DNA of 44,248 nucleotides from a virus. The stretch spans positions 1-44,248 of the IMG/VR virus record IMGVR_UViG_3300020158_000007; one strand, 5' to 3'. This document shows, piece by piece, positions 1 to 44,248 of this stretch. Numbering within the stretch: the first letter of the stretch is position 1; the number at the start of each line of letters is the position of its first letter. The position numbers and the translations under genes are program-made. Below the pieces are notes generated by a model. That model was not told where the DNA came from and searched no databases. It was given only the letters and a program-made list of their open reading frames with translations.

Positions 1-254
1 CATTTGTTGTTGCCGCAGTGGGTATTAATATTCCTAGAATTTTTAATCTAATTTTATTAGAGCCGGGCAAGTCATTTACTAGGGTAATACAAAGTATTGG
101 ACGTGGCATTAGAAAAGCAGACGACAAAGATTTTGTCCAGATTTGGGACATGACCGCATCTACAAAATATGCAAAGCGACACCTAACAGAAAGAAAACGC
201 TTTTATAAAGAAGCAAAATATCCATTTACAATTACAAAGGTGAAATATCAATAA
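1..254 (+). CDS. uvsW: UvsW-type DNA/RNA helicase, C-terminal end (partial)
   Basis: The reading frame is open from the window edge, so only the last ~84 residues are seen. The segment GINIPRIFN followed by QSIGRGIRKA matches helicase motifs V and VI of superfamily 2; the Q..GR..R arginines are the ATP-contacting motif VI. In T4, UvsW unwinds branched DNA and R-loops and helps switch replication from origin-dependent to recombination-dependent mode. The assignment to UvsW rather than another SF2 helicase rests on the short tail after motif VI and on the T4-like context. The stop codon overlaps the next ATG (TAATG), which implies translational coupling. Confidence 0.75.
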   Translation, partial: FVVAAVGINIPRIFNLILLEPGKSFTRVIQSIGRGIRKADDKDFVQIWDMTASTKYAKRHLTERKRFYKEAKYPFTITKVKYQ

Positions 255-757
255 TGCAAATATTAACATTAGAAGACAAAACATTCTTCTTAAATGAACT
301 TCCGGAGGAGATTGACGAAGATTTAAGATTTGCTGTATTAGATAATTCAGATAATCAGAATCCAGATCATTTCTTTATTCCTCTTATATTTCTTGAGAGT
401 TTCACTGGTCCTGCTGTGGCATTAAAGATCGGTCCATACGAACTAACTATGCCACTTGACTGGTGTACAATAGTCGGCGACCCAGAAGGACCGGATATGG
501 AAGTTTTACCACTTACCAGCTTAAACGATCGAGGATTTAAAACCTTTTGCTTTAATCCGTTAAGCGGATTTAGACCAGAGTTTTTAGAGATAGATATTGT
601 CGATGTATATCAAGATGTTAAATGGTACTTCCCTAAAATGCGGTCAGGCCAGTTACTCACTACTCCATTACACACTGGACCAAAACCGATATGCGCATTC
701 TTTGTTAAGGAAGTTAGCCGTGCTAGTGAGATTGTAGATTATACTAAATGTTGGTAA
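254..757 (+). CDS. conserved hypothetical protein downstream of uvsW
   Basis: 167 residues, acidic, no transmembrane segment, no catalytic motif I can name. It has a central block (PYELTMPLDW) followed by PLTSLNDRGF and FNPLSGFRPEF, and ends in DYTKCW. The regular hydrophobic strands suggest a compact beta-rich phage protein. The start overlaps the uvsW stop by one base, so it is probably made with uvsW. I infer a role linked to replication or transcription from position only. Confidence 0.7.
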   Translation: MQILTLEDKTFFLNELPEEIDEDLRFAVLDNSDNQNPDHFFIPLIFLESFTGPAVALKIGPYELTMPLDWCTIVGDPEGPDMEVLPLTSLNDRGFKTFCFNPLSGFRPEFLEIDIVDVYQDVKWYFPKMRSGQLLTTPLHTGPKPICAFFVKEVSRASEIVDYTKCW

Positions 758-761
758 AGTA

Positions 762-1061
762 ATGGGAAAATTAAAGCCTGGTGCAACATACATATACGAA
801 AGAGATGGAAAAACTGTATATGCTCGCGAATTAGGGGCTGACCCTAGTACACGTCAAGTAATTGGGTGGGACTATGATCCAAAAGCACCCGACACCGAAG
901 GATATAGGACCTGGTCAAAGAAATTTGCAGACGAGTATTTGTGGAACGAAATTATGGAGGCTGCAAATTCTAATCCTACTTTACAACAAGCACTCGAACG
1001 TGTTAAACTAATATATCACCTGAGCAAAGAAGAAAATGGCAGTAATAAGGGCGATAAATAG
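762..1061 (+). CDS. small conserved hypothetical protein
   Basis: 99 residues. The N-terminal segment GATYIYERDGKTVYARELGA looks like a small beta hairpin domain, followed by a helical C-terminus. It starts four bases after the previous stop. Its last codons contain GATAAATA, which doubles as a late promoter for the next gene. No function is recognised. Confidence 0.65.
   Translation: MGKLKPGATYIYERDGKTVYARELGADPSTRQVIGWDYDPKAPDTEGYRTWSKKFADEYLWNEIMEAANSNPTLQQALERVKLIYHLSKEENGSNKGDK
1053..1060 (+). promoter_or_regulatory. T4-type late promoter for the ferritin-like gene
   Basis: GATAAATA differs from the T4 late consensus TATAAATA at the first base only. The predicted start is near 1066, giving a ~24-nt leader that contains CAGGAGA before the ATG at 1090. 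Confidence 0.6.
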
Positions 1062-1089
1062 ATTTACTGTATATTTCAGGAGATACAAA

Positions 1090-1806
1090 ATGACCCATTT
1101 AACCGGTAAAGAACTAGTAGCAAAAATTCGCGAAGATAATAAACCATTATTTGAAGCCAGTATGATGAATATTCGTCACTGGTTTAAAGACCCTGCTCGT
1201 ACTAAAGAAGAGTATTTACTACACTTCCAAGGTCGTTTAGCAAATGAATATATGAATATGATTGGCATTGCCGAGGCTATTGCCAACTTACCAACATCTG
1301 CACCTGCAGAAGAAATGCTATTATTAACCAAACAAGCACAAGATGAAGCAGTTCATTTCCGTTTGGTTAAAGAAGTGCTAGAGCATATTACAGGCACAGA
1401 AGTCGACACACAAGAATACTTAGATCGTGAATTTAGTCGCAAAACTAATGACAAAGGCGCCGCTACATTAAAATCATATGATGTTGCCAATGATGAAGTT
1501 GCATTAGCAATTTATCAGTTAGTGGCGGAAGGTCGTGCTAGTACAAGTTGGTTAACAATGAGTGAAATTGGTGCTTACGATTCTTTCGTTGCTGATAAGT
1601 ATAATAAAATTGGTAAAGACGAAGCATTCCATAGCAATATTGGTGCTATCCGTTTAGAACGTTTACAAGATGCAGACCCGACAGTTGCAGGCCGTGCCAT
1701 AGAATTAGCCGCTAAAATGCGTAAAGAATTGTATGACATTATTGTTGGGAACACTTGTGACAGCCCCGGCGCTAGAGAATTAGCCGCAACAGCTTACGGT
1801 TGGTAA
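1090..1806 (+). CDS. ferritin-like di-iron carboxylate protein
   Basis: 238 residues from the ATG at 1090, chosen because a clear ribosome site (CAGGAGATA) lies just upstream. It is nearly all helical. Two ExxH motifs (DEAVH near residue 93 and DEAFH near 182) are each preceded by a helix glutamate, the classic E...ExxH pattern of four-helix di-iron oxidases and hydroxylases. Known relatives include MiaE-, PaaA- and R2-like proteins, but I cannot assign a substrate. Its own late promoter points to expression late in infection. A glutamine amidotransferase follows one base after its stop. Confidence 0.7.
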   Translation: MTHLTGKELVAKIREDNKPLFEASMMNIRHWFKDPARTKEEYLLHFQGRLANEYMNMIGIAEAIANLPTSAPAEEMLLLTKQAQDEAVHFRLVKEVLEHITGTEVDTQEYLDREFSRKTNDKGAATLKSYDVANDEVALAIYQLVAEGRASTSWLTMSEIGAYDSFVADKYNKIGKDEAFHSNIGAIRLERLQDADPTVAGRAIELAAKMRKELYDIIVGNTCDSPGARELAATAYGW

Positions 1807-1807
1807 T

Positions 1808-2353
1808 TTGAAGATAGCTCTTACACAAAGAGTTCTGTATCACAAAGGCAGGGCGTATGATAGTATAGAACACGGGTGGTACCGTTACTTACAAAATCAT
1901 ACGCTTTCTTTTATTCCTAATAGACTTGACCAAGACTTTGATACACTGGCAAACGAACACGATTGTCTGATTATTACAGGCGGCGACGATTCTGCAATTA
2001 GACGTACAACCGAGCTTAAATTAGCATCGGCAATGATGAAACAAATTAAACCTATACTTGGAATTTGCCACGGTGCTTTCCTTTTAACAGATGTGTTAGG
2101 GGGTAAAGTTGATCAGTGTGACGGACACATGGATACTGTCCATTCTATTAATTACTTTGGACAAACCCTTGAAGTAAATTCGTACCACACACAGACCATT
2201 ACAAATTTACATTCAACCGCTTCTGGTCTAGCCTACGATAACGACGGTCATTGCGAGGCATGGATTGATCGAAATATAGCAGGAGTAGTATGGCATCCAG
2301 AACGACAAACCACGCCTTGGTTACCATCCGAAATATCAAATTTAATATTTTAA
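1808..2353 (+). CDS. class I glutamine amidotransferase-like protein
   Basis: 181 residues with a TTG start immediately after the ferritin-like stop; no ATG lies at the conserved N-terminus. The nucleophile elbow is GICHGA (Cys87), and WHPER supplies His163 and Glu165, so the catalytic triad is complete. The length fits stand-alone GATase or gamma-glutamyl hydrolase (PuuD-like) proteins rather than a synthase fusion. It could release ammonia for a partner ligase or hydrolyse a gamma-glutamyl compound; the sequence does not decide. It is coupled to the di-iron gene upstream. Confidence 0.75.
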   Translation: MKIALTQRVLYHKGRAYDSIEHGWYRYLQNHTLSFIPNRLDQDFDTLANEHDCLIITGGDDSAIRRTTELKLASAMMKQIKPILGICHGAFLLTDVLGGKVDQCDGHMDTVHSINYFGQTLEVNSYHTQTITNLHSTASGLAYDNDGHCEAWIDRNIAGVVWHPERQTTPWLPSEISNLIF

Positions 2354-2356
2354 CGG

Positions 2357-2386
2357 TTGCATTTAATAGAACAAATAGTATATAAT
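2357..2386 (+). promoter_or_regulatory. sigma-70-type promoter
   Basis: TTGCAT, an 18-nt spacer, then a perfect TATAAT at 2381-2386. A ~30-nt leader with TGGAGC precedes the ATG at 2425. Confidence 0.65.
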
Positions 2387-2424
2387 CAGTACTATAAACC
2401 TAATCTTTTACTGGAGCAAAGAAC

Positions 2425-2889
2425 ATGGCAACAGCAAAACTTGATATTAAACGAGAATTAAATGCAGTAGATCAACGTAATCACTATTTTTACGATAATC
2501 TAACTGACGAGGAAAAGAAAGCATTTAGTCCGTATATCCTTATGCGATATACCGCTAATGTACAAGGCGACAGAGATCTACAGGAATGGTATCTGGAGAT
2601 GACTAACGAACTAGTTAACAAAAACCATTGGTCACTGAGTAAAGGACACAAGGCACTGTTATGGAAATTATTTGCATCTACCGGAACTGGAACGAATGCA
2701 TACCATCCGTATCTTGCAAGTGGCAAAAGAGAAAAAACAAATAAGATTGAAAACTTATTAGCAGAGTTATATCCTGCAATGAAATTTGACGAACTCAAGT
2801 TACTGGCAAAACTAATGGATAAAAAAGACAAAGAAGAATTGTTCGATAAGATGGGGTTTGATAAAAAGCAACGAAAGGAATATGAATGA
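2425..2889 (+). CDS. possible clamp-loader small subunit (gp62-like)
   Basis: 154 residues, helical, charged C-terminus. The layout FYDNLTDEEKKAFSPYILMR, then a helix with EWYLEMTNELVNKN and KALLWKLFA, resembles T4-like gp62 proteins, which carry a Y-x-P-[FY] segment followed by an MN helix and a basic KRW-like segment. gp62 works with gp44 to load the sliding clamp gp45, neither of which is in the window. The similarity is by eye and modest; an unrelated small helical protein is the alternative. It has its own promoter and heads an overlapping operon. Confidence 0.45.
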   Translation: MATAKLDIKRELNAVDQRNHYFYDNLTDEEKKAFSPYILMRYTANVQGDRDLQEWYLEMTNELVNKNHWSLSKGHKALLWKLFASTGTGTNAYHPYLASGKREKTNKIENLLAELYPAMKFDELKLLAKLMDKKDKEELFDKMGFDKKQRKEYE

Positions 2890-3062
2890 AAATAGGACTA
2901 TGGACAGTCGCTGTCACACAAGACGGCAAGGTATATTTAGAAGATAATGACTTTGCGCACGATGTACGATTATATGTTAATGGCGACTTCGGAACTCAGA
3001 CCGCCCATATACAGTATGCGGCAGTATTAGCACGAAAACTAAACGGTACATATACTGAATGA
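2886..3062 (+). CDS. small hypothetical protein (58 aa)
   Basis: 58 residues starting MKIGLWTVAV. The ATG overlaps the previous stop (ATGA) and its own stop overlaps the next ATG. Short beta-prone segments are seen (WTVAV, KVYLED, VRLYVNG) with a helix at the C-terminus. The tight overlaps on both sides make it a real gene; the function is unknown. Confidence 0.6.
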   Translation: MKIGLWTVAVTQDGKVYLEDNDFAHDVRLYVNGDFGTQTAHIQYAAVLARKLNGTYTE

Positions 3063-3733
3063 GTTATAAGATAGTCCCTATGCCGGTTGCTGATATACAA
3101 ACTTTGCTAGGTGAGTCTTTTGTTAAAACATTTCAAAAAGAAATGAATGCAATTATTAAGCCACTAAGAAAGCATATCGAGAAGGGGCGCCCTTTATCTA
3201 TGGGTAAAGAATTGTGGGAGTATGTAATATCCGATTCAATCAAAGGAGCAGAATGGAATGGGGCAGGACATTCATTAATTGATGTTAAACTTAGCAGTGG
3301 TTGCGGAATTGATGTAAAAAGTGTTAGCAAAAATATAAAATCAAAAAACACCACAGAAGCTAGCATGTTTCAAAATTTCAATCAAGATGCCAAAATTCAT
3401 TTTAAAAATAAAGACAGCGACGGTGTTTGGAAAATTTACGTCGACGGCTGGTGTAAAAAAGTAGATTCATTTGATCAGTATTACCTTATCGGAATTATTA
3501 GAGAAAAAGAAACCCTTAATTGTTCGCTATGTTGTTTTGTTGTCAATAAAGGCGATGTTCCTTTTATTGAAGAAAATACCAGGTACACCGGTAAGTCGAT
3601 TAAAATATCTGGACTAGCTGATCCAGACTTTATAAGCATAAGGTACTATAATAGTAAAAGTCGTTTAGAAATCCTATTCACCCAAAAATGCTGGAGCGAT
3701 CCAGAATATTGTTTACCTATTTTTAAATATTGA
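3059..3733 (+). CDS. putative PD-(D/E)xK-fold nuclease
   Basis: 224 residues. A glutamate-bearing helix (MGKELWEYVISDSI, about residues 48-61) is followed by SLIDVKLSSGCGIDVKSVS, i.e. Asp on one strand and D-x-K on the next. That spacing is typical of the PD-(D/E)xK active site of restriction-type endonucleases. The C-terminal half has several tryptophans and cysteines and is not recognised. It may act on host DNA degradation or recombination. The neighbouring zinc-finger gene overlaps its stop. The fold call is by motif only. Confidence 0.45.
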   Translation: MSYKIVPMPVADIQTLLGESFVKTFQKEMNAIIKPLRKHIEKGRPLSMGKELWEYVISDSIKGAEWNGAGHSLIDVKLSSGCGIDVKSVSKNIKSKNTTEASMFQNFNQDAKIHFKNKDSDGVWKIYVDGWCKKVDSFDQYYLIGIIREKETLNCSLCCFVVNKGDVPFIEENTRYTGKSIKISGLADPDFISIRYYNSKSRLEILFTQKCWSDPEYCLPIFKY

Positions 3734-4428
3734 TGATAGCCCTAGTAGATCAACCTTACACTTGCGTACATTGTAATAAGAGTTTTATGAAAGAAAAAAC
3801 TCTTGTTGCTCACATGTGCGAGCGCAAGCGTCGTGCTCTTCAAAAGGATGAAAAACGTGTTCAAGCAGGTTATATGGCATTTAATCGATTCTGGCAATTA
3901 ACACAAAATGCTAAAAAGTTAAAGTCGTATGACAACTTTGCAGACAGTAGTTATTACAATGCATTTGTAAAATTTGGATCGTTTGTTAATAATGTTAATC
4001 CAATCTATCCAGACAAGTTTATTGACTTTGTTATTAAGAGCGGTGTTAAGTTAGACCATTGGTGCAGAGACGAATTATACGAAACATATCTTTACGAAAT
4101 GTTAAAAATTGAGCCCGTAGAGTCCGCAGTACAGCGTAGCCTACAAACAATGATGGATTGGGCAGATGCTAACAATGCTCCGTACTCACATTATTTTAGA
4201 TATGTCAGTCCGAACCGTGCTGTACATCATATTAAAGATGGTAAAATTAGTTGCTGGTTGATGCTTAATTGTTCAAGCGGCACAGAGATGTTAAACACAT
4301 TTACAGACGAACAATTAGAGTTGATATCGCCAGTTCTCGATGCATCGTATTGGATGCGAAAATTTAAAGAAAATAAATCCGATGTTGCATTGGTTAAAGA
4401 AATATGCAAGGAGACAGGAATCGAATGA
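3733..4428 (+). CDS. zinc-finger phage protein
   Basis: 231 residues. The N-terminus carries a C2H2/CCHC-type finger: Cys-x2-Cys-x12-His-x3-Cys in YTCVHCNKSF...LVAHMC. A basic stretch ERKRRALQKDEKR follows, fit for nucleic-acid contact. The remaining ~180 residues are helical and unassigned. The ATG at 3733 is chosen because it overlaps the preceding TGA. Likely DNA- or RNA-binding; partner unknown. Confidence 0.65.
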   Translation: MIALVDQPYTCVHCNKSFMKEKTLVAHMCERKRRALQKDEKRVQAGYMAFNRFWQLTQNAKKLKSYDNFADSSYYNAFVKFGSFVNNVNPIYPDKFIDFVIKSGVKLDHWCRDELYETYLYEMLKIEPVESAVQRSLQTMMDWADANNAPYSHYFRYVSPNRAVHHIKDGKISCWLMLNCSSGTEMLNTFTDEQLELISPVLDASYWMRKFKENKSDVALVKEICKETGIE

Positions 4429-4805
4429 GCAGTACATCAATGGATAAATTCTTACATAGGCATCATATACAAATTGCCGATAACAACAAACGGTGGCATA
4501 GGGCGAAACCGTTAAAAACATATTTTACCGCACCAGATGATTATAATTCGGTTATTAAAGACTTGCAGTACGAGACAGAAATATTGTATACTATACAGAT
4601 ACCCGAGAGTGAATTAACAAGAATAGCAGAATTTGAAGAGCAGGTGTTTAATAACATGGCACAACACGGGCATTTTAATATGTTTGAAATGCTTATGGAA
4701 CAAAAAGAAAAAGAACGCCAGTTAAAAGATACCTATCCGGCAGTAAAGAAAGCATACGAGCAATACAGTTTAATGTTAAAAATGGCACAGAGTGGAGAAT
4801 TATGA
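4425..4805 (+). CDS. hypothetical protein (126 aa)
   Basis: 126 residues from the ATG at 4425, which overlaps the previous stop and has AAGGAGACAGG upstream. An in-frame ATG at 4404 lacks this spacing. The N-terminus is basic and the C-terminus is a long charged amphipathic helix (MEQKEKERQLKDTYPAVKKAYEQ). It overlaps the phosphoribosyltransferase start by four bases. No family is recognised. Confidence 0.65.
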   Translation: MSSTSMDKFLHRHHIQIADNNKRWHRAKPLKTYFTAPDDYNSVIKDLQYETEILYTIQIPESELTRIAEFEEQVFNNMAQHGHFNMFEMLMEQKEKERQLKDTYPAVKKAYEQYSLMLKMAQSGEL

Positions 4806-5323
4806 ATAAGTTAAAAATAGATTACGCCGAATATAAAAATTTAGTATCGGGTATTTGTCGCGACATTACTAAGAGTGGATGGCTACCCGACTATATTGTT
4901 GGCATCACTCGCGGCGGATTATTGCCTGCGGTTATGATTAGTCAATATTTTGATATCCCTTGCCAGACATTAAAGATTAGTCTGCGCGACGATATTAATA
5001 ATGATAGCGAAAGCAACTTGTGGATGGCCGAGGACGCATTCGGAGATAACGAGACCGGCGGCAAGAATATTCTTATTGTAGATGATATTAACGATACAGG
5101 GGCTACTCTTAATTGGCTTCTGGAAGATTGGCAAAGTGGTTGCTTGCCCAACGACGAGCGGTGGGTCAGCGATGTTTGGAACAACAATGTACGATTTGCA
5201 GTAATTGTAGATAACGTAGCCAGCAAGTCTAATGTAAAAATAGAGTATGTTGGAATTGAAGTTAATAAAGCAGAAAACGATGTATGGATCGAATTTCCTT
5301 ATGAGGAGTGGTGGGCAAAATGA
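4802..5323 (+). CDS. phosphoribosyltransferase
   Basis: 173 residues with the type I PRTase fold signatures: an early YIVGITRGGLLPA loop (residues 32-43) and the PRPP-binding motif ILIVDDINDTGAT (90-102) with its two acidic residues. These enzymes transfer ribose 5-phosphate from PRPP to a base; the closest known forms are xanthine/guanine and hypoxanthine salvage enzymes. An insertion rich in Trp, Asn and Asp follows residue 103. It fits nucleotide scavenging during infection and lies in the replication operon. Confidence 0.8.
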   Translation: MNKLKIDYAEYKNLVSGICRDITKSGWLPDYIVGITRGGLLPAVMISQYFDIPCQTLKISLRDDINNDSESNLWMAEDAFGDNETGGKNILIVDDINDTGATLNWLLEDWQSGCLPNDERWVSDVWNNNVRFAVIVDNVASKSNVKIEYVGIEVNKAENDVWIEFPYEEWWAK

Positions 5324-5517
5324 GAGTACCAAAAGAAGGCAGTAAATGGGTCAGTGCTGACATGAAGCAATTCCATGTTGTATATACGGTAGAAATAAGT
5401 AAAAAGATATGGGTACATTATATCGAAGAATTTAATGTAGAGAGCATACCCGGTGAACATGAATATTGTTGCTATCTAGAAAGTTTCCTATTTAGATTTA
5501 AAGAAGTAGTCGAATAA
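5320..5517 (+). CDS. small hypothetical protein (65 aa)
   Basis: 65 residues from the ATG at 5320 overlapping the PRTase stop. Alternating beta strands (FHVVYTVEI, KIWVHYIEEF, YCCYLESFLFRF) suggest a small SH3- or KOW-like barrel. No family is assigned. It is coupled to its neighbours on both sides. Confidence 0.6.
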   Translation: MRVPKEGSKWVSADMKQFHVVYTVEISKKIWVHYIEEFNVESIPGEHEYCCYLESFLFRFKEVVE

Positions 5518-5521
5518 TTAG

Positions 5522-6100
5522 ATGCCAGATATTGATATAGATTTTTTGGATAGAACAAAGGCGCTCGATATACTCGAGCATGTTCCGGCGGCTATTAACG
5601 AAAAAGGCATTTTTAAAAAACATAACACTGGTGTATATTGCCACACTATTCCATCCAATCCTATTACAGGCCTAGCAAGTTTTGATTACAAAGAAGCCGA
5701 GGATAGAGGATACTTTAAATTAGATTTTTTAAATGTAAGTGTGTACAATGGCGTGAAAGACGAATCTCATTTAACTGAATTAATGAGTAAAGAACCATTG
5801 TGGGATTTATTACAGCAGGACGAGTTTACAAATTTACTATTTCATATAAACGGACACGGTGCTGTATTAAGACAAATGTGCCCAACTTCTATAGAACAAT
5901 TAGCCGCTGTGCTTGCAATGATACGTCCTGCAAAACGTTATCTGATTGGAAAAGATTGGGATACGATTATGAACGAGGTATGGGTTAAACCGACCACAGA
6001 CGAATACTTCTTTAAGAAAGCACATGCGATTGCGTATGCGCATGTAATTGTAGTACAAATGAATTTAATTTGCGAAAGCATCAGTTATGAGTATAGCTAA
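5522..6100 (+). CDS. miniature DnaE/PolIII-alpha-like protein
   Basis: 192 residues. In order it has PDIDIDF (residues 2-8), which matches the PD[FI]D[VI]DF motif carrying two catalytic aspartates of bacterial DnaE; KHNTGVY, like KHAGGVV; GYFKLDFLNV, like KFDFLGL with the third catalytic aspartate; a helix ending in AAVLAMIRPAK, like ALVALFRPGP; and FFKKAHAIAYA, like the F-x-x-SHAxAYA helix. The collinearity with palm and fingers of a ~1100-residue polymerase is striking. PHP, thumb, beta-binding and OB parts are absent. Whether it polymerises, binds DNA or primer ends, or is a regulatory relic is unknown. Confidence 0.7.
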   Translation: MPDIDIDFLDRTKALDILEHVPAAINEKGIFKKHNTGVYCHTIPSNPITGLASFDYKEAEDRGYFKLDFLNVSVYNGVKDESHLTELMSKEPLWDLLQQDEFTNLLFHINGHGAVLRQMCPTSIEQLAAVLAMIRPAKRYLIGKDWDTIMNEVWVKPTTDEYFFKKAHAIAYAHVIVVQMNLICESISYEYS

Positions 6101-6102
6101 AA

Positions 6103-7551
6103 ATGAAATTTGAAATAACCGCCCAAAATAAAAAAGTTAAAGGTGAAAGAATCTTTTACTATGATAATGAAAAAAATGAAATAACAGATGCGGCTGGATT
6201 TGTATTAGGACATTCGACTGTTCAAAAATCTCAGCGTAAAGAGACTGTTCCGTTTGATAAAAATAATCCTTTAAAAAAATCTCGCAAAATTACTACAATT
6301 AAAATACAACTTGGGTTAAGTTGTAATTATAGTTGCGATTACTGTAGCCAGCGATTTGTAGAGCGTCCTCCAGAAACTAGCAAAAAAGATATCGATGCCT
6401 TTATGACACAACTCGATGTCCTTGAGTTTTCCGAGGAACAGGGATTACGTGTAGAATTTTGGGGCGGTGAGCCACTAGTATATTGGAAAACTCTTAAGCC
6501 ATTAGCAGAAGCATTTCAGGCAAAATTTAGTCATTGGAATAAAAAACTTGACTTTGGCATGGTTACCAATGGAACGTTATTAACTCCTGAAATATGTAGT
6601 TGGTTATACGATATGGGATTCGGAGTCGGCATTAGTCATGACGGACCAGGTCAACATGTACGAGGACCAGATCCATTTGAAGATCCTAAAAAGAAAGAAA
6701 TTATTTTAGGATTTTACAAACTAATGAAACCACAAAATCGCGTTAGTTTTAATGCTATGATGAATAATAAAAATACAAGTCGTAAAGAAATTTACGAGTG
6801 GTTTGTAAATCTTACCGGCGACCCTAGTGTAAGTATTGGAGAAGGTGGCTTTATTGATGCATACGATGATGCCGCGGCAAATAACTGTTTACTAACATAC
6901 GAAGAGCATTTTGCCTACAGGCGCAAAGCATTTGACGATATCTATAATTCGCGTGGCGGCATTAATTTTTATCTAACTTTTAAAAAGATTGACGATTTTA
7001 TGTCAAGTGCATTAGTACATAGCGAATCAAAATATGTAGGTCAAAAATGTGGTATGGAGTACGAACATACTGTAGCTCTCGATTTAAAAGGTAATGTTTT
7101 AACTTGTCAAAATGTTAGTGTTATCGATCCTAGCAAAAACGGCGAAAGCCATCTTGGCGGCAATTTAGACGATTACGATAATGTTGCATTAAAAGGAGTT
7201 ACTCATTGGAAATCAAGAACAAACGAGATTAAATGTAGTGATTGTCCTGTGTTGCATCTATGTAAAGGTTCGTGTATGTACCTTGATGGAAAACATTGGG
7301 ATATTACCTGTGCAAATGCTTACTCTGATAACATTGCATTGTTTGCCTTAGCATTTGAACAAATTACACGAGGATATATTCCTGTGTTAATTAAAGGCAA
7401 GGGCCTACCGAAAGACCGAGAAGATATATGGGGCAAGGTTTACGAACATACAGAAAAAGCGCAACGGAAAGTTATTCCGATTAAAGTTGTTGCTGAAAAA
7501 ATTGGTGTAATTAACGATGTTGAAATTTACGGAAAATCAAGAGTAGAGTAA
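6103..7551 (+). CDS. radical SAM/SPASM-domain enzyme
   Basis: 482 residues. The radical SAM cluster motif is LSCNYSCDYC (Cys74, Cys78, Cys81, the CX3CX2C pattern), followed by the SAM-binding FWGGEP. The C-terminal half has SPASM-type cysteines: CGMEYE, LTCQNV, CSDCPVLHLCKGSC and ITC. SPASM enzymes (anaerobic sulfatase maturases, PqqE, sactisynthases) modify peptides or proteins using auxiliary iron-sulfur clusters. No obvious precursor peptide lies next to it, so it may act on a phage virion protein or a host protein. It starts three bases after the DnaE-like gene. Confidence 0.8.
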   Translation: MKFEITAQNKKVKGERIFYYDNEKNEITDAAGFVLGHSTVQKSQRKETVPFDKNNPLKKSRKITTIKIQLGLSCNYSCDYCSQRFVERPPETSKKDIDAFMTQLDVLEFSEEQGLRVEFWGGEPLVYWKTLKPLAEAFQAKFSHWNKKLDFGMVTNGTLLTPEICSWLYDMGFGVGISHDGPGQHVRGPDPFEDPKKKEIILGFYKLMKPQNRVSFNAMMNNKNTSRKEIYEWFVNLTGDPSVSIGEGGFIDAYDDAAANNCLLTYEEHFAYRRKAFDDIYNSRGGINFYLTFKKIDDFMSSALVHSESKYVGQKCGMEYEHTVALDLKGNVLTCQNVSVIDPSKNGESHLGGNLDDYDNVALKGVTHWKSRTNEIKCSDCPVLHLCKGSCMYLDGKHWDITCANAYSDNIALFALAFEQITRGYIPVLIKGKGLPKDREDIWGKVYEHTEKAQRKVIPIKVVAEKIGVINDVEIYGKSRVE

Positions 7552-7556
7552 TAATT

Positions 7557-7943
7557 CTACACTAATTGAGTTTTTCTAATATTTCTTACTAGTTGAATCG
7601 ATTTGCGTTTGATACGCTTTTCGGCGATTTCGCTTAAATTAACAGTTGGACCAAACATTAGTTCGACATCTTTACTATTAAATGTTTTAATTGAATATTT
7701 GAACAGTTGCATTTCTTGTTTAAGGAAAATATTAATAGGAATCTTGCGATTACTTTCCCACCACCAAACTTCGCCCATTTCTAGGAATACTCGTCTTTCG
7801 TTGTCATTTTTCAGCACCGATATGTCGTATATGCTAGTAACATAGTTGTCAAAGTTAATTACAATGCCAACATACTCAATGTCGTTGGATTTAATGCAAG
7901 AAACAAAGGGGTAGTTAGTTTGGAACTGGGTAGGCGATGTCAT
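7557..7943 (-). CDS. conserved hypothetical phage protein (128 aa)
   Basis: 128 residues from the ATG at 7943; the longer frame needs a TTG two codons upstream. The N-terminus has small-barrel-like strands (PFVSCIKSNDIEYVGIVINF) and the C-terminus is strongly basic (AEKRIKRKSIQLVRNIRK), consistent with nucleic-acid or protein contact. It is convergent with the radical SAM gene. A perfect TATAAATA late promoter lies 36 nt upstream. Confidence 0.65.
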   Translation of the reverse strand: MTSPTQFQTNYPFVSCIKSNDIEYVGIVINFDNYVTSIYDISVLKNDNERRVFLEMGEVWWWESNRKIPINIFLKQEMQLFKYSIKTFNSKDVELMFGPTVNLSEIAEKRIKRKSIQLVRNIRKTQLV

Positions 7944-7947
7944 TATC

Positions 7948-7955
7948 AATAAATA
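7948..7955 (+). promoter_or_regulatory. late promoter reading into the 7961 virion gene
   Basis: AATAAATA with the ATG only five bases downstream, so the predicted transcript starts at or next to the start codon. Confidence 0.55.
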
Positions 7956-7960
7956 GTGTT

Positions 7961-8797
7961 ATGCAATTTTTACCAGTTTATTTATACCAAAATAATATCA
8001 GTGTGATATTAGATTTGGATCCCACTGTGCAAGGAGTTAATCAAGTTATGTATCAACGTGACCTTAAAATACAAAAAGGTATCAAGAACGAAGTCCGTAT
8101 TCAGTTTAAGAATAGTGACCAGAAACGAGTCCCTGTTAGCAATACACAGACTTTTGTCTTTTCAATGTTTGATACTACTAACCAAAGATTATTAATTCAA
8201 AAAACATTAGATGTTTTAGATGATGGCACTACTAGCACACGAGGAATGGCGCTACTAACATTAGACGAAAGTGACACACTTGACCTAATGAAATCCAGTT
8301 ATACCTATAGCGTAAAATATGCAAGCCCAACCGGCGGATACTTGCCGGCATATGCTAACAGCTATTATGGCATGAATGGTACATTATATGTATCCGAAGA
8401 TATCTATCCACATTTACAACCTAGCACAGAGGTAGTAGATTTCCAAAAGAACTTTAATGCCGCAACTCAATTGTATGAACATAAGAGTGGAAATTTATAT
8501 GCTTCGCCAGAATTTAATGGTAACTCTGCATTACATACCGTTGCATATTACATGACTAATTTTAAAGGTACAGTAAAACTTCAAGGAACTTTGTACAACG
8601 ATCCTGCTAGTTTTGATAAGTATTTTACCATTAGTTCCCAACACTACGATGGATTTACCGGAATTGATTATACTAATTTTAATGGTGTATTTTCGTACAT
8701 TCGAGTAATGTATATTCCGGATACTGCTCCAATCGACTCAGATAACGATAACCCTACTTTCTACGGATCATTTGACAAACTCCTGTATAGATGTTAA
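7961..8797 (+). CDS. probable virion/baseplate-type structural protein
   Basis: 278 residues from the ATG at 7961, preferred to the ATG at 7937 because the late promoter AATAAATA lies between them. It is all-beta. Residues ~30-115 alternate polar and hydrophobic strands in the manner of an N-terminal Ig-like baseplate domain; the rest is rich in Tyr, Asn and Thr, as in receptor-binding or tail proteins. It resembles baseplate upper proteins in layout only. The late promoter fits a structural role. Confidence 0.55.
   Translation: MQFLPVYLYQNNISVILDLDPTVQGVNQVMYQRDLKIQKGIKNEVRIQFKNSDQKRVPVSNTQTFVFSMFDTTNQRLLIQKTLDVLDDGTTSTRGMALLTLDESDTLDLMKSSYTYSVKYASPTGGYLPAYANSYYGMNGTLYVSEDIYPHLQPSTEVVDFQKNFNAATQLYEHKSGNLYASPEFNGNSALHTVAYYMTNFKGTVKLQGTLYNDPASFDKYFTISSQHYDGFTGIDYTNFNGVFSYIRVMYIPDTAPIDSDNDNPTFYGSFDKLLYRC
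7979..7986 (-). promoter_or_regulatory. consensus T4 late promoter (leftward)
   Basis: Exact TATAAATA on the minus strand, inside the start of the rightward 7961 gene, firing toward the leftward gene at 7943. The predicted start is near 7973. Confidence 0.65.
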
Positions 8798-8800
8798 ACT
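8772..8800 (+). promoter_or_regulatory. sigma-70 promoter of the primase-helicase operon
   Basis: TTGACA, 17-nt spacer, TAAACT at 8795-8800. The primase ATG at 8807 is six bases past the -10 box, which predicts a leaderless transcript. Confidence 0.6.
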
Positions 8801-8806
8801 AGTGCA

Positions 8807-9820
8807 ATGCACGAGATACAGGTTGCTTTACTAGCCCTCCTACCTTCAAAAAGAAAACTGACCACCGGCGGATGGACAAGTTTCAATGCTCCTTGTTGTC
8901 ATAACAGAGGTGAAAGTAGAGATGATCGAGCACGTGGTGGCATTAAAATAGACGGCGATGGATTTGTGTATCACTGCTTCAATTGTGGATTTGCTGCCGG
9001 GTGGAGTCCTGGAAAACTTCTTAGTAAAAATACTAAAGATCTATTCAAATGGATCGGTATGCCAGAGTCCGAAGTAGGCAAACTCAATCTATCGGCTCTC
9101 AAGTCTAAAGATAGCATGCCTATACTTAAAAAAGCAGTTAACCTGGTGCTACTCGAAAAGCCACTGCCCGATGATTGTTTACCAATAGATACCTGGATAG
9201 CTAACGGGTGTGAAGACGAGGATCTTATTAACGTAATTGATTATATTATAGGTCACGATGAAGCCAAGCGTGGTATGACATTAGATACATACAACTGGCA
9301 CTGGAGTTCTGCACCCGGCTTCCGCGATAGAGTTATAATTCCATTTTATAACGAAGGCAAAATTGTAGGATACACTGGGCGCAAGATTAAGTCAGGAAGA
9401 CCAAAGTATTTGACAGAGGCACAAAGCGGATACGTATTCAATATCGATGCGCAAGATTACAATAGAAAGTTTGTTATTGTAACTGAAGGACAGTTTGATG
9501 CTATTGCTATCGGCGGAGTAGCTCTTATGACTAACGAGCCCAACGAAGCACAGGTTATGCGATTAACCGCACTAGACCGAGAAGTTATTGTTGTACCCGA
9601 TAAAGATAGACCGGGCGCCAAAATGCTCAAGGCCACAATTGATAACGGATGGAGTGCTAGTTTACCGCCGTGGGAAGATGATATTAAAGACGCCGCAGAT
9701 GCTGTAAAGCGTTATGGTCGTTTATATGTGTTAACCGCAATCTTGCACTATAAGGTTAGCGGAGAGATAAAAATAAATTTACTAAAGAAAAAACTAGAGG
9801 CAATCACAGACGATGATTAA
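8807..9820 (+). CDS. 61: DNA primase (T4 gp61/DnaG-type)
   Basis: 337 residues. Zinc-binding candidates are CCH at residues 30-32 and CFNC at 57-60, as in the N-terminal zinc domain of primases. The TOPRIM core is VIVTEGQFDA (catalytic Glu227) and VVPDKDRPG (D-x-D at 265/267). It makes RNA primers for the lagging strand and works with the helicase encoded immediately downstream (8-base overlap). The C-terminus is short, as in phage primases that lack DnaG's helicase-binding bundle. The sigma-70 promoter sits right against the ATG. Confidence 0.85.
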   Translation: MHEIQVALLALLPSKRKLTTGGWTSFNAPCCHNRGESRDDRARGGIKIDGDGFVYHCFNCGFAAGWSPGKLLSKNTKDLFKWIGMPESEVGKLNLSALKSKDSMPILKKAVNLVLLEKPLPDDCLPIDTWIANGCEDEDLINVIDYIIGHDEAKRGMTLDTYNWHWSSAPGFRDRVIIPFYNEGKIVGYTGRKIKSGRPKYLTEAQSGYVFNIDAQDYNRKFVIVTEGQFDAIAIGGVALMTNEPNEAQVMRLTALDREVIVVPDKDRPGAKMLKATIDNGWSASLPPWEDDIKDAADAVKRYGRLYVLTAILHYKVSGEIKINLLKKKLEAITDDD

Positions 9821-11288
9821 AAGAGATAACAATCCTAAACCGAACTATAATTTTGAGATGCAACATTTGTATCTTGAGATGTTCTTATCAGATGCAGAAA
9901 CATTTATTCGTTGTCAAAACATTTTTGACCCTTTAAACTTTGATCAAAAGTTACAAGATAGCGCACAATTTATTACCAAGTATGTAGACGAATACAAAGT
10001 AATGCCCGAGGCGCAAATTGTAAATGCATCTACCCGTAGTCAATTTAATCCTGCACAGTTGCCTAAGGAAAACTACGACTGGCTGATGAACGAGTTTGAA
10101 CAGTTTAGCAGACACAAAGGATTAGAACGTGCAATTATCGAATCGAGTGATTTGCTCGAATCGGGCGATTATGGTCCAGTTGAAAAGTTAATTAAAGATG
10201 CAATTCAGATCAGCTTAAACAAGGACATGGGTACAGATTATTGGGATGATCCTAGAGCTCGGTTAATGAAGCTTAAAGATAATAACGGGCAAATTAGCAC
10301 AGGTTGGCCAAGTGTTGATAAGAAACTGTATGGCGGATTTAAACGTGGTGAACTGAACATTTGGTGCGCAGGATCGGGTGGCGGCAAATCTTTATTCCTA
10401 GCAAACCAGGGCGTAAACTTTGCACTTGCAGGGCTTAATGTAATCTACTTTACATTTGAACTTTCGGAAGAATTAGTGGGTATGCGTGTGGATAGTATGG
10501 TAACAGGAGTTACTACTCGTGACATCTTTAAAAACCTTGATGATGTGGAAATGAAGGTTAGAATGCTTGGGAAGAAGTCCGGCGGAATTCAGATAAAATA
10601 CATGCCTTCCGGCAAGAATTGTAACGATTTAAGGTCCTATTTGAAGGAATATCAGGTGAAAACAGGCTTAAAACCTGACGTAATTTTAGTGGACTACTTA
10701 GACCTTATGATGCCTCTATCGGTTAAGGTAAGTCCAAGCGATTTGTTTGTTAAGGACAAATATGTGTCAGAAGAGTTACGTAACTTTGCTATGGAAACCC
10801 AGTCTGTTGTAGTTACGGCGGCGCAGTTAAACCGTAGTGCAGTTGAGGAGATTGAGTTTGATCACAGCCATATCTCGGGCGGGTTATCTAAGATTCAAAC
10901 AGCAGATAACGTGATTGGTATCTTTACAAGTCGTGCTATGAAGGAACGTGGACGCTATCAAATACAGTTTATGAAAACACGTAGTAGTTCCGGGGTTGGA
11001 CAGAAAGTAGACTTAGAATTTAACGTAGATACACTAAAGATTAGTGATCTAGGCGAAGACGACCAAGAAGGTAGTTTTAATTCGGGTGCTGGCAGGAATA
11101 CAAATACCAACCCAATTTATCAAGGATTAAAACGTACTAGTACTGTATCAACAACTACAGATCCTGAAACCGGAGAAATACGTGATGTTGATCCTACACA
11201 GGGCATTAATATTAAGCAAATTAAAGCAAAAGGTGCGGCACCTGCAATACGCAATATGCTTAATAACTTAAATCCAGAAAAAGATTAA
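9813..11288 (+). CDS. 41: replicative DNA helicase (T4 gp41/DnaB family)
   Basis: 491 residues. Walker A is GSGGGKS (187-193) within a RecA-like core that begins near GGFKRGELNIW; Walker B is ILVDYLDLM (~291-299); the H4-like segment TAAQLNRSA and an arginine-rich end of the core are present. The N-terminal ~140 residues are helical, as in the DnaB collar. It unwinds the fork 5' to 3' as a hexamer with the primase encoded upstream. The last ~60 residues are low-complexity and may contact partners. Confidence 0.88.
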   Translation: MIKRDNNPKPNYNFEMQHLYLEMFLSDAETFIRCQNIFDPLNFDQKLQDSAQFITKYVDEYKVMPEAQIVNASTRSQFNPAQLPKENYDWLMNEFEQFSRHKGLERAIIESSDLLESGDYGPVEKLIKDAIQISLNKDMGTDYWDDPRARLMKLKDNNGQISTGWPSVDKKLYGGFKRGELNIWCAGSGGGKSLFLANQGVNFALAGLNVIYFTFELSEELVGMRVDSMVTGVTTRDIFKNLDDVEMKVRMLGKKSGGIQIKYMPSGKNCNDLRSYLKEYQVKTGLKPDVILVDYLDLMMPLSVKVSPSDLFVKDKYVSEELRNFAMETQSVVVTAAQLNRSAVEEIEFDHSHISGGLSKIQTADNVIGIFTSRAMKERGRYQIQFMKTRSSSGVGQKVDLEFNVDTLKISDLGEDDQEGSFNSGAGRNTNTNPIYQGLKRTSTVSTTTDPETGEIRDVDPTQGINIKQIKAKGAAPAIRNMLNNLNPEKD

Positions 11289-11845
11289 AACCAACTAGAT
11301 GCTTGTTTGCGGGCACTTTCTTCTAAGGTTGCCCGCCACTGATCTTCGTTTGTTTCGGCAAATATATTTTCTATTGTAGCAGGAACTGTTTCCCAACGAG
11401 ATACCTCGCCACTAGGAAATTGTTTAGGGTCTATTTGTTGTTCAAATCTACCGTTTTCCCATAACCAATACCCTACACATGCTCTAAAGTATTCCGGGCC
11501 TTCGTTTCTGCTAATAGCGGCTAATACACTAATATCATTTGTTACACCAAGGTCTTCTGTGATTTTGACCGTTGTAAAACCTTCCCAGTCTAGACTATGT
11601 ACAACATGTATTTTATTTTGACTAATTTGTCCGCCCCAGTATAGCGGTTCGGATCCGTCATAAAAAATACCAATGTTACTGCAAATATGACCCAAACTAG
11701 GATTGTTTATTGTTTGATTAATTTGTAACCCAACTGTAGTAGGACCGTTATTAGTTATAATAAAAATCACCGCAGTTTGATCGCCATCTTTAGGATTAGA
11801 CGGGTTAGCGGCTAATAGTTGCCCGGCATAGTTTTTCTTAATCAT
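11285..11845 (-). CDS. YqgE/AlgH (DUF179) family protein
   Basis: 186 residues, the usual family length. It starts with the family-like AGQLLAANPS...AVIFIITNNGPTTVGLQIN, then a YWGGQ...VVHSLDW block corresponding to GGPV...FVLH, a late ITEDLGVTNDISVLAAI and the GYWLWENGRFEQQI block corresponding to GYAGWGAGQLE. Bacterial YqgE/AlgH has no firm biochemical role, although it is linked to regulation. It is unusual in a phage. The gene is convergent with the helicase (stops overlap by four bases) and has a late-type promoter 5 nt before its ATG. Confidence 0.7.
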   Translation of the reverse strand: MIKKNYAGQLLAANPSNPKDGDQTAVIFIITNNGPTTVGLQINQTINNPSLGHICSNIGIFYDGSEPLYWGGQISQNKIHVVHSLDWEGFTTVKITEDLGVTNDISVLAAISRNEGPEYFRACVGYWLWENGRFEQQIDPKQFPSGEVSRWETVPATIENIFAETNEDQWRATLEESARKQASSWF

Positions 11846-11850
11846 ATTCT

Positions 11851-11858
11851 GTATTTAA
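11851..11858 (-). promoter_or_regulatory. late-type promoter for the YqgE-like gene
   Basis: TTAAATAC on the minus strand with five bases to the ATG at 11845; a leaderless start is predicted. Confidence 0.45.
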
Positions 11859-11860
11859 CC

Positions 11861-11868
11861 AATAAATA
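11861..11868 (+). promoter_or_regulatory. late-type promoter for the nucleotidyltransferase operon
   Basis: AATAAATA, back to back with the leftward promoter at 11851. The ATG at 11876 lies seven bases downstream, at the predicted start. Confidence 0.5.
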
Positions 11869-11875
11869 CATGACT

Positions 11876-12565
11876 ATGATAGCAAACGAGTTCGCAGATC
11901 CAATTGAGTTACATTCGACCCTTAATCCTAAATTATGGGATAGTGAGCATCTTAACCCCGATGTTAAAAAAGCACTAATGCGTATTGCAGAAGATTTTAA
12001 ACAATACATCGGTATTCCATTTCGCGTAGTTGACGTACAAGTAGCAGGCGGAAACGCTAACTATACCTATACAGATTTCAGTGATTTAGATTTACATTTA
12101 GTTGCAGATTTTACTAGTGTTCGCTGTGATAGAGAAGCCGCTGAGTTGTTTGACAGCAAGCGCCTACTTTACAAAGAACAGTACGATGTTAATGTAAATG
12201 GAGTACCTGTTGAACTATACATAGAAGATATGGATCACCCAGCAGTTAGTAGTAGTTACAGCATTATTCATAATAAATGGATACGTACTCCTAAAAAAGA
12301 AGTTGCCGAAATAGATCGAGGAGAACTGGCCCGCATGACCAGTATTTGGCACACAGTTATTCAACATGCAGTTAAAACAGCCGATAGACAAAACCTAAGT
12401 AGTGTGTTAAAATTGTTGCGTAAGTATCGCAAGTTAGGTTTAGTTCGAAGCGGTGAATTCGGAGTTCCAAACTTAGTATATAAGAGTTTAAGGAACGACG
12501 ATACTATTAAAGGCTTAACCAAACTTTTGGATAGACTACACAGTCAAGAATTAAGCATAGGATAG
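11876..12565 (+). CDS. nucleotidyltransferase-fold protein
   Basis: 229 residues from the ATG at 11876; an ATG at 11870 would lie upstream of the predicted transcript. It carries the pol-beta/MNT signature G-G then S-D-L-D-L-H (GGNANYTYTDFSDLDLHLV), with the two metal-binding aspartates, and a third candidate acid in VELYIED. The C-terminal half is helical. It could be an antitoxin-like or RNA-modifying nucleotidyltransferase; the substrate is unknown. It is followed within two bases by the deoxyribonucleotidase. Confidence 0.65.
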   Translation: MIANEFADPIELHSTLNPKLWDSEHLNPDVKKALMRIAEDFKQYIGIPFRVVDVQVAGGNANYTYTDFSDLDLHLVADFTSVRCDREAAELFDSKRLLYKEQYDVNVNGVPVELYIEDMDHPAVSSSYSIIHNKWIRTPKKEVAEIDRGELARMTSIWHTVIQHAVKTADRQNLSSVLKLLRKYRKLGLVRSGEFGVPNLVYKSLRNDDTIKGLTKLLDRLHSQELSIG

Positions 12566-12567
12566 TA

Positions 12568-13071
12568 ATGCCAACAATTTATATAGATATGGACGGCGTA
12601 GTAGCCGATTGGGAAGCTCTGGCCAACACAATCTTGGGTAAGAAATGTCCAGGATACGATAGATGGCCCGACGATGAATGGAACTCGCTTAAAGAGGTAA
12701 AACACTTTTATCGTATATTACCCAAGATGCCCAGAGCAGATCAAATGATGGAATTAGCACGTAAGTTCCGCGACCACCTGGGGTGGGAATTATACATGCT
12801 AACCGCACTACCGCACGACGATAGTCACCCTGAATGTACTCCAGATAAAATTAACTGGATGAAAGAGTACTACCCAGACGTTGAAGTTAAGTTTGGTCCA
12901 TACTCACACGACAAGTGGAAACACGCTGTCAAAGGCGATGTACTAGTAGACGATCGTACTAGCAATTGCGACGAATGGCGGAACGCAGGTGGGATAGCTA
13001 TACAAGTACTAGACGGCCAATATGACCAGGCACTTGCACAGTTAGATGCGCTGTTTCTTGAATTGTATTAA
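12568..13071 (+). CDS. 5'(3')-deoxyribonucleotidase (HAD family, NT5C-like)
   Basis: 167 residues. HAD motif I is IDMDGVVADW (nucleophile Asp7, acid Asp9); motif II is MLTALP; KW and LVDDRTSNCDEW supply the motif III/IV lysine and aspartates. The family dephosphorylates deoxyribonucleoside monophosphates, so it probably tunes dNTP precursor pools. It is in an operon with the nucleotidyltransferase and convergent with the next gene (four-base overlap). Confidence 0.8.
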   Translation: MPTIYIDMDGVVADWEALANTILGKKCPGYDRWPDDEWNSLKEVKHFYRILPKMPRADQMMELARKFRDHLGWELYMLTALPHDDSHPECTPDKINWMKEYYPDVEVKFGPYSHDKWKHAVKGDVLVDDRTSNCDEWRNAGGIAIQVLDGQYDQALAQLDALFLELY

Positions 13072-13505
13072 GGATACAAATAGTTAACTGTATCGGTATT
13101 GATGCGGAATATCTCTGCACCATTTTTAAGATGAAATAATCTAGCCATTTCAGTAGGTGGACTTAGAGTCACAAACTCTGAAATGTAAGTACGATTCTCT
13201 TGTATCCAACGACGGCTCTGACCGATTAATTTGCGGCCTGCTCCGGGCGTGTAGCTCCAGATAGTATAAAATACTGCTGTCTTGGGTAGTAGAGGATCTT
13301 GTGCTAGTTCAAATACGTCTTTAGGAGGAGCATCTCTGTAAGCAACACATACCGCGGCAGTTGGCTCTTGAGTTAGATCATCAAGTAAGACAAAAATTTC
13401 AGTTGTATCGCCTACGCGAAATTCCACCGGAATGTCTGGACGTACTGGATCATCCTTAACCAAACGAGTTAAAGGATCTGAAACTTTTTGTATTACGTGT
13501 AACAT
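13068..13505 (-). CDS. hypothetical protein, possibly GNAT-like
   Basis: 145 residues. The segment YTPGAGRKLIGQSRRWIQEN has the G-x-G-R turn plus helix layout of an acetyl-CoA-binding loop, and FHLKNGAEIFRINTDTVNYLY resembles the closing strands of GNAT acetyltransferases. The N-terminal region lacks clear landmarks, so this is tentative. A plausible minus-strand promoter TTGATG-17-TATATC lies just upstream. Confidence 0.45.
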   Translation of the reverse strand: MLHVIQKVSDPLTRLVKDDPVRPDIPVEFRVGDTTEIFVLLDDLTQEPTAAVCVAYRDAPPKDVFELAQDPLLPKTAVFYTIWSYTPGAGRKLIGQSRRWIQENRTYISEFVTLSPPTEMARLFHLKNGAEIFRINTDTVNYLYP

Positions 13506-13573
13506 ATGACCTCGGGGATATATGCTTACTTATCTCCAACATCAAAAAAACCCTACTTAACAGGTGGCACCAA

Positions 13574-13580
13574 TTAAATA
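13574..13580 (+). promoter_or_regulatory. possible late-type promoter for the SGNH-halogenase pair
   Basis: TTAAATA followed by four bases and the ATG at 13585; same geometry as the promoters at 7948 and 11851. There is no recognisable -35 box. Confidence 0.4.
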
Positions 13581-13584
13581 CCAC

Positions 13585-14415
13585 ATGAAACTTTTAATCA
13601 TTGGCAACAGTCACGCAGATATATTTCTCGGTCGCGGTGAGAAACTAGAAATTCTTACTACTGAAAGAATGTATCATCGTGAGACCAATTCAGGATTAGA
13701 CGAGTGGTTGCAAGCCAGAGTTGAACCCGATACTCAAATACTTTTATGTACAAACGAAGTAGATATTCGTGGGCACTATTGGCGCCACTACCCCAGAAAT
13801 CCAAATGTAACCATAGCAGAATTTGTACAAGTAAGAGTGGAATGGTTACACAACTTTAGCCAGTATCTAGTGGATGCATACGCAGGTATTAACCGAGTGG
13901 TATTTTGGGCACCGCCACCTGCTACAGCCAATACCAATCATAATGTACACTGGCCATTTGTTGGTAGTGTTCCTACTCGTAATAAAATCATACACGAGTT
14001 TAATAGGCAGTTTGCCCGTAGAATAAACTCACAAGTGGGCATGGCCACAGGCTACTACGAACACATAGATCCTGTTACTTACATGCCAGTAGATCATATG
14101 CCCACCGACGGAGTACACTATGATCAAAGCCTAGCCGATGGGTTTTGGACCAGACTAATAGAGCCCGCACTCAACGGAGCAAACACCATTCAACAAGACG
14201 CTACTATGCTGGCAATGTCAGATACATTCCGCATGGTAGCACAAGATACTACACGTAGCGAACTGTATGATTCGTGGATTAGAACTAGAGATCTAACTAG
14301 TCCTGCCGGCTTTGATCATACTACGCAGTACATGGGCGAACACTATAGTTTCGTCACCATACGTGATCACGAACATCGGTTCCCCGATGAATATACCGAA
14401 CTAGGACTAGCATGA
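13585..14415 (+). CDS. SGNH/GDSL-like hydrolase
   Basis: 276 residues. Block I is IIGNSHADIF, with the nucleophile Ser9 in the place of the GDS motif; block V is PTDGVHYD with Asp175 and His178, the expected D-x-x-H. LLCTNEVDIRGH near residue 55 may be the block III Asn. Family members remove acyl groups or act on carbohydrates. Its stop overlaps the halogenase ATG (ATGA), so the two products are probably used together. Confidence 0.6.
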   Translation: MKLLIIGNSHADIFLGRGEKLEILTTERMYHRETNSGLDEWLQARVEPDTQILLCTNEVDIRGHYWRHYPRNPNVTIAEFVQVRVEWLHNFSQYLVDAYAGINRVVFWAPPPATANTNHNVHWPFVGSVPTRNKIIHEFNRQFARRINSQVGMATGYYEHIDPVTYMPVDHMPTDGVHYDQSLADGFWTRLIEPALNGANTIQQDATMLAMSDTFRMVAQDTTRSELYDSWIRTRDLTSPAGFDHTTQYMGEHYSFVTIRDHEHRFPDEYTELGLA

Positions 14416-15938
14416 AAATTTGCATATTAGGTGGAGGAACTGCCGGATGGATGGCAGCTTTATACATACAAAAGCGTCAACCCGCTCACGAAATCACTGT
14501 AATAGATTGCAGTCGCATAGGCATTATTGGCACAGGCGAAGGTAGTACAGGAGTGTTTGCTGATACCATTAAAAACTTGTTTGGCATTAGCACAGAAGAC
14601 TTTTTGGTCAACACCGGTGCCACACAAAAACTAGGCAATAGATTCACCAACTGGCGAGGAGATGGTCGTAGCTTTATAGCACCGCTAGACAACACAAAAA
14701 CTGCAGGACATGCAATTGATACCAGCTTGCTGTATCACTGCAAGTATCACGATCGTAATCAAGCACACTTAACTACACAATGTGGTGTGTTAGCCGAACA
14801 CGGATTAACCAGTGTTAGAGTTAATGCCAAAGAAATAATACCAGTACACAGCTATCACTTTGACGGGCACCAAGTGGGTGCTTATTTTAAACAGCTTAGT
14901 CTTGCTCTAGGATCTACCACGATAGACAGTGAATATCGCAACTGCACCCGCGGCGAAAATGGCAATGTGACCAGTATAACTTTAGTTAATGAGCAGACCA
15001 TAGCGGCAGATGTGTTTATAGATGCCACCGGGTTTGCCCGTATATTAGGTCAAGAAATTGATGCAGGATGGCACAGTTATAGTGATAGTCTTACTTGTGA
15101 TCGTGCTATGCCATTTCAACTGCCACACTTAGACAAGATAGAAGCACTTACCGAAGCACACGCACTTGACTCTGGATGGATGTGGCGCATACCTGTACAA
15201 GAGCGCAGAGGGTGTGGGTATGTGTTTGACAGCGACTTTATCACCCCGGATCAAGCACAGGCCGAAATAGAACAAACCCTGGGCTGTGCAATAGATCCTA
15301 TTAAGGTTATCAAGTTCGATCCGGGCAGAGTTGAACGCACCTTTGTTAACAATGTGGTCAGCATAGGTCTAGCTGGAAACTTTTTAGAACCCTTACAAGC
15401 AACCAACATACACGGCACAATTACTCAGCTGTATTGCTTGACTGAGTTTTGGCTTAGACCCGAAGGTATAGCGGGACCCAGACAAACAGAACACCTAAAT
15501 CAAATGATCAATCGAGGATTAGATCACTTTGCTGATCTATTACAAACACACTACCACGGTGGCAGAACGGACACAGAGTTCTGGCGCTATCAGCAATCAG
15601 TACCATTGCGCCCTAGACTGGCCATGCTTAAAGAAATGGGCGAGCATCGCTGGCCCACAGCACAAGATTGGGATACTGTTATAGGTGGCGTCGGCTACGG
15701 AGTTAGCATATATCCCATGATAGAATACGGCTGGCTAGATGGCGCTATAGCTAGAGAAACATTCGATCACCCAGACCTAGTAAAAGAGCAGTATGAACAG
15801 GAACTGGCCAACATCAACCAAATTAGACTAGAAGCCATGGACAACACCCTGCTGGTTAATAGACTTAGGCAAGGCGGTATTGGGCAACGTAGTCCCCTAC
15901 CTGCCAACTTGAATAGACTACTGAATTTAGGTCGGTAG
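14412..15938 (+). CDS. flavin-dependent tryptophan-halogenase-like protein
   Basis: 508 residues, typical family length. The FAD-binding GGGTAGW (7-13), the catalytic-lysine block ATQKLGNRFTNW (Lys73) and the family signature WMWRIP (256-261, W-x-W-x-I-P) are all present. At the chloride/FAD strap, FLEPLQATN (325-332) replaces the FxEPLESTG of RebH and PrnA: the catalytic Glu is Gln329 and the following Ser is Ala330. Known enzymes form HOCl that reacts through the lysine. Either a changed substrate or a lost halogenation activity is possible. Coupled to the SGNH gene. Confidence 0.8.
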   Translation: MKICILGGGTAGWMAALYIQKRQPAHEITVIDCSRIGIIGTGEGSTGVFADTIKNLFGISTEDFLVNTGATQKLGNRFTNWRGDGRSFIAPLDNTKTAGHAIDTSLLYHCKYHDRNQAHLTTQCGVLAEHGLTSVRVNAKEIIPVHSYHFDGHQVGAYFKQLSLALGSTTIDSEYRNCTRGENGNVTSITLVNEQTIAADVFIDATGFARILGQEIDAGWHSYSDSLTCDRAMPFQLPHLDKIEALTEAHALDSGWMWRIPVQERRGCGYVFDSDFITPDQAQAEIEQTLGCAIDPIKVIKFDPGRVERTFVNNVVSIGLAGNFLEPLQATNIHGTITQLYCLTEFWLRPEGIAGPRQTEHLNQMINRGLDHFADLLQTHYHGGRTDTEFWRYQQSVPLRPRLAMLKEMGEHRWPTAQDWDTVIGGVGYGVSIYPMIEYGWLDGAIARETFDHPDLVKEQYEQELANINQIRLEAMDNTLLVNRLRQGGIGQRSPLPANLNRLLNLGR

Positions 15939-15963
15939 ATCAGGAAGAGAGAGCCCACACGCA

Positions 15964-16004
15964 GAAGCGCAAAGCGCGAAGCGTCAGCCAGCAAAATTTT
16001 TCAC
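15964..16004 (+). repeat. inverted repeat A (left copy)
   Basis: GC-rich block GAAGCGCAAAGCGCGAAGCG, then TCAGC and AAAATTTTTCAC. The reverse complement of 34436-34470 matches it at about 21 of 25 positions in the first part plus the AAAATTTT-CAC end. It lies just after the halogenase stop. Confidence 0.6.
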
Positions 16005-16042
16005 CCTAGTTAACCATGTAGTTAATAATCTCACAATCTAGG

Positions 16043-16071
16043 TTGCAATCATGTACAATCCCTGCTAGTAT
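16043..16071 (+). promoter_or_regulatory. sigma-70 promoter, leaderless geometry
   Basis: TTGCAA, 17-nt spacer, TAGTAT at 16066-16071; the ATG at 16077 is five bases beyond the -10 box. Confidence 0.55.
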
Positions 16072-16076
16072 TAAGC

Positions 16077-16304
16077 ATGAACCCAGAACTCAAACCCCGT
16101 AAATTCGCTTTCAAATTTGAAAAGAATAACAAGGACGGCTCTAAGACTTTAATCGATCCTAGTACACTCGACAGCAAAGACTTCAGCCAGTATACCATCA
16201 GTCTGTTGACCCTAATAGATACTATAGTAGAAAAGGATGATTGTAGGGAAGCTGACTTAGAGTTAACACGTATATACAGCAAGTGGAATAAACGTAAAGA
16301 CTAA
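16077..16304 (+). CDS. small hypothetical protein (75 aa)
   Basis: 75 residues, highly charged (Lys/Asp/Glu), with a helical C-terminal half. A good promoter abuts its ATG and no ribosome site is seen, which supports a leaderless start. Its end overlaps the end of the leftward membrane gene by four bases. Function unknown. Confidence 0.6.
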   Translation: MNPELKPRKFAFKFEKNNKDGSKTLIDPSTLDSKDFSQYTISLLTLIDTIVEKDDCREADLELTRIYSKWNKRKD

Positions 16305-16651
16305 AACAAGTGCTGTGCTAGTACCATACAGCTAATCCACGCCCACAGTGTATTAAACGCTACTAGAGTGGGTAAGAGCTTGCGATTGCTTGCCCATATG
16401 AGTGTTAAGCTAGTAAACAGTGTAAGAAAGTAGAACCACCATACGCTATAACCAAAGATGAGTCCGGGCACAATAATAACTGCTTTAGTGGCCCAACTGA
16501 GTGCTTCTATAATGTTATACGGAACCCAATAAGCACGAGTGAACCATAAAGTATATACACGTTGGATCTCTGCAAACGTGCAGTGACGGTAAACAACGTA
16601 GACTAGAGTGAGCCATACAGCAGTAGCAGTGAGAGTTTGAATAGTAGTCAT
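16301..16651 (-). CDS. small multi-pass membrane protein
   Basis: 116 residues with three to four hydrophobic segments (about residues 8-22, 52-68, 70-87 and 92-112) and many Trp and aromatic residues. No family is recognised; a superinfection-exclusion or envelope role is a guess. The promoter -10 box ends nine bases before the ATG, again with almost no leader. Confidence 0.55.
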   Translation of the reverse strand: MTTIQTLTATAVWLTLVYVVYRHCTFAEIQRVYTLWFTRAYWVPYNIIEALSWATKAVIIVPGLIFGYSVWWFYFLTLFTSLTLIWASNRKLLPTLVAFNTLWAWISCMVLAQHLF

Positions 16652-16659
16652 ATAGTAAT

Positions 16660-16688
16660 ACTATACGCTAGTGTGTAGACTGTGTCAA
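16660..16688 (-). promoter_or_regulatory. sigma-70 promoter for the 16651 membrane gene
   Basis: Minus-strand TTGACA at 16683-16688, 17-nt spacer, TATAGT at 16660-16665. Confidence 0.6.
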
Positions 16689-16881
16689 CCACACACATAT
16701 ATAGTTCTTGCCGGAACCATAGTATACTATGCCCAAGGTGGTATACAGCCCAGGAAAAATTGTATAAAAAAATTTCACGAGTGCGAAATATAGAATTGAC
16801 CGAAGCCTTTACAGCCCCCGGTCTATACTAGGGCTAAAAATTGCTACGCAAATAATGTAAGAAGTGAAGATCTAGATCTCT

Positions 16882-16908
16882 GGGGTTTTACTCTAACCCC
16901 AACTTTTT
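16882..16908 (+). terminator. intrinsic terminator-like hairpin
   Basis: Stem GGGGTT/AACCCC with a 7-nt loop, then AACTTTTT. It would stop rightward transcripts coming from the 16077 gene. Confidence 0.45.
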
Positions 16909-16972
16909 GCATGCGCTGTTGTATGTAAACAACAGTTTATATATGTAGCACCCCCCGTACCCCTCACAGCTC

Positions 16973-17001
16973 TTGACTGTGCCGGGCAGGGAGTGTATAA
17001 T
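16973..17001 (+). promoter_or_regulatory. strong rightward promoter antisense to the 17005 gene
   Basis: TTGACT, exactly 17 nt, perfect TATAAT at 16996-17001. No rightward gene follows; the transcript would run antisense into 17005-17328. Confidence 0.55.
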
Positions 17002-17004
17002 CGT

Positions 17005-17328
17005 CTACTGCTTGCCGACTCTGTATGTAATGCCTTGTGCGCTCACACGCTTCTCAATGCCTTGTTTGGCCCAGTCAGCTTCTAGTAGTGCCAAGTCTTG
17101 TTTGTTCTTAACCCAGCCTGTTACCTTAACGCTAATGCCTCGTTTGCCGTAGCTAGGCTCGTATACTACGCCCGCATACACTAGCTCTAGTGCGTACTGC
17201 ATACGCTGTACCCTGACTTGCTGTGCATCGCTGTAGTGGCTACGGTTCACAGTGTTCTTCATGCGTCTGTCTTGTATGGCAAACCATTTGCAACGGCTTT
17301 CGTCTGTGTTCAATAATGTTGTTTTCAT
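17005..17328 (-). CDS. hypothetical protein (107 aa)
   Basis: 107 residues, basic, with a helical N-terminal half (MQYALELVYAG) and a beta C-terminal half (ISVKVTGWVKN, RVSAQGITYRV). No family is recognised. It has its own early promoter and a long AT-rich leader. It may be opposed by the antisense promoter at 16973. Confidence 0.6.
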   Translation of the reverse strand: MKTTLLNTDESRCKWFAIQDRRMKNTVNRSHYSDAQQVRVQRMQYALELVYAGVVYEPSYGKRGISVKVTGWVKNKQDLALLEADWAKQGIEKRVSAQGITYRVGKQ

Positions 17329-17380
17329 ATATGCTCTTGTATAGTGTTATAGTGTATGTCTTATTGCTTACTACACATGT

Positions 17381-17409
17381 AGTATAGCATCAATTTACCT
17401 GTTTGTCAA
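17381..17409 (-). promoter_or_regulatory. early promoter cassette
   Basis: Minus-strand TTGACA (17404-17409), 17-nt spacer containing GGTAAATTGA, TATACT. The stop codon of the upstream gene (17406-17408) lies inside the -35 box. Confidence 0.75.
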
Positions 17410-17798
17410 GCCCGATCGTAGCTTAAATGTGCATAACGAGCATTGTGCTCAGCACGTATACGAGCCGCTTCTTGTGCTGTATATGGCTTGTCCGCCACTG
17501 CTGTTACTGTAGCCGCTGTGGGCTTGCGTGTAGCTGTAGGCTTACGTGCTGTAGCTGTAGCTGTATGTCCTAGCTGTGCAGTAAGGAACAGTACTACAGC
17601 GGCTTCTGCTTCTGCATACATACGGATGGCTACCTCTACTGCCTCTTGCTTGCTGTACACTGGCTTGTCTAATAGTCTAATGTTAATGTCTGTATCGCCC
17701 AAGCGAGCCAGCTGATGCACACGGCTCGCGCTTGCGGCTGTACGGAACTTTAGTTCGCCGTTAACACGACTGTAGCCTGCGTATGTTATTGTAGTCAT
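17406..17798 (-). CDS. hypothetical protein with Ala/Thr/Lys-rich tail, paralogue of 25429
   Basis: 130 residues. The N-terminal ~55 residues (AGYSRVNGELKFRTAASASR...RLGDTDINIRLLDKP) align by eye with the start of the product at 25429-25836. A low-complexity Ala/Thr/Lys/Pro stretch (TATATARKPTATRKPTAATV) follows, then a short helical end. Such tails often bind nucleic acid. Single-gene unit with its own promoter. Confidence 0.6.
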   Translation of the reverse strand: MTTITYAGYSRVNGELKFRTAASASRVHQLARLGDTDINIRLLDKPVYSKQEAVEVAIRMYAEAEAAVVLFLTAQLGHTATATARKPTATRKPTAATVTAVADKPYTAQEAARIRAEHNARYAHLSYDRA

Positions 17799-17830
17799 TT
17801 AATGCTCCTGCTTTGTTAGTGTATACAAGT

Positions 17831-17859
17831 ATTGTACTACAGTTTTACCAAAATGTCAA
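17831..17859 (-). promoter_or_regulatory. early promoter cassette
   Basis: TTGACA (17854-17859), spacer with TTTTGGTAAAA, TACAAT (17831-17836), then TACACTAAC and GGAGC before the ATG. Confidence 0.75.
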
Positions 17860-17870
17860 CCATAGAAGCT

Positions 17871-18174
17871 CCCTAGTAGCGGCTAGGCGGAACTAGCATC
17901 CCGACCTACTAGGGTTGTCGTATTGCCAACGCTCGTTTGGTTTAACGAGAACCACCCACGGGGCACGACCACCGTTTCTCCTTCATGCGGGTCACACTAG
18001 CCAGACGTTACTCCGGCGGGTCTGGTTGGACGAGCACTGCTTCTAGGACACTACCCCCATGCTCGTCCGGAGCAACTTGTTAGTTGACGGATGGTTTTGT
18101 TAAGTGGCACCGTCGTTCACTTGCAGGGTTTTGTAGAGTCTTTGTTAAGCGAACGGGCTAGGCCCGACTCTACA
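17871..18174. ncRNA. highly structured non-coding stretch 1
   Basis: No gene between 17860 and 18205. Perfect stems follow one another: CCCTAGTAG/CTACTAGGG (17871-17914), CTCGTT/AACGAG near 17932-17951, CCAGAC/GTCTGG (18001-18025), GGACGAGCA/TGCTCGTCC (18028-18068) and TGTAGAGTC/GACTCTACA (18132-18174) around an inner CGGGC/GCCCG. The loop of the fourth stem holds GGACACTACCCCCA, repeated exactly at 24446. This reads as a ~300-nt structured RNA or a complex 3' UTR of the 18206 gene. The strand is undecided; leftward transcription is more likely. Confidence 0.55.
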
Positions 18175-18205
18175 GGAACGCACTTGTCCCTATCCGCTGT
18201 TACCT

Positions 18206-18529
18206 TTAATCCAATCTACTGCAACCGTAGGCCTTAAGTCCTAGTGATGACAAGTAGCTGGCCAATGTGTCTGCTCCTGCTTCTTTAATGTCAATGTTCT
18301 GCACACCCAGGCCACCTGGGTTCCACATGCTCAAGCACTTGGGCTTATAGTCTTTCTTAAAGCCCGCCTTAATCAATTCCTGTGCCTGCTTACTGTTAGT
18401 ACGGTCAACATATACTTCTGTCCAGGCAAAGCCACATGCATAACGGTCGCCACCAATCTCTGCAAACTTTAACTGACTGGCTTGAATTGCTAGTGGAATG
18501 CCTTTTTGGATTTGTTCTGCTGTAATCAT
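18206..18529 (-). CDS. hypothetical protein (107 aa)
   Basis: 107 residues, mixed alpha/beta, with a central FAWTEVYVDRTNSKQAQELIKAGF block and two cysteines. No catalytic motif is evident. It is a monocistronic early gene, and the structured RNA stretch lies directly downstream of its stop. Confidence 0.6.
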   Translation of the reverse strand: MITAEQIQKGIPLAIQASQLKFAEIGGDRYACGFAWTEVYVDRTNSKQAQELIKAGFKKDYKPKCLSMWNPGGLGVQNIDIKEAGADTLASYLSSLGLKAYGCSRLD

Positions 18530-18572
18530 ATCTGCTCCTAAGTGTTTAGTGTTTAATCGATACTACATACGT

Positions 18573-18601
18573 AGTATACAGGACTTTTGGTAAAATGTCA
18601 A
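18573..18601 (-). promoter_or_regulatory. early promoter cassette, inverted spacer element
   Basis: TTGACA (18596-18601), spacer with TTTTACCAAAA (the reverse complement of the usual element), TATACT (18573-18578). Confidence 0.75.
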
Positions 18602-18608
18602 CCTCTAA

Positions 18609-18836
18609 TTAACTAAGTACAACCACTCTGCGGACGTCTTCTTCTGCTTCGTCCTCGTCGTTGTCAACGCACTTGTCCATTTGGTGGTAACTGCTGTACT
18701 CTACTAATCCCTCTTCAACGCTGTCCACTGAAGGGGCTACTTGTGTACGCCAGTGGTCCCCATAGTTGTAGCTGTAGTGTACATCGCTGTTGGCATCCAT
18801 AGACTGCAACATCTCAATAAGTTCAAATACTTTCAT
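18609..18836 (-). CDS. small acidic hypothetical protein (75 aa)
   Basis: 75 residues, very acidic at the C-terminus (DNDEDEAEEDVRR). It starts MKVFELIEMLQSMDANSDVHY, a pattern seen in small phage proteins that begin with a helix followed by an Asp-x-x-V strand. Acidic phage proteins of this size can mimic DNA or inhibit host enzymes, but nothing proves that here. Confidence 0.6.
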   Translation of the reverse strand: MKVFELIEMLQSMDANSDVHYSYNYGDHWRTQVAPSVDSVEEGLVEYSSYHQMDKCVDNDEDEAEEDVRRVVVLS

Positions 18837-18862
18837 TCTGTGCTCCTTTAGTGTATATACGT

Positions 18863-18891
18863 AGTATACAGGAGTTTTGGTAAAATGTCAA
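18863..18891 (-). promoter_or_regulatory. early promoter cassette, inverted spacer element
   Basis: TTGACA (18886-18891), spacer with TTTTACCAAAA, TATACT (18863-18868), leader TACACTAAAGGAGC. Confidence 0.75.
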
Positions 18892-18896
18892 CCCCT

Positions 18897-19163
18897 TTAT
18901 GCTGTTAATACTGCTAGAAAGTGACTGCCTTGTGCTACTGTACTACCGCCTCTAAATGGGCGCCATACAGTATCATAGTCAACTACTTGTGCTTGGATGC
19001 CTGCTAGTGCTAGACGCTTGACAGCGGCGTCTGCAAACTTCTTACCGTCCATGCCGTGTGTGTAAAAGAAGCTACGACGCAATACAATCTGTCCCTGCCG
19101 ATTACGGCCGATAGTGTCTGCAAAAGTGTCTAGTACTGGGTTTACTTGTTTTAATGTTAACAT
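18897..19163 (-). CDS. hypothetical protein (88 aa)
   Basis: 88 residues, mixed alpha/beta (QIVLRRSFFY, DGKKFADAAVKRLALAG, IQAQVVDYDTVWRPF). The strand-helix-strand order suggests a small ferredoxin-like fold. Single early gene with its own promoter. No named family. Confidence 0.6.
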   Translation of the reverse strand: MLTLKQVNPVLDTFADTIGRNRQGQIVLRRSFFYTHGMDGKKFADAAVKRLALAGIQAQVVDYDTVWRPFRGGSTVAQGSHFLAVLTA

Positions 19164-19194
19164 AAGTGCTCCTGCTTGTTTAGTGTATGTAAGT

Positions 19195-19223
19195 ATTATA
19201 CGACTATTTTACCAGTTTGTCAA
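19195..19223 (-). promoter_or_regulatory. early promoter cassette
   Basis: TTGACA (19218-19223), 17 nt, TATAAT (19195-19200). The stop of the 19220 gene is inside the -35 box. Confidence 0.78.
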
Positions 19224-19738
19224 CTATAAAATACATGCTGTCCAATCTGTTGTATTTTAGCCACAGCACGAGTCCACACGGGTTTCTTAATGTATACAGC
19301 GTGATAGTGATGGCTAGCCTGTAAGCTAGGCACCCTTGCGCCGTGTGCTAGAACCTGCGTGGCCACCCGTTGACTCTCCGCCCATAGAGGGCCGCGAGGT
19401 TGCTCATTGCGTTTCTTTGTGTATAATGTCCAAGAGAACTGACTCTTTGCATAGACCACAGAGCAGATGTTCTTACCCCAGCGGCCTGTCTTAAGTCTGT
19501 TCAGCGTTACTTGGGCCACAGCAAACTTGCCTCGAATATCCTCTACACCTGCTTCGTGATAGATGTTCTTAGCCAGGCAGTTAGAGTCCTGTGGTGTATA
19601 AGCAACTCGATCATTGGTATGGATTATGAAATGTTTGATTTCCTGCACATCGTCATGCACACTAGCAATCTCTGCCTGCATGAATGCTAGAACAGCCACA
19701 ACGGCTGTTCCTGTGCATATGGCTAGAGTTTTATTCAC
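19220..19738 (-). CDS. SleB-like cell wall hydrolase, membrane anchored
   Basis: 172 residues from a GTG at 19738 that overlaps the previous stop; the longer frame would run through the DUF1281-like gene. An N-terminal hydrophobic helix (residues ~4-22) acts as signal or anchor. The Hydrolase_2/SleB core follows: CLAKNIYHEAGVE (catalytic-type Glu), GKFAVAQVTLNR and ICSVVYAKSQFSW. Known members are lytic transglycosylases or amidases on peptidoglycan. Last gene of a four-gene early operon, unusual for an endolysin, so a role in envelope remodelling or exclusion is possible. Confidence 0.75.
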   Translation of the reverse strand: MNKTLAICTGTAVVAVLAFMQAEIASVHDDVQEIKHFIIHTNDRVAYTPQDSNCLAKNIYHEAGVEDIRGKFAVAQVTLNRLKTGRWGKNICSVVYAKSQFSWTLYTKKRNEQPRGPLWAESQRVATQVLAHGARVPSLQASHHYHAVYIKKPVWTRAVAKIQQIGQHVFYS

Positions 19739-20312
19739 TATCCTCTTCCTCTCGCTCGGCTTCCCACCCCTCGACGCACTCGCTAATACCAAACATCTCG
19801 TCCAGAGTCTCCGGAAGTTCTTCACGAATCTGCTCGCTGGTAAGACCACCATACTCGTAGAACTGGTCATCCCCGTTGTCCCAAACTCCAGCAAATGCCA
19901 TGCCACCTTCGTTGTAGTATGCACGAATCATAAAGCCCTGGTCCAACAACTTATCGTAGGCATTGATTGGAGGCGCCCATGCACTATCAAATATCAGTGT
20001 AAGCCCGTAAGGTGTAACCTCTGCAGGGTATCCGTCCGCACCTACATCCCATTTAGTGCCCCACTCGTTCACGCACCAGTCATACCAATTCTTATAGCCA
20101 TACTTGGACTCGTTAAGGGCTTCTTGTGCTTCCAAGTCCTTCTGTGCTTGATCGCTATCGTCACCTACGCGGCCTGCTACGATATGCAAGTCCTTAGGCA
20201 CTGGAATGAACTCTTCAAGCAACCGACCATCGTTAAAGGCTGTCTTTACACGCTCGATCATTGCTGGATCGGAGTGGCTGATTTCTACTGTGTTATTGCA
20301 CCAATTAGGCAT
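19731..20312 (-). CDS. Api92/DUF1281-like protein
   Basis: 193 residues. It begins MPNWCNNTVEISH, the hallmark opening of phage and plasmid DUF1281/Api92-like ferredoxin-fold proteins. YGYKNWYDWCVNEWGTKWD and a later FDSAWAPP segment are also typical of the family. The C-terminus is very acidic. No biochemical function is known for the family. Third gene of the 20805 operon, overlapping the cell wall hydrolase. Confidence 0.75.
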   Translation of the reverse strand: MPNWCNNTVEISHSDPAMIERVKTAFNDGRLLEEFIPVPKDLHIVAGRVGDDSDQAQKDLEAQEALNESKYGYKNWYDWCVNEWGTKWDVGADGYPAEVTPYGLTLIFDSAWAPPINAYDKLLDQGFMIRAYYNEGGMAFAGVWDNGDDQFYEYGGLTSEQIREELPETLDEMFGISECVEGWEAEREEEDSE

Positions 20313-20543
20313 TTAGATCTCCTCGAGGACTGCTTTGATGGTCCAGCTACCCAGGACCAGATTAGGTGTGTTTACTACATCGTGTCCCATAGACTTAGCC
20401 TTCTCAATAAACTGATCAAGCAAGTAGTCGTAAAGGTCATCCGGAACATCTCCAGTATCGTCAACACTCAATGTGATCTCTACTGGCAGGGCCATGTTGA
20501 CGTCTTCCAAGCGATCGTCGTCTGCTGGGTTATAGATAGCCAT
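20313..20543 (-). CDS. small hypothetical protein (76 aa)
   Basis: 76 residues from the ATG at 20543, just past the previous stop. The N-terminus is acidic; strands ALPVEITLSV and NLVLGSWTIKAV flank a helix (LYDYLLDQFIEKAKSMG). No named family. Second gene of the operon. Confidence 0.6.
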   Translation of the reverse strand: MAIYNPADDDRLEDVNMALPVEITLSVDDTGDVPDDLYDYLLDQFIEKAKSMGHDVVNTPNLVLGSWTIKAVLEEI

Positions 20544-20544
20544 C

Positions 20545-20805
20545 TTAGCACCCGTATTCAAAGAATTCAACTTCTGGATCAACCTTCTTCAGTTGCTCCG
20601 CCGCTTGTGTTAATTGACGATACTTCTTCTGGACAGCGGTTCTGCTCAACTCACCATCGCAAGTCAAGTTCTCTGGGCTCAGGTCACCGTCGATCATATT
20701 TGCAATACGCTGACGATCTGCGGCAATGGCCAAGCTCAAAGGTTTCTGTCCAAAGATAGCGCCCCAACGGTTACGCTGTTCTACATAGTCTGTTAGTGCT
20801 GACAT
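20545..20805 (-). CDS. hypothetical helical protein (86 aa)
   Basis: 86 residues, mostly helical, with several charged heptad-like segments (VQKKYRQLTQAAEQLKKV). First gene of the four-gene operon, behind an early promoter and the GGAGC leader. Function unknown. Confidence 0.6.
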   Translation of the reverse strand: MSALTDYVEQRNRWGAIFGQKPLSLAIAADRQRIANMIDGDLSPENLTCDGELSRTAVQKKYRQLTQAAEQLKKVDPEVEFFEYGC

Positions 20806-20834
20806 ATTTCTGCTCCTTTAGTGTTTAAGTGTGT

Positions 20835-20863
20835 AGTATAACAGGTTTTACCGAACCTGTCAA
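20835..20863 (-). promoter_or_regulatory. early promoter cassette
   Basis: TTGACA (20858-20863), spacer GGTTCGGTAAAACCTGT, TATACT (20835-20840). Drives the 20805-19220 operon. Confidence 0.75.
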
Positions 20864-20870
20864 CCCCTAA

Positions 20871-21110
20871 TTAGATCAATCTGTCTAACTCTTCAAAACT
20901 CTTCATGGAGTCCGAAAACAAGTCTAGATCATCAAACCCGCCATTGTTAAAGAAATCTTCTTTGAGCAACTGGGCCATATCCTGCTTGAACTTTTTGCTC
21001 TGTGCTTCTGCATAGAATTGTTTACGATTGACGTATTGGGCACCAAACTCATCTAGGAGCTCTTTAATCTCAAAGGTTACTGGAATGGTTACGGTTAATA
21101 GTTTGCTCAT
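20871..21110 (-). CDS. small hypothetical protein (79 aa)
   Basis: 79 residues. A first strand (KLLTVTIPVTFEI) is followed by charged helices and an acidic DDLDLFSDS segment. Monocistronic early gene. No family recognised. Confidence 0.58.
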   Translation of the reverse strand: MSKLLTVTIPVTFEIKELLDEFGAQYVNRKQFYAEAQSKKFKQDMAQLLKEDFFNNGGFDDLDLFSDSMKSFEELDRLI

Positions 21111-21138
21111 AGTTCGCTCCTTTAGTGTTTAAGTGTGT

Positions 21139-21167
21139 AGTATAACAGGTTTTACCAACTTTGTCAA
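21139..21167 (-). promoter_or_regulatory. early promoter cassette
   Basis: TTGACA (21162-21167), spacer with TTGGTAAAACC, TATACT (21139-21144). The stop of the upstream MGTRS gene (21164-21166) is inside the -35 box. Confidence 0.75.
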
Positions 21168-21625
21168 TCAGTTTCTTTCTCTTTACAAAACTCAGTGAAC
21201 TCTGCTAAACTACCATCAAAGATAGCATCGTTCTTGTCGCTCATAGTGAGCCCAAACATATTGCACCCTCGATCAGTAATAGCAATACGAAAGCCGTCCC
21301 GGCCTTGTTGAAAAATATGATACTCGTAGTCTTGTCCGCATTCTTTGCTGGTAACTGGATGCAGGTAAAAACCGCCAGCCCCGTCCTTAAAGTTTGCAAC
21401 AAGCTGAGCCGCCAAGCACCCCATACCGTTGGCTACCTTGCGAGTTTCTTCAACGCCAATACCGTTGACAAGTGTAAACGGTGCAAGGAACTCAGCAATC
21501 TCTGCACCATGTCCTGTTGGATAGCCGTCATACTGACGATACATATTGATAATTGGACGATGCACCATTCTGCCGTTCCGGGCTTTATAGCTGTCGTATA
21601 CGAATGTTAGTGATCTGGTTCCCAT
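21164..21625 (-). CDS. MGTRS-family phage protein (copy 1)
   Basis: 153 residues from the ATG at 21625, which has GGAGCAACAC upstream; the longer frame would run into the promoter. It opens MGTRSLTFVYD and has the family-type YRQYDGYPTGHG and a late YHIFQQG strand. A second MGTRS protein is encoded at 26759. The family is common in phages and has no established function; the conserved Y-D/W-G-Y block could bind a ligand. Confidence 0.65.
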   Translation of the reverse strand: MGTRSLTFVYDSYKARNGRMVHRPIINMYRQYDGYPTGHGAEIAEFLAPFTLVNGIGVEETRKVANGMGCLAAQLVANFKDGAGGFYLHPVTSKECGQDYEYHIFQQGRDGFRIAITDRGCNMFGLTMSDKNDAIFDGSLAEFTEFCKEKETD

Positions 21626-21656
21626 GTGTTGCTCCTGTTTTGTTAGTGTATAGTGT

Positions 21657-21685
21657 ATTATAGCACAAGAACTAGGAGAAGTCAA
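21657..21685 (-). promoter_or_regulatory. early promoter cassette, divergent spacer
   Basis: TTGACT (21680-21685), 17-nt spacer lacking the GGTAAA element, TATAAT (21657-21662). It lies inside the end of the 21672 gene. Confidence 0.65.
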
Positions 21686-21944
21686 CCCCTTCGTTTTCAA
21701 GCTCGTCTACCACTTCGTTCATTAGACTTTCCCAAGACCAGATCATTTCTGCACGTTTAATGTCTTTGTGGCGTTTTCGCAACGCTGTGCCCTTTTGGTA
21801 GACAATACCGATATGATCTTCACAGTACAGCGTATCCTCTATCTTTTCACATCCACAGCTTTTAATTGGCCAATGGATACGTGGATCCTGGTTCTCACCA
21901 ATGTATTGACAACCTTCGTAATTGGGTTTATTATTGCTCATCAT
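21672..21944 (-). CDS. zinc-binding hypothetical protein, weakly GcrA-like
   Basis: 90 residues. CQYIG...WPIKSCGC...LYCEDHIGIVYQ holds the cysteines and one His, spaced like a small zinc knuckle; the CG...YCxxH arrangement resembles the C-terminal end of GcrA-type regulators. The helix-turn-helix part of GcrA is absent, so function is open. Third gene after the AAA+ ATPase. Two ATGs lie at the start and cannot be separated. Confidence 0.5.
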   Translation of the reverse strand: MMSNNKPNYEGCQYIGENQDPRIHWPIKSCGCEKIEDTLYCEDHIGIVYQKGTALRKRHKDIKRAEMIWSWESLMNEVVDELENEGVDFS

Positions 21945-22209
21945 GCTTATCCAGTTCTTTCTTGACTTCTTCGTTAGTTACATCTTCGCCAGCATCGGCA
22001 CGATCCAATAATGCTTTCAGCGAAGCTATATGCATCATTGGCATGTCTAAAACCATTGCTACTCCATCTTGCCTTCCTTCGTCCCTTGCTAGGAAGTCGG
22101 AACACCAGAAGAGTCCTAAGAAGCTCCAGAACTCTATGCTGTCCCACGCAAACCCTAGGGAGTAGCAAAGAACTCCTAGGGTTGCATACAGGACTATCCT
22201 TGTCAGCAT
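21931..22209 (-). CDS. small membrane protein with charged tail
   Basis: 92 residues from the ATG at 22209 overlapping the ATPase stop (TAATG). Hydrophobic segment IVLYATLGVLCYSLGF and a second WSFLGLFWCSDFLA give one or two membrane passes; the rest is charged and helical. Translationally coupled to the AAA+ ATPase, so it may tether it to the membrane. Confidence 0.55.
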   Translation of the reverse strand: MLTRIVLYATLGVLCYSLGFAWDSIEFWSFLGLFWCSDFLARDEGRQDGVAMVLDMPMMHIASLKALLDRADAGEDVTNEEVKKELDKHDEQ

Positions 22210-23069
22210 TAACGACGGAAGCAAGTGGTACGAGCCATCGCTTCCCAGTTAGCCGGAAAGCTCTTACGCAAGTCTGCAATCTTCAGTACCATACGCAAGC
22301 TCAACTCACGCAACTTGTCCTGGTTAGTATCAATGAATGCCAATATCTCATCACGCACCAGTACAGGCTCATCAAAATCGTATACATCCAACATGCCGTC
22401 TGTGGTAATCTGTTTGATGCGCAACATCTTCTCGCGGTTAGTATCCATTTCCAAGTCGATGTAGTGGCAACGCGATTCCAACGCATCCAAGTGATCCTTC
22501 AACTTCTTGCTACGTACATGGGCGAACTTGATGTTAGTAATAAAGATCGCCGCACCCTTAAACTCAAAGCGATCCGGAATGCCTTCGCTACGCAAGATGC
22601 GACTGTCCGTGTTCCAGCTAATGAAACGCTTCTTACCCGAATCCAATGCACCCTTAAGGATGTTTAGGCTTAAGTCTTCCATTAAGATGCTGTCACAGTC
22701 ATCGAACACCAGTACGTTCTTTGCATCGCTGTACTCGTACAACTTAGCATAAAGACCAATTGCGCTCATTGCGCCCTTAACAATCTCATAACGAGGCTTA
22801 CGTTCACCTAATGTATCAAACAAGCCGTCCTTCTCTAGCACCTGCTCAACACCAAAGGATTTGCCTACACCAGGAGGGCCACTTACAATCATAGCACGTA
22901 CACTACCAGACTTAACTGCCTTAGTCATTTCGGTTAGGATTTCAAAACGCTCACGCAACCGTTCAATAATCTCTTCGTCGGTTTCTTGCTGTACTTCCAG
23001 TTCACGGGCTTTGATAGCGTCTGTATCAAATTCTAGTACTGTAATATTCTTCATGTTCTTAATAGCCAT
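22209..23069 (-). CDS. AAA+ ATPase
   Basis: 286 residues. Walker A is GPPGVGKS near residue 65; Walker B is NVLVFDDCDSI near 120; sensor 1 is AIFITNIKF; an arginine finger is likely around ALESRCHYI. The helical N-terminus is short and there is no obvious second domain. Family members remodel proteins or nucleic acids, and small single-domain phage versions are common. It leads an operon with a membrane protein and a zinc protein, which suggests a three-part complex. Confidence 0.75.
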   Translation of the reverse strand: MAIKNMKNITVLEFDTDAIKARELEVQQETDEEIIERLRERFEILTEMTKAVKSGSVRAMIVSGPPGVGKSFGVEQVLEKDGLFDTLGERKPRYEIVKGAMSAIGLYAKLYEYSDAKNVLVFDDCDSILMEDLSLNILKGALDSGKKRFISWNTDSRILRSEGIPDRFEFKGAAIFITNIKFAHVRSKKLKDHLDALESRCHYIDLEMDTNREKMLRIKQITTDGMLDVYDFDEPVLVRDEILAFIDTNQDKLRELSLRMVLKIADLRKSFPANWEAMARTTCFRR

Positions 23070-23095
23070 AAATGCCTTTCTTAGTGTAAGTGTGT

Positions 23096-23124
23096 ATTAT
23101 ACTACAATTTTGCAATTTTGTCAA
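23096..23124 (-). promoter_or_regulatory. early promoter for the AAA+ operon
   Basis: TTGACA (23119-23124), 17-nt spacer AAATTGCAAAATTGTAG, TATAAT (23096-23101). The spacer differs from the common cassette. Confidence 0.72.
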
Positions 23125-23320
23125 GCACTTGTCGTGCATCACTTACATCAGTTACCTCATCCCCGCCCGCTTGGATAACTTCGATTAGGTAGGATATGTC
23201 CCGCATGTCCTTGTAGGGCAAGCTCTTGATAAAGCTCATAACCTGATCGCTCTCCATGTCCCAAATGATCTCTAAGAAGGCTTTATGCTTGGTAGGCAGG
23301 TTGTGTATGACCATTCCCAT
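23102..23320 (-). CDS. small hypothetical protein (72 aa)
   Basis: 72 residues, helical (FLEIIWDMESDQVMSFIKSL, MRDISYLIEVIQAGG). The ATG overlaps the previous stop. Last gene of the 23861 operon. The stop codon lies just short of the next promoter. Function unknown. Confidence 0.55.
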   Translation of the reverse strand: MGMVIHNLPTKHKAFLEIIWDMESDQVMSFIKSLPYKDMRDISYLIEVIQAGGDEVTDVSDARQVLDKIAKL

Positions 23321-23511
23321 TATTTTACTTCCTCAAAGGTTCTGTGACGCAAATCAATCTTCAGCGGACTCTTAAGTTTAATAACCTTGTCTGTCCCTGT
23401 CTTAATGTAAGCGATGCAAGTGGCTCTCCTACCATCTGGCTTTGCCGTAAAGACATAGGTATGGTTAGGGCAGGGCTCTGCCCATTTGGTTGTTTCGTGT
23501 GCTACATACAT
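23320..23511 (-). CDS. small basic hypothetical protein (63 aa)
   Basis: 63 residues from the ATG at 23511 in a TAATG overlap. Beta-rich and basic (TYVFTAKPDGRRATCIAYIK, KSPLKIDLRHRTF). No family recognised. It is coupled to both neighbours. Confidence 0.55.
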   Translation of the reverse strand: MYVAHETTKWAEPCPNHTYVFTAKPDGRRATCIAYIKTGTDKVIKLKSPLKIDLRHRTFEEVK

Positions 23512-23861
23512 TATAGGAACTCGCATACAAAGCCATCATCCTCTAACTCCAACACCTTTGCTGGATATGCAATGTGTCCGTCATACTCCAGCTGTGACTT
23601 CTCAAAGGCAGTCATAAAGCTGTCCTCTACAATGCCATAGCCTACAATGTACTGACGGCTACCAAAGTCGTTCCACTCAATGTCCTTACGGAAGTAGTGT
23701 ACCAACTCCTCAATGGCTTCTGCACTACGGGCAACATCGCCTAACGGATAAAAGAAATCCTCGCCGCCTTTAAACTTCCAATACTGAGGGCACTCGCCTG
23801 TGCCATCCCAGTCATGTGCGCCATAGTTTTCCATGTATTGCGTAACGATATGTAGTTTCAT
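23511..23861 (-). CDS. conserved hypothetical phage protein (116 aa)
   Basis: 116 residues beginning MKLHIVTQYMENYGAHDWDGTGECPQYWKFKG, an opening I associate with a widespread family of small phage proteins of unknown role. A helix (AEAIEELVHYFRKDI) and C-terminal strands follow. First gene of a three-gene early operon. Confidence 0.6.
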   Translation of the reverse strand: MKLHIVTQYMENYGAHDWDGTGECPQYWKFKGGEDFFYPLGDVARSAEAIEELVHYFRKDIEWNDFGSRQYIVGYGIVEDSFMTAFEKSQLEYDGHIAYPAKVLELEDDGFVCEFL

Positions 23862-23892
23862 TTGCGGCTCCGTTTTGTTAGTGTATGTAAGT

Positions 23893-23921
23893 ATTATACG
23901 ACCATTTTACCACTTTGTCAA
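23893..23921 (-). promoter_or_regulatory. early promoter cassette
   Basis: TTGACA (23916-23921), spacer with GTGGTAAAATGG, TATAAT (23893-23898). Confidence 0.75.
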
Positions 23922-23996
23922 CCATTGTCTAGGATTTAGGACTTACGTTGTTTTTTGGCAACAGCCCTGGTTGGCACCTAGTGAAAGGAGAATTCT

Positions 23997-24254
23997 TTAG
24001 TCCCAGCTCTTCTTGTCGCCAAAGCGTTCGTTCCAAGCGTATCCTGCTAGGTACTCTGCAACTTCTTCCTGTGAAGTTACGGTAACACGATCACCAAAGT
24101 CGCTACCAACGCCACCATAGTGTGGATCAGGCATACGACCATAGTAACTATCAGCACTACCGCGATCAAATAGGCTACCGTGCTCTTTACGCATAAACTC
24201 TGGGCCTTTGAGAGCACTTACAACTTTCTCTCTATCTGTAATTTCTGGATACAT
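23997..24254 (-). CDS. conserved small phage protein (85 aa)
   Basis: 85 residues. The block FDRGSADSYYGRMPDPHYG is a signature I recognise from many phage genomes as a family without assigned function. A helix ending GYAWNERFGDKKSW follows. Monocistronic early gene. Confidence 0.62.
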   Translation of the reverse strand: MYPEITDREKVVSALKGPEFMRKEHGSLFDRGSADSYYGRMPDPHYGGVGSDFGDRVTVTSQEEVAEYLAGYAWNERFGDKKSWD

Positions 24255-24286
24255 ATCTTACTCCTGCTTTGTTAGTGTATACAAGT

Positions 24287-24315
24287 ATTGTAACACTAAT
24301 TTGCCAAAAGGTCAA
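24287..24315 (-). promoter_or_regulatory. early promoter cassette
   Basis: TTGACC (24310-24315), spacer with TTTTGGCAAA, TACAAT (24287-24292), leader TACACTAAC and GGAG. Confidence 0.72.
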
Positions 24316-24350
24316 CCGGTTTACGAACAAAGCCCCAGTCCCTGACAGAG

Positions 24351-24514
24351 TGTTGTATTTTTACAACAAAGAGAGAAAGAGGTTGACAGGGCGGATAAAG
24401 GTGAACCCTGCGGCATCTCACGATGGACAGGGTTCGGGTTTGCCGGGACACTACCCCCAGCGACACTAACCATAGTCCATTGCGGACTACGACCTAAGGA
24501 CACTACTCCTTAGG
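24351..24514. ncRNA. highly structured non-coding stretch 2
   Basis: No gene between 24316 and 24528. Perfect stems: TGTTGTA/TACAACA (24351-24368), GAACCCTG/CAGGGTTC (24403-24435), TAGTCC/GGACTA (24473-24489) and CCTAAGGA/TCCTTAGG (24493-24514). It contains GGACACTACCCCCA at 24446-24459, identical to 14 nt in stretch 1, and a variant GGACACTACTCC at 24498. The shared motif and hairpin chain suggest a second member of one RNA family. It lies downstream of the 24529 gene in leftward reading. Confidence 0.55.
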
Positions 24515-24528
24515 ATTTGGAGCGCCTC

Positions 24529-24801
24529 TTAGACTAAGCCTAAAGCTAAAGCCTTGTAACCGGCAGCAATCAACTTACGTGTTGGTTGACCGATTTCATA
24601 TTCTGTTACCTGTACACCGTTGCCTGCCTTGCGTGAGTTTGCATAAACTGCGAAACCTGCTTGACGGATACGGCTTGCTTCGGCAGCAATGTTCTTGATA
24701 CCGAAACGCTTGTTAGCTTCGGAAGCAGAAACCTTTTCGCCCTGCTTCAATGCTGTGAATAACTTGTAAGTCTTTGTGTCTTTGTTAATTGAATAAACCA
24801 T
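24529..24801 (-). CDS. winged-helix-like small DNA-binding protein
   Basis: 90 residues. KTYKLFTALKQGEKVSASEANKRFGI followed by AAEASRIRQAGFAVYANSR and a beta hairpin VQVTEYEIG reads as a compact winged helix: a helix-turn-helix then a wing. Phage proteins of this pattern are usually small DNA-binding factors. Unlike its neighbours it has a long AT-rich leader with GAGGAAA. Confidence 0.58.
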   Translation of the reverse strand: MVYSINKDTKTYKLFTALKQGEKVSASEANKRFGIKNIAAEASRIRQAGFAVYANSRKAGNGVQVTEYEIGQPTRKLIAAGYKALALGLV

Positions 24802-24844
24802 TTTAATTTCCTCTATTAGATACTGTATCTAAACAGTTACATTA

Positions 24845-24872
24845 AGTATACAGCATATAATCAAGGTGTCAA
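24845..24872 (-). promoter_or_regulatory. early promoter, 16-nt spacer variant
   Basis: TTGACA (24867-24872), 16 nt, TATACT (24845-24850); no GGTAAA element. The stop of the 24869 gene is inside the -35 box. Confidence 0.68.
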
Positions 24873-25087
24873 CGATCAATATGTCCAAATTCTTTTGTGC
24901 TGTAATAATCGATCAAACGGCGCTGGATCATTGTTACCAAATCACCATTATCATCATCTATTACAAAACGGACAGGACATTGTCCCCACGCCCGTTTAGC
25001 TTGAAACTCAGCAAACCAACGTCTATGGTTCTTGTTCTTTGCATCAAATATTACAAACGGACGACCAAATAGATTGAGCTTAGTCAT
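24869..25087 (-). CDS. small hypothetical protein (72 aa)
   Basis: 72 residues from the ATG at 25087 overlapping the previous stop. Basic N-terminal half (LNLFGRPFVIFDAKNKNHRRWFAEFQAKRAW), then VRFVIDDDNGDLVTMIQRRLIDYY. It resembles a small beta-alpha protein; no named family. Confidence 0.55.
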   Translation of the reverse strand: MTKLNLFGRPFVIFDAKNKNHRRWFAEFQAKRAWGQCPVRFVIDDDNGDLVTMIQRRLIDYYSTKEFGHIDR

Positions 25088-25277
25088 TCTTTTTACCTCC
25101 AACCTTAGCCCTTATAAAGATGCCAAGTAGTATTACTGCCGCCCAAGTATTAAGAGCATAAGGAATGGCCAGTGTAGGAAACAATGTGTTCAACGACCAG
25201 ATGGTTAGCAACGGCCCTACTGCAACAATGACTATCATTAGTGCTAGCGACCCGAGTACAACGATCATTTCTTTCAT
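25080..25277 (-). CDS. small two-pass membrane protein (65 aa)
   Basis: 65 residues with hydrophobic segments at about 4-27 and 37-55 and a basic tail RAKVGGKKND, predicted inside. The WSLNTLFP segment in the loop resembles other small phage membrane proteins. GGAGTTGAT precedes the ATG. No promoter of the cassette type is seen in the 150 bases upstream. Confidence 0.58.
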   Translation of the reverse strand: MKEMIVVLGSLALMIVIVAVGPLLTIWSLNTLFPTLAIPYALNTWAAVILLGIFIRAKVGGKKND

Positions 25278-25428
25278 ATCAACTCCAGTTAGTGTTAGTG
25301 AGGGCTCTCTCGTTGGCCTTCACCACGTTACAGCGTACTACGGTTACGGAGGACTTACAAAAGCGTTAAGCGTTACCGCCACCCATGCCTCCTGGTCTGT
25401 CAAAGTTTAACGATGACGTTCGGTATTC

Positions 25429-25836
25429 TTAGTAAGGTGCGTCTTCCAAGTCTGCCAACTGCTTGGCTACTTCAGCTTTGGAAACCTTAGCCTTAGTCGC
25501 AACTGCCTTAGCCTTTACTGCATCCTTAGCAGGAGTAGACTTAACAGTCTTTGCTACTGCCTTAGCCTTAGGGGCTGCCTTTACTGCGGATGGTTGACGC
25601 TTGGACAAGTCTGCTTCCAATGCCTCACGGATGGCCTTATTGCCGTTATCAAAGTTGATGGATAAAAGGAATGCAACTGCGTCTTCCTTAACCATTGGCT
25701 CTTTCAATTCAATCATGTCAATGTCTTTGGAACCGGTTTTAGCCAATACCTTAACACGAGTCATGTCGCTAGCAAAACGAGCTTTGATAACACCATTACG
25801 GGTTGATACACCTGCGCATTTAAAAGTCTTACTCAT
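25429..25836 (-). CDS. Lys/Ala-rich protein, paralogue of 17406
   Basis: 135 residues. The N-terminal ~60 residues (AGVSTRNGVIKARFASDMTR...GSKDIDMIELKEP) match the product of 17406-17798 in order and spacing. The tail from ~80 is a histone H1-like Lys/Ala/Pro repeat (KAAPKAKAVAKTVK and similar), ending in an acidic helix. DNA or RNA binding is likely from composition. Monocistronic early gene. Confidence 0.62.
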   Translation of the reverse strand: MSKTFKCAGVSTRNGVIKARFASDMTRVKVLAKTGSKDIDMIELKEPMVKEDAVAFLLSINFDNGNKAIREALEADLSKRQPSAVKAAPKAKAVAKTVKSTPAKDAVKAKAVATKAKVSKAEVAKQLADLEDAPY

Positions 25837-25894
25837 AATTCAATACCTCTTTCTGTGTGTGTTTTAAATCTGGGACCTATTTCCCATTATTAAT

Positions 25895-25923
25895 AGTATA
25901 CTGCATTTCGGTCAATCTGTCAA
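25895..25923 (-). promoter_or_regulatory. early promoter
   Basis: TTGACA (25918-25923), 17-nt spacer GATTGACCGAAATGCAG, TATACT (25895-25900); unlike the common spacer. Confidence 0.7.
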
Positions 25924-25934
25924 CCGTTTTCTGG

Positions 25935-26099
25935 TTAACTGTTACAAGTTTCAAACGGGCTAAACTCTTCCTGTGGCTTTTTTACAACGATTGCGCCATC
26001 AATCTCTTTGTTTAACCATTCCATGATGTCCTGCTCTGCGTTACTGTCATCCCAGTTCTCGTAGTCCGGGTCCTCTGTAATGTATGCAAACCTACTCAT
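25935..26099 (-). CDS. small acidic protein (54 aa)
   Basis: 54 residues, MSRFAYITEDPDYENWDD..., acidic and Trp-containing. The ATG overlaps the upstream stop (ATGA). Last gene of the long 27223 operon. Function unknown. Confidence 0.55.
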   Translation of the reverse strand: MSRFAYITEDPDYENWDDSNAEQDIMEWLNKEIDGAIVVKKPQEEFSPFETCNS

Positions 26100-26224
26100 T
26101 TGGCTGCCTCCTTAGAGACTTCTTGCACTTTAGCTACACCATTATCAAACATACGAGCGATACCGCTAAATCCTACAGTAACGATCATAACCCCAAATAC
26201 TGTTCCAATGATAAACATTTTCAT
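26096..26224 (-). CDS. single-pass membrane microprotein (42 aa)
   Basis: 42 residues; hydrophobic helix MFIIGTVFGVMIVTVGFSGI at the N-terminus, then a charged amphipathic tail (VAKVQEVSKEAAK). A second ATG six bases in is possible. Overlaps both neighbours by four bases. Confidence 0.55.
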   Translation of the reverse strand: MKMFIIGTVFGVMIVTVGFSGIARMFDNGVAKVQEVSKEAAK

Positions 26225-26343
26225 TTTCTGTACCACCACCATTGTTTAATTTCGTCCCAAATCTTCGAAACGATGTCTCCGAACGCTGGGCCTAACCACC
26301 AACCCAACCCTATGCCTACTACAACTGATAAAAAGCTATTCAT
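26221..26343 (-). CDS. single-pass membrane microprotein (40 aa)
   Basis: 40 residues; glycine-rich hydrophobic helix FLSVVVGIGLGWWLGPAFG followed by a basic, Trp-rich end (KQWWWYRK). Placed between the 26336 and 26096 genes with overlaps on both sides, so it may pair with the next membrane microprotein. Confidence 0.55.
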   Translation of the reverse strand: MNSFLSVVVGIGLGWWLGPAFGDIVSKIWDEIKQWWWYRK

Positions 26344-26596
26344 CTTCGTCTTCCTCGTCATCGTCCGCGTAATCTTCGTCGGGCGCTAGGTTATAATCCA
26401 ATACTTCGTCTGTAACAACTTCTACTTCGGTAACACGCATGTCGCCATCGAAGCTACCTTCGCCCAATACCGCTCCTGCGTAATCCAACAAGTCCTGTTG
26501 CATGATTGCGGCTAGTGCATCGCCCTTGCCAGCAAACTCCATATCGTGATGTACTTCTGCTCGAATTGTGGTGTAGAATATAGTCTTATACTTCAT
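26336..26596 (-). CDS. hypothetical protein with acidic tail (86 aa)
   Basis: 86 residues from the ATG at 26596. N-terminal strand YKTIFYTTIRAEVHHD, a helix, then TEVEVVTDEVLDYN and a strongly acidic end (DDDEEDEDE). The strand-helix-strand core is probably a small ferredoxin-like fold. Inside the 27223 operon. Confidence 0.55.
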   Translation of the reverse strand: MKYKTIFYTTIRAEVHHDMEFAGKGDALAAIMQQDLLDYAGAVLGEGSFDGDMRVTEVEVVTDEVLDYNLAPDEDYADDDEEDEDE

Positions 26597-26762
26597 TTGG
26601 TTTCTCTCTGCTATCAAGTTCAGCTTCCAATATGGTACGACGAGCAATATCAAATGCACTGGGACTGTGCTGTTCTGCATATAGATCTGCAAGCGCAATC
26701 ACCTGGTCAACGGCTAGCTGGCTAACCTCTCGGGCAAAGTCTGTTAGTGTTTGAGATTTCAT
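26586..26762 (-). CDS. small helical protein (58 aa)
   Basis: 58 residues from the ATG at 26762 overlapping the MGTRS stop. Helical throughout (LTDFAREVSQLAVDQVIALADLY, AFDIARRTILEAEL). No family recognised. Confidence 0.55.
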   Translation of the reverse strand: MKSQTLTDFAREVSQLAVDQVIALADLYAEQHSPSAFDIARRTILEAELDSREKPNEV

Positions 26763-27223
26763 GCCGCCTCCCAATTCACGTTAGCCAATGCTTCGTCTAC
26801 TGGGCGGAAGCATCTGTTCTTGTAAGTACAAAATTGCCAGTACCCGTCCATATAGACATAGAAGTACTCACAACCACTGCCGTCGTAATAATCCATAAAC
26901 GCTGTCAAGTCGTCAAAGCTCTTAAACGGAGCATTCTCGCCTCTGTCGCGTGTGTAAAAAGTACAGTCCTTAGAGCAAGCTACCTTGTTACCAATGTCAG
27001 CATACATATCGTCTGTCATGTCGCGCCCAAACTCGTGTGCTTCGCCAATGTCAGCACCTAAGCTACTCATATGGCCCATTGACACCAGCTTGTTCGCTTT
27101 GACGTTGTCATTGTAACAGTTCTGCAAGATGTAGCCGTTATGCTCAATGTAGCCGTCCCAGTGGCAGTAAATTGCCTTAACACGTTCACCGTGCATTACT
27201 GCTATTGCTGATCTTGTTCCCAT
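26759..27223 (-). CDS. MGTRS-family phage protein (copy 2)
   Basis: 154 residues beginning MGTRSAIAVMHGERVKAIYCHWDGY, the stronger version of the family signature; KLVSMGHMSSLG and the C-terminal YFYVYMDGYWQF segment also fit. Several cysteines and an aromatic core suggest ligand binding. It leads a six-gene operon of very small proteins. Function of the family is unknown. Confidence 0.68.
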   Translation of the reverse strand: MGTRSAIAVMHGERVKAIYCHWDGYIEHNGYILQNCYNDNVKANKLVSMGHMSSLGADIGEAHEFGRDMTDDMYADIGNKVACSKDCTFYTRDRGENAPFKSFDDLTAFMDYYDGSGCEYFYVYMDGYWQFCTYKNRCFRPVDEALANVNWEAA

Positions 27224-27254
27224 TTGTTCGCTCGCTTTCTTAGTGTGTATAACT

Positions 27255-27283
27255 AGTATAGCATCAATTTACCAAAATGTCAA
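27255..27283 (-). promoter_or_regulatory. early promoter cassette
   Basis: TTGACA (27278-27283), spacer with TTTTGGTAAATTGA, TATACT (27255-27260). Confidence 0.77.
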
Positions 27284-27286
27284 CCA

Positions 27287-27481
27287 TTAAATGAATACGT
27301 CTTTGCTCAGTACTTCGTCTTCTACCAGCTTGTGGCAAGCATTCAACGTCAACTGCATTACCAAATACAACTGCGCCTTCTGCTCTGCAGGAAAGCCTTC
27401 AATCTGATTGCTAATCTGCTCTAGCGTTGGAGTTGCAAATAAGCCACTGCGTGGAATTGGGTTCTCTACTGTATTGTACAT
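27287..27481 (-). CDS. small hypothetical protein (64 aa)
   Basis: 64 residues, helical C-terminal part (EQISNQIEGFPAEQKAQLYLVMQLTLNACHKLV). Monocistronic, with its own cassette. No family recognised. Confidence 0.55.
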   Translation of the reverse strand: MYNTVENPIPRSGLFATPTLEQISNQIEGFPAEQKAQLYLVMQLTLNACHKLVEDEVLSKDVFI

Positions 27482-27510
27482 GTTATCTCGCTTTCTTAGT
27501 GTATGTGTAT

Positions 27511-27539
27511 ATTATAGCACAGGTTTTACCAAAAGTCAA
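27511..27539 (-). promoter_or_regulatory. early promoter cassette (archetype)
   Basis: TTGACT (27534-27539), spacer TTTGGTAAAACCTGTGC, perfect TATAAT (27511-27516). Confidence 0.8.
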
Positions 27540-27547
27540 CCCCTAAC

Positions 27548-27619
27548 TTACTTAAAGCTAATTTCGCTCCAAGCCTTTAATGCCTCTAATGCCCATTGGA
27601 TTTTCTGTTCTTCAGTCAT
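27548..27619 (-). CDS. microprotein (23 aa)
   Basis: Frame MTEEQKIQWALEALKAWSEI plus SFK, one amphipathic helix. It has a full early promoter of its own and nothing else between, which is the main support. Confidence 0.45.
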   Translation of the reverse strand: MTEEQKIQWALEALKAWSEISFK

Positions 27620-27642
27620 TGTGATCTCTTTCTTTAATGTAT

Positions 27643-27672
27643 ATTATAGCACAGGTTTTACCAAAAGGTCAA
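27643..27672 (-). promoter_or_regulatory. early promoter cassette, 18-nt spacer
   Basis: TTGACC (27667-27672), spacer with TTTTGGTAAAACCTGTGC, TATAAT (27643-27648). The end of the 27669 gene runs into it. Confidence 0.75.
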
Positions 27673-27884
27673 CCTTTAATTAATAACCCTGCCGCGTATA
27701 TGGTCAATAGGGCACCGTTGATAACGATCAAGTTGGCTTCTCGTATACGTACACTCCAAATCAAGTACAGTAAGGCGCCTAGTGCGAACATCTCACGGTT
27801 GTATCCAAGTACTTCAAAACTAGTTAACAGAGCCGCCGTTAAGGTTACTGCGCATGCTACCCACTTCAATATCGTATCAATCAT
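27669..27884 (-). CDS. small membrane protein (71 aa)
   Basis: 71 residues from the ATG at 27884 with AAGGGC upstream. Hydrophobic segments at about 8-22, 30-42 and 50-66. It overlaps the zinc microprotein upstream. Last gene of the 29008 operon. Function unknown. Confidence 0.55.
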   Translation of the reverse strand: MIDTILKWVACAVTLTAALLTSFEVLGYNREMFALGALLYLIWSVRIREANLIVINGALLTIYAAGLLIKG

Positions 27885-27957
27885 GCCCTTGGCAGTAGCC
27901 AACCTTTCCGTCTGTATTCTCTTTAACCTTCAACTTGCAACATGCGCATCTGTACAT
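27877..27957 (-). CDS. zinc-ribbon-like microprotein (26 aa)
   Basis: 26 residues: MYRCACCKLKVKENTDGKVG then YCQGHD. The C-x-C-C and C-x-x-H pairs could bind one zinc. Its ATG and stop overlap the neighbours (TAATG upstream), typical of real operon members here. Confidence 0.5.
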   Translation of the reverse strand: MYRCACCKLKVKENTDGKVGYCQGHD

Positions 27958-28283
27958 TATGCATACTCCCAACGGCTAGCATAGTTGATGCCTGCTACAA
28001 TCCGTTGATAGACATCTCGCTTGCTCATATAGTAATCGTAGTTCTGATCCTGTGGGCCAAAGTTGAACCACATGTTTGATCTAGCATTATCCAAAATGTC
28101 TTTCTCTAGATCGTGTGCCGAATAGTATGCCTTGAAGCCGTTGATACTGTAATGAGCAATGAACCCTGATGCTAGGTAAAGGAACTTATAACCAGATGAG
28201 TTCAATGATTCGATGTCGTTGATTGCCTTTAGAACATTGCTTACAATCAAGTCCTGCTGTCTAGATGTTAACGGCTTAATCAT
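27957..28283 (-). CDS. hypothetical protein (108 aa)
   Basis: 108 residues, helical with many tyrosines (FIAHYSINGFKAYYSAHDLEKDI, YDYYMSKRDVYQRIV). Its start overlaps the stop of the 28283 gene. No family recognised. Confidence 0.58.
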   Translation of the reverse strand: MIKPLTSRQQDLIVSNVLKAINDIESLNSSGYKFLYLASGFIAHYSINGFKAYYSAHDLEKDILDNARSNMWFNFGPQDQNYDYYMSKRDVYQRIVAGINYASRWEYA

Positions 28284-29008
28284 TATGCCACCTCTTTCAA
28301 AAACACTACGAAGCCTGTAGTGTCCTTCTTAGCCTTGCCCTTGGCCTTTAAGCCAACTACCACATTGCTTGGGTCCAGGAAGCGCAAGTCACTCTCGTCG
28401 CCGTCAAACACTGTACGGCCCTTGTACTCTGCAGGAGTCTTATTGAAAACTACAGTTACATTCAAGCCTTGTTCAATAGCCTTGTTCACGTCTGCATCGT
28501 TGCCATCTGCTTTAGAAAATGTCAAATGGTAGTTCTTAATGCTAGCAACCTTACGACCCAGGACCTTAGTATAGTCATAGAACTGTACTGTAGGAAAGCA
28601 TTGGAAAATGTTACGCTCAGTACCTGGAACTTCGTACTTCTCCCAGCTCAAGTCACTAGTACCGTTCAAACGGAATACAGGAGTCAGTCCCTGCTTGCGA
28701 GCATAATTAATAGCCCGAGCAATGTCGCTATGCAAGTCTAACATAAATTGGTCTCTGTCAAAGAAGAACGCCACTGTCTTACGGATGCGAGCCTTCTGAA
28801 TCATGTTAGTAGTCTCACCGCGCTTGAACATGCCACCGCGCCCTGCTGTATTGAGGCAAGCTGATTTGCAACCTGCTGTAGCCTTTGGGCAAGTATTACC
28901 TGCGCCCGATACATCGCTTGGGCTAAGGTGTAGGATATAAGTCATGTAGCCCTGTTTCTCGCCCTTAAGTGTTTTAGGGTTACCAGTTGATAATAGTTTG
29001 AATGTCAT
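28283..29008 (-). CDS. conserved phage protein with cysteine cluster (241 aa)
   Basis: 241 residues. NTCPKATAGCKSACLNTAGRGG carries four conserved-looking cysteines, later followed by RLNGTSDLSWE, YDYTK, HLTFSKAD and the C-terminal GDESDLRFLDPSNVVVGLKAKG. I recognise this order of blocks from a broad family of phage-encoded proteins of unknown biochemistry; the cysteines could hold a metal or Fe-S cluster. It leads an operon with 27957, 27877 and 27669. Confidence 0.65.
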   Translation of the reverse strand: MTFKLLSTGNPKTLKGEKQGYMTYILHLSPSDVSGAGNTCPKATAGCKSACLNTAGRGGMFKRGETTNMIQKARIRKTVAFFFDRDQFMLDLHSDIARAINYARKQGLTPVFRLNGTSDLSWEKYEVPGTERNIFQCFPTVQFYDYTKVLGRKVASIKNYHLTFSKADGNDADVNKAIEQGLNVTVVFNKTPAEYKGRTVFDGDESDLRFLDPSNVVVGLKAKGKAKKDTTGFVVFLKEVA

Positions 29009-29038
29009 TGTATGCTCGCTTTCTTAGTGTATATAAGT

Positions 29039-29067
29039 ATTATAGCACAGGTTTTACCAAAAGTCAA
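29039..29067 (-). promoter_or_regulatory. early promoter cassette
   Basis: TTGACT (29062-29067), spacer TTTGGTAAAACCTGTGC, TATAAT (29039-29044). The stop of the 29064 microgene is inside the -35 box. Confidence 0.8.
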
Positions 29068-29153
29068 CCTCTATCGTTAGGAATATCTTGCACGGCATAC
29101 CACAATAACCCTACAACCGCTAGGGCTATTAGGACAGCTATTATATACTGCAC
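29064..29153 (-). CDS. membrane microprotein (29 aa, GTG start)
   Basis: One hydrophobic helix (YIIAVLIALAVVGLLWYAV) with a short polar tail DIPNDRG. The GTG overlaps the preceding TAG and the TGA lies in the next promoter. Confidence 0.45.
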   Translation of the reverse strand: MQYIIAVLIALAVVGLLWYAVQDIPNDRG

Positions 29154-29308
29154 TAGACTCTAGCCCTGTATACTGTACGCAACCACCAGCGATAGGATGT
29201 AAAGTAATCCTGTTGGGTATAGGTAGGAGCAAGGCCCGTCCAGGTGCGGACTTCGTCACAATGCTCCATCCACATCTCCTGGCACCAAGCCCTAAAGCTC
29301 ATGTTCAT
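29153..29308 (-). CDS. small Trp-rich protein (51 aa)
   Basis: 51 residues with six tryptophans (SFRAWCQEMWMEH, YRWWLRTVYRARV). The ATG overlaps the previous TGA. It may be a peripheral membrane or protein-binding peptide; unknown. Confidence 0.52.
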   Translation of the reverse strand: MNMSFRAWCQEMWMEHCDEVRTWTGLAPTYTQQDYFTSYRWWLRTVYRARV

Positions 29309-29466
29309 GCCTCAACACCGCAGGCAGCATAGAAGCGACTACGATCAAATCGATCATTGTGTCGGGCTCCTGCGTTCGCTACAGCCATTGCCGCAATGCG
29401 ACGGGCTGTGATATCTGTGATGTAGCTGATCTCTAGTGCTAGTGTTTCAAAGTGTTTACGTGACAT
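29305..29466 (-). CDS. conserved small phage protein (53 aa)
   Basis: 53 residues starting MSRKHFETLALEISYI and ending in a NDRFDRSRFYAACG block, a pattern common among small phage proteins of unknown function. First gene of a three-gene early operon, with GGAGCGACACA before the ATG. Confidence 0.62.
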   Translation of the reverse strand: MSRKHFETLALEISYITDITARRIAAMAVANAGARHNDRFDRSRFYAACGVEA

Positions 29467-29493
29467 TGTGTCGCTCCTTTAGTGTATATAAGT

Positions 29494-29522
29494 ATTATAG
29501 CATACAATTTACCAAAAGTCAA
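29494..29522 (-). promoter_or_regulatory. early promoter cassette
   Basis: TTGACT (29517-29522), spacer TTTGGTAAATTGTATGC, TATAAT (29494-29499). Confidence 0.8.
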
Positions 29523-29529
29523 CCGCTAG

Positions 29530-29739
29530 TTAAAAATGCGGATCCAAATGCTCGTGTACGCCTTTGCTCATCCAGCAGTACCTGTTCCCTGTCATTCTGT
29601 AGTAGTCGCCAATTTTAGTAAACTTCATTCCGTTGTCTACAAAAATAAACTTCTTAGTAATGCGCACAATTTTACCTGCATAATAGCTATCACAATTAAT
29701 GCCATAGCTTACATCATCGCCTACGTTATATTCTACCAT
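29530..29739 (-). CDS. conserved small phage protein (69 aa)
   Basis: 69 residues, beta-rich: VGDDVSYGINCDSYYAGKIVRITKKFIFVD suggests a small barrel, with a C-terminal WMSKGVHEHLDPHF. I recognise the composition from other phages without a known role. Monocistronic early gene. Confidence 0.6.
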   Translation of the reverse strand: MVEYNVGDDVSYGINCDSYYAGKIVRITKKFIFVDNGMKFTKIGDYYRMTGNRYCWMSKGVHEHLDPHF

Positions 29740-29766
29740 TTGTCGCTCTCCTTAGTGTATGTAAGT

Positions 29767-29795
29767 ATTATAACACCAATTTACCAAAAGGTCAA
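29767..29795 (-). promoter_or_regulatory. early promoter cassette
   Basis: TTGACC (29790-29795), spacer TTTTGGTAAATTGGTGT, TATAAT (29767-29772). Confidence 0.8.
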
Positions 29796-29796
29796 C

Positions 29797-29865
29797 CTAT
29801 AGCCGTGTAAAAAGGTACAGTACTATTAATGCCATTATAGTAAAGGTATAGTCTATTTCAGTCAT
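29797..29865 (-). CDS. membrane microprotein (22 aa)
   Basis: MTEIDYTFTIMALIVLYLFT plus RL: a single hydrophobic helix. The ATG overlaps the end of the 29858 gene and the stop sits next to the downstream -35 box. Confidence 0.42.
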   Translation of the reverse strand: MTEIDYTFTIMALIVLYLFTRL

Positions 29866-30112
29866 TGTCTAGCCCGCGCCCATAGAAGGGGGTCTTGTAG
29901 CCCAAGTCCAAGTATACTATCTCTCTGACGACTGTATCGTAGGCCTCAATGGCTGTTCGCTTATGCGCTTGAGATAAGATGAGTAGGCGGCGCTGGACCT
30001 CTGGCCACCCCAAGCCCTGTACACGAGCCTCCACTACTATGTTACTGACAAGGGCGTTGCCCTGCTTGCTAAACATGCCAAAGTCTTTACTCACTAGCAC
30101 ACTCCCCGTCAT
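29858..30112 (-). CDS. hypothetical protein (84 aa)
   Basis: 84 residues, helical core (LSNIVVEARVQGLGWPEVQ-type, RRLLILSQAHKRTAIEAYDTVV). Overlaps the 30087 gene by 26 bases. Function unknown. Confidence 0.55.
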   Translation of the reverse strand: MTGSVLVSKDFGMFSKQGNALVSNIVVEARVQGLGWPEVQRRLLILSQAHKRTAIEAYDTVVREIVYLDLGYKTPFYGRGLDND

Positions 30113-30419
30113 GTTCCATTAACGCTTCAATAGCGTCTGCAACTCTGTCGCTTTCACTGCTATAAAAAGTGTAGTCGCCTAGCGTAGTGCGCCCATCACC
30201 CTCTTTAATATATTCAAAGCCGCCGTAGTAGTCAAGCCTGCTTCCAGTGTATGCAACAATAGTGTCTTCGTCAACCCAAAGCATACCACATCGCTCGTCA
30301 AGCCCAAGTCTGCTTGCAGTCTCTTTACGCATGCCCTGTACATGTCTCTCAACTACTTCGCTAATCGCGTCTAGCAAGTCTGCGCTATTGTCAAAATCAG
30401 TGTCTGTAAAGTAACCCAT
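30087..30419 (-). CDS. hypothetical protein (110 aa)
   Basis: 110 residues, acidic. A helical N-terminus (LLDAISEVVERHVQGMRKE) is followed by strands (GMLWVDEDTIVAYTG, YGGFEYIKEG) and a final helix. First gene of a three-gene early operon; no family recognised. Confidence 0.58.
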   Translation of the reverse strand: MGYFTDTDFDNSADLLDAISEVVERHVQGMRKETASRLGLDERCGMLWVDEDTIVAYTGSRLDYYGGFEYIKEGDGRTTLGDYTFYSSESDRVADAIEALMEHDGECASE

Positions 30420-30451
30420 TTGTTGCTCCTTTTGTTTAAGTGTATGTGTAT

Positions 30452-30481
30452 ATTATAGCACAGGTTTTACCAAATAGTCAA
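30452..30481 (-). promoter_or_regulatory. early promoter cassette, 18-nt spacer
   Basis: TTGACT (30476-30481), spacer ATTTGGTAAAACCTGTGC, TATAAT (30452-30457). Confidence 0.78.
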
Positions 30482-30486
30482 CCACT

Positions 30487-30684
30487 TTATGCAAGTAATT
30501 GTAACTGTCGTCTAAAGGCAACACGCACTGCATCCCATGCTTCAGTGTATGTCGTGTCATATACTTCCGCCAGCCCGTTTACTTCTGCCGCGTCCATAAA
30601 GCCCTCGTACTGTACATCGCCCTCTAGCAACATACGCACCCTGCGCACCGCAATAGTCTCTACCGCTTCGTCAAATGTTTTCAT
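30487..30684 (-). CDS. small hypothetical protein (65 aa)
   Basis: 65 residues from the ATG at 30684, which has GGAG five bases upstream; the GTG at 30690 is badly spaced. Helical, starting MKTFDEAVETIAVRRVRMLL. Coupled to the 30687 gene. Function unknown. Confidence 0.56.
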   Translation of the reverse strand: MKTFDEAVETIAVRRVRMLLEGDVQYEGFMDAAEVNGLAEVYDTTYTEAWDAVRVAFRRQLQLLA

Positions 30685-30686
30685 GT

Positions 30687-31040
30687 TCACTCCATGCTCG
30701 CCATGCCGTCGTCTTGCATGCCCTGCTCTGTGTAGTATACATCATCGTCTAGTAGCTCGCTAATAGCATCTGCAAACCCAGTATCTGTGTAAAGTCTCCA
30801 GCTTCCCTCTTTAGCGTCCTCACCATCAACTGTATAGTATACATTAATAGTCTTGTAGCTCGCGTAGTCGCCGCCTGCCACTCCCTCTGTAATGCAAATG
30901 TCTGTAACTGTTACCTGCGCTAAGTCACAGTCCCAAATGCTGTCGCCAGCAAGTGTTACCTGTTCACTACAAGTGTAATGCCTAGTAGTCATGTCGTCGT
31001 CTTTGCTTACTTCTTTTAGTGTTAGTTTATCGCTAATCAT
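30687..31040 (-). CDS. hypothetical protein (117 aa)
   Basis: 117 residues, beta-rich first half (QVTLAGDSIWDCDLAQVTVTDI, YKTINVYYTVDG), acidic second half. First gene of a two-gene operon behind a promoter whose spacer is a palindrome. No family recognised. Confidence 0.58.
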   Translation of the reverse strand: MISDKLTLKEVSKDDDMTTRHYTCSEQVTLAGDSIWDCDLAQVTVTDICITEGVAGGDYASYKTINVYYTVDGEDAKEGSWRLYTDTGFADAISELLDDDVYYTEQGMQDDGMASME

Positions 31041-31063
31041 ATCGCTCCTTTAGTGTAGTGTGT

Positions 31064-31092
31064 AGTATAACACAGCGTTGCCGCTGTGTCAA
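31064..31092 (-). promoter_or_regulatory. early promoter with palindromic spacer
   Basis: TTGACA (31087-31092), TATACT (31064-31069). The spacer is replaced by CACAGCG/CGCTGTG, a perfect 7-bp inverted repeat at 31071-31088 reaching into the -35 box, suggestive of an operator. Confidence 0.68.
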
Positions 31093-31097
31093 GTACT

Positions 31098-31427
31098 TTA
31101 GCAAAACAGCGTAACTTCCATCTCAGCATCCAACCACTTGCTTCCATCTTCAAGTACTAATACCTGTGCTTGTCGTGCATAACAGCGTGTCTCTGCTATT
31201 CCACTATGTACAGCAATAATGTCTACAATTTCCACTTCCTCTACTTTGTCTGCTATTTGTTCAACTGTAGCGTAAACGCATTCACCTGTTGTTTCTGTAG
31301 CTAGTGTATAAAAGTCCAGCAAGTGTGTATCCTCGCCATCGTATGCTACAATGTCCTCAGCTACGTCGCTGTACCGCGCTTCGCATAAGCACATGTAATT
31401 TTTGTTAAGTTCTAGTGTATTAAACAT
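31098..31427 (-). CDS. hypothetical protein (109 aa)
   Basis: 109 residues from the ATG at 31427 with GGAGCAATT upstream. Acidic, mostly beta (VEEVEIVDIIAVHSG, QVLVLEDGSKWLDAEMEVTLF) with five cysteines. Monocistronic early gene. Confidence 0.57.
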   Translation of the reverse strand: MFNTLELNKNYMCLCEARYSDVAEDIVAYDGEDTHLLDFYTLATETTGECVYATVEQIADKVEEVEIVDIIAVHSGIAETRCYARQAQVLVLEDGSKWLDAEMEVTLFC

Positions 31428-31451
31428 AATTGCTCCTTTAGTGTATAGTGT

Positions 31452-31480
31452 ATAATAGCATACTTTTACCAAAATGTCAA
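31452..31480 (-). promoter_or_regulatory. early promoter cassette
   Basis: TTGACA (31475-31480), spacer TTTTGGTAAAAGTATGC, TATTAT (31452-31457). Confidence 0.78.
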
Positions 31481-31666
31481 CTAGTTAAGTATAAGCTCTT
31501 CTACTTCGTATTCAAATGCTTCAAAGCCCTCTGCCGCGTTTTCCGCAATAAAAGCTTCAATTTGTGCTTCAGCCGCTTTAAGTGTAGTAAATGCCGCTAA
31601 GTTTTCGTAAGCGTCTTCGTCATCGCCAAGCCCAAGTCCGCGTACAATGTAAATATTTTGTGTCAT
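31481..31666 (-). CDS. small hypothetical protein (61 aa)
   Basis: 61 residues: first strand MTQNIYIVRGLG, an acidic loop, a helix (TTLKAAEAQIEAFIAENA) and a last strand FEYEVEELIL; a small ferredoxin-like arrangement. First gene of the leftward block, divergent from 31834. Confidence 0.57.
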   Translation of the reverse strand: MTQNIYIVRGLGLGDDEDAYENLAAFTTLKAAEAQIEAFIAENAAEGFEAFEYEVEELILN

Positions 31667-31696
31667 TTAAAGCTCCTTTTGTTTAGTGTATAGTGT

Positions 31697-31725
31697 ATAA
31701 TAACACACTTTGGTAAAAAGGTCAA
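31697..31725 (-). promoter_or_regulatory. early promoter cassette, inverted spacer element
   Basis: TTGACC (31720-31725), spacer with TTTTTACCAAAG, TATTAT (31697-31702). Confidence 0.75.
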
Positions 31726-31768
31726 GTTGTTTTTAGAACACACACAAAGCAAAGGGTCTTTGTTCCGG

Positions 31769-31797
31769 TTGACAATTTATCAAAAGCATGCTATTAT
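31769..31797 (+). promoter_or_regulatory. rightward early promoter
   Basis: TTGACA (31769-31774), 17 nt, TATTAT (31792-31797); the leader has ACACTAAGGAGC as in the leftward cassettes. Confidence 0.78.
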
Positions 31798-31833
31798 TAC
31801 ACAACACTAACGCAATACACTAAGGAGCCCGAC

Positions 31834-32091
31834 ATGCAAACTAATTGTCAAGCATACGCAAAAATCATCACTAATAAGCGTCTTAATACTTTGCGCTTAC
31901 TAGTTACTTTTGACAGTACTAAACGAGATAAAAATGGTAGTATTATTGTTACAGTTAAGAATTGTGCTTATGCCAGCGGTGATTTAATTAGCGTTGATAA
32001 TACTACTAGTGAGCAACGCAATGCGGCACTAGCCCGCGCTATTATAACAGCGAAACAAGTACTGCGCACTGAGAACTTTAGATTAGTATAA
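31834..32091 (+). CDS. small hypothetical protein (85 aa)
   Basis: 85 residues, beta-rich N-terminal half (KRLNTLRLLVTFDST, GSIIVTVKNCAYASGDLI) and a helical end. It is the only rightward gene of this early block, with its own strong promoter and RBS. A structured non-coding stretch follows its stop. Function unknown. Confidence 0.6.
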   Translation: MQTNCQAYAKIITNKRLNTLRLLVTFDSTKRDKNGSIIVTVKNCAYASGDLISVDNTTSEQRNAALARAIITAKQVLRTENFRLV

Positions 32092-32114
32092 TAAGATAAT
32101 GAGTATATAAGAAA

Positions 32115-32375
32115 ATCCCCCTTTAATATGGATAATATTATCGGGGGATAATCAAAGGGATTATCTGGTTGAGTATGCCTATAATCCCCCACCCGGATGT
32201 CCCTGCCTTCCCAGGCGAGCCTCAACCACTTAGAGTTTGTGGTCTCCGGTTAGGTCTGACTGCGGCAAGATTATATCCTGTCCTCATATCGCTGGCAGTA
32301 ACCCCCAGCCTCTAAGTGCCTGTTACTTGCTACGATCATATATCTCGTGACCTGCGGTTTGTCATTTACCACGAG
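32115..32375. ncRNA. structured non-coding stretch 3
   Basis: No gene from 32092 to 32404. Stems: ATCCCCC/GGGGGAT (32115-32149), GGTTGAG/CTCAACC (32167-32227), CACTTAGAG/CTCTAAGTG (32228-32318) enclosing GCTGG/CCAGC (32291-32309), and CTCGTG/CACGAG (32344-32375). The GCTGG loop reads CAGTAACCC, loosely like the ACTACCCCC motif of stretches 1 and 2. It could be the 3' end of the 31834 transcript or the trailer of the leftward tRNA transcript. Confidence 0.5.
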
Positions 32376-32404
32376 TTATACTCATAGTAAGTTCTTTAAG
32401 TTCA

Positions 32405-32481
32405 TGGTGGGCCGAGAGTGATTCGAACACTCCACCAAAGGATTATGAGTCCTCTGCTCTAACCTAATGAGCTACCGGCCC
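32405..32481 (-). tRNA. tRNA with CAU anticodon (Met or Ile2)
   Basis: Full cloverleaf on the minus strand: acceptor GGGCCGG/TCGGCCC with one G-T pair, D arm GCTC...GAGC, anticodon stem GAGGA/TCCTT with loop CTCATAA, T arm GAGTG TTCGAAT CACTC, and an encoded CCA. A CAU anticodon means elongator Met, or Ile if the first base is changed to lysidine; the sequence alone does not settle which. Confidence 0.9.
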
Positions 32482-32521
32482 TAATCGTATTATATATAGT
32501 TATACTGTATACACTCTATAT

Positions 32522-32550
32522 AGTATACACTAGATGTCAGTTACAGTCAA
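32522..32550 (-). promoter_or_regulatory. promoter of the tRNA
   Basis: Minus-strand TTGACT (32545-32550), 17 nt, TATACT (32522-32527); ends ~40 bases before the mature 5' end. Confidence 0.7.
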
Positions 32551-33160
32551 TGTAGAAGACAGTGAGAGAACCGTAGAACGTGGTAAAAAAGCCACAGGAA
32601 TCACGGTAGATTGAGTGGAATTACGGTGGGAATCCTGAGGGATTCTGGTGAAAAACGGTAAAACCACGCTAGAAATCATAGTAAAAATTTTCTGAGCACC
32701 GTGGGGATGAGAGGCTATAGTTAAATGGTTTTTCAAGTTCTTCTCCAAATTCCCACCTTAGACCACAACCCCCACCGGCCGCTTGCGCTGGCTGTACAGC
32801 GGGGTATTTGCTGTACGCTGTGTATAGTGTAGTCACTACCCTTTCGGCCGCCTATCCGTGGCTATAGTATATCTAGTGTGACTCTATGGTGTATATGGTA
32901 AGAGTGCTACAGCGGGGTATTGTATATACACTCGGTTCTCGGCTCCCTATCCGTGGCTATAGTAGCTAATAGTAGCTATATAGTAGGTCTACCCTACCGG
33001 CTACAGCGGGGCATTCACTATACGCTTATGTTATACACACAGTAGAATATCACAGCTTCTACCAAACCCAGTATGGCTAGTAGTGTGTATACCTTTACTA
33101 GTGTATGACCTGATGTACTCGGTGTTTTATTGTTCTTGTTCATTTTGGTAAAATTCATCG
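32551..33160. other. AT- and TA-rich intergenic region with tandem repeats
   Basis: About 600 bases without a credible gene. The first part has repeated CGGT(A/G) steps and a GAATCC/GGATTC hairpin near 32630; the second carries three spaced copies of TACAGCGGGG and two of CTATCCGTGGCTATAGTA, with many TATA/GTATAC steps between. Possible roles are a replication origin, a recombination hotspot or a control region. Confidence 0.45.
32795..33011 (+). repeat. degenerate tandem repeat, ~95-113 nt period
   Basis: TACAGCGGGG at 32795, 32908 and 33002; CTATCCGTGGCTATAGTA exact at 32852 and 32947. The two motifs alternate, giving about two and a half units. Confidence 0.65.
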
Positions 33161-33189
33161 TTGACTTAGTTCCTATATGTGTGTATAGT
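33161..33189 (+). promoter_or_regulatory. rightward promoter for the 33264 operon
   Basis: TTGACT, 17 nt, TATAGT (33184-33189). The element ATTTTGGTAAAATT of the leftward cassettes lies just upstream at 33142. Confidence 0.6.
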
Positions 33190-33214
33190 ATTACTTATAG
33201 CATCGAGCATTGGC

Positions 33215-33244
33215 TTGTTGAGCAGTCTGGTATAGTGTTATACT
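33215..33244 (+). promoter_or_regulatory. possible second rightward promoter
   Basis: TTGTTG, 18 nt, TATACT (33239-33244), about 20 bases before the ATG at 33264. Confidence 0.4.
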
Positions 33245-33263
33245 GTCGCTTATACAACGGGTC

Positions 33264-33485
33264 ATGTTTGTGGATATACATAATGTATTTGTAGTATATA
33301 ACCTAGAAAGCAACTATATGGCAGTGAAATCATGGTATCTAAGCGTAGTAGATTCGGCAACACATAAGAATGTTGTACACAAGATGTTCTTTACTGCGCC
33401 GGAAATGAACAAGTTTATTCGGGAACAAGAGCTTGTGGAAAAGTATCCAAAGCCCGCTTACTATGTTGTAAAGGAGAATTACTAA
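33264..33485 (+). CDS. small hypothetical protein (73 aa, or 55 aa from 33318)
   Basis: Up to 73 residues; an internal ATG at 33318 has GAAAG upstream and may be the true start. WYLSVVDSATHKNVVHKMFFTAPEMNKFIREQ reads as strand, turn, strand, helix. First gene of a rightward run of tightly overlapped small genes. Function unknown. Confidence 0.55.
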   Translation: MFVDIHNVFVVYNLESNYMAVKSWYLSVVDSATHKNVVHKMFFTAPEMNKFIREQELVEKYPKPAYYVVKENY

Positions 33486-33595
33486 TGTCACAAGATAAGA
33501 ATGGAGTGGATTTCCCAGAGCAACAACAATATGGACGAATCTTCTTAATAGGATTAGTGTTCGTGTTGGGTGTGCTTTGGTTTATATCTAACTGA
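33485..33595 (+). CDS. membrane microprotein (36 aa)
   Basis: Polar N-terminus (SQDKNGVDFPEQQQYG) then a hydrophobic helix ILIGLVFVLGVLWFI-like to the end. TAATG overlap upstream; its stop overlaps the next ATG. Confidence 0.5.
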   Translation: MSQDKNGVDFPEQQQYGRIFLIGLVFVLGVLWFISN

Positions 33596-33672
33596 TGACT
33601 GCTTTTTTGCTTATAGCGGCTTATTTTATAGTTGAGTTATTAATCATTAGAGATCGAGGATTATGGAAATAG
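33595..33672 (+). CDS. membrane microprotein (25 aa)
   Basis: MTAFLLIAAYFIVELLIIRD then RGLWK: one hydrophobic helix with a basic end. Overlaps the previous stop and the next start. Confidence 0.42.
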   Translation: MTAFLLIAAYFIVELLIIRDRGLWK

Positions 33673-33848
33673 CATTTAAACGAAACGGACGACTGTATAA
33701 TCAGTCTTATGCATGGGTACCTACACGTACTACCAGTGGCACTTGGCTATGGCTAACCCTGTACTATACTAGAGAGTCCAGGGCAAACTGGCTGGTACTA
33801 ACACCTTTAGAGTTTTTAATTGACAGCTCACATGACCAAGCCTACTAA
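33663..33848 (+). CDS. small hypothetical protein (61 aa)
   Basis: 61 residues, Trp/Tyr-rich beta protein (YNQSYAWVPTR, TWLWLTLYYTRES, NWLVLTPLEFLI). CGAGGATT precedes the ATG. Function unknown. Confidence 0.5.
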   Translation: MEIAFKRNGRLYNQSYAWVPTRTTSGTWLWLTLYYTRESRANWLVLTPLEFLIDSSHDQAY

Positions 33849-34077
33849 AATACTAGAGCGTTTAAAGCGGCATGCTGGTGTAGAGGATAACCCTGATCAA
33901 GAGGGCTTGGACTTGTTTGCTCTATTGATTGTGCAGGAATGTTTAACCATAGTAGATGATTTGGTAGATAAACAAGCAGATGGTAGTTGGACCAGTAACG
34001 AATTATACACAGATTACAATGGTGCGTTACATTTAGCAGATCAACAGATTAAACAACATTTTGGAGTTGAACTATAA
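33832..34077 (+). CDS. small phage protein, paralogue of 34080
   Basis: 81 residues from the ATG at 33832. LFALLIVQECLTIVDDL and the end QIKQHFGVEL align with FEKFAELIVRACANIV and KIEQYFGVAE of the next gene. The pattern, an ELIVxxC helix and a C-terminal hFGV, is common in small phage proteins of unknown role. Confidence 0.6.
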   Translation: MTKPTKILERLKRHAGVEDNPDQEGLDLFALLIVQECLTIVDDLVDKQADGSWTSNELYTDYNGALHLADQQIKQHFGVEL

Positions 34078-34079
34078 CT

Positions 34080-34328
34080 ATGAACGAACGGATTAAACAA
34101 TTCGGTGAACAGGCTATACATTATGCCGCTTCGAGGCCTATGCCTGAACTGAAAGATCGAGACCTATACTTAGATAACTTGTTTGAAAAGTTCGCCGAGT
34201 TGATTGTGCGAGCGTGTGCTAATATTGTCTTTGAAGCGGGCTGTACTGAGGACAATTGGGATTGTCCAAACGAAGAATTATACCAGTTATCTAATAAAAT
34301 TGAACAATATTTCGGAGTAGCGGAATGA
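34080..34328 (+). CDS. small phage protein, paralogue of 33832
   Basis: 82 residues: NERIKQFGEQAIHYA, LFEKFAELIVRACANIV and a C-terminal IEQYFGVAE. It is a closer fit to the common family form than its neighbour. The tandem arrangement suggests a recent duplication followed by divergence. Function unknown. Confidence 0.62.
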   Translation: MNERIKQFGEQAIHYAASRPMPELKDRDLYLDNLFEKFAELIVRACANIVFEAGCTEDNWDCPNEELYQLSNKIEQYFGVAE

Positions 34329-34438
34329 AGTGGATTGATCGTACTGCTCTAATGTTTATGACCCTTGTGGTACTATTAACTGTATATATCCTGGCTTCTG
34401 AGTGGAATACTCGGGGGTTTACAGTTTGCGCTTCGTGA
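34325..34438 (+). CDS. membrane microprotein (37 aa)
   Basis: MKWIDRTALMFMTLVVLLTV then YILASEW...: one membrane helix with a polar tail. The ATG overlaps the previous TGA. Its last codons merge into inverted repeat B. Confidence 0.5.
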   Translation: MKWIDRTALMFMTLVVLLTVYILASEWNTRGFTVCAS

Positions 34439-34470
34439 AAATTTTGCTGACGCTCTGCGCTTCGCGTTTC
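34436..34470 (-). repeat. inverted repeat B (right copy)
   Basis: The reverse complement of GTGAAAATTTTGCTGACGCT and following bases matches repeat A at 15964-16004. The pair faces inward around 18.4 kb of early genes. Confidence 0.6.
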
Positions 34471-34492
34471 TCGTTGTTAGGCTAATCGGCAG

Positions 34493-34510
34493 TCAATTTA
34501 CCAAAATGTT
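34493..34510 (-). repeat. relic of an early-promoter element
   Basis: GTCAATTTACCAAAATG is almost identical to the leftward promoter strip at 27265-27281, but the -35 box is broken. The desaturase ATG at 34506 falls within it. Confidence 0.45.
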
Positions 34511-35225
34511 CGCTATCTTATACACTCTCGTCTTGACCCATATTACCATGATGTTTGTTGTGGTCTATATACATCGGGGTATATCGCATGCGACTATTCA
34601 GTTTAGTCCTGTGTTTGATCATTTTATTCGCCTATGGCTATGGCTTACAGATGGAGTTAACATACGTGATTGGGCTATTACACACAGGCTACATCACGCT
34701 CACACAGATCAACCCGGGGATCCACATTCACCTTACTTAGAGGGTATAGTCAAGATAGCCTGGACTAACTTGCTCTACACCCTGGTACATCGTTATCGTG
34801 CCAATTACTCACAGTGGACTATAAATCATTATGGACAGGGTATCACATGTGATTGGATGGAAACACATGTATATCAACCCTATCAACGGCTAGGTGTATT
34901 TGTCATGCTAACCATTAACATCTTGCTATTTGGCTTTGGGGTGGGACTGGGGATTTGGCTGGTACAAATGATATGGACTCCGTTTTGGACCAATAGCATT
35001 GTCACAGGTTTTTGTCATTGGCGCATAGGCTACCCGCACCCTGACTCACAGGATCGTAGCAAGAACTTGCCATTTTTGGGCTTGTTTTTAATTGGCGACG
35101 AATTGCACTCGAATCATCATGCTAGACCTATGGATCCATGCTTGCGTAAATATTGGTGGGAGTTTGATTTGGGATGGGTATATATTCGACTCTTTGAAAG
35201 ATTAAGGTTACTTACTATATTATGA
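34506..35225 (+). CDS. fatty-acid desaturase (acyl-lipid/acyl-CoA delta-9 type)
   Basis: 239 residues. The three histidine boxes of membrane di-iron desaturases are present: HRGISH (23-28), HRLHH (60-64) and HSNHH (201-205, preceded by DE). Hydrophobic segments at about 5-22, 40-48, 84-94 and 132-168 place the boxes on the cytoplasmic face. The protein is shorter than the usual ~300 residues. It would introduce double bonds into host acyl chains during infection. Coupled to the oxygenase-like gene by an ATGA overlap. No ribosome site is seen. Confidence 0.85.
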   Translation: MFAILYTLVLTHITMMFVVVYIHRGISHATIQFSPVFDHFIRLWLWLTDGVNIRDWAITHRLHHAHTDQPGDPHSPYLEGIVKIAWTNLLYTLVHRYRANYSQWTINHYGQGITCDWMETHVYQPYQRLGVFVMLTINILLFGFGVGLGIWLVQMIWTPFWTNSIVTGFCHWRIGYPHPDSQDRSKNLPFLGLFLIGDELHSNHHARPMDPCLRKYWWEFDLGWVYIRLFERLRLLTIL

Positions 35226-35743
35226 ATCACGACTACTATCGTCATTTAGACTTACCTCCTTTACCCGACCGTTATATCCAGGAAGGCCTTAATGCCAACT
35301 ATAAGGTAATTGAAAAGCCCAGACTCATATGGGCTCGTAGCACATTTGATGAAACTGACTTCTTTAAAGAAATTAATGAGCATTTTGGTCGTTGCTATGT
35401 AAAATACTACTTTAACCCGCCGGATAGTTTGTATGACTGGCATGTAGACAGTAATAGACATTGTGCCATTAATTGGGTGGTTAAAACTAATCCTGAAGCT
35501 AGAACTATCTTCAGAGAGCCTAGTACTGATTTAAATCAGGGTCTAAAGAAACCTATATTTTATGACATACACGAGCTCAAATACCAAGGCTCTAGTCCTA
35601 CTATATTAAATGCCACTTACGAGCATTGCATTGCTAACAACTACCCGGATACTAGAATTATCTTAACTATGAGTGTGTTCAAACCTGCAACCTATCACGA
35701 AGTATTAGATTTTATTCTCAACATGAAATGTAAGGACTACTAG
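35222..35743 (+). CDS. 2-oxoglutarate/Fe(II) oxygenase-like protein
   Basis: 173 residues. The metal triad is HVD (His74, Asp76) with His135 in ATYEHCIANN, and Arg145 ten residues later fits 2-oxoglutarate binding. The order and spacing match small phage double-stranded beta-helix hydroxylases. Target unknown: a protein residue, a lipid or a nucleotide. Overlap with the desaturase suggests a shared oxidative pathway or only co-expression. Confidence 0.65.
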   Translation: MNHDYYRHLDLPPLPDRYIQEGLNANYKVIEKPRLIWARSTFDETDFFKEINEHFGRCYVKYYFNPPDSLYDWHVDSNRHCAINWVVKTNPEARTIFREPSTDLNQGLKKPIFYDIHELKYQGSSPTILNATYEHCIANNYPDTRIILTMSVFKPATYHEVLDFILNMKCKDY

Positions 35744-35744
35744 C

Positions 35745-35963
35745 ATGAAATGGATTTTGGTGTTTTATATGTTTAATAACCCAGTTGCCTATCACCCTCA
35801 TTGGGCGTTTAGTAATCAAGAGGCATGCCAGTCCAAGGCAGACCGGTACGCTAATGTGTACAAGCAAACTGGCAGTGATCTTAAAGCTGAGTGTCGCCCG
35901 GTGGCTCAAGTTAACTTACGCAATCCCAACGATATTGTGGTGAAACAGTACACTCTTTATTAA
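35745..35963 (+). CDS. small hypothetical protein (72 aa)
   Basis: 72 residues with an N-terminal hydrophobic strand KWILVFYMF, then EACQSKADRYANVYKQ helix and a Cys-containing strand. It may be a small secreted or periplasmic protein, since the two cysteines could form a disulfide, but the signal peptide is weak. Confidence 0.55.
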   Translation: MKWILVFYMFNNPVAYHPHWAFSNQEACQSKADRYANVYKQTGSDLKAECRPVAQVNLRNPNDIVVKQYTLY

Positions 35964-35969
35964 GTAGGG

Positions 35970-35977
35970 TTAAATAT
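35970..35977 (+). promoter_or_regulatory. late-type promoter, leaderless geometry
   Basis: TTAAATAT with six bases to the ATG at 35984. Confidence 0.42.
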
Positions 35978-35983
35978 CTGTGC

Positions 35984-36199
35984 ATGCTGATAGTGTACAC
36001 AGACGTCTTATTGCCGGAACACACAGAGGCTATAACAGCTTTGGATCCTGAAGCTAGCTATTGGCCTAGCAATCATCAACTCGACTTATTCTTTGAAGTT
36101 GTACCCATAGAATGGAACATTATCTTTACCAATTCAAACTCTGCTACCCATTGGCTACTGTTGTATTCAGCTAACAGTCATGTTGCAAATTTGCACTAG
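35984..36199 (+). CDS. small hypothetical protein (71 aa)
   Basis: 71 residues. Starts with strand MLIVYTDVLLP and has LFFEVVPIEWNIIFTNSNSATHWLLLY, similar in feel to the FxLRW proteins downstream but lacking the signature. No ribosome site; it sits right behind a late-type promoter. Confidence 0.5.
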   Translation: MLIVYTDVLLPEHTEAITALDPEASYWPSNHQLDLFFEVVPIEWNIIFTNSNSATHWLLLYSANSHVANLH

Positions 36200-36211
36200 A
36201 TCCTGTATACT
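36183..36211 (+). promoter_or_regulatory. sigma-70 promoter of the FxLRW array
   Basis: TTGCAA, 17 nt, TATACT (36206-36211); the ATG at 36218 is six bases beyond the -10 box, so the first array gene is probably leaderless. Confidence 0.58.
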
Positions 36212-36217
36212 AGTACT

Positions 36218-36442
36218 ATGACTGCGGATTCTCCTTACCCTCACTTGCTGTATATGGCTTATACTGAGCACCCTTACCCAGAGGTAGAAGCATGGTGTAT
36301 GGAACATATAGGCCCCCATGAAACAGCATGGTATAAGCTAGGGCAGGATCTGGCCGCTGTGGTTGTGGGTTATCGTAGTCAGGAGTACTGGTTCCGTACC
36401 CCCGAGGATAGGCTAATGTTTATACTACGTTGGGGTACCTGA
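36218..36442 (+). CDS. FxLRW small-protein array, member 1 (74 aa)
   Basis: 74 residues ending YWFRTPEDRLMFILRWGT. The array signature is a strand with an aromatic-Phe pair, a short acidic turn, then a helix or strand with F/Y-x-L-R-W two or three residues from the end. The N-terminal part is unlike the other members. First gene behind the 36183 promoter; the next gene starts in the ATGA-type overlap. Confidence 0.65.
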   Translation: MTADSPYPHLLYMAYTEHPYPEVEAWCMEHIGPHETAWYKLGQDLAAVVVGYRSQEYWFRTPEDRLMFILRWGT

Positions 36443-36615
36443 TGTTTAAGTTTACCAAGCAATATCCTGTGTTCGGCGGCATAACAACCGATCAGTGGAA
36501 CTGGTTGTGCGATACTGTGAGTCCACCAAGAAAAGAATGGATTGTGGGCAAAGGTGCTGTCTGGTTTAAACAAGAAAAGCATAAGGTGTTATATTTGCTA
36601 CGCTGGGGGTCTTAG
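36442..36615 (+). CDS. FxLRW array, member 2 (57 aa)
   Basis: 57 residues from the ATG at 36442 overlapping the previous stop. DQWNWLCDTVSPPRKEW, then VWFKQEKHKVLYLLRWGS. Member 4 shares DQWNWLCD, PRK-[DE]-W and the EKHK..Y-x-LRW end, so these two are recent duplicates. Confidence 0.65.
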   Translation: MFKFTKQYPVFGGITTDQWNWLCDTVSPPRKEWIVGKGAVWFKQEKHKVLYLLRWGS

Positions 36616-36795
36616 GTGACTGAGATACACCCCCTTGAAGTTTGGGTGGAAAATGAAGCAGGGTGGATGTTGTCCTGGCAAGGGCATGAGCTATGGTGCT
36701 CAGATAACTGTAAGGGCTATTGGTATAGAAGCCACGGTGTATTTTGGTTTGAAGAAACAGACGATGCTGTATACTTTGCGTTAAGGTGGGCATGA
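36616..36795 (+). CDS. FxLRW array, member 3 (59 aa, GTG start)
   Basis: 59 residues from a GTG directly after the previous TAG. Trp-rich (VWVENEAGWMLSWQGHELW), ending VFWFEETDDAVYFALRWA. The stop overlaps the next ATG. Confidence 0.62.
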   Translation: MTEIHPLEVWVENEAGWMLSWQGHELWCSDNCKGYWYRSHGVFWFEETDDAVYFALRWA

Positions 36796-36965
36796 CAACA
36801 CCCCTTAACGAAAAGTATGCGGTTCCTATTCGCATGTCTAATGATCAATGGAACTGGCTATGTGATAATATAGGCGTACCAAGAAAGGATTGGTTCTATA
36901 ATTTTGGTCATGTATGGTTTCTTGAAGAGAAGCATAAAATTATGTATATATTGAGGTGGTTGTGA
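36792..36965 (+). CDS. FxLRW array, member 4 (57 aa)
   Basis: 57 residues; SNDQWNWLCDNIGVPRKDW then VWFLEEKHKIMYILRWL. Clear duplicate of member 2. ATGA overlap upstream. Confidence 0.65.
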   Translation: MTTPLNEKYAVPIRMSNDQWNWLCDNIGVPRKDWFYNFGHVWFLEEKHKIMYILRWL

Positions 36966-37225
36966 TTAATATTGAAGAATCCATATTAGAAGATCTTGGC
37001 AAACAACTGTCAGATGCAGTTGACTTTGAAATTCTCGCAGAGCTATTGTGGAAAGTCGAGGGGTGGATTAAGTTTGAAATCCCACGATTCGTAGACAACC
37101 ATCACGCTGTAGATATCGGATATTGGTTATTAGATAACTGCCAGGGCGAGTATAAACGCAACGGCCGTACCTTCCTGTTCGAAAGCCCTAAAGATGCTAC
37201 ACTGTTTATCTTACGGTGGGCATGA
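36962..37225 (+). CDS. FxLRW array, member 5 (87 aa, GTG start)
   Basis: 87 residues from a GTG at 36962 overlapping the previous TGA. Longer acidic helical N-terminus, then TFLFESPKDATLFILRWA, the form closest to the array consensus. Confidence 0.63.
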   Translation: MINIEESILEDLGKQLSDAVDFEILAELLWKVEGWIKFEIPRFVDNHHAVDIGYWLLDNCQGEYKRNGRTFLFESPKDATLFILRWA

Positions 37226-37443
37226 TACTACAAGACTCTCGCTACTATAATGGCCTGCTAGATGAATATGAGCAGTTAGAAAGGCATCGTACTAGAAACC
37301 AACTCTATTTGGATCCGGCCTATTATCGCAGGTTTGAAGCATGGCTAGTAGCCGAACACAAGTGTAGGGCTCGTAGCGAACGCATGCTAGAATTTAACAG
37401 TGAGCAGGATGCCACAATGTTTTTATTAAAATGGAACGGATGA
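37222..37443 (+). CDS. FxLRW array, member 6 (73 aa)
   Basis: 73 residues from the ATG at 37222 overlapping the previous stop. Helical, Arg/Tyr-rich body; ends RMLEFNSEQDATMFLLKWNG. Last member before the inverted membrane gene. Confidence 0.63.
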   Translation: MILQDSRYYNGLLDEYEQLERHRTRNQLYLDPAYYRRFEAWLVAEHKCRARSERMLEFNSEQDATMFLLKWNG

Positions 37444-37445
37444 TG

Positions 37446-37727
37446 TTAGCTCTTATACTGGTTGATCCATGTGTTGAGCAATGATATGGTAAAAATTGCT
37501 GTGCCAATATCCTTAAGTGTCCAGAACTGTTCCCAGAATGGAGCATCTAATGATGTACCTGTGAACACAAAGAATGCTTGCCCAACTAGGCCACATGCTA
37601 TTGTAGCGAACCCTAGCTTCTTAAGTGGAGCCCAGTCACGAGTTGGCCCCGAAATCAATAAACACATCATAGCAAAGCCTACTACAATATTCAATCCACT
37701 TAACCAACTAAAAAATAACAAGTTCAT
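37446..37727 (-). CDS. multi-pass membrane protein, possibly holin-like
   Basis: 93 residues from the ATG at 37727, which has GGAG seven bases upstream; the ATG at 37739 would be at or before the predicted transcript start. Three hydrophobic segments (about 2-26, 36-55 and 70-86) and short loops. Size and topology fit class I holins, but no sequence match is claimed. It interrupts the rightward array in opposite orientation. Confidence 0.5.
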   Translation of the reverse strand: MNLLFFSWLSGLNIVVGFAMMCLLISGPTRDWAPLKKLGFATIACGLVGQAFFVFTGTSLDAPFWEQFWTLKDIGTAIFTISLLNTWINQYKS

Positions 37728-37747
37728 ATAATTCTCCATTAACCCAA

Positions 37748-37755
37748 TATTTATT
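37748..37755 (-). promoter_or_regulatory. late-type promoter for the 37727 membrane gene
   Basis: AATAAATA on the minus strand; predicted start near 37742, leaving GGAG and the ATG at 37727 in the transcript. Confidence 0.5.
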
Positions 37756-37760
37756 AAATT

Positions 37761-38033
37761 ATGAATCCGACCACTGACTACACTCCTTTAGAATCTACAG
37801 AATATACAATCAGTTGTTGGCGCAACCAAGAATTGCGAAATGTCCTGCATCCCGCTTGGCAGAATATGGTTGATAGTATAGACGACGACCTTGAGTGGGA
37901 TGAATACAATAACGCTGTTGATCGTATTATGCGTAAGTACAATGCTAAAATGATTCGTCCTACTACTCAACCGCATTATATGCGGTTCCCAGATGAAAAA
38001 ATGGCCATGCTATTTTTACTAGAATGGTCATGA
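37761..38033 (+). CDS. FxLRW array, member 7 (90 aa)
   Basis: 90 residues. Helical centre (WQNMVDSIDDDLEWDEYNNAV) and the C-terminal HYMRFPDEKMAMLFLLEWS, the same layout with Glu for Arg. It resumes the array after the inverted membrane gene. Confidence 0.62.
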   Translation: MNPTTDYTPLESTEYTISCWRNQELRNVLHPAWQNMVDSIDDDLEWDEYNNAVDRIMRKYNAKMIRPTTQPHYMRFPDEKMAMLFLLEWS

Positions 38034-38045
38034 AATTGCTACCTA

Positions 38046-38270
38046 ATGATTGAATTTAAACTAGAAGGGCATACCCCCGGAGAAATGTTAGATATTGTTA
38101 GAGAACTTAGAGCTCAGGGTATGCAAACAGGGGTAGACTTCGACTTTGCCTATATGCCAGTTACCTACGGAGAAGACGGGTGTTATGATATGCATGAACA
38201 GCCCTACACTCGGTTTTCCTTTTACAATGAAAAAGCCGGGTTAATCTTTACCCTAAAATACGCACAATGA
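38046..38270 (+). CDS. FxLRW array, member 8, diverged (74 aa)
   Basis: 74 residues. LEGHTPGEMLDIVRELRAQGMQ is a helix-turn segment; the end RFSFYNEKAGLIFTLKYAQ keeps the F-turn-F-x-L-K-aromatic pattern, with Tyr in place of Trp. Its stop overlaps the next ATG. Confidence 0.58.
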   Translation: MIEFKLEGHTPGEMLDIVRELRAQGMQTGVDFDFAYMPVTYGEDGCYDMHEQPYTRFSFYNEKAGLIFTLKYAQ

Positions 38271-38476
38271 AAATAACTAAAGACGAATATAGAGATTTTG
38301 AAAAGTATTATATTATGGAAAGCCTACGTAATCCAGACTACAGATTGGGGCAGGCTTTTATTAATTACTTTCCTGCTGTGTCTAGAAAGATGTCTGAAAG
38401 AGAATCTACTATGTTATTTTATATAGCAGATAACAGTGACGCACAACTTTGGATCGACCAACACAGGACCCTATGA
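38267..38476 (+). CDS. small conserved phage protein (69 aa)
   Basis: 69 residues starting MKITKDEYRDFEKYY with RLGQAFINYF and a late FYIADNSDAQLWI. I associate the ITKEEY...RLGQAFxN layout with small proteins in T4-like marine phages; function unknown. It does not carry the LRW end. Confidence 0.57.
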   Translation: MKITKDEYRDFEKYYIMESLRNPDYRLGQAFINYFPAVSRKMSERESTMLFYIADNSDAQLWIDQHRTL

Positions 38477-38745
38477 CTTCTCAATTTAACCCTAATAACC
38501 CCGAACCATACCTAAAAAGTAAACGTCGCAAACGCAACAATCCTAGATTTAATTTGGTTAGCGATAACCAGCATGGCTACTTTTATACTGTAGACGTAGA
38601 TACAGAAGTAATGAATTGGATACTAGAAACTCAGCCTGTGTTTATGTGGAAATACGATAATGATGTTTCGGGCGGGTATTTGCACATGCAACGAATAATG
38701 ATGCTACCCAAACTTTATACCCTAATAGGGTTAATGTGGACTTAA
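38473..38745 (+). CDS. hypothetical protein with LMW end (90 aa)
   Basis: 90 residues from the ATG at 38473 overlapping the previous stop. A basic N-terminal segment KSKRRKRNNPRF precedes beta segments; the end is YTLIGLMWT, a possible very diverged array member. Convergent with the next gene (four-base overlap). Confidence 0.52.
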   Translation: MTSQFNPNNPEPYLKSKRRKRNNPRFNLVSDNQHGYFYTVDVDTEVMNWILETQPVFMWKYDNDVSGGYLHMQRIMMLPKLYTLIGLMWT

Positions 38746-38966
38746 GAGTTAGGCAGTCCTAAAGTCTCTGGACTATGATCTAATACCATTGACTCTGGGT
38801 AAAAGCTAGCATCCTTCTCGGTAATGGTTACTGATAAATCACAGTGCATGATATTAAAGTCCTGAAATCCTCCTAGCCCATCGTATACCCTGAACATATA
38901 GGTACCCATAGCTGTATAGATTAATTGGCCTTCTACGCCGGTTGCTGGTGTTGTTTCGGTCATCAT
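38742..38966 (-). CDS. small hypothetical protein (74 aa)
   Basis: 74 residues, beta-rich (GQLIYTAMGTYMFRVYD, HCDLSVTITEKD). AAGGATATAAC precedes two adjacent ATGs. Behind a late-type promoter, so possibly a small structural or accessory virion protein. Confidence 0.55.
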   Translation of the reverse strand: MMTETTPATGVEGQLIYTAMGTYMFRVYDGLGGFQDFNIMHCDLSVTITEKDASFYPESMVLDHSPETLGLPNS

Positions 38967-38988
38967 GATTGTTATATCCTTGTTGAAC

Positions 38989-38996
38989 TATTTATT
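38989..38996 (-). promoter_or_regulatory. late-type promoter for the 38966 gene
   Basis: AATAAATA on the minus strand, predicted start near 38983, with a leader containing AAGGA. It overlaps the stop end of the 38995 gene. Confidence 0.55.
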
Positions 38997-39708
38997 AGAG
39001 CCAAGTCCAGGGTAGGTTTTGTACAGGGGTAAGCCCTATGTGGCTACGTTGAATAAAGTAATGATCCTCACCTATACCTAATTGGTCTACAAGATTAGAG
39101 TACACGCTGTCAATCATAATAAGACTTTGGGCACCCTCGATAACTTTGAGCCAGTCAAAAATACAATCAGTCTGTTCAGTTATCTCAATTTGTTGCCAGT
39201 CTGTGGGTATAATACTACGGTCGATATCTACCTGGGCATCACTACCCTTTAAATGTAATACAGCATAGTTAGGGGTGGTAACTACCCGATCGTACAAGGC
39301 TTGCTCACGCTCTGGGTTACGGGTAATGCAAGGTGCTAGGTTCCATTTTTCCATAAAAGGTACACCCATCTTAATATACTTGTACTGGTCGAACTTGGTA
39401 TACTGGAAATACTTTTCATCAGATAACTCCGGGTGCCCAGTTAAGGCCTGATACAAACATACTATTTCGTCGCACTTAAAGTTCTTAAGACGTTCCATAG
39501 GTACGTCATAAAAGAAATGACCTACAGGATCTATAGGGATAGGTATCCATTTAACCCAGGGTGCTGAGTCTTTCATGCTAGGGTAGAACTGTTCGCATAT
39601 GGGCCAGTAAATTTCCCAGTCTCTATCCGCATACCACTTTGCTATAGGTAAAGCAATAATTAAATCGCCCAGTCCTCTTGATTGTATAATTCCAAGTCTT
39701 TTAGTCAT
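38995..39708 (-). CDS. GT9/heptosyltransferase-like protein 1
   Basis: 237 residues. RGLGDLIIALPIAKWYADRDWEIYWP is the N-terminal GT-B loop seen in ADP-heptose:LPS heptosyltransferases (GDL.x.alP), and the C-terminal half has VIEGAQSLIMIDSVYSNLVDQLGI, the usual D-S/T-x-x-x-H/N-L-x-x-x-x-G acceptor-side block. It is shorter than bacterial enzymes (~320). It may alter host LPS or a phage glycan. ATG overlaps the 39701 stop. Confidence 0.58.
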   Translation of the reverse strand: MTKRLGIIQSRGLGDLIIALPIAKWYADRDWEIYWPICEQFYPSMKDSAPWVKWIPIPIDPVGHFFYDVPMERLKNFKCDEIVCLYQALTGHPELSDEKYFQYTKFDQYKYIKMGVPFMEKWNLAPCITRNPEREQALYDRVVTTPNYAVLHLKGSDAQVDIDRSIIPTDWQQIEITEQTDCIFDWLKVIEGAQSLIMIDSVYSNLVDQLGIGEDHYFIQRSHIGLTPVQNLPWTWL

Positions 39709-39850
39709 TCGCTAATGTGTAGTTAAGAATATTGCCAACACCAAATTGTGCTTCAGCAATCATTTTAGCTTGGGCATCATTGTCTGCCCAAACAAAGGTG
39801 TTTACTGTTTGAAGTTGGTTAACACGGGCCCAAATTGCATATTTGTTCAT
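39701..39850 (-). CDS. conserved small phage protein (49 aa)
   Basis: 49 residues: MNKYAIWARVNQLQTVNTFV then WADNDAQAKMIAEAQFG and NILNYTLAND. A compact strand-helix-strand pattern. Has a full early promoter cassette although located outside the main early block. Function unknown. Confidence 0.58.
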   Translation of the reverse strand: MNKYAIWARVNQLQTVNTFVWADNDAQAKMIAEAQFGVGNILNYTLAND

Positions 39851-39882
39851 AATGTAACTCGCTTTCTTTATTGTATATACAT

Positions 39883-39911
39883 AGTATAACAGAGTTTTAC
39901 CAGTTTGTCAA
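39883..39911 (-). promoter_or_regulatory. early promoter cassette (outlying copy)
   Basis: TTGACA (39906-39911), spacer AACTGGTAAAACTCTGT, TATACT (39883-39888). Confidence 0.77.
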
Positions 39912-39913
39912 CC

Positions 39914-40681
39914 TTAGAAGTAATTACCACGTGGGTTATCACCAAAAAAGCACTCGTTACGCTCAATAGGTAAGTCCTGACGTGCTTCACATGCAAACGG
40001 AATACCTATACCTATAGCTAGAGCCAAGCACTGACTTTGGTTGCCAATAAATGCTTCTGCTCCTGCAATAATCATAGCAAGTTCTAACATAGTTGCAGTA
40101 GGCTGGTATGGAATGTCCAGTCCTATCTGTTGTTTAAAAGCCACATACTCTTCGGGTAACCCAACAAACACAGCTTTGTCCTCTATACCCTGATCTTTCC
40201 ATGCTTGCCATTGCGGGCTAAGTGTTGTAGGTAGCCATCTTTGGGTGCGATTAATTACAATAGTACGACCGTCAATAATTACAGGAGAAGGAACTGTTAG
40301 CCAGGGTGTAAGTCTAATTTCTGCTTGCTCTGCTGGATCATGTATTTTAAAAGCATTGCTATAGATATCAATATAGTTCCCGGGATGTCCGACAAACAAT
40401 GGACGAAAACGATCAAGGTTGTATTTAATTTCTTGTTTTGGATCGTATTTCTCAAAACTAGTAATATATTCTTGGGCTAACATAAAGTCTTTCATATATT
40501 CAAAGTCTGCTTCTGTTAAGCGACCTTTATGAAATGGAGCCGGCGGACTACCGTAATAATGTTGCCCAATCCAATCCATCTGGTTAAGGTGTAGATAAAA
40601 TACACCACCTCCTGTATGTTTTACAAAAGGTAAGCTGTATATTAGGTCGCCAGTGGCTCCGGAATGTTTGTATGTTGTCAT
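39914..40681 (-). CDS. GT9/heptosyltransferase-like protein 2
   Basis: 255 residues from the ATG at 40681, chosen because the late-type box lies inside the longer frame. SGATGDLIYSLPFVKHTGGG matches the GT9 N-terminal loop; the C-terminal block IIAGAEAFIGNQSQCLALAIGIGIPF matches the donor-side Rossmann element with Gln in place of the usual His. It is similar in plan to the 38995 product but not close. A glycan-modifying role is inferred. Confidence 0.58.
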   Translation of the reverse strand: MTTYKHSGATGDLIYSLPFVKHTGGGVFYLHLNQMDWIGQHYYGSPPAPFHKGRLTEADFEYMKDFMLAQEYITSFEKYDPKQEIKYNLDRFRPLFVGHPGNYIDIYSNAFKIHDPAEQAEIRLTPWLTVPSPVIIDGRTIVINRTQRWLPTTLSPQWQAWKDQGIEDKAVFVGLPEEYVAFKQQIGLDIPYQPTATMLELAMIIAGAEAFIGNQSQCLALAIGIGIPFACEARQDLPIERNECFFGDNPRGNYF

Positions 40682-40697
40682 AATCGTTATATACGTA

Positions 40698-40705
40698 TAT
40701 TTAAA
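40698..40705 (-). promoter_or_regulatory. late-type promoter for the 40681 gene
   Basis: TTTAAATA on the minus strand, 16 bases before the ATG at 40681; short leader predicted. Confidence 0.4.
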
Positions 40706-40735
40706 CATACATATTCTCTAGATGTTAGATTACGG

Positions 40736-40743
40736 CTAAATAT
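40736..40743 (+). promoter_or_regulatory. late promoter of the large virion gene
   Basis: CTAAATAT, then a ~20-nt leader with CAAGGAAA before the ATG at 40770. Confidence 0.5.
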
Positions 40744-40769
40744 GAATTAAAGCAAGGAAACCTCTAGAT

Positions 40770-43700
40770 ATGCTAGGAAATATTTCAACCGTAACTACCA
40801 CAGACCTTATAACGGCGGCCAAGTTCAACGAAATTCAAGATCAGGTTTTTAGGATTGTGGGTCCTGGGTTCTACGATTACAAGGGATATAATAGCCATGC
40901 AGTTTCAACCTCTACGCAAATTTCTGCAGTTAATTGGGGAAACCTACATACTGATATTAACCAGTGTATCATTCATCAAACAAATCAAGCAATTGTTACC
41001 AATTCCCCTCAATTGTATGGAATAGTATCTGCTACATTTGTTAACAGTTTAATCGATTGTGCTAATCAGGCATATATTAATAGTGGTACAATCTCTTTAT
41101 CGCAAATTGGTAATAGTACATTTAACAGTACAAGCGGTCGTTTAGATACATGGAATGCTCCGATGGAGCACGATGTTAAGTACGCATGGATTACAAGCAC
41201 AGATGCAGAAGGATTCTTTGCCCTTGGTGGATACTTCAGAGTTCACTTAGATAGTGCAGGTGGTGCAGACTTAGAGGATAATAATATTTGGCGTCAACTT
41301 ATTGTTGATGCAGAAGTTAATTTAATGTCGACACCATATCAGTTTAACTTGGCAGATTGGACAGCACTGGCATCGGGCGCAAGCAAAACAGTTACAGCCG
41401 CAAGTTATCTAGCAGAGAGTGTGCAGATTGTTTATACTAAAACTAATTACGAACAGTTAGATATTAGTGTAAAATTTATTACCAACAGTTTACGCACAAT
41501 AGATTTAAACATATTCAGCACAGTATATGAATATTATTCTATAGGTGGAGTAGGACCAGAGCCGCACGGATATGCGGCACGACGTCCTGACGTAGTTACC
41601 GTATTAGACTTAGCAGGTGGACAAGGCTTCAATGAATTTAGAGCACGTCCGGCAATTAGTTTAAGTCCGAGCTCAATGAGCTTCAGTGGATATACTTCGA
41701 GTACATTAGCAACGCAGGTGTTAACAATTACTAATACTGGCAATACGGTTACTAACATTAGCAACATCACCGCTAGTAATTCTGGAGGACTGGAATTAAC
41801 TGTTGATCCACATGTATTTCCTTTAGCAATTAACAGTGGATCAGTGGCAACAGTAAACTTAACCTACAGTGGAAACATTGCAGGAAGATTCCTTAACCTA
41901 GTAACAGTTGCGGGCGATATGGAAGCTGGACCTAGCACCATTCCAACAACAGTTACTTTACAATACAAACCTTATGACTTTACATTAAGTCCTAGCACAC
42001 TTAACACTACAATTACAGTTAGCAGAACATATTCACAACAGTTAACAATCAATTCTATTAATGGAGTATTCAAAACATACTCTGCTGTAATTACTAGTGC
42101 CAGTCCTGGGTTCTCTTTACAAACACCACAACCATTAACTGGCCCAGTTCTTAAGTTTAATCCTATAGGTCACCCGCAAGGAACATATAGTGCTACAGTT
42201 AGCGTAACTGTTAATCATATAACACACACCGCTACAATTACCTATGTAAATGAAATCCCCCAAAGTAGTCACTTAGGCGATTGGGTAAGTGCATTAGGAC
42301 ATAACAATTCTGTTGTTGGCATGAGCTACGACATCATTACAGGGAATAGATACTTAACCATTGGCATCGGCATGGGCGCAGATGGCAGTCCAGCATTAGA
42401 CGGTGGCGGTAGTAGTTATGTTAATGTAAGTTATTTGAATCAAAGTGGTGCACCAAAATATAGTACTGGCATAGATCCTACTTTACAGTGTGTGTTAGCA
42501 AAAACTGGATTCGGCAGTCCATGGGGAGCCTTCCTACAACAATACGGTGTGTGGGTCGATACCAATTACAACTATCCAAACGAATGTTGGTTAGTACGTT
42601 CTTATACATTCACTGCTCCGTATTCAGGTACCTACAGATATCAGTTTAGTGTTGACAACTATGGATACTTTGATATAGACGGTCAGACAATTTTAGGCCA
42701 GGTTGGTCCTGATCTTTACTCCAGTAGCCTAAGCGATACTTTTTATTTGTCAGCAGGATCTCATACTGTAACAATACATATGTACAATGCGGGGTCGAGT
42801 CAAAATGGTAACCCGGGTGGTATTGGTTTAAATATTTTTAATCCAGGCACTGGCATAAGTTATTGGTCTACATTGGATGTTGTTAGTAGTGCCTACGTAT
42901 ATTGGCAAGAAGCGTATCGTATTCCGATCCCGACAGACGGAAATGTTCGTACATTATACAATGCTCCTTATGCTGTTAAAGATGTTGGAGCAGTTAACGG
43001 AAATAGATGGAGTGCATACTTTGGTAATAGTAGTGATGCTAGCTCTGGCAGTATGTTTGCTATTACCGATGATGGTAGTGGGAACTTAACTGTTACATTA
43101 ATGCCAACAAATCAAAATACAGGTGATGGATATTTTGATACAACATTAATTAGTTTGGCCTACTCTATGTATTACTATGCTGAATCGAGCATAGGTGCAG
43201 ATAGATATACCAATTTGGAAGGAATTCAAAATGGTAGTCAAACACACCAATTTACAGGTTTTACAAACGTCGGTGATGTAACCACAGTATTAACTTCTTA
43301 CCCTGGATACAATGCAGGTGGCGGCGGAGGTGGTGGTGGAGGTGGTAGTTGGATTCCGGTTATTAGTGACATTGGCGGATTGGTTGGTCTCGGCAGTGGT
43401 GGTGGTGGCGGAAGTATTATCTGTACAAAGCTACACGAACTAGGTTACCTATCGGACACTATATACGAGGCCGACGAAAAGTTTGGAAAATACTTACGTG
43501 CAACAGATCCTGATTCCTATTATGGATATCTAAAATGGGCAAGCACAGTGGTTGCATGGTTAGAAGGTGCAGGTCCAAATATTATGCCTTGGATCAAAGA
43601 TGATGCACAACGTAAACAACATCAACAAGAATTAGTAACACGATGGACTCTACGTATTGCAACACCATGGGCGCATCATATGGCTTATGTAATGGGGGCA

Positions 43701-43868
43701 GAAGAACAAGATAATCGTGCTGGTAGAATAATAATGAAAACAGGTAGATTTATTAGTCGACTAATTGGTAAATTTAGTAAATCAAATAAACCAAGTACCA
43801 ATCCTGCGGTTGGATATATACTATGGGCAACCTTTGGTGTATTCTGGTTACTAGCAGGAATCAAATAA
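40770..43868 (+). CDS. large virion/adhesin protein with Ig-like and PA14-like domains
   Basis: 1032 residues, no signal peptide. Residues ~1-280 form a beta-rich head domain. About 290-390 is an Ig-like domain starting LSPSSMSFSGYTSS, with a second Ig-like repeat to ~490. Near 600-690 a PA14-like sugar-binding region is suggested by YTFTAPYSGTYRYQFSVDNYGYFDIDG and FYLSAGSHTVTIHMYN. A run of ten glycines near residue 850 links to a C-terminal helical domain (CTKLHELGYLSDTIYEADEKFG). Probably a tail-fibre or decoration protein for host attachment. Late promoter upstream. Confidence 0.7.
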   Translation: MLGNISTVTTTDLITAAKFNEIQDQVFRIVGPGFYDYKGYNSHAVSTSTQISAVNWGNLHTDINQCIIHQTNQAIVTNSPQLYGIVSATFVNSLIDCANQAYINSGTISLSQIGNSTFNSTSGRLDTWNAPMEHDVKYAWITSTDAEGFFALGGYFRVHLDSAGGADLEDNNIWRQLIVDAEVNLMSTPYQFNLADWTALASGASKTVTAASYLAESVQIVYTKTNYEQLDISVKFITNSLRTIDLNIFSTVYEYYSIGGVGPEPHGYAARRPDVVTVLDLAGGQGFNEFRARPAISLSPSSMSFSGYTSSTLATQVLTITNTGNTVTNISNITASNSGGLELTVDPHVFPLAINSGSVATVNLTYSGNIAGRFLNLVTVAGDMEAGPSTIPTTVTLQYKPYDFTLSPSTLNTTITVSRTYSQQLTINSINGVFKTYSAVITSASPGFSLQTPQPLTGPVLKFNPIGHPQGTYSATVSVTVNHITHTATITYVNEIPQSSHLGDWVSALGHNNSVVGMSYDIITGNRYLTIGIGMGADGSPALDGGGSSYVNVSYLNQSGAPKYSTGIDPTLQCVLAKTGFGSPWGAFLQQYGVWVDTNYNYPNECWLVRSYTFTAPYSGTYRYQFSVDNYGYFDIDGQTILGQVGPDLYSSSLSDTFYLSAGSHTVTIHMYNAGSSQNGNPGGIGLNIFNPGTGISYWSTLDVVSSAYVYWQEAYRIPIPTDGNVRTLYNAPYAVKDVGAVNGNRWSAYFGNSSDASSGSMFAITDDGSGNLTVTLMPTNQNTGDGYFDTTLISLAYSMYYYAESSIGADRYTNLEGIQNGSQTHQFTGFTNVGDVTTVLTSYPGYNAGGGGGGGGGGSWIPVISDIGGLVGLGSGGGGGSIICTKLHELGYLSDTIYEADEKFGKYLRATDPDSYYGYLKWASTVVAWLEGAGPNIMPWIKDDAQRKQHQQELVTRWTLRIATPWAHHMAYVMGAEEQDNRAGRIIMKTGRFISRLIGKFSKSNKPSTNPAVGYILWATFGVFWLLAGIK

Positions 43869-43877
43869 GGATATTTC

Positions 43878-44183
43878 ATGTTAAGTTATTCACACAATTG
43901 TTTAGTTTATAGTGCTATTTTGCGTAACGGTACACCGGAAGATATAGCACTACTACAAAACTTTAGAGCAGTAAGCGATCCACGTAAAGTTGTCGACTAC
44001 TATGCCAGATCGGCAAAATTGATAGAACGATTACAGGCAGATCCTACTTTTACTGAAGAATATTGGGATTCTCATTACGAGCAGTATATAACAAGTATTG
44101 TGAGTTCTTTAAAAGCAGGCCGCAATGATGATGCAATTAACAAAGTTTTAGAAATGTTAGATGCATTAGAATCAATAACTTAG
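43878..44183 (+). CDS. hypothetical protein downstream of the virion gene (101 aa)
   Basis: 101 residues, all helical, AAGGATATTTC before the ATG. DYYARSAKLIERLQAD and EQYITSIVSSLKAGRNDDAINKVLEMLDAL suggest a small bundle, perhaps a chaperone or assembly partner of the large virion protein just upstream. Confidence 0.55.
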   Translation: MLSYSHNCLVYSAILRNGTPEDIALLQNFRAVSDPRKVVDYYARSAKLIERLQADPTFTEEYWDSHYEQYITSIVSSLKAGRNDDAINKVLEMLDALESIT

Positions 44184-44248
44184 TATATAACCCCGTTCAA
44201 TTTACCAAAACTGGTTGCTTTTGTCCTCTTTTTAGTGTAAACTAACAC
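44184..44248. other. terminal segment with early-promoter fragments
   Basis: Contains TTCAATTTACCAAAACTGG and TTTTTAGTGTAAAC, the two conserved strips of the leftward cassette, but no intact -35/-10 pair in the visible part. A promoter may be completed beyond the window. Confidence 0.4.

Follow-up and report, generated by a model that had tools for sequence, protein, structure and literature searches.

A tandemly arrayed family of small tryptophan-rich phage proteins with codon-level selection for a ribosome-binding site in its C-terminal motif

T4-like phages possess accessory regions of small, variable, overlapping and co-directional genes in which unrelated protein families are mixed. Lineage-specific expansions are described in jumbo phages, as in Bacillus phage G with its approximately 35 copies of a zinc ribbon (PMC7824862), and experiments in E. 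coli showed that a Shine-Dalgarno sequence located within the upstream gene promotes reinitiation at overlapping gene pairs (PMC6728339). The array of small genes analyzed here lies in a virus record of 44,248 bases (the window, i.e., the whole stretch of DNA under analysis) and its protein family has, like the zinc ribbons of phage G, dozens of small paralogues in one large phage, but the domain is unrelated and the genes are mostly in tandem, coupled and common to many phages. The junctions show the same 4- and 1-nt overlaps as the E. coli pairs, with a Shine-Dalgarno sequence in the 3′-terminal part of the upstream gene, with the difference that in the arrays the ribosome site is formed by the codons of a motif that is conserved throughout the family and repeated from gene to gene; in the literature searched, no description was found of a conserved protein motif doubling as ribosome site along an array. 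Small size, variability, overlaps and a common direction are shared with the accessory regions of T4-like phages, which however mix unrelated families, and T4 itself has no member of the family.

The array in the window

The window encodes a replicative helicase whose nearest counterparts are found in the jumbo phages PA5oct, Atu_ph07 and Phosso (48–52% identity). The first-pass annotation had listed a run of eight small paralogous genes with a common F-x-L-[RK]-W ending, and all eight C-termini were present when the ORFs were checked (Table 1). A profile trained only on loci of other phages, with the window left out (consensus KKGWTRVRIPWKDKSYDKWDEILDWCKENFGKPRGGRWSDISYNGGGTFYFEDEKDATLFLLRWA), ranked these ORFs 1–8 of the 710 ORFs of the window (E-values from 3e-15 down to 0.011), so the array is a real paralogous family, which is not limited to the phage of the window. 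A regular-expression scan of the window found the C-terminal ending clustered at the array, with only scattered chance matches elsewhere.

Table 1. Genes and putative ribosome-binding sites of the array (positions within the window; E-values for the family HMM)
Feature	Position	Strand	Length (aa)	C-terminus	HMM E-value	Remarks
Member 1	36218..36442	+	74	FILRWGT	1.8e-13	TGATG stop/start overlap with next gene
Member 2	36442..36615	+	57	YLLRWGS	2.9e-8	
Member 3	36616..36795	+	59	FALRWA	2.4e-12	GTG start
Putative Shine-Dalgarno AAGGTGG	36783..36789	+				L-R-W codons of member 3; for ATG of member 4 at 36792
Member 4	36792..36965	+	57	YILRWL	2.7e-10	Overlaps member 3 by 4 nt
Putative Shine-Dalgarno GAGGTGG	36953..36959	+				L-R-W codons of member 4; for GTG of member 5 at 36962
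Member 5	36962..37225	+	87	FILRWA	3.4e-15	GTG start; homologues 43–48% identical
Putative partial Shine-Dalgarno CGGTGG	37214..37219	+				In member 5; for ATG of member 6 at 37222
Member 6	37222..37443	+	73	FLLKWNG	2.8e-7	
Likely membrane protein	37446..37739	-	97			Hydrophobic sequence; breaks array between members 6 and 7
Member 7	37761..38033	+	90	FLLEWS		Second subfamily (W-x-N-F ... FxxE...FLLRWS)
Member 8	38046..38270	+	74	FTLKYAQ	0.011	Diverged
ORF of same operon	38267..38476	+	69			PHROG 6714 (function not annotated); no LRW
Probable member 9	38473..38745	+	90	LIGLMWT		BLASTP E 7e-7 to L012

The two GTG starts fall, as claimed, on members 3 and 5. The starts had been said to overlap the previous stop almost throughout, and five of the seven junctions do overlap or abut; including the two ORFs that follow member 8, 4- or 1-nt start/stop overlaps lie at 36442, 36792, 36962, 37222, 38267, and 38473. 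The genes are not consecutive, as the minus-strand gene splits members 6 and 7, and the supposed near duplicates, members 2 and 4, share just 52% identity. Members 1 and 4 have homologues of 44% (L027) and 57% (L023) identity, respectively. Member 7 scored better with the HMM of the second subfamily, type II (E 8e-13), than with that of type I (E 1.8e-5), while member 8 has full-length homologues within other arrays (39–43% identity, E 4e-14). Homologues of the 69-aa ORF also occur in or beside arrays and lack the motif. The last ORF is probably a ninth family member on the basis of its sequence; its homologues within arrays end in LRWA, LRWS, or LKWI.

Extent of the family and turnover of its members

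Relatives were searched with a degenerate nucleotide pattern encoding D-A-x-x-F-x-L-R-W-[GA]-stop, in which all arginine codons were permitted, so that the codon test described below is not biased by the pattern. At least 119 viral contig stretches were matched, and profile-passing members (n = 583) were found in 117 of the first 119, usually several on the same strand. The arrays are up to 24 members long and a single record had up to 45 matches: whole-record searches gave 3–28 matches per contig of 58–180 kb, 5–22 in three records of 339–353 kb, and 45 in one record of 607 kb. Sinorhizobium phage Phosso had 38 matches, in loose arrays spread across the genome on both strands, Agrobacterium phage Atu_ph07 had 5–6, and the Pseudomonas phages PA5oct and Paride had four each, while the same model had zero matches in T4, phiKZ, K64-1, XaC1, Vibrio 2.275, and Kaldavass. 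On genome contigs, the DNA pattern located members in apparent prophages of Microvirga, Methylorubrum, Caballeronia, and Burkholderia, while a 6.4-kb contig assigned to a Bacteroidetes bin has about 20 tandem members.

Searches of 50,697 phage records by tblastn, with single members or the consensus, gave nothing or weak matches only, and Phosso, Atu_ph07, and PA5oct could be reached by the profile but not by tblastn. Single members drew no match from Pfam, PHROGs or the PDB sequences. Among 107 diverse members, no Pfam or PHROGs family was matched by more than two at E 0.1, the best match of the PDB sequence search had an E-value of at least 0.47, and no account of the family was found in Pfam, PHROGs, PDB or the literature searched (open-licence papers only). 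We conclude that this family of small phage proteins is real and apparently undescribed; both its existence and the codon-level result are well supported. Large and apparently without annotation, the family belongs to big phages, some of whose genomes have dozens of copies; its isolated carriers (Phosso on Sinorhizobium meliloti, with the 38 copies; PA5oct; Paride) open it to bench testing.

Clustering at 55% identity gave 355 groups, including 276 singletons, and two members of one group occurred together in only two loci, which indicates that the arrays consist of old, distinct members and not of fresh duplications. Related arrays keep their gene order while single genes are gained or lost (0-105-20-1-285-255 in L010 and L019, 0-105-20-134-1-165-285-255 in L050 and L101); L052 and L033 diverge further. 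The median dN/dS was 0.19 and the maximum 0.57 (148 pairs, last 8 codons left out), low values that point to conserved functions of the individual members and speak against a fast arms race. Fast-evolving counter-defence proteins, for which dN/dS should be elevated, were dropped as a candidate on these values. The proteins are thus under purifying selection, and the arrays turn over gene by gene.

Ribosome-binding sites within the L-R-W codons

In genes that end in an ATGA overlap, L-R-W is written TTG-AGG-TGG, which forms a Shine-Dalgarno sequence ahead of the next start. Family-wide, 230 of 400 junctions have a 4- or 1-nt overlap, and the arginine of LRW is encoded by AGG in 206 of these 230, compared with 7% of the arginine codons elsewhere in the same proteins; the leucine is mostly TTG, and the 3′ consensus reads TTTnnnTTGAGGTGGnC-ATG-A. 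The hexamer GAGGTG was present in 158 of 276 ATGA/GTGA junctions vs. 5.4 ± 2.3 expected (maximum 14) from 1000 synonymous resamplings with the same residues and the family's own codon usage, and AGGTGG in 118 of 212 family ATGA pairs vs. 3 of 163 unrelated ATGA pairs in the same loci. A strong Shine-Dalgarno sequence is missing from approximately 40% of the ATGA junctions of the family. These comparisons show selection for the ribosome site at the level of codons.

Of the array genes in the window, members 3, 4, and 5 fit the dual-coding pattern, with AGG, AGG, and CGG at the arginine position, where members 6, 7, and 8 have AAA, GAA, and AAA. The lysine codon of member 6 comes without a Shine-Dalgarno sequence, the next gene being on the opposite strand, and none is present where member 8 overlaps the gene that follows. 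Across the family, many members without an overlapping successor still have LRW, with ordinary arginine codons; the ribosome site therefore explains the choice of codon but only part of the conservation of the Arg-Trp residues. The Phosso members, whose arrays are loose, retain F-x-L while the arginine varies, which means that gene coupling accounts for part of the signature. We take the motif to be under constraint at the protein level and, within arrays, as Shine-Dalgarno sequence too, which provides a concrete, testable case of selection acting on one short stretch both as a piece of protein and as a signal for translation. A second start mode, with the ATG of the next gene lying within AGA-TGG itself (AG-ATG-G), was observed in 58 of 92 AGA members with an open frame; it is tentative, since further starts are present in that frame.

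Predicted fold and possible roles of the proteins

AlphaFold2 predicted a beta-alpha-beta-beta-alpha arrangement for member 5 (pLDDT of the domain core 94–97, with the motif inside the helix 76–86) and for member 3 (core pLDDT around 91); both models were built from one 107-sequence family alignment and are thus not fully independent. Each member is well predicted to be a single compact domain of about 60 residues, in which F-x-L-R-W would form the final turns of helix 2, as part of the core and not as a detachable tag. The common C-terminal element claimed at first is in agreement with these models, since both divergent members have it as the same helix 2. Conserved positions extend over the whole domain, among them W25 in helix 1 (92%), W/Y/F38 (about 90%), F51 (86%), F60 (93%), L62 (97%), and W64 (95%), and tryptophan makes up 6.6% of the residues. 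Along the strands, positions 49 and 51 are conserved hydrophobic and 48, 50, and 52 variable, with the same alternation at 4, 7, and 9; this suggests that the core is constant and the open face of the sheet variable. The median pI of the domain is 6.0, with 48% of the domains below 6, and DNA mimicry was dropped on this account. Foldseek gave no significant match to solved structures for the two models (best E 0.4 and 2.9), and KH, eIF1, LAGLIDADG, and DUF77 fold neighbours were dropped as non-significant. The predicted fold, for which no significant counterpart was found among solved structures, was matched among the predicted viral structures of BFVD by uncharacterised proteins of “uncultured Caudovirales phage” and of Atu_ph07 (probability up to 1.00). 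Identity is 30–38% in the four matches with E < 0.001; the matched proteins share the predicted fold of the array members, evidently belong to the same family, and carry no functional annotation.

The reading that we favour, with a probability of roughly 55%, is a lineage-expanded family of small tryptophan-rich proteins with an accessory binding role, encoded by cassettes that hand on translation. In tight arrays, the L-R-W codons (TTG AGG TGG) would double as Shine-Dalgarno sequence for the successor and the final NCA-TGA would contain the overlapping ATG of the next gene, each gene being a cassette that passes translation on. Cassettes might be added, lost or replaced singly with the array remaining translatable, and the fact that each gene carries the ribosome site of its successor fits the observed gain and loss of single genes. 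This cassette model is a plausible reading, and the dual coding offers a mechanical reason for small phage genes growing into arrays. A self-propagating format, in which the codons of the C-terminal helix would be at the same time part of the fold and the ribosome site of any following cassette, is a real possibility to which we give somewhat less than an even chance; if true, any member inserted downstream would be translated automatically, and phages could build and swap big repertoires of small effector proteins. We infer with moderate confidence that the products are accessory binding proteins made during infection, which may bind host, defence or phage proteins in the infected cell by means of a conserved scaffold with the variable sheet face as binding surface.

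The arrays of several relatives adjoin or sit among zinc-finger, UvsW-like helicase, exonuclease-like, and “DIDIDF”-starting genes (names assigned by reading the sequences), which places them in a replication cluster; in the window, homologues of some of these genes lie at 2.4–6.1 kb and the array at 36–38 kb. The array is also outside the 16.6–32.5 kb block of repeated strong sigma-70-like promoters, so an immediate-early takeover of the host is not indicated, and the sole promoter-like site ahead of member 1 (36183–36211) was no better than chance in the scan. In the PA5oct record, virion proteins bear an ESI-MS/MS note and the family members do not, a comparison limited by their size of 70–90 aa, at which detection is restricted.

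The first-pass annotation had viewed the genes as adaptors or inhibitors, with mostly unrelated N-terminal halves and a fixed C-terminal tag docking on one common partner. The C-terminus is the most conserved part and most array members end one or two residues after the tryptophan, but the family-wide profile and the homologue matches indicate that the front halves are diverged versions of the same domain of about 60 aa and not unrelated, with homology over its whole length. Moreover, the motif is a predicted core helix, its arginine is lost in the loosely coupled Phosso members, and the geometry of the ribosome site accounts for its place at the extreme C-terminus, all of which makes a docking tag improbable. 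The earlier interpretation is partly supported; the feature exists and deserves more interest than it was first given, on other grounds. At the other extreme, the motif could be a mere by-product of overlapping ribosome sites in proteins under little constraint, as the very strong codon-level signal might suggest; this is highly improbable and largely refuted by the low dN/dS obtained with the last 8 codons excluded, by the equal conservation of F51, F60, L62, and W25, positions that lie outside the ribosome site or do not depend on it, and by the uncoupled members, which retain the domain.

Two further explanations are live rivals, both of them unlikely. The proteins could be nucleic-acid-binding regulators (KH, eIF1 or RRM-like) of phage replication or translation, in line with their small alpha/beta fold, their many aromatics, the location of several relatives' arrays within the replication gene cluster, and weak, non-significant Foldseek neighbours that include a KH-S1 construct and eIF1; against this stand the lack of any significant match in the structure and PDB sequence searches, the median pI of 6.0, and a profile without conserved basic patch or GxxG loop. 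Slightly less probable still are subunits of a single hetero-oligomeric assembly, with their ratio fixed by coupled translation. The products of overlapping gene pairs are often subunits of heteromeric complexes (PMC10666635), and members with one common fold could pack together, but a record may have anything between 3 and 45 copies, gain and loss affect one member at a time, and the Phosso members are scattered over the genome on both strands.

Genes for ClpX, ClpP, ClpS, and FtsH lie near the PA5oct members and prompted the idea of a degron, with the terminal LRWA resembling a protease tag. It was set aside, as the segment is predicted to be part of the helical core and the terminal residue is variable.

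Genes within and beside the array

The 69-aa ORF lacking the Leu-Arg-Trp (LRW) ending has homologues within or adjoining other arrays (loci L009, L081 and L235, outside the window) and matched PHROG 6714, of unknown function (E 1.5e-7).

Features in the window and in related loci (L066, L093)
Feature	Position	Strand	Remarks
Repeated promoter-like element	window 16660-32550	minus	~20 copies
Small proteins with a common MGTRS stretch	window 21164-21700; 26759-27223	minus-strand block	two proteins
Likely membrane protein gene	window 37446-37739	minus	between array members 6 and 7
69-aa ORF	window 38267-38476		in array operon; no LRW ending
Extended family members	L066:3828-4259; L093:11479-11943		Walker A-like motif N-terminal to the domain

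Promoter-like repeats and the minus-strand block

The repeats carry TTGACA-type and TATAAT-type hexamers, resembling a strong sigma-70-type promoter, matches to which numbered 49 across the window vs. 17 expected. The repeat-bearing stretch looks like an early-gene block in which many small genes are preceded by a promoter. The MGTRS proteins are possible diverged paralogues.

Family members in other contigs

The Walker A-like motifs in the N-terminal extensions read GRNIGKS (L066) and GRQTGKS (L093). In phage PA5oct, family members share their region (L154:7956-18021) with genes whose annotations name homologues of ClpX, ClpS, ClpP, heat shock protein and FtsH. A 6.4 kb contig binned as Bacteroidetes (L179, DLXM01000070.1) is possibly a misbinned phage contig; its ~20 tandemly arranged family genes show what look like ribosome sites of the GAGGT type, which is rare in Bacteroidetes (PMC6728339).
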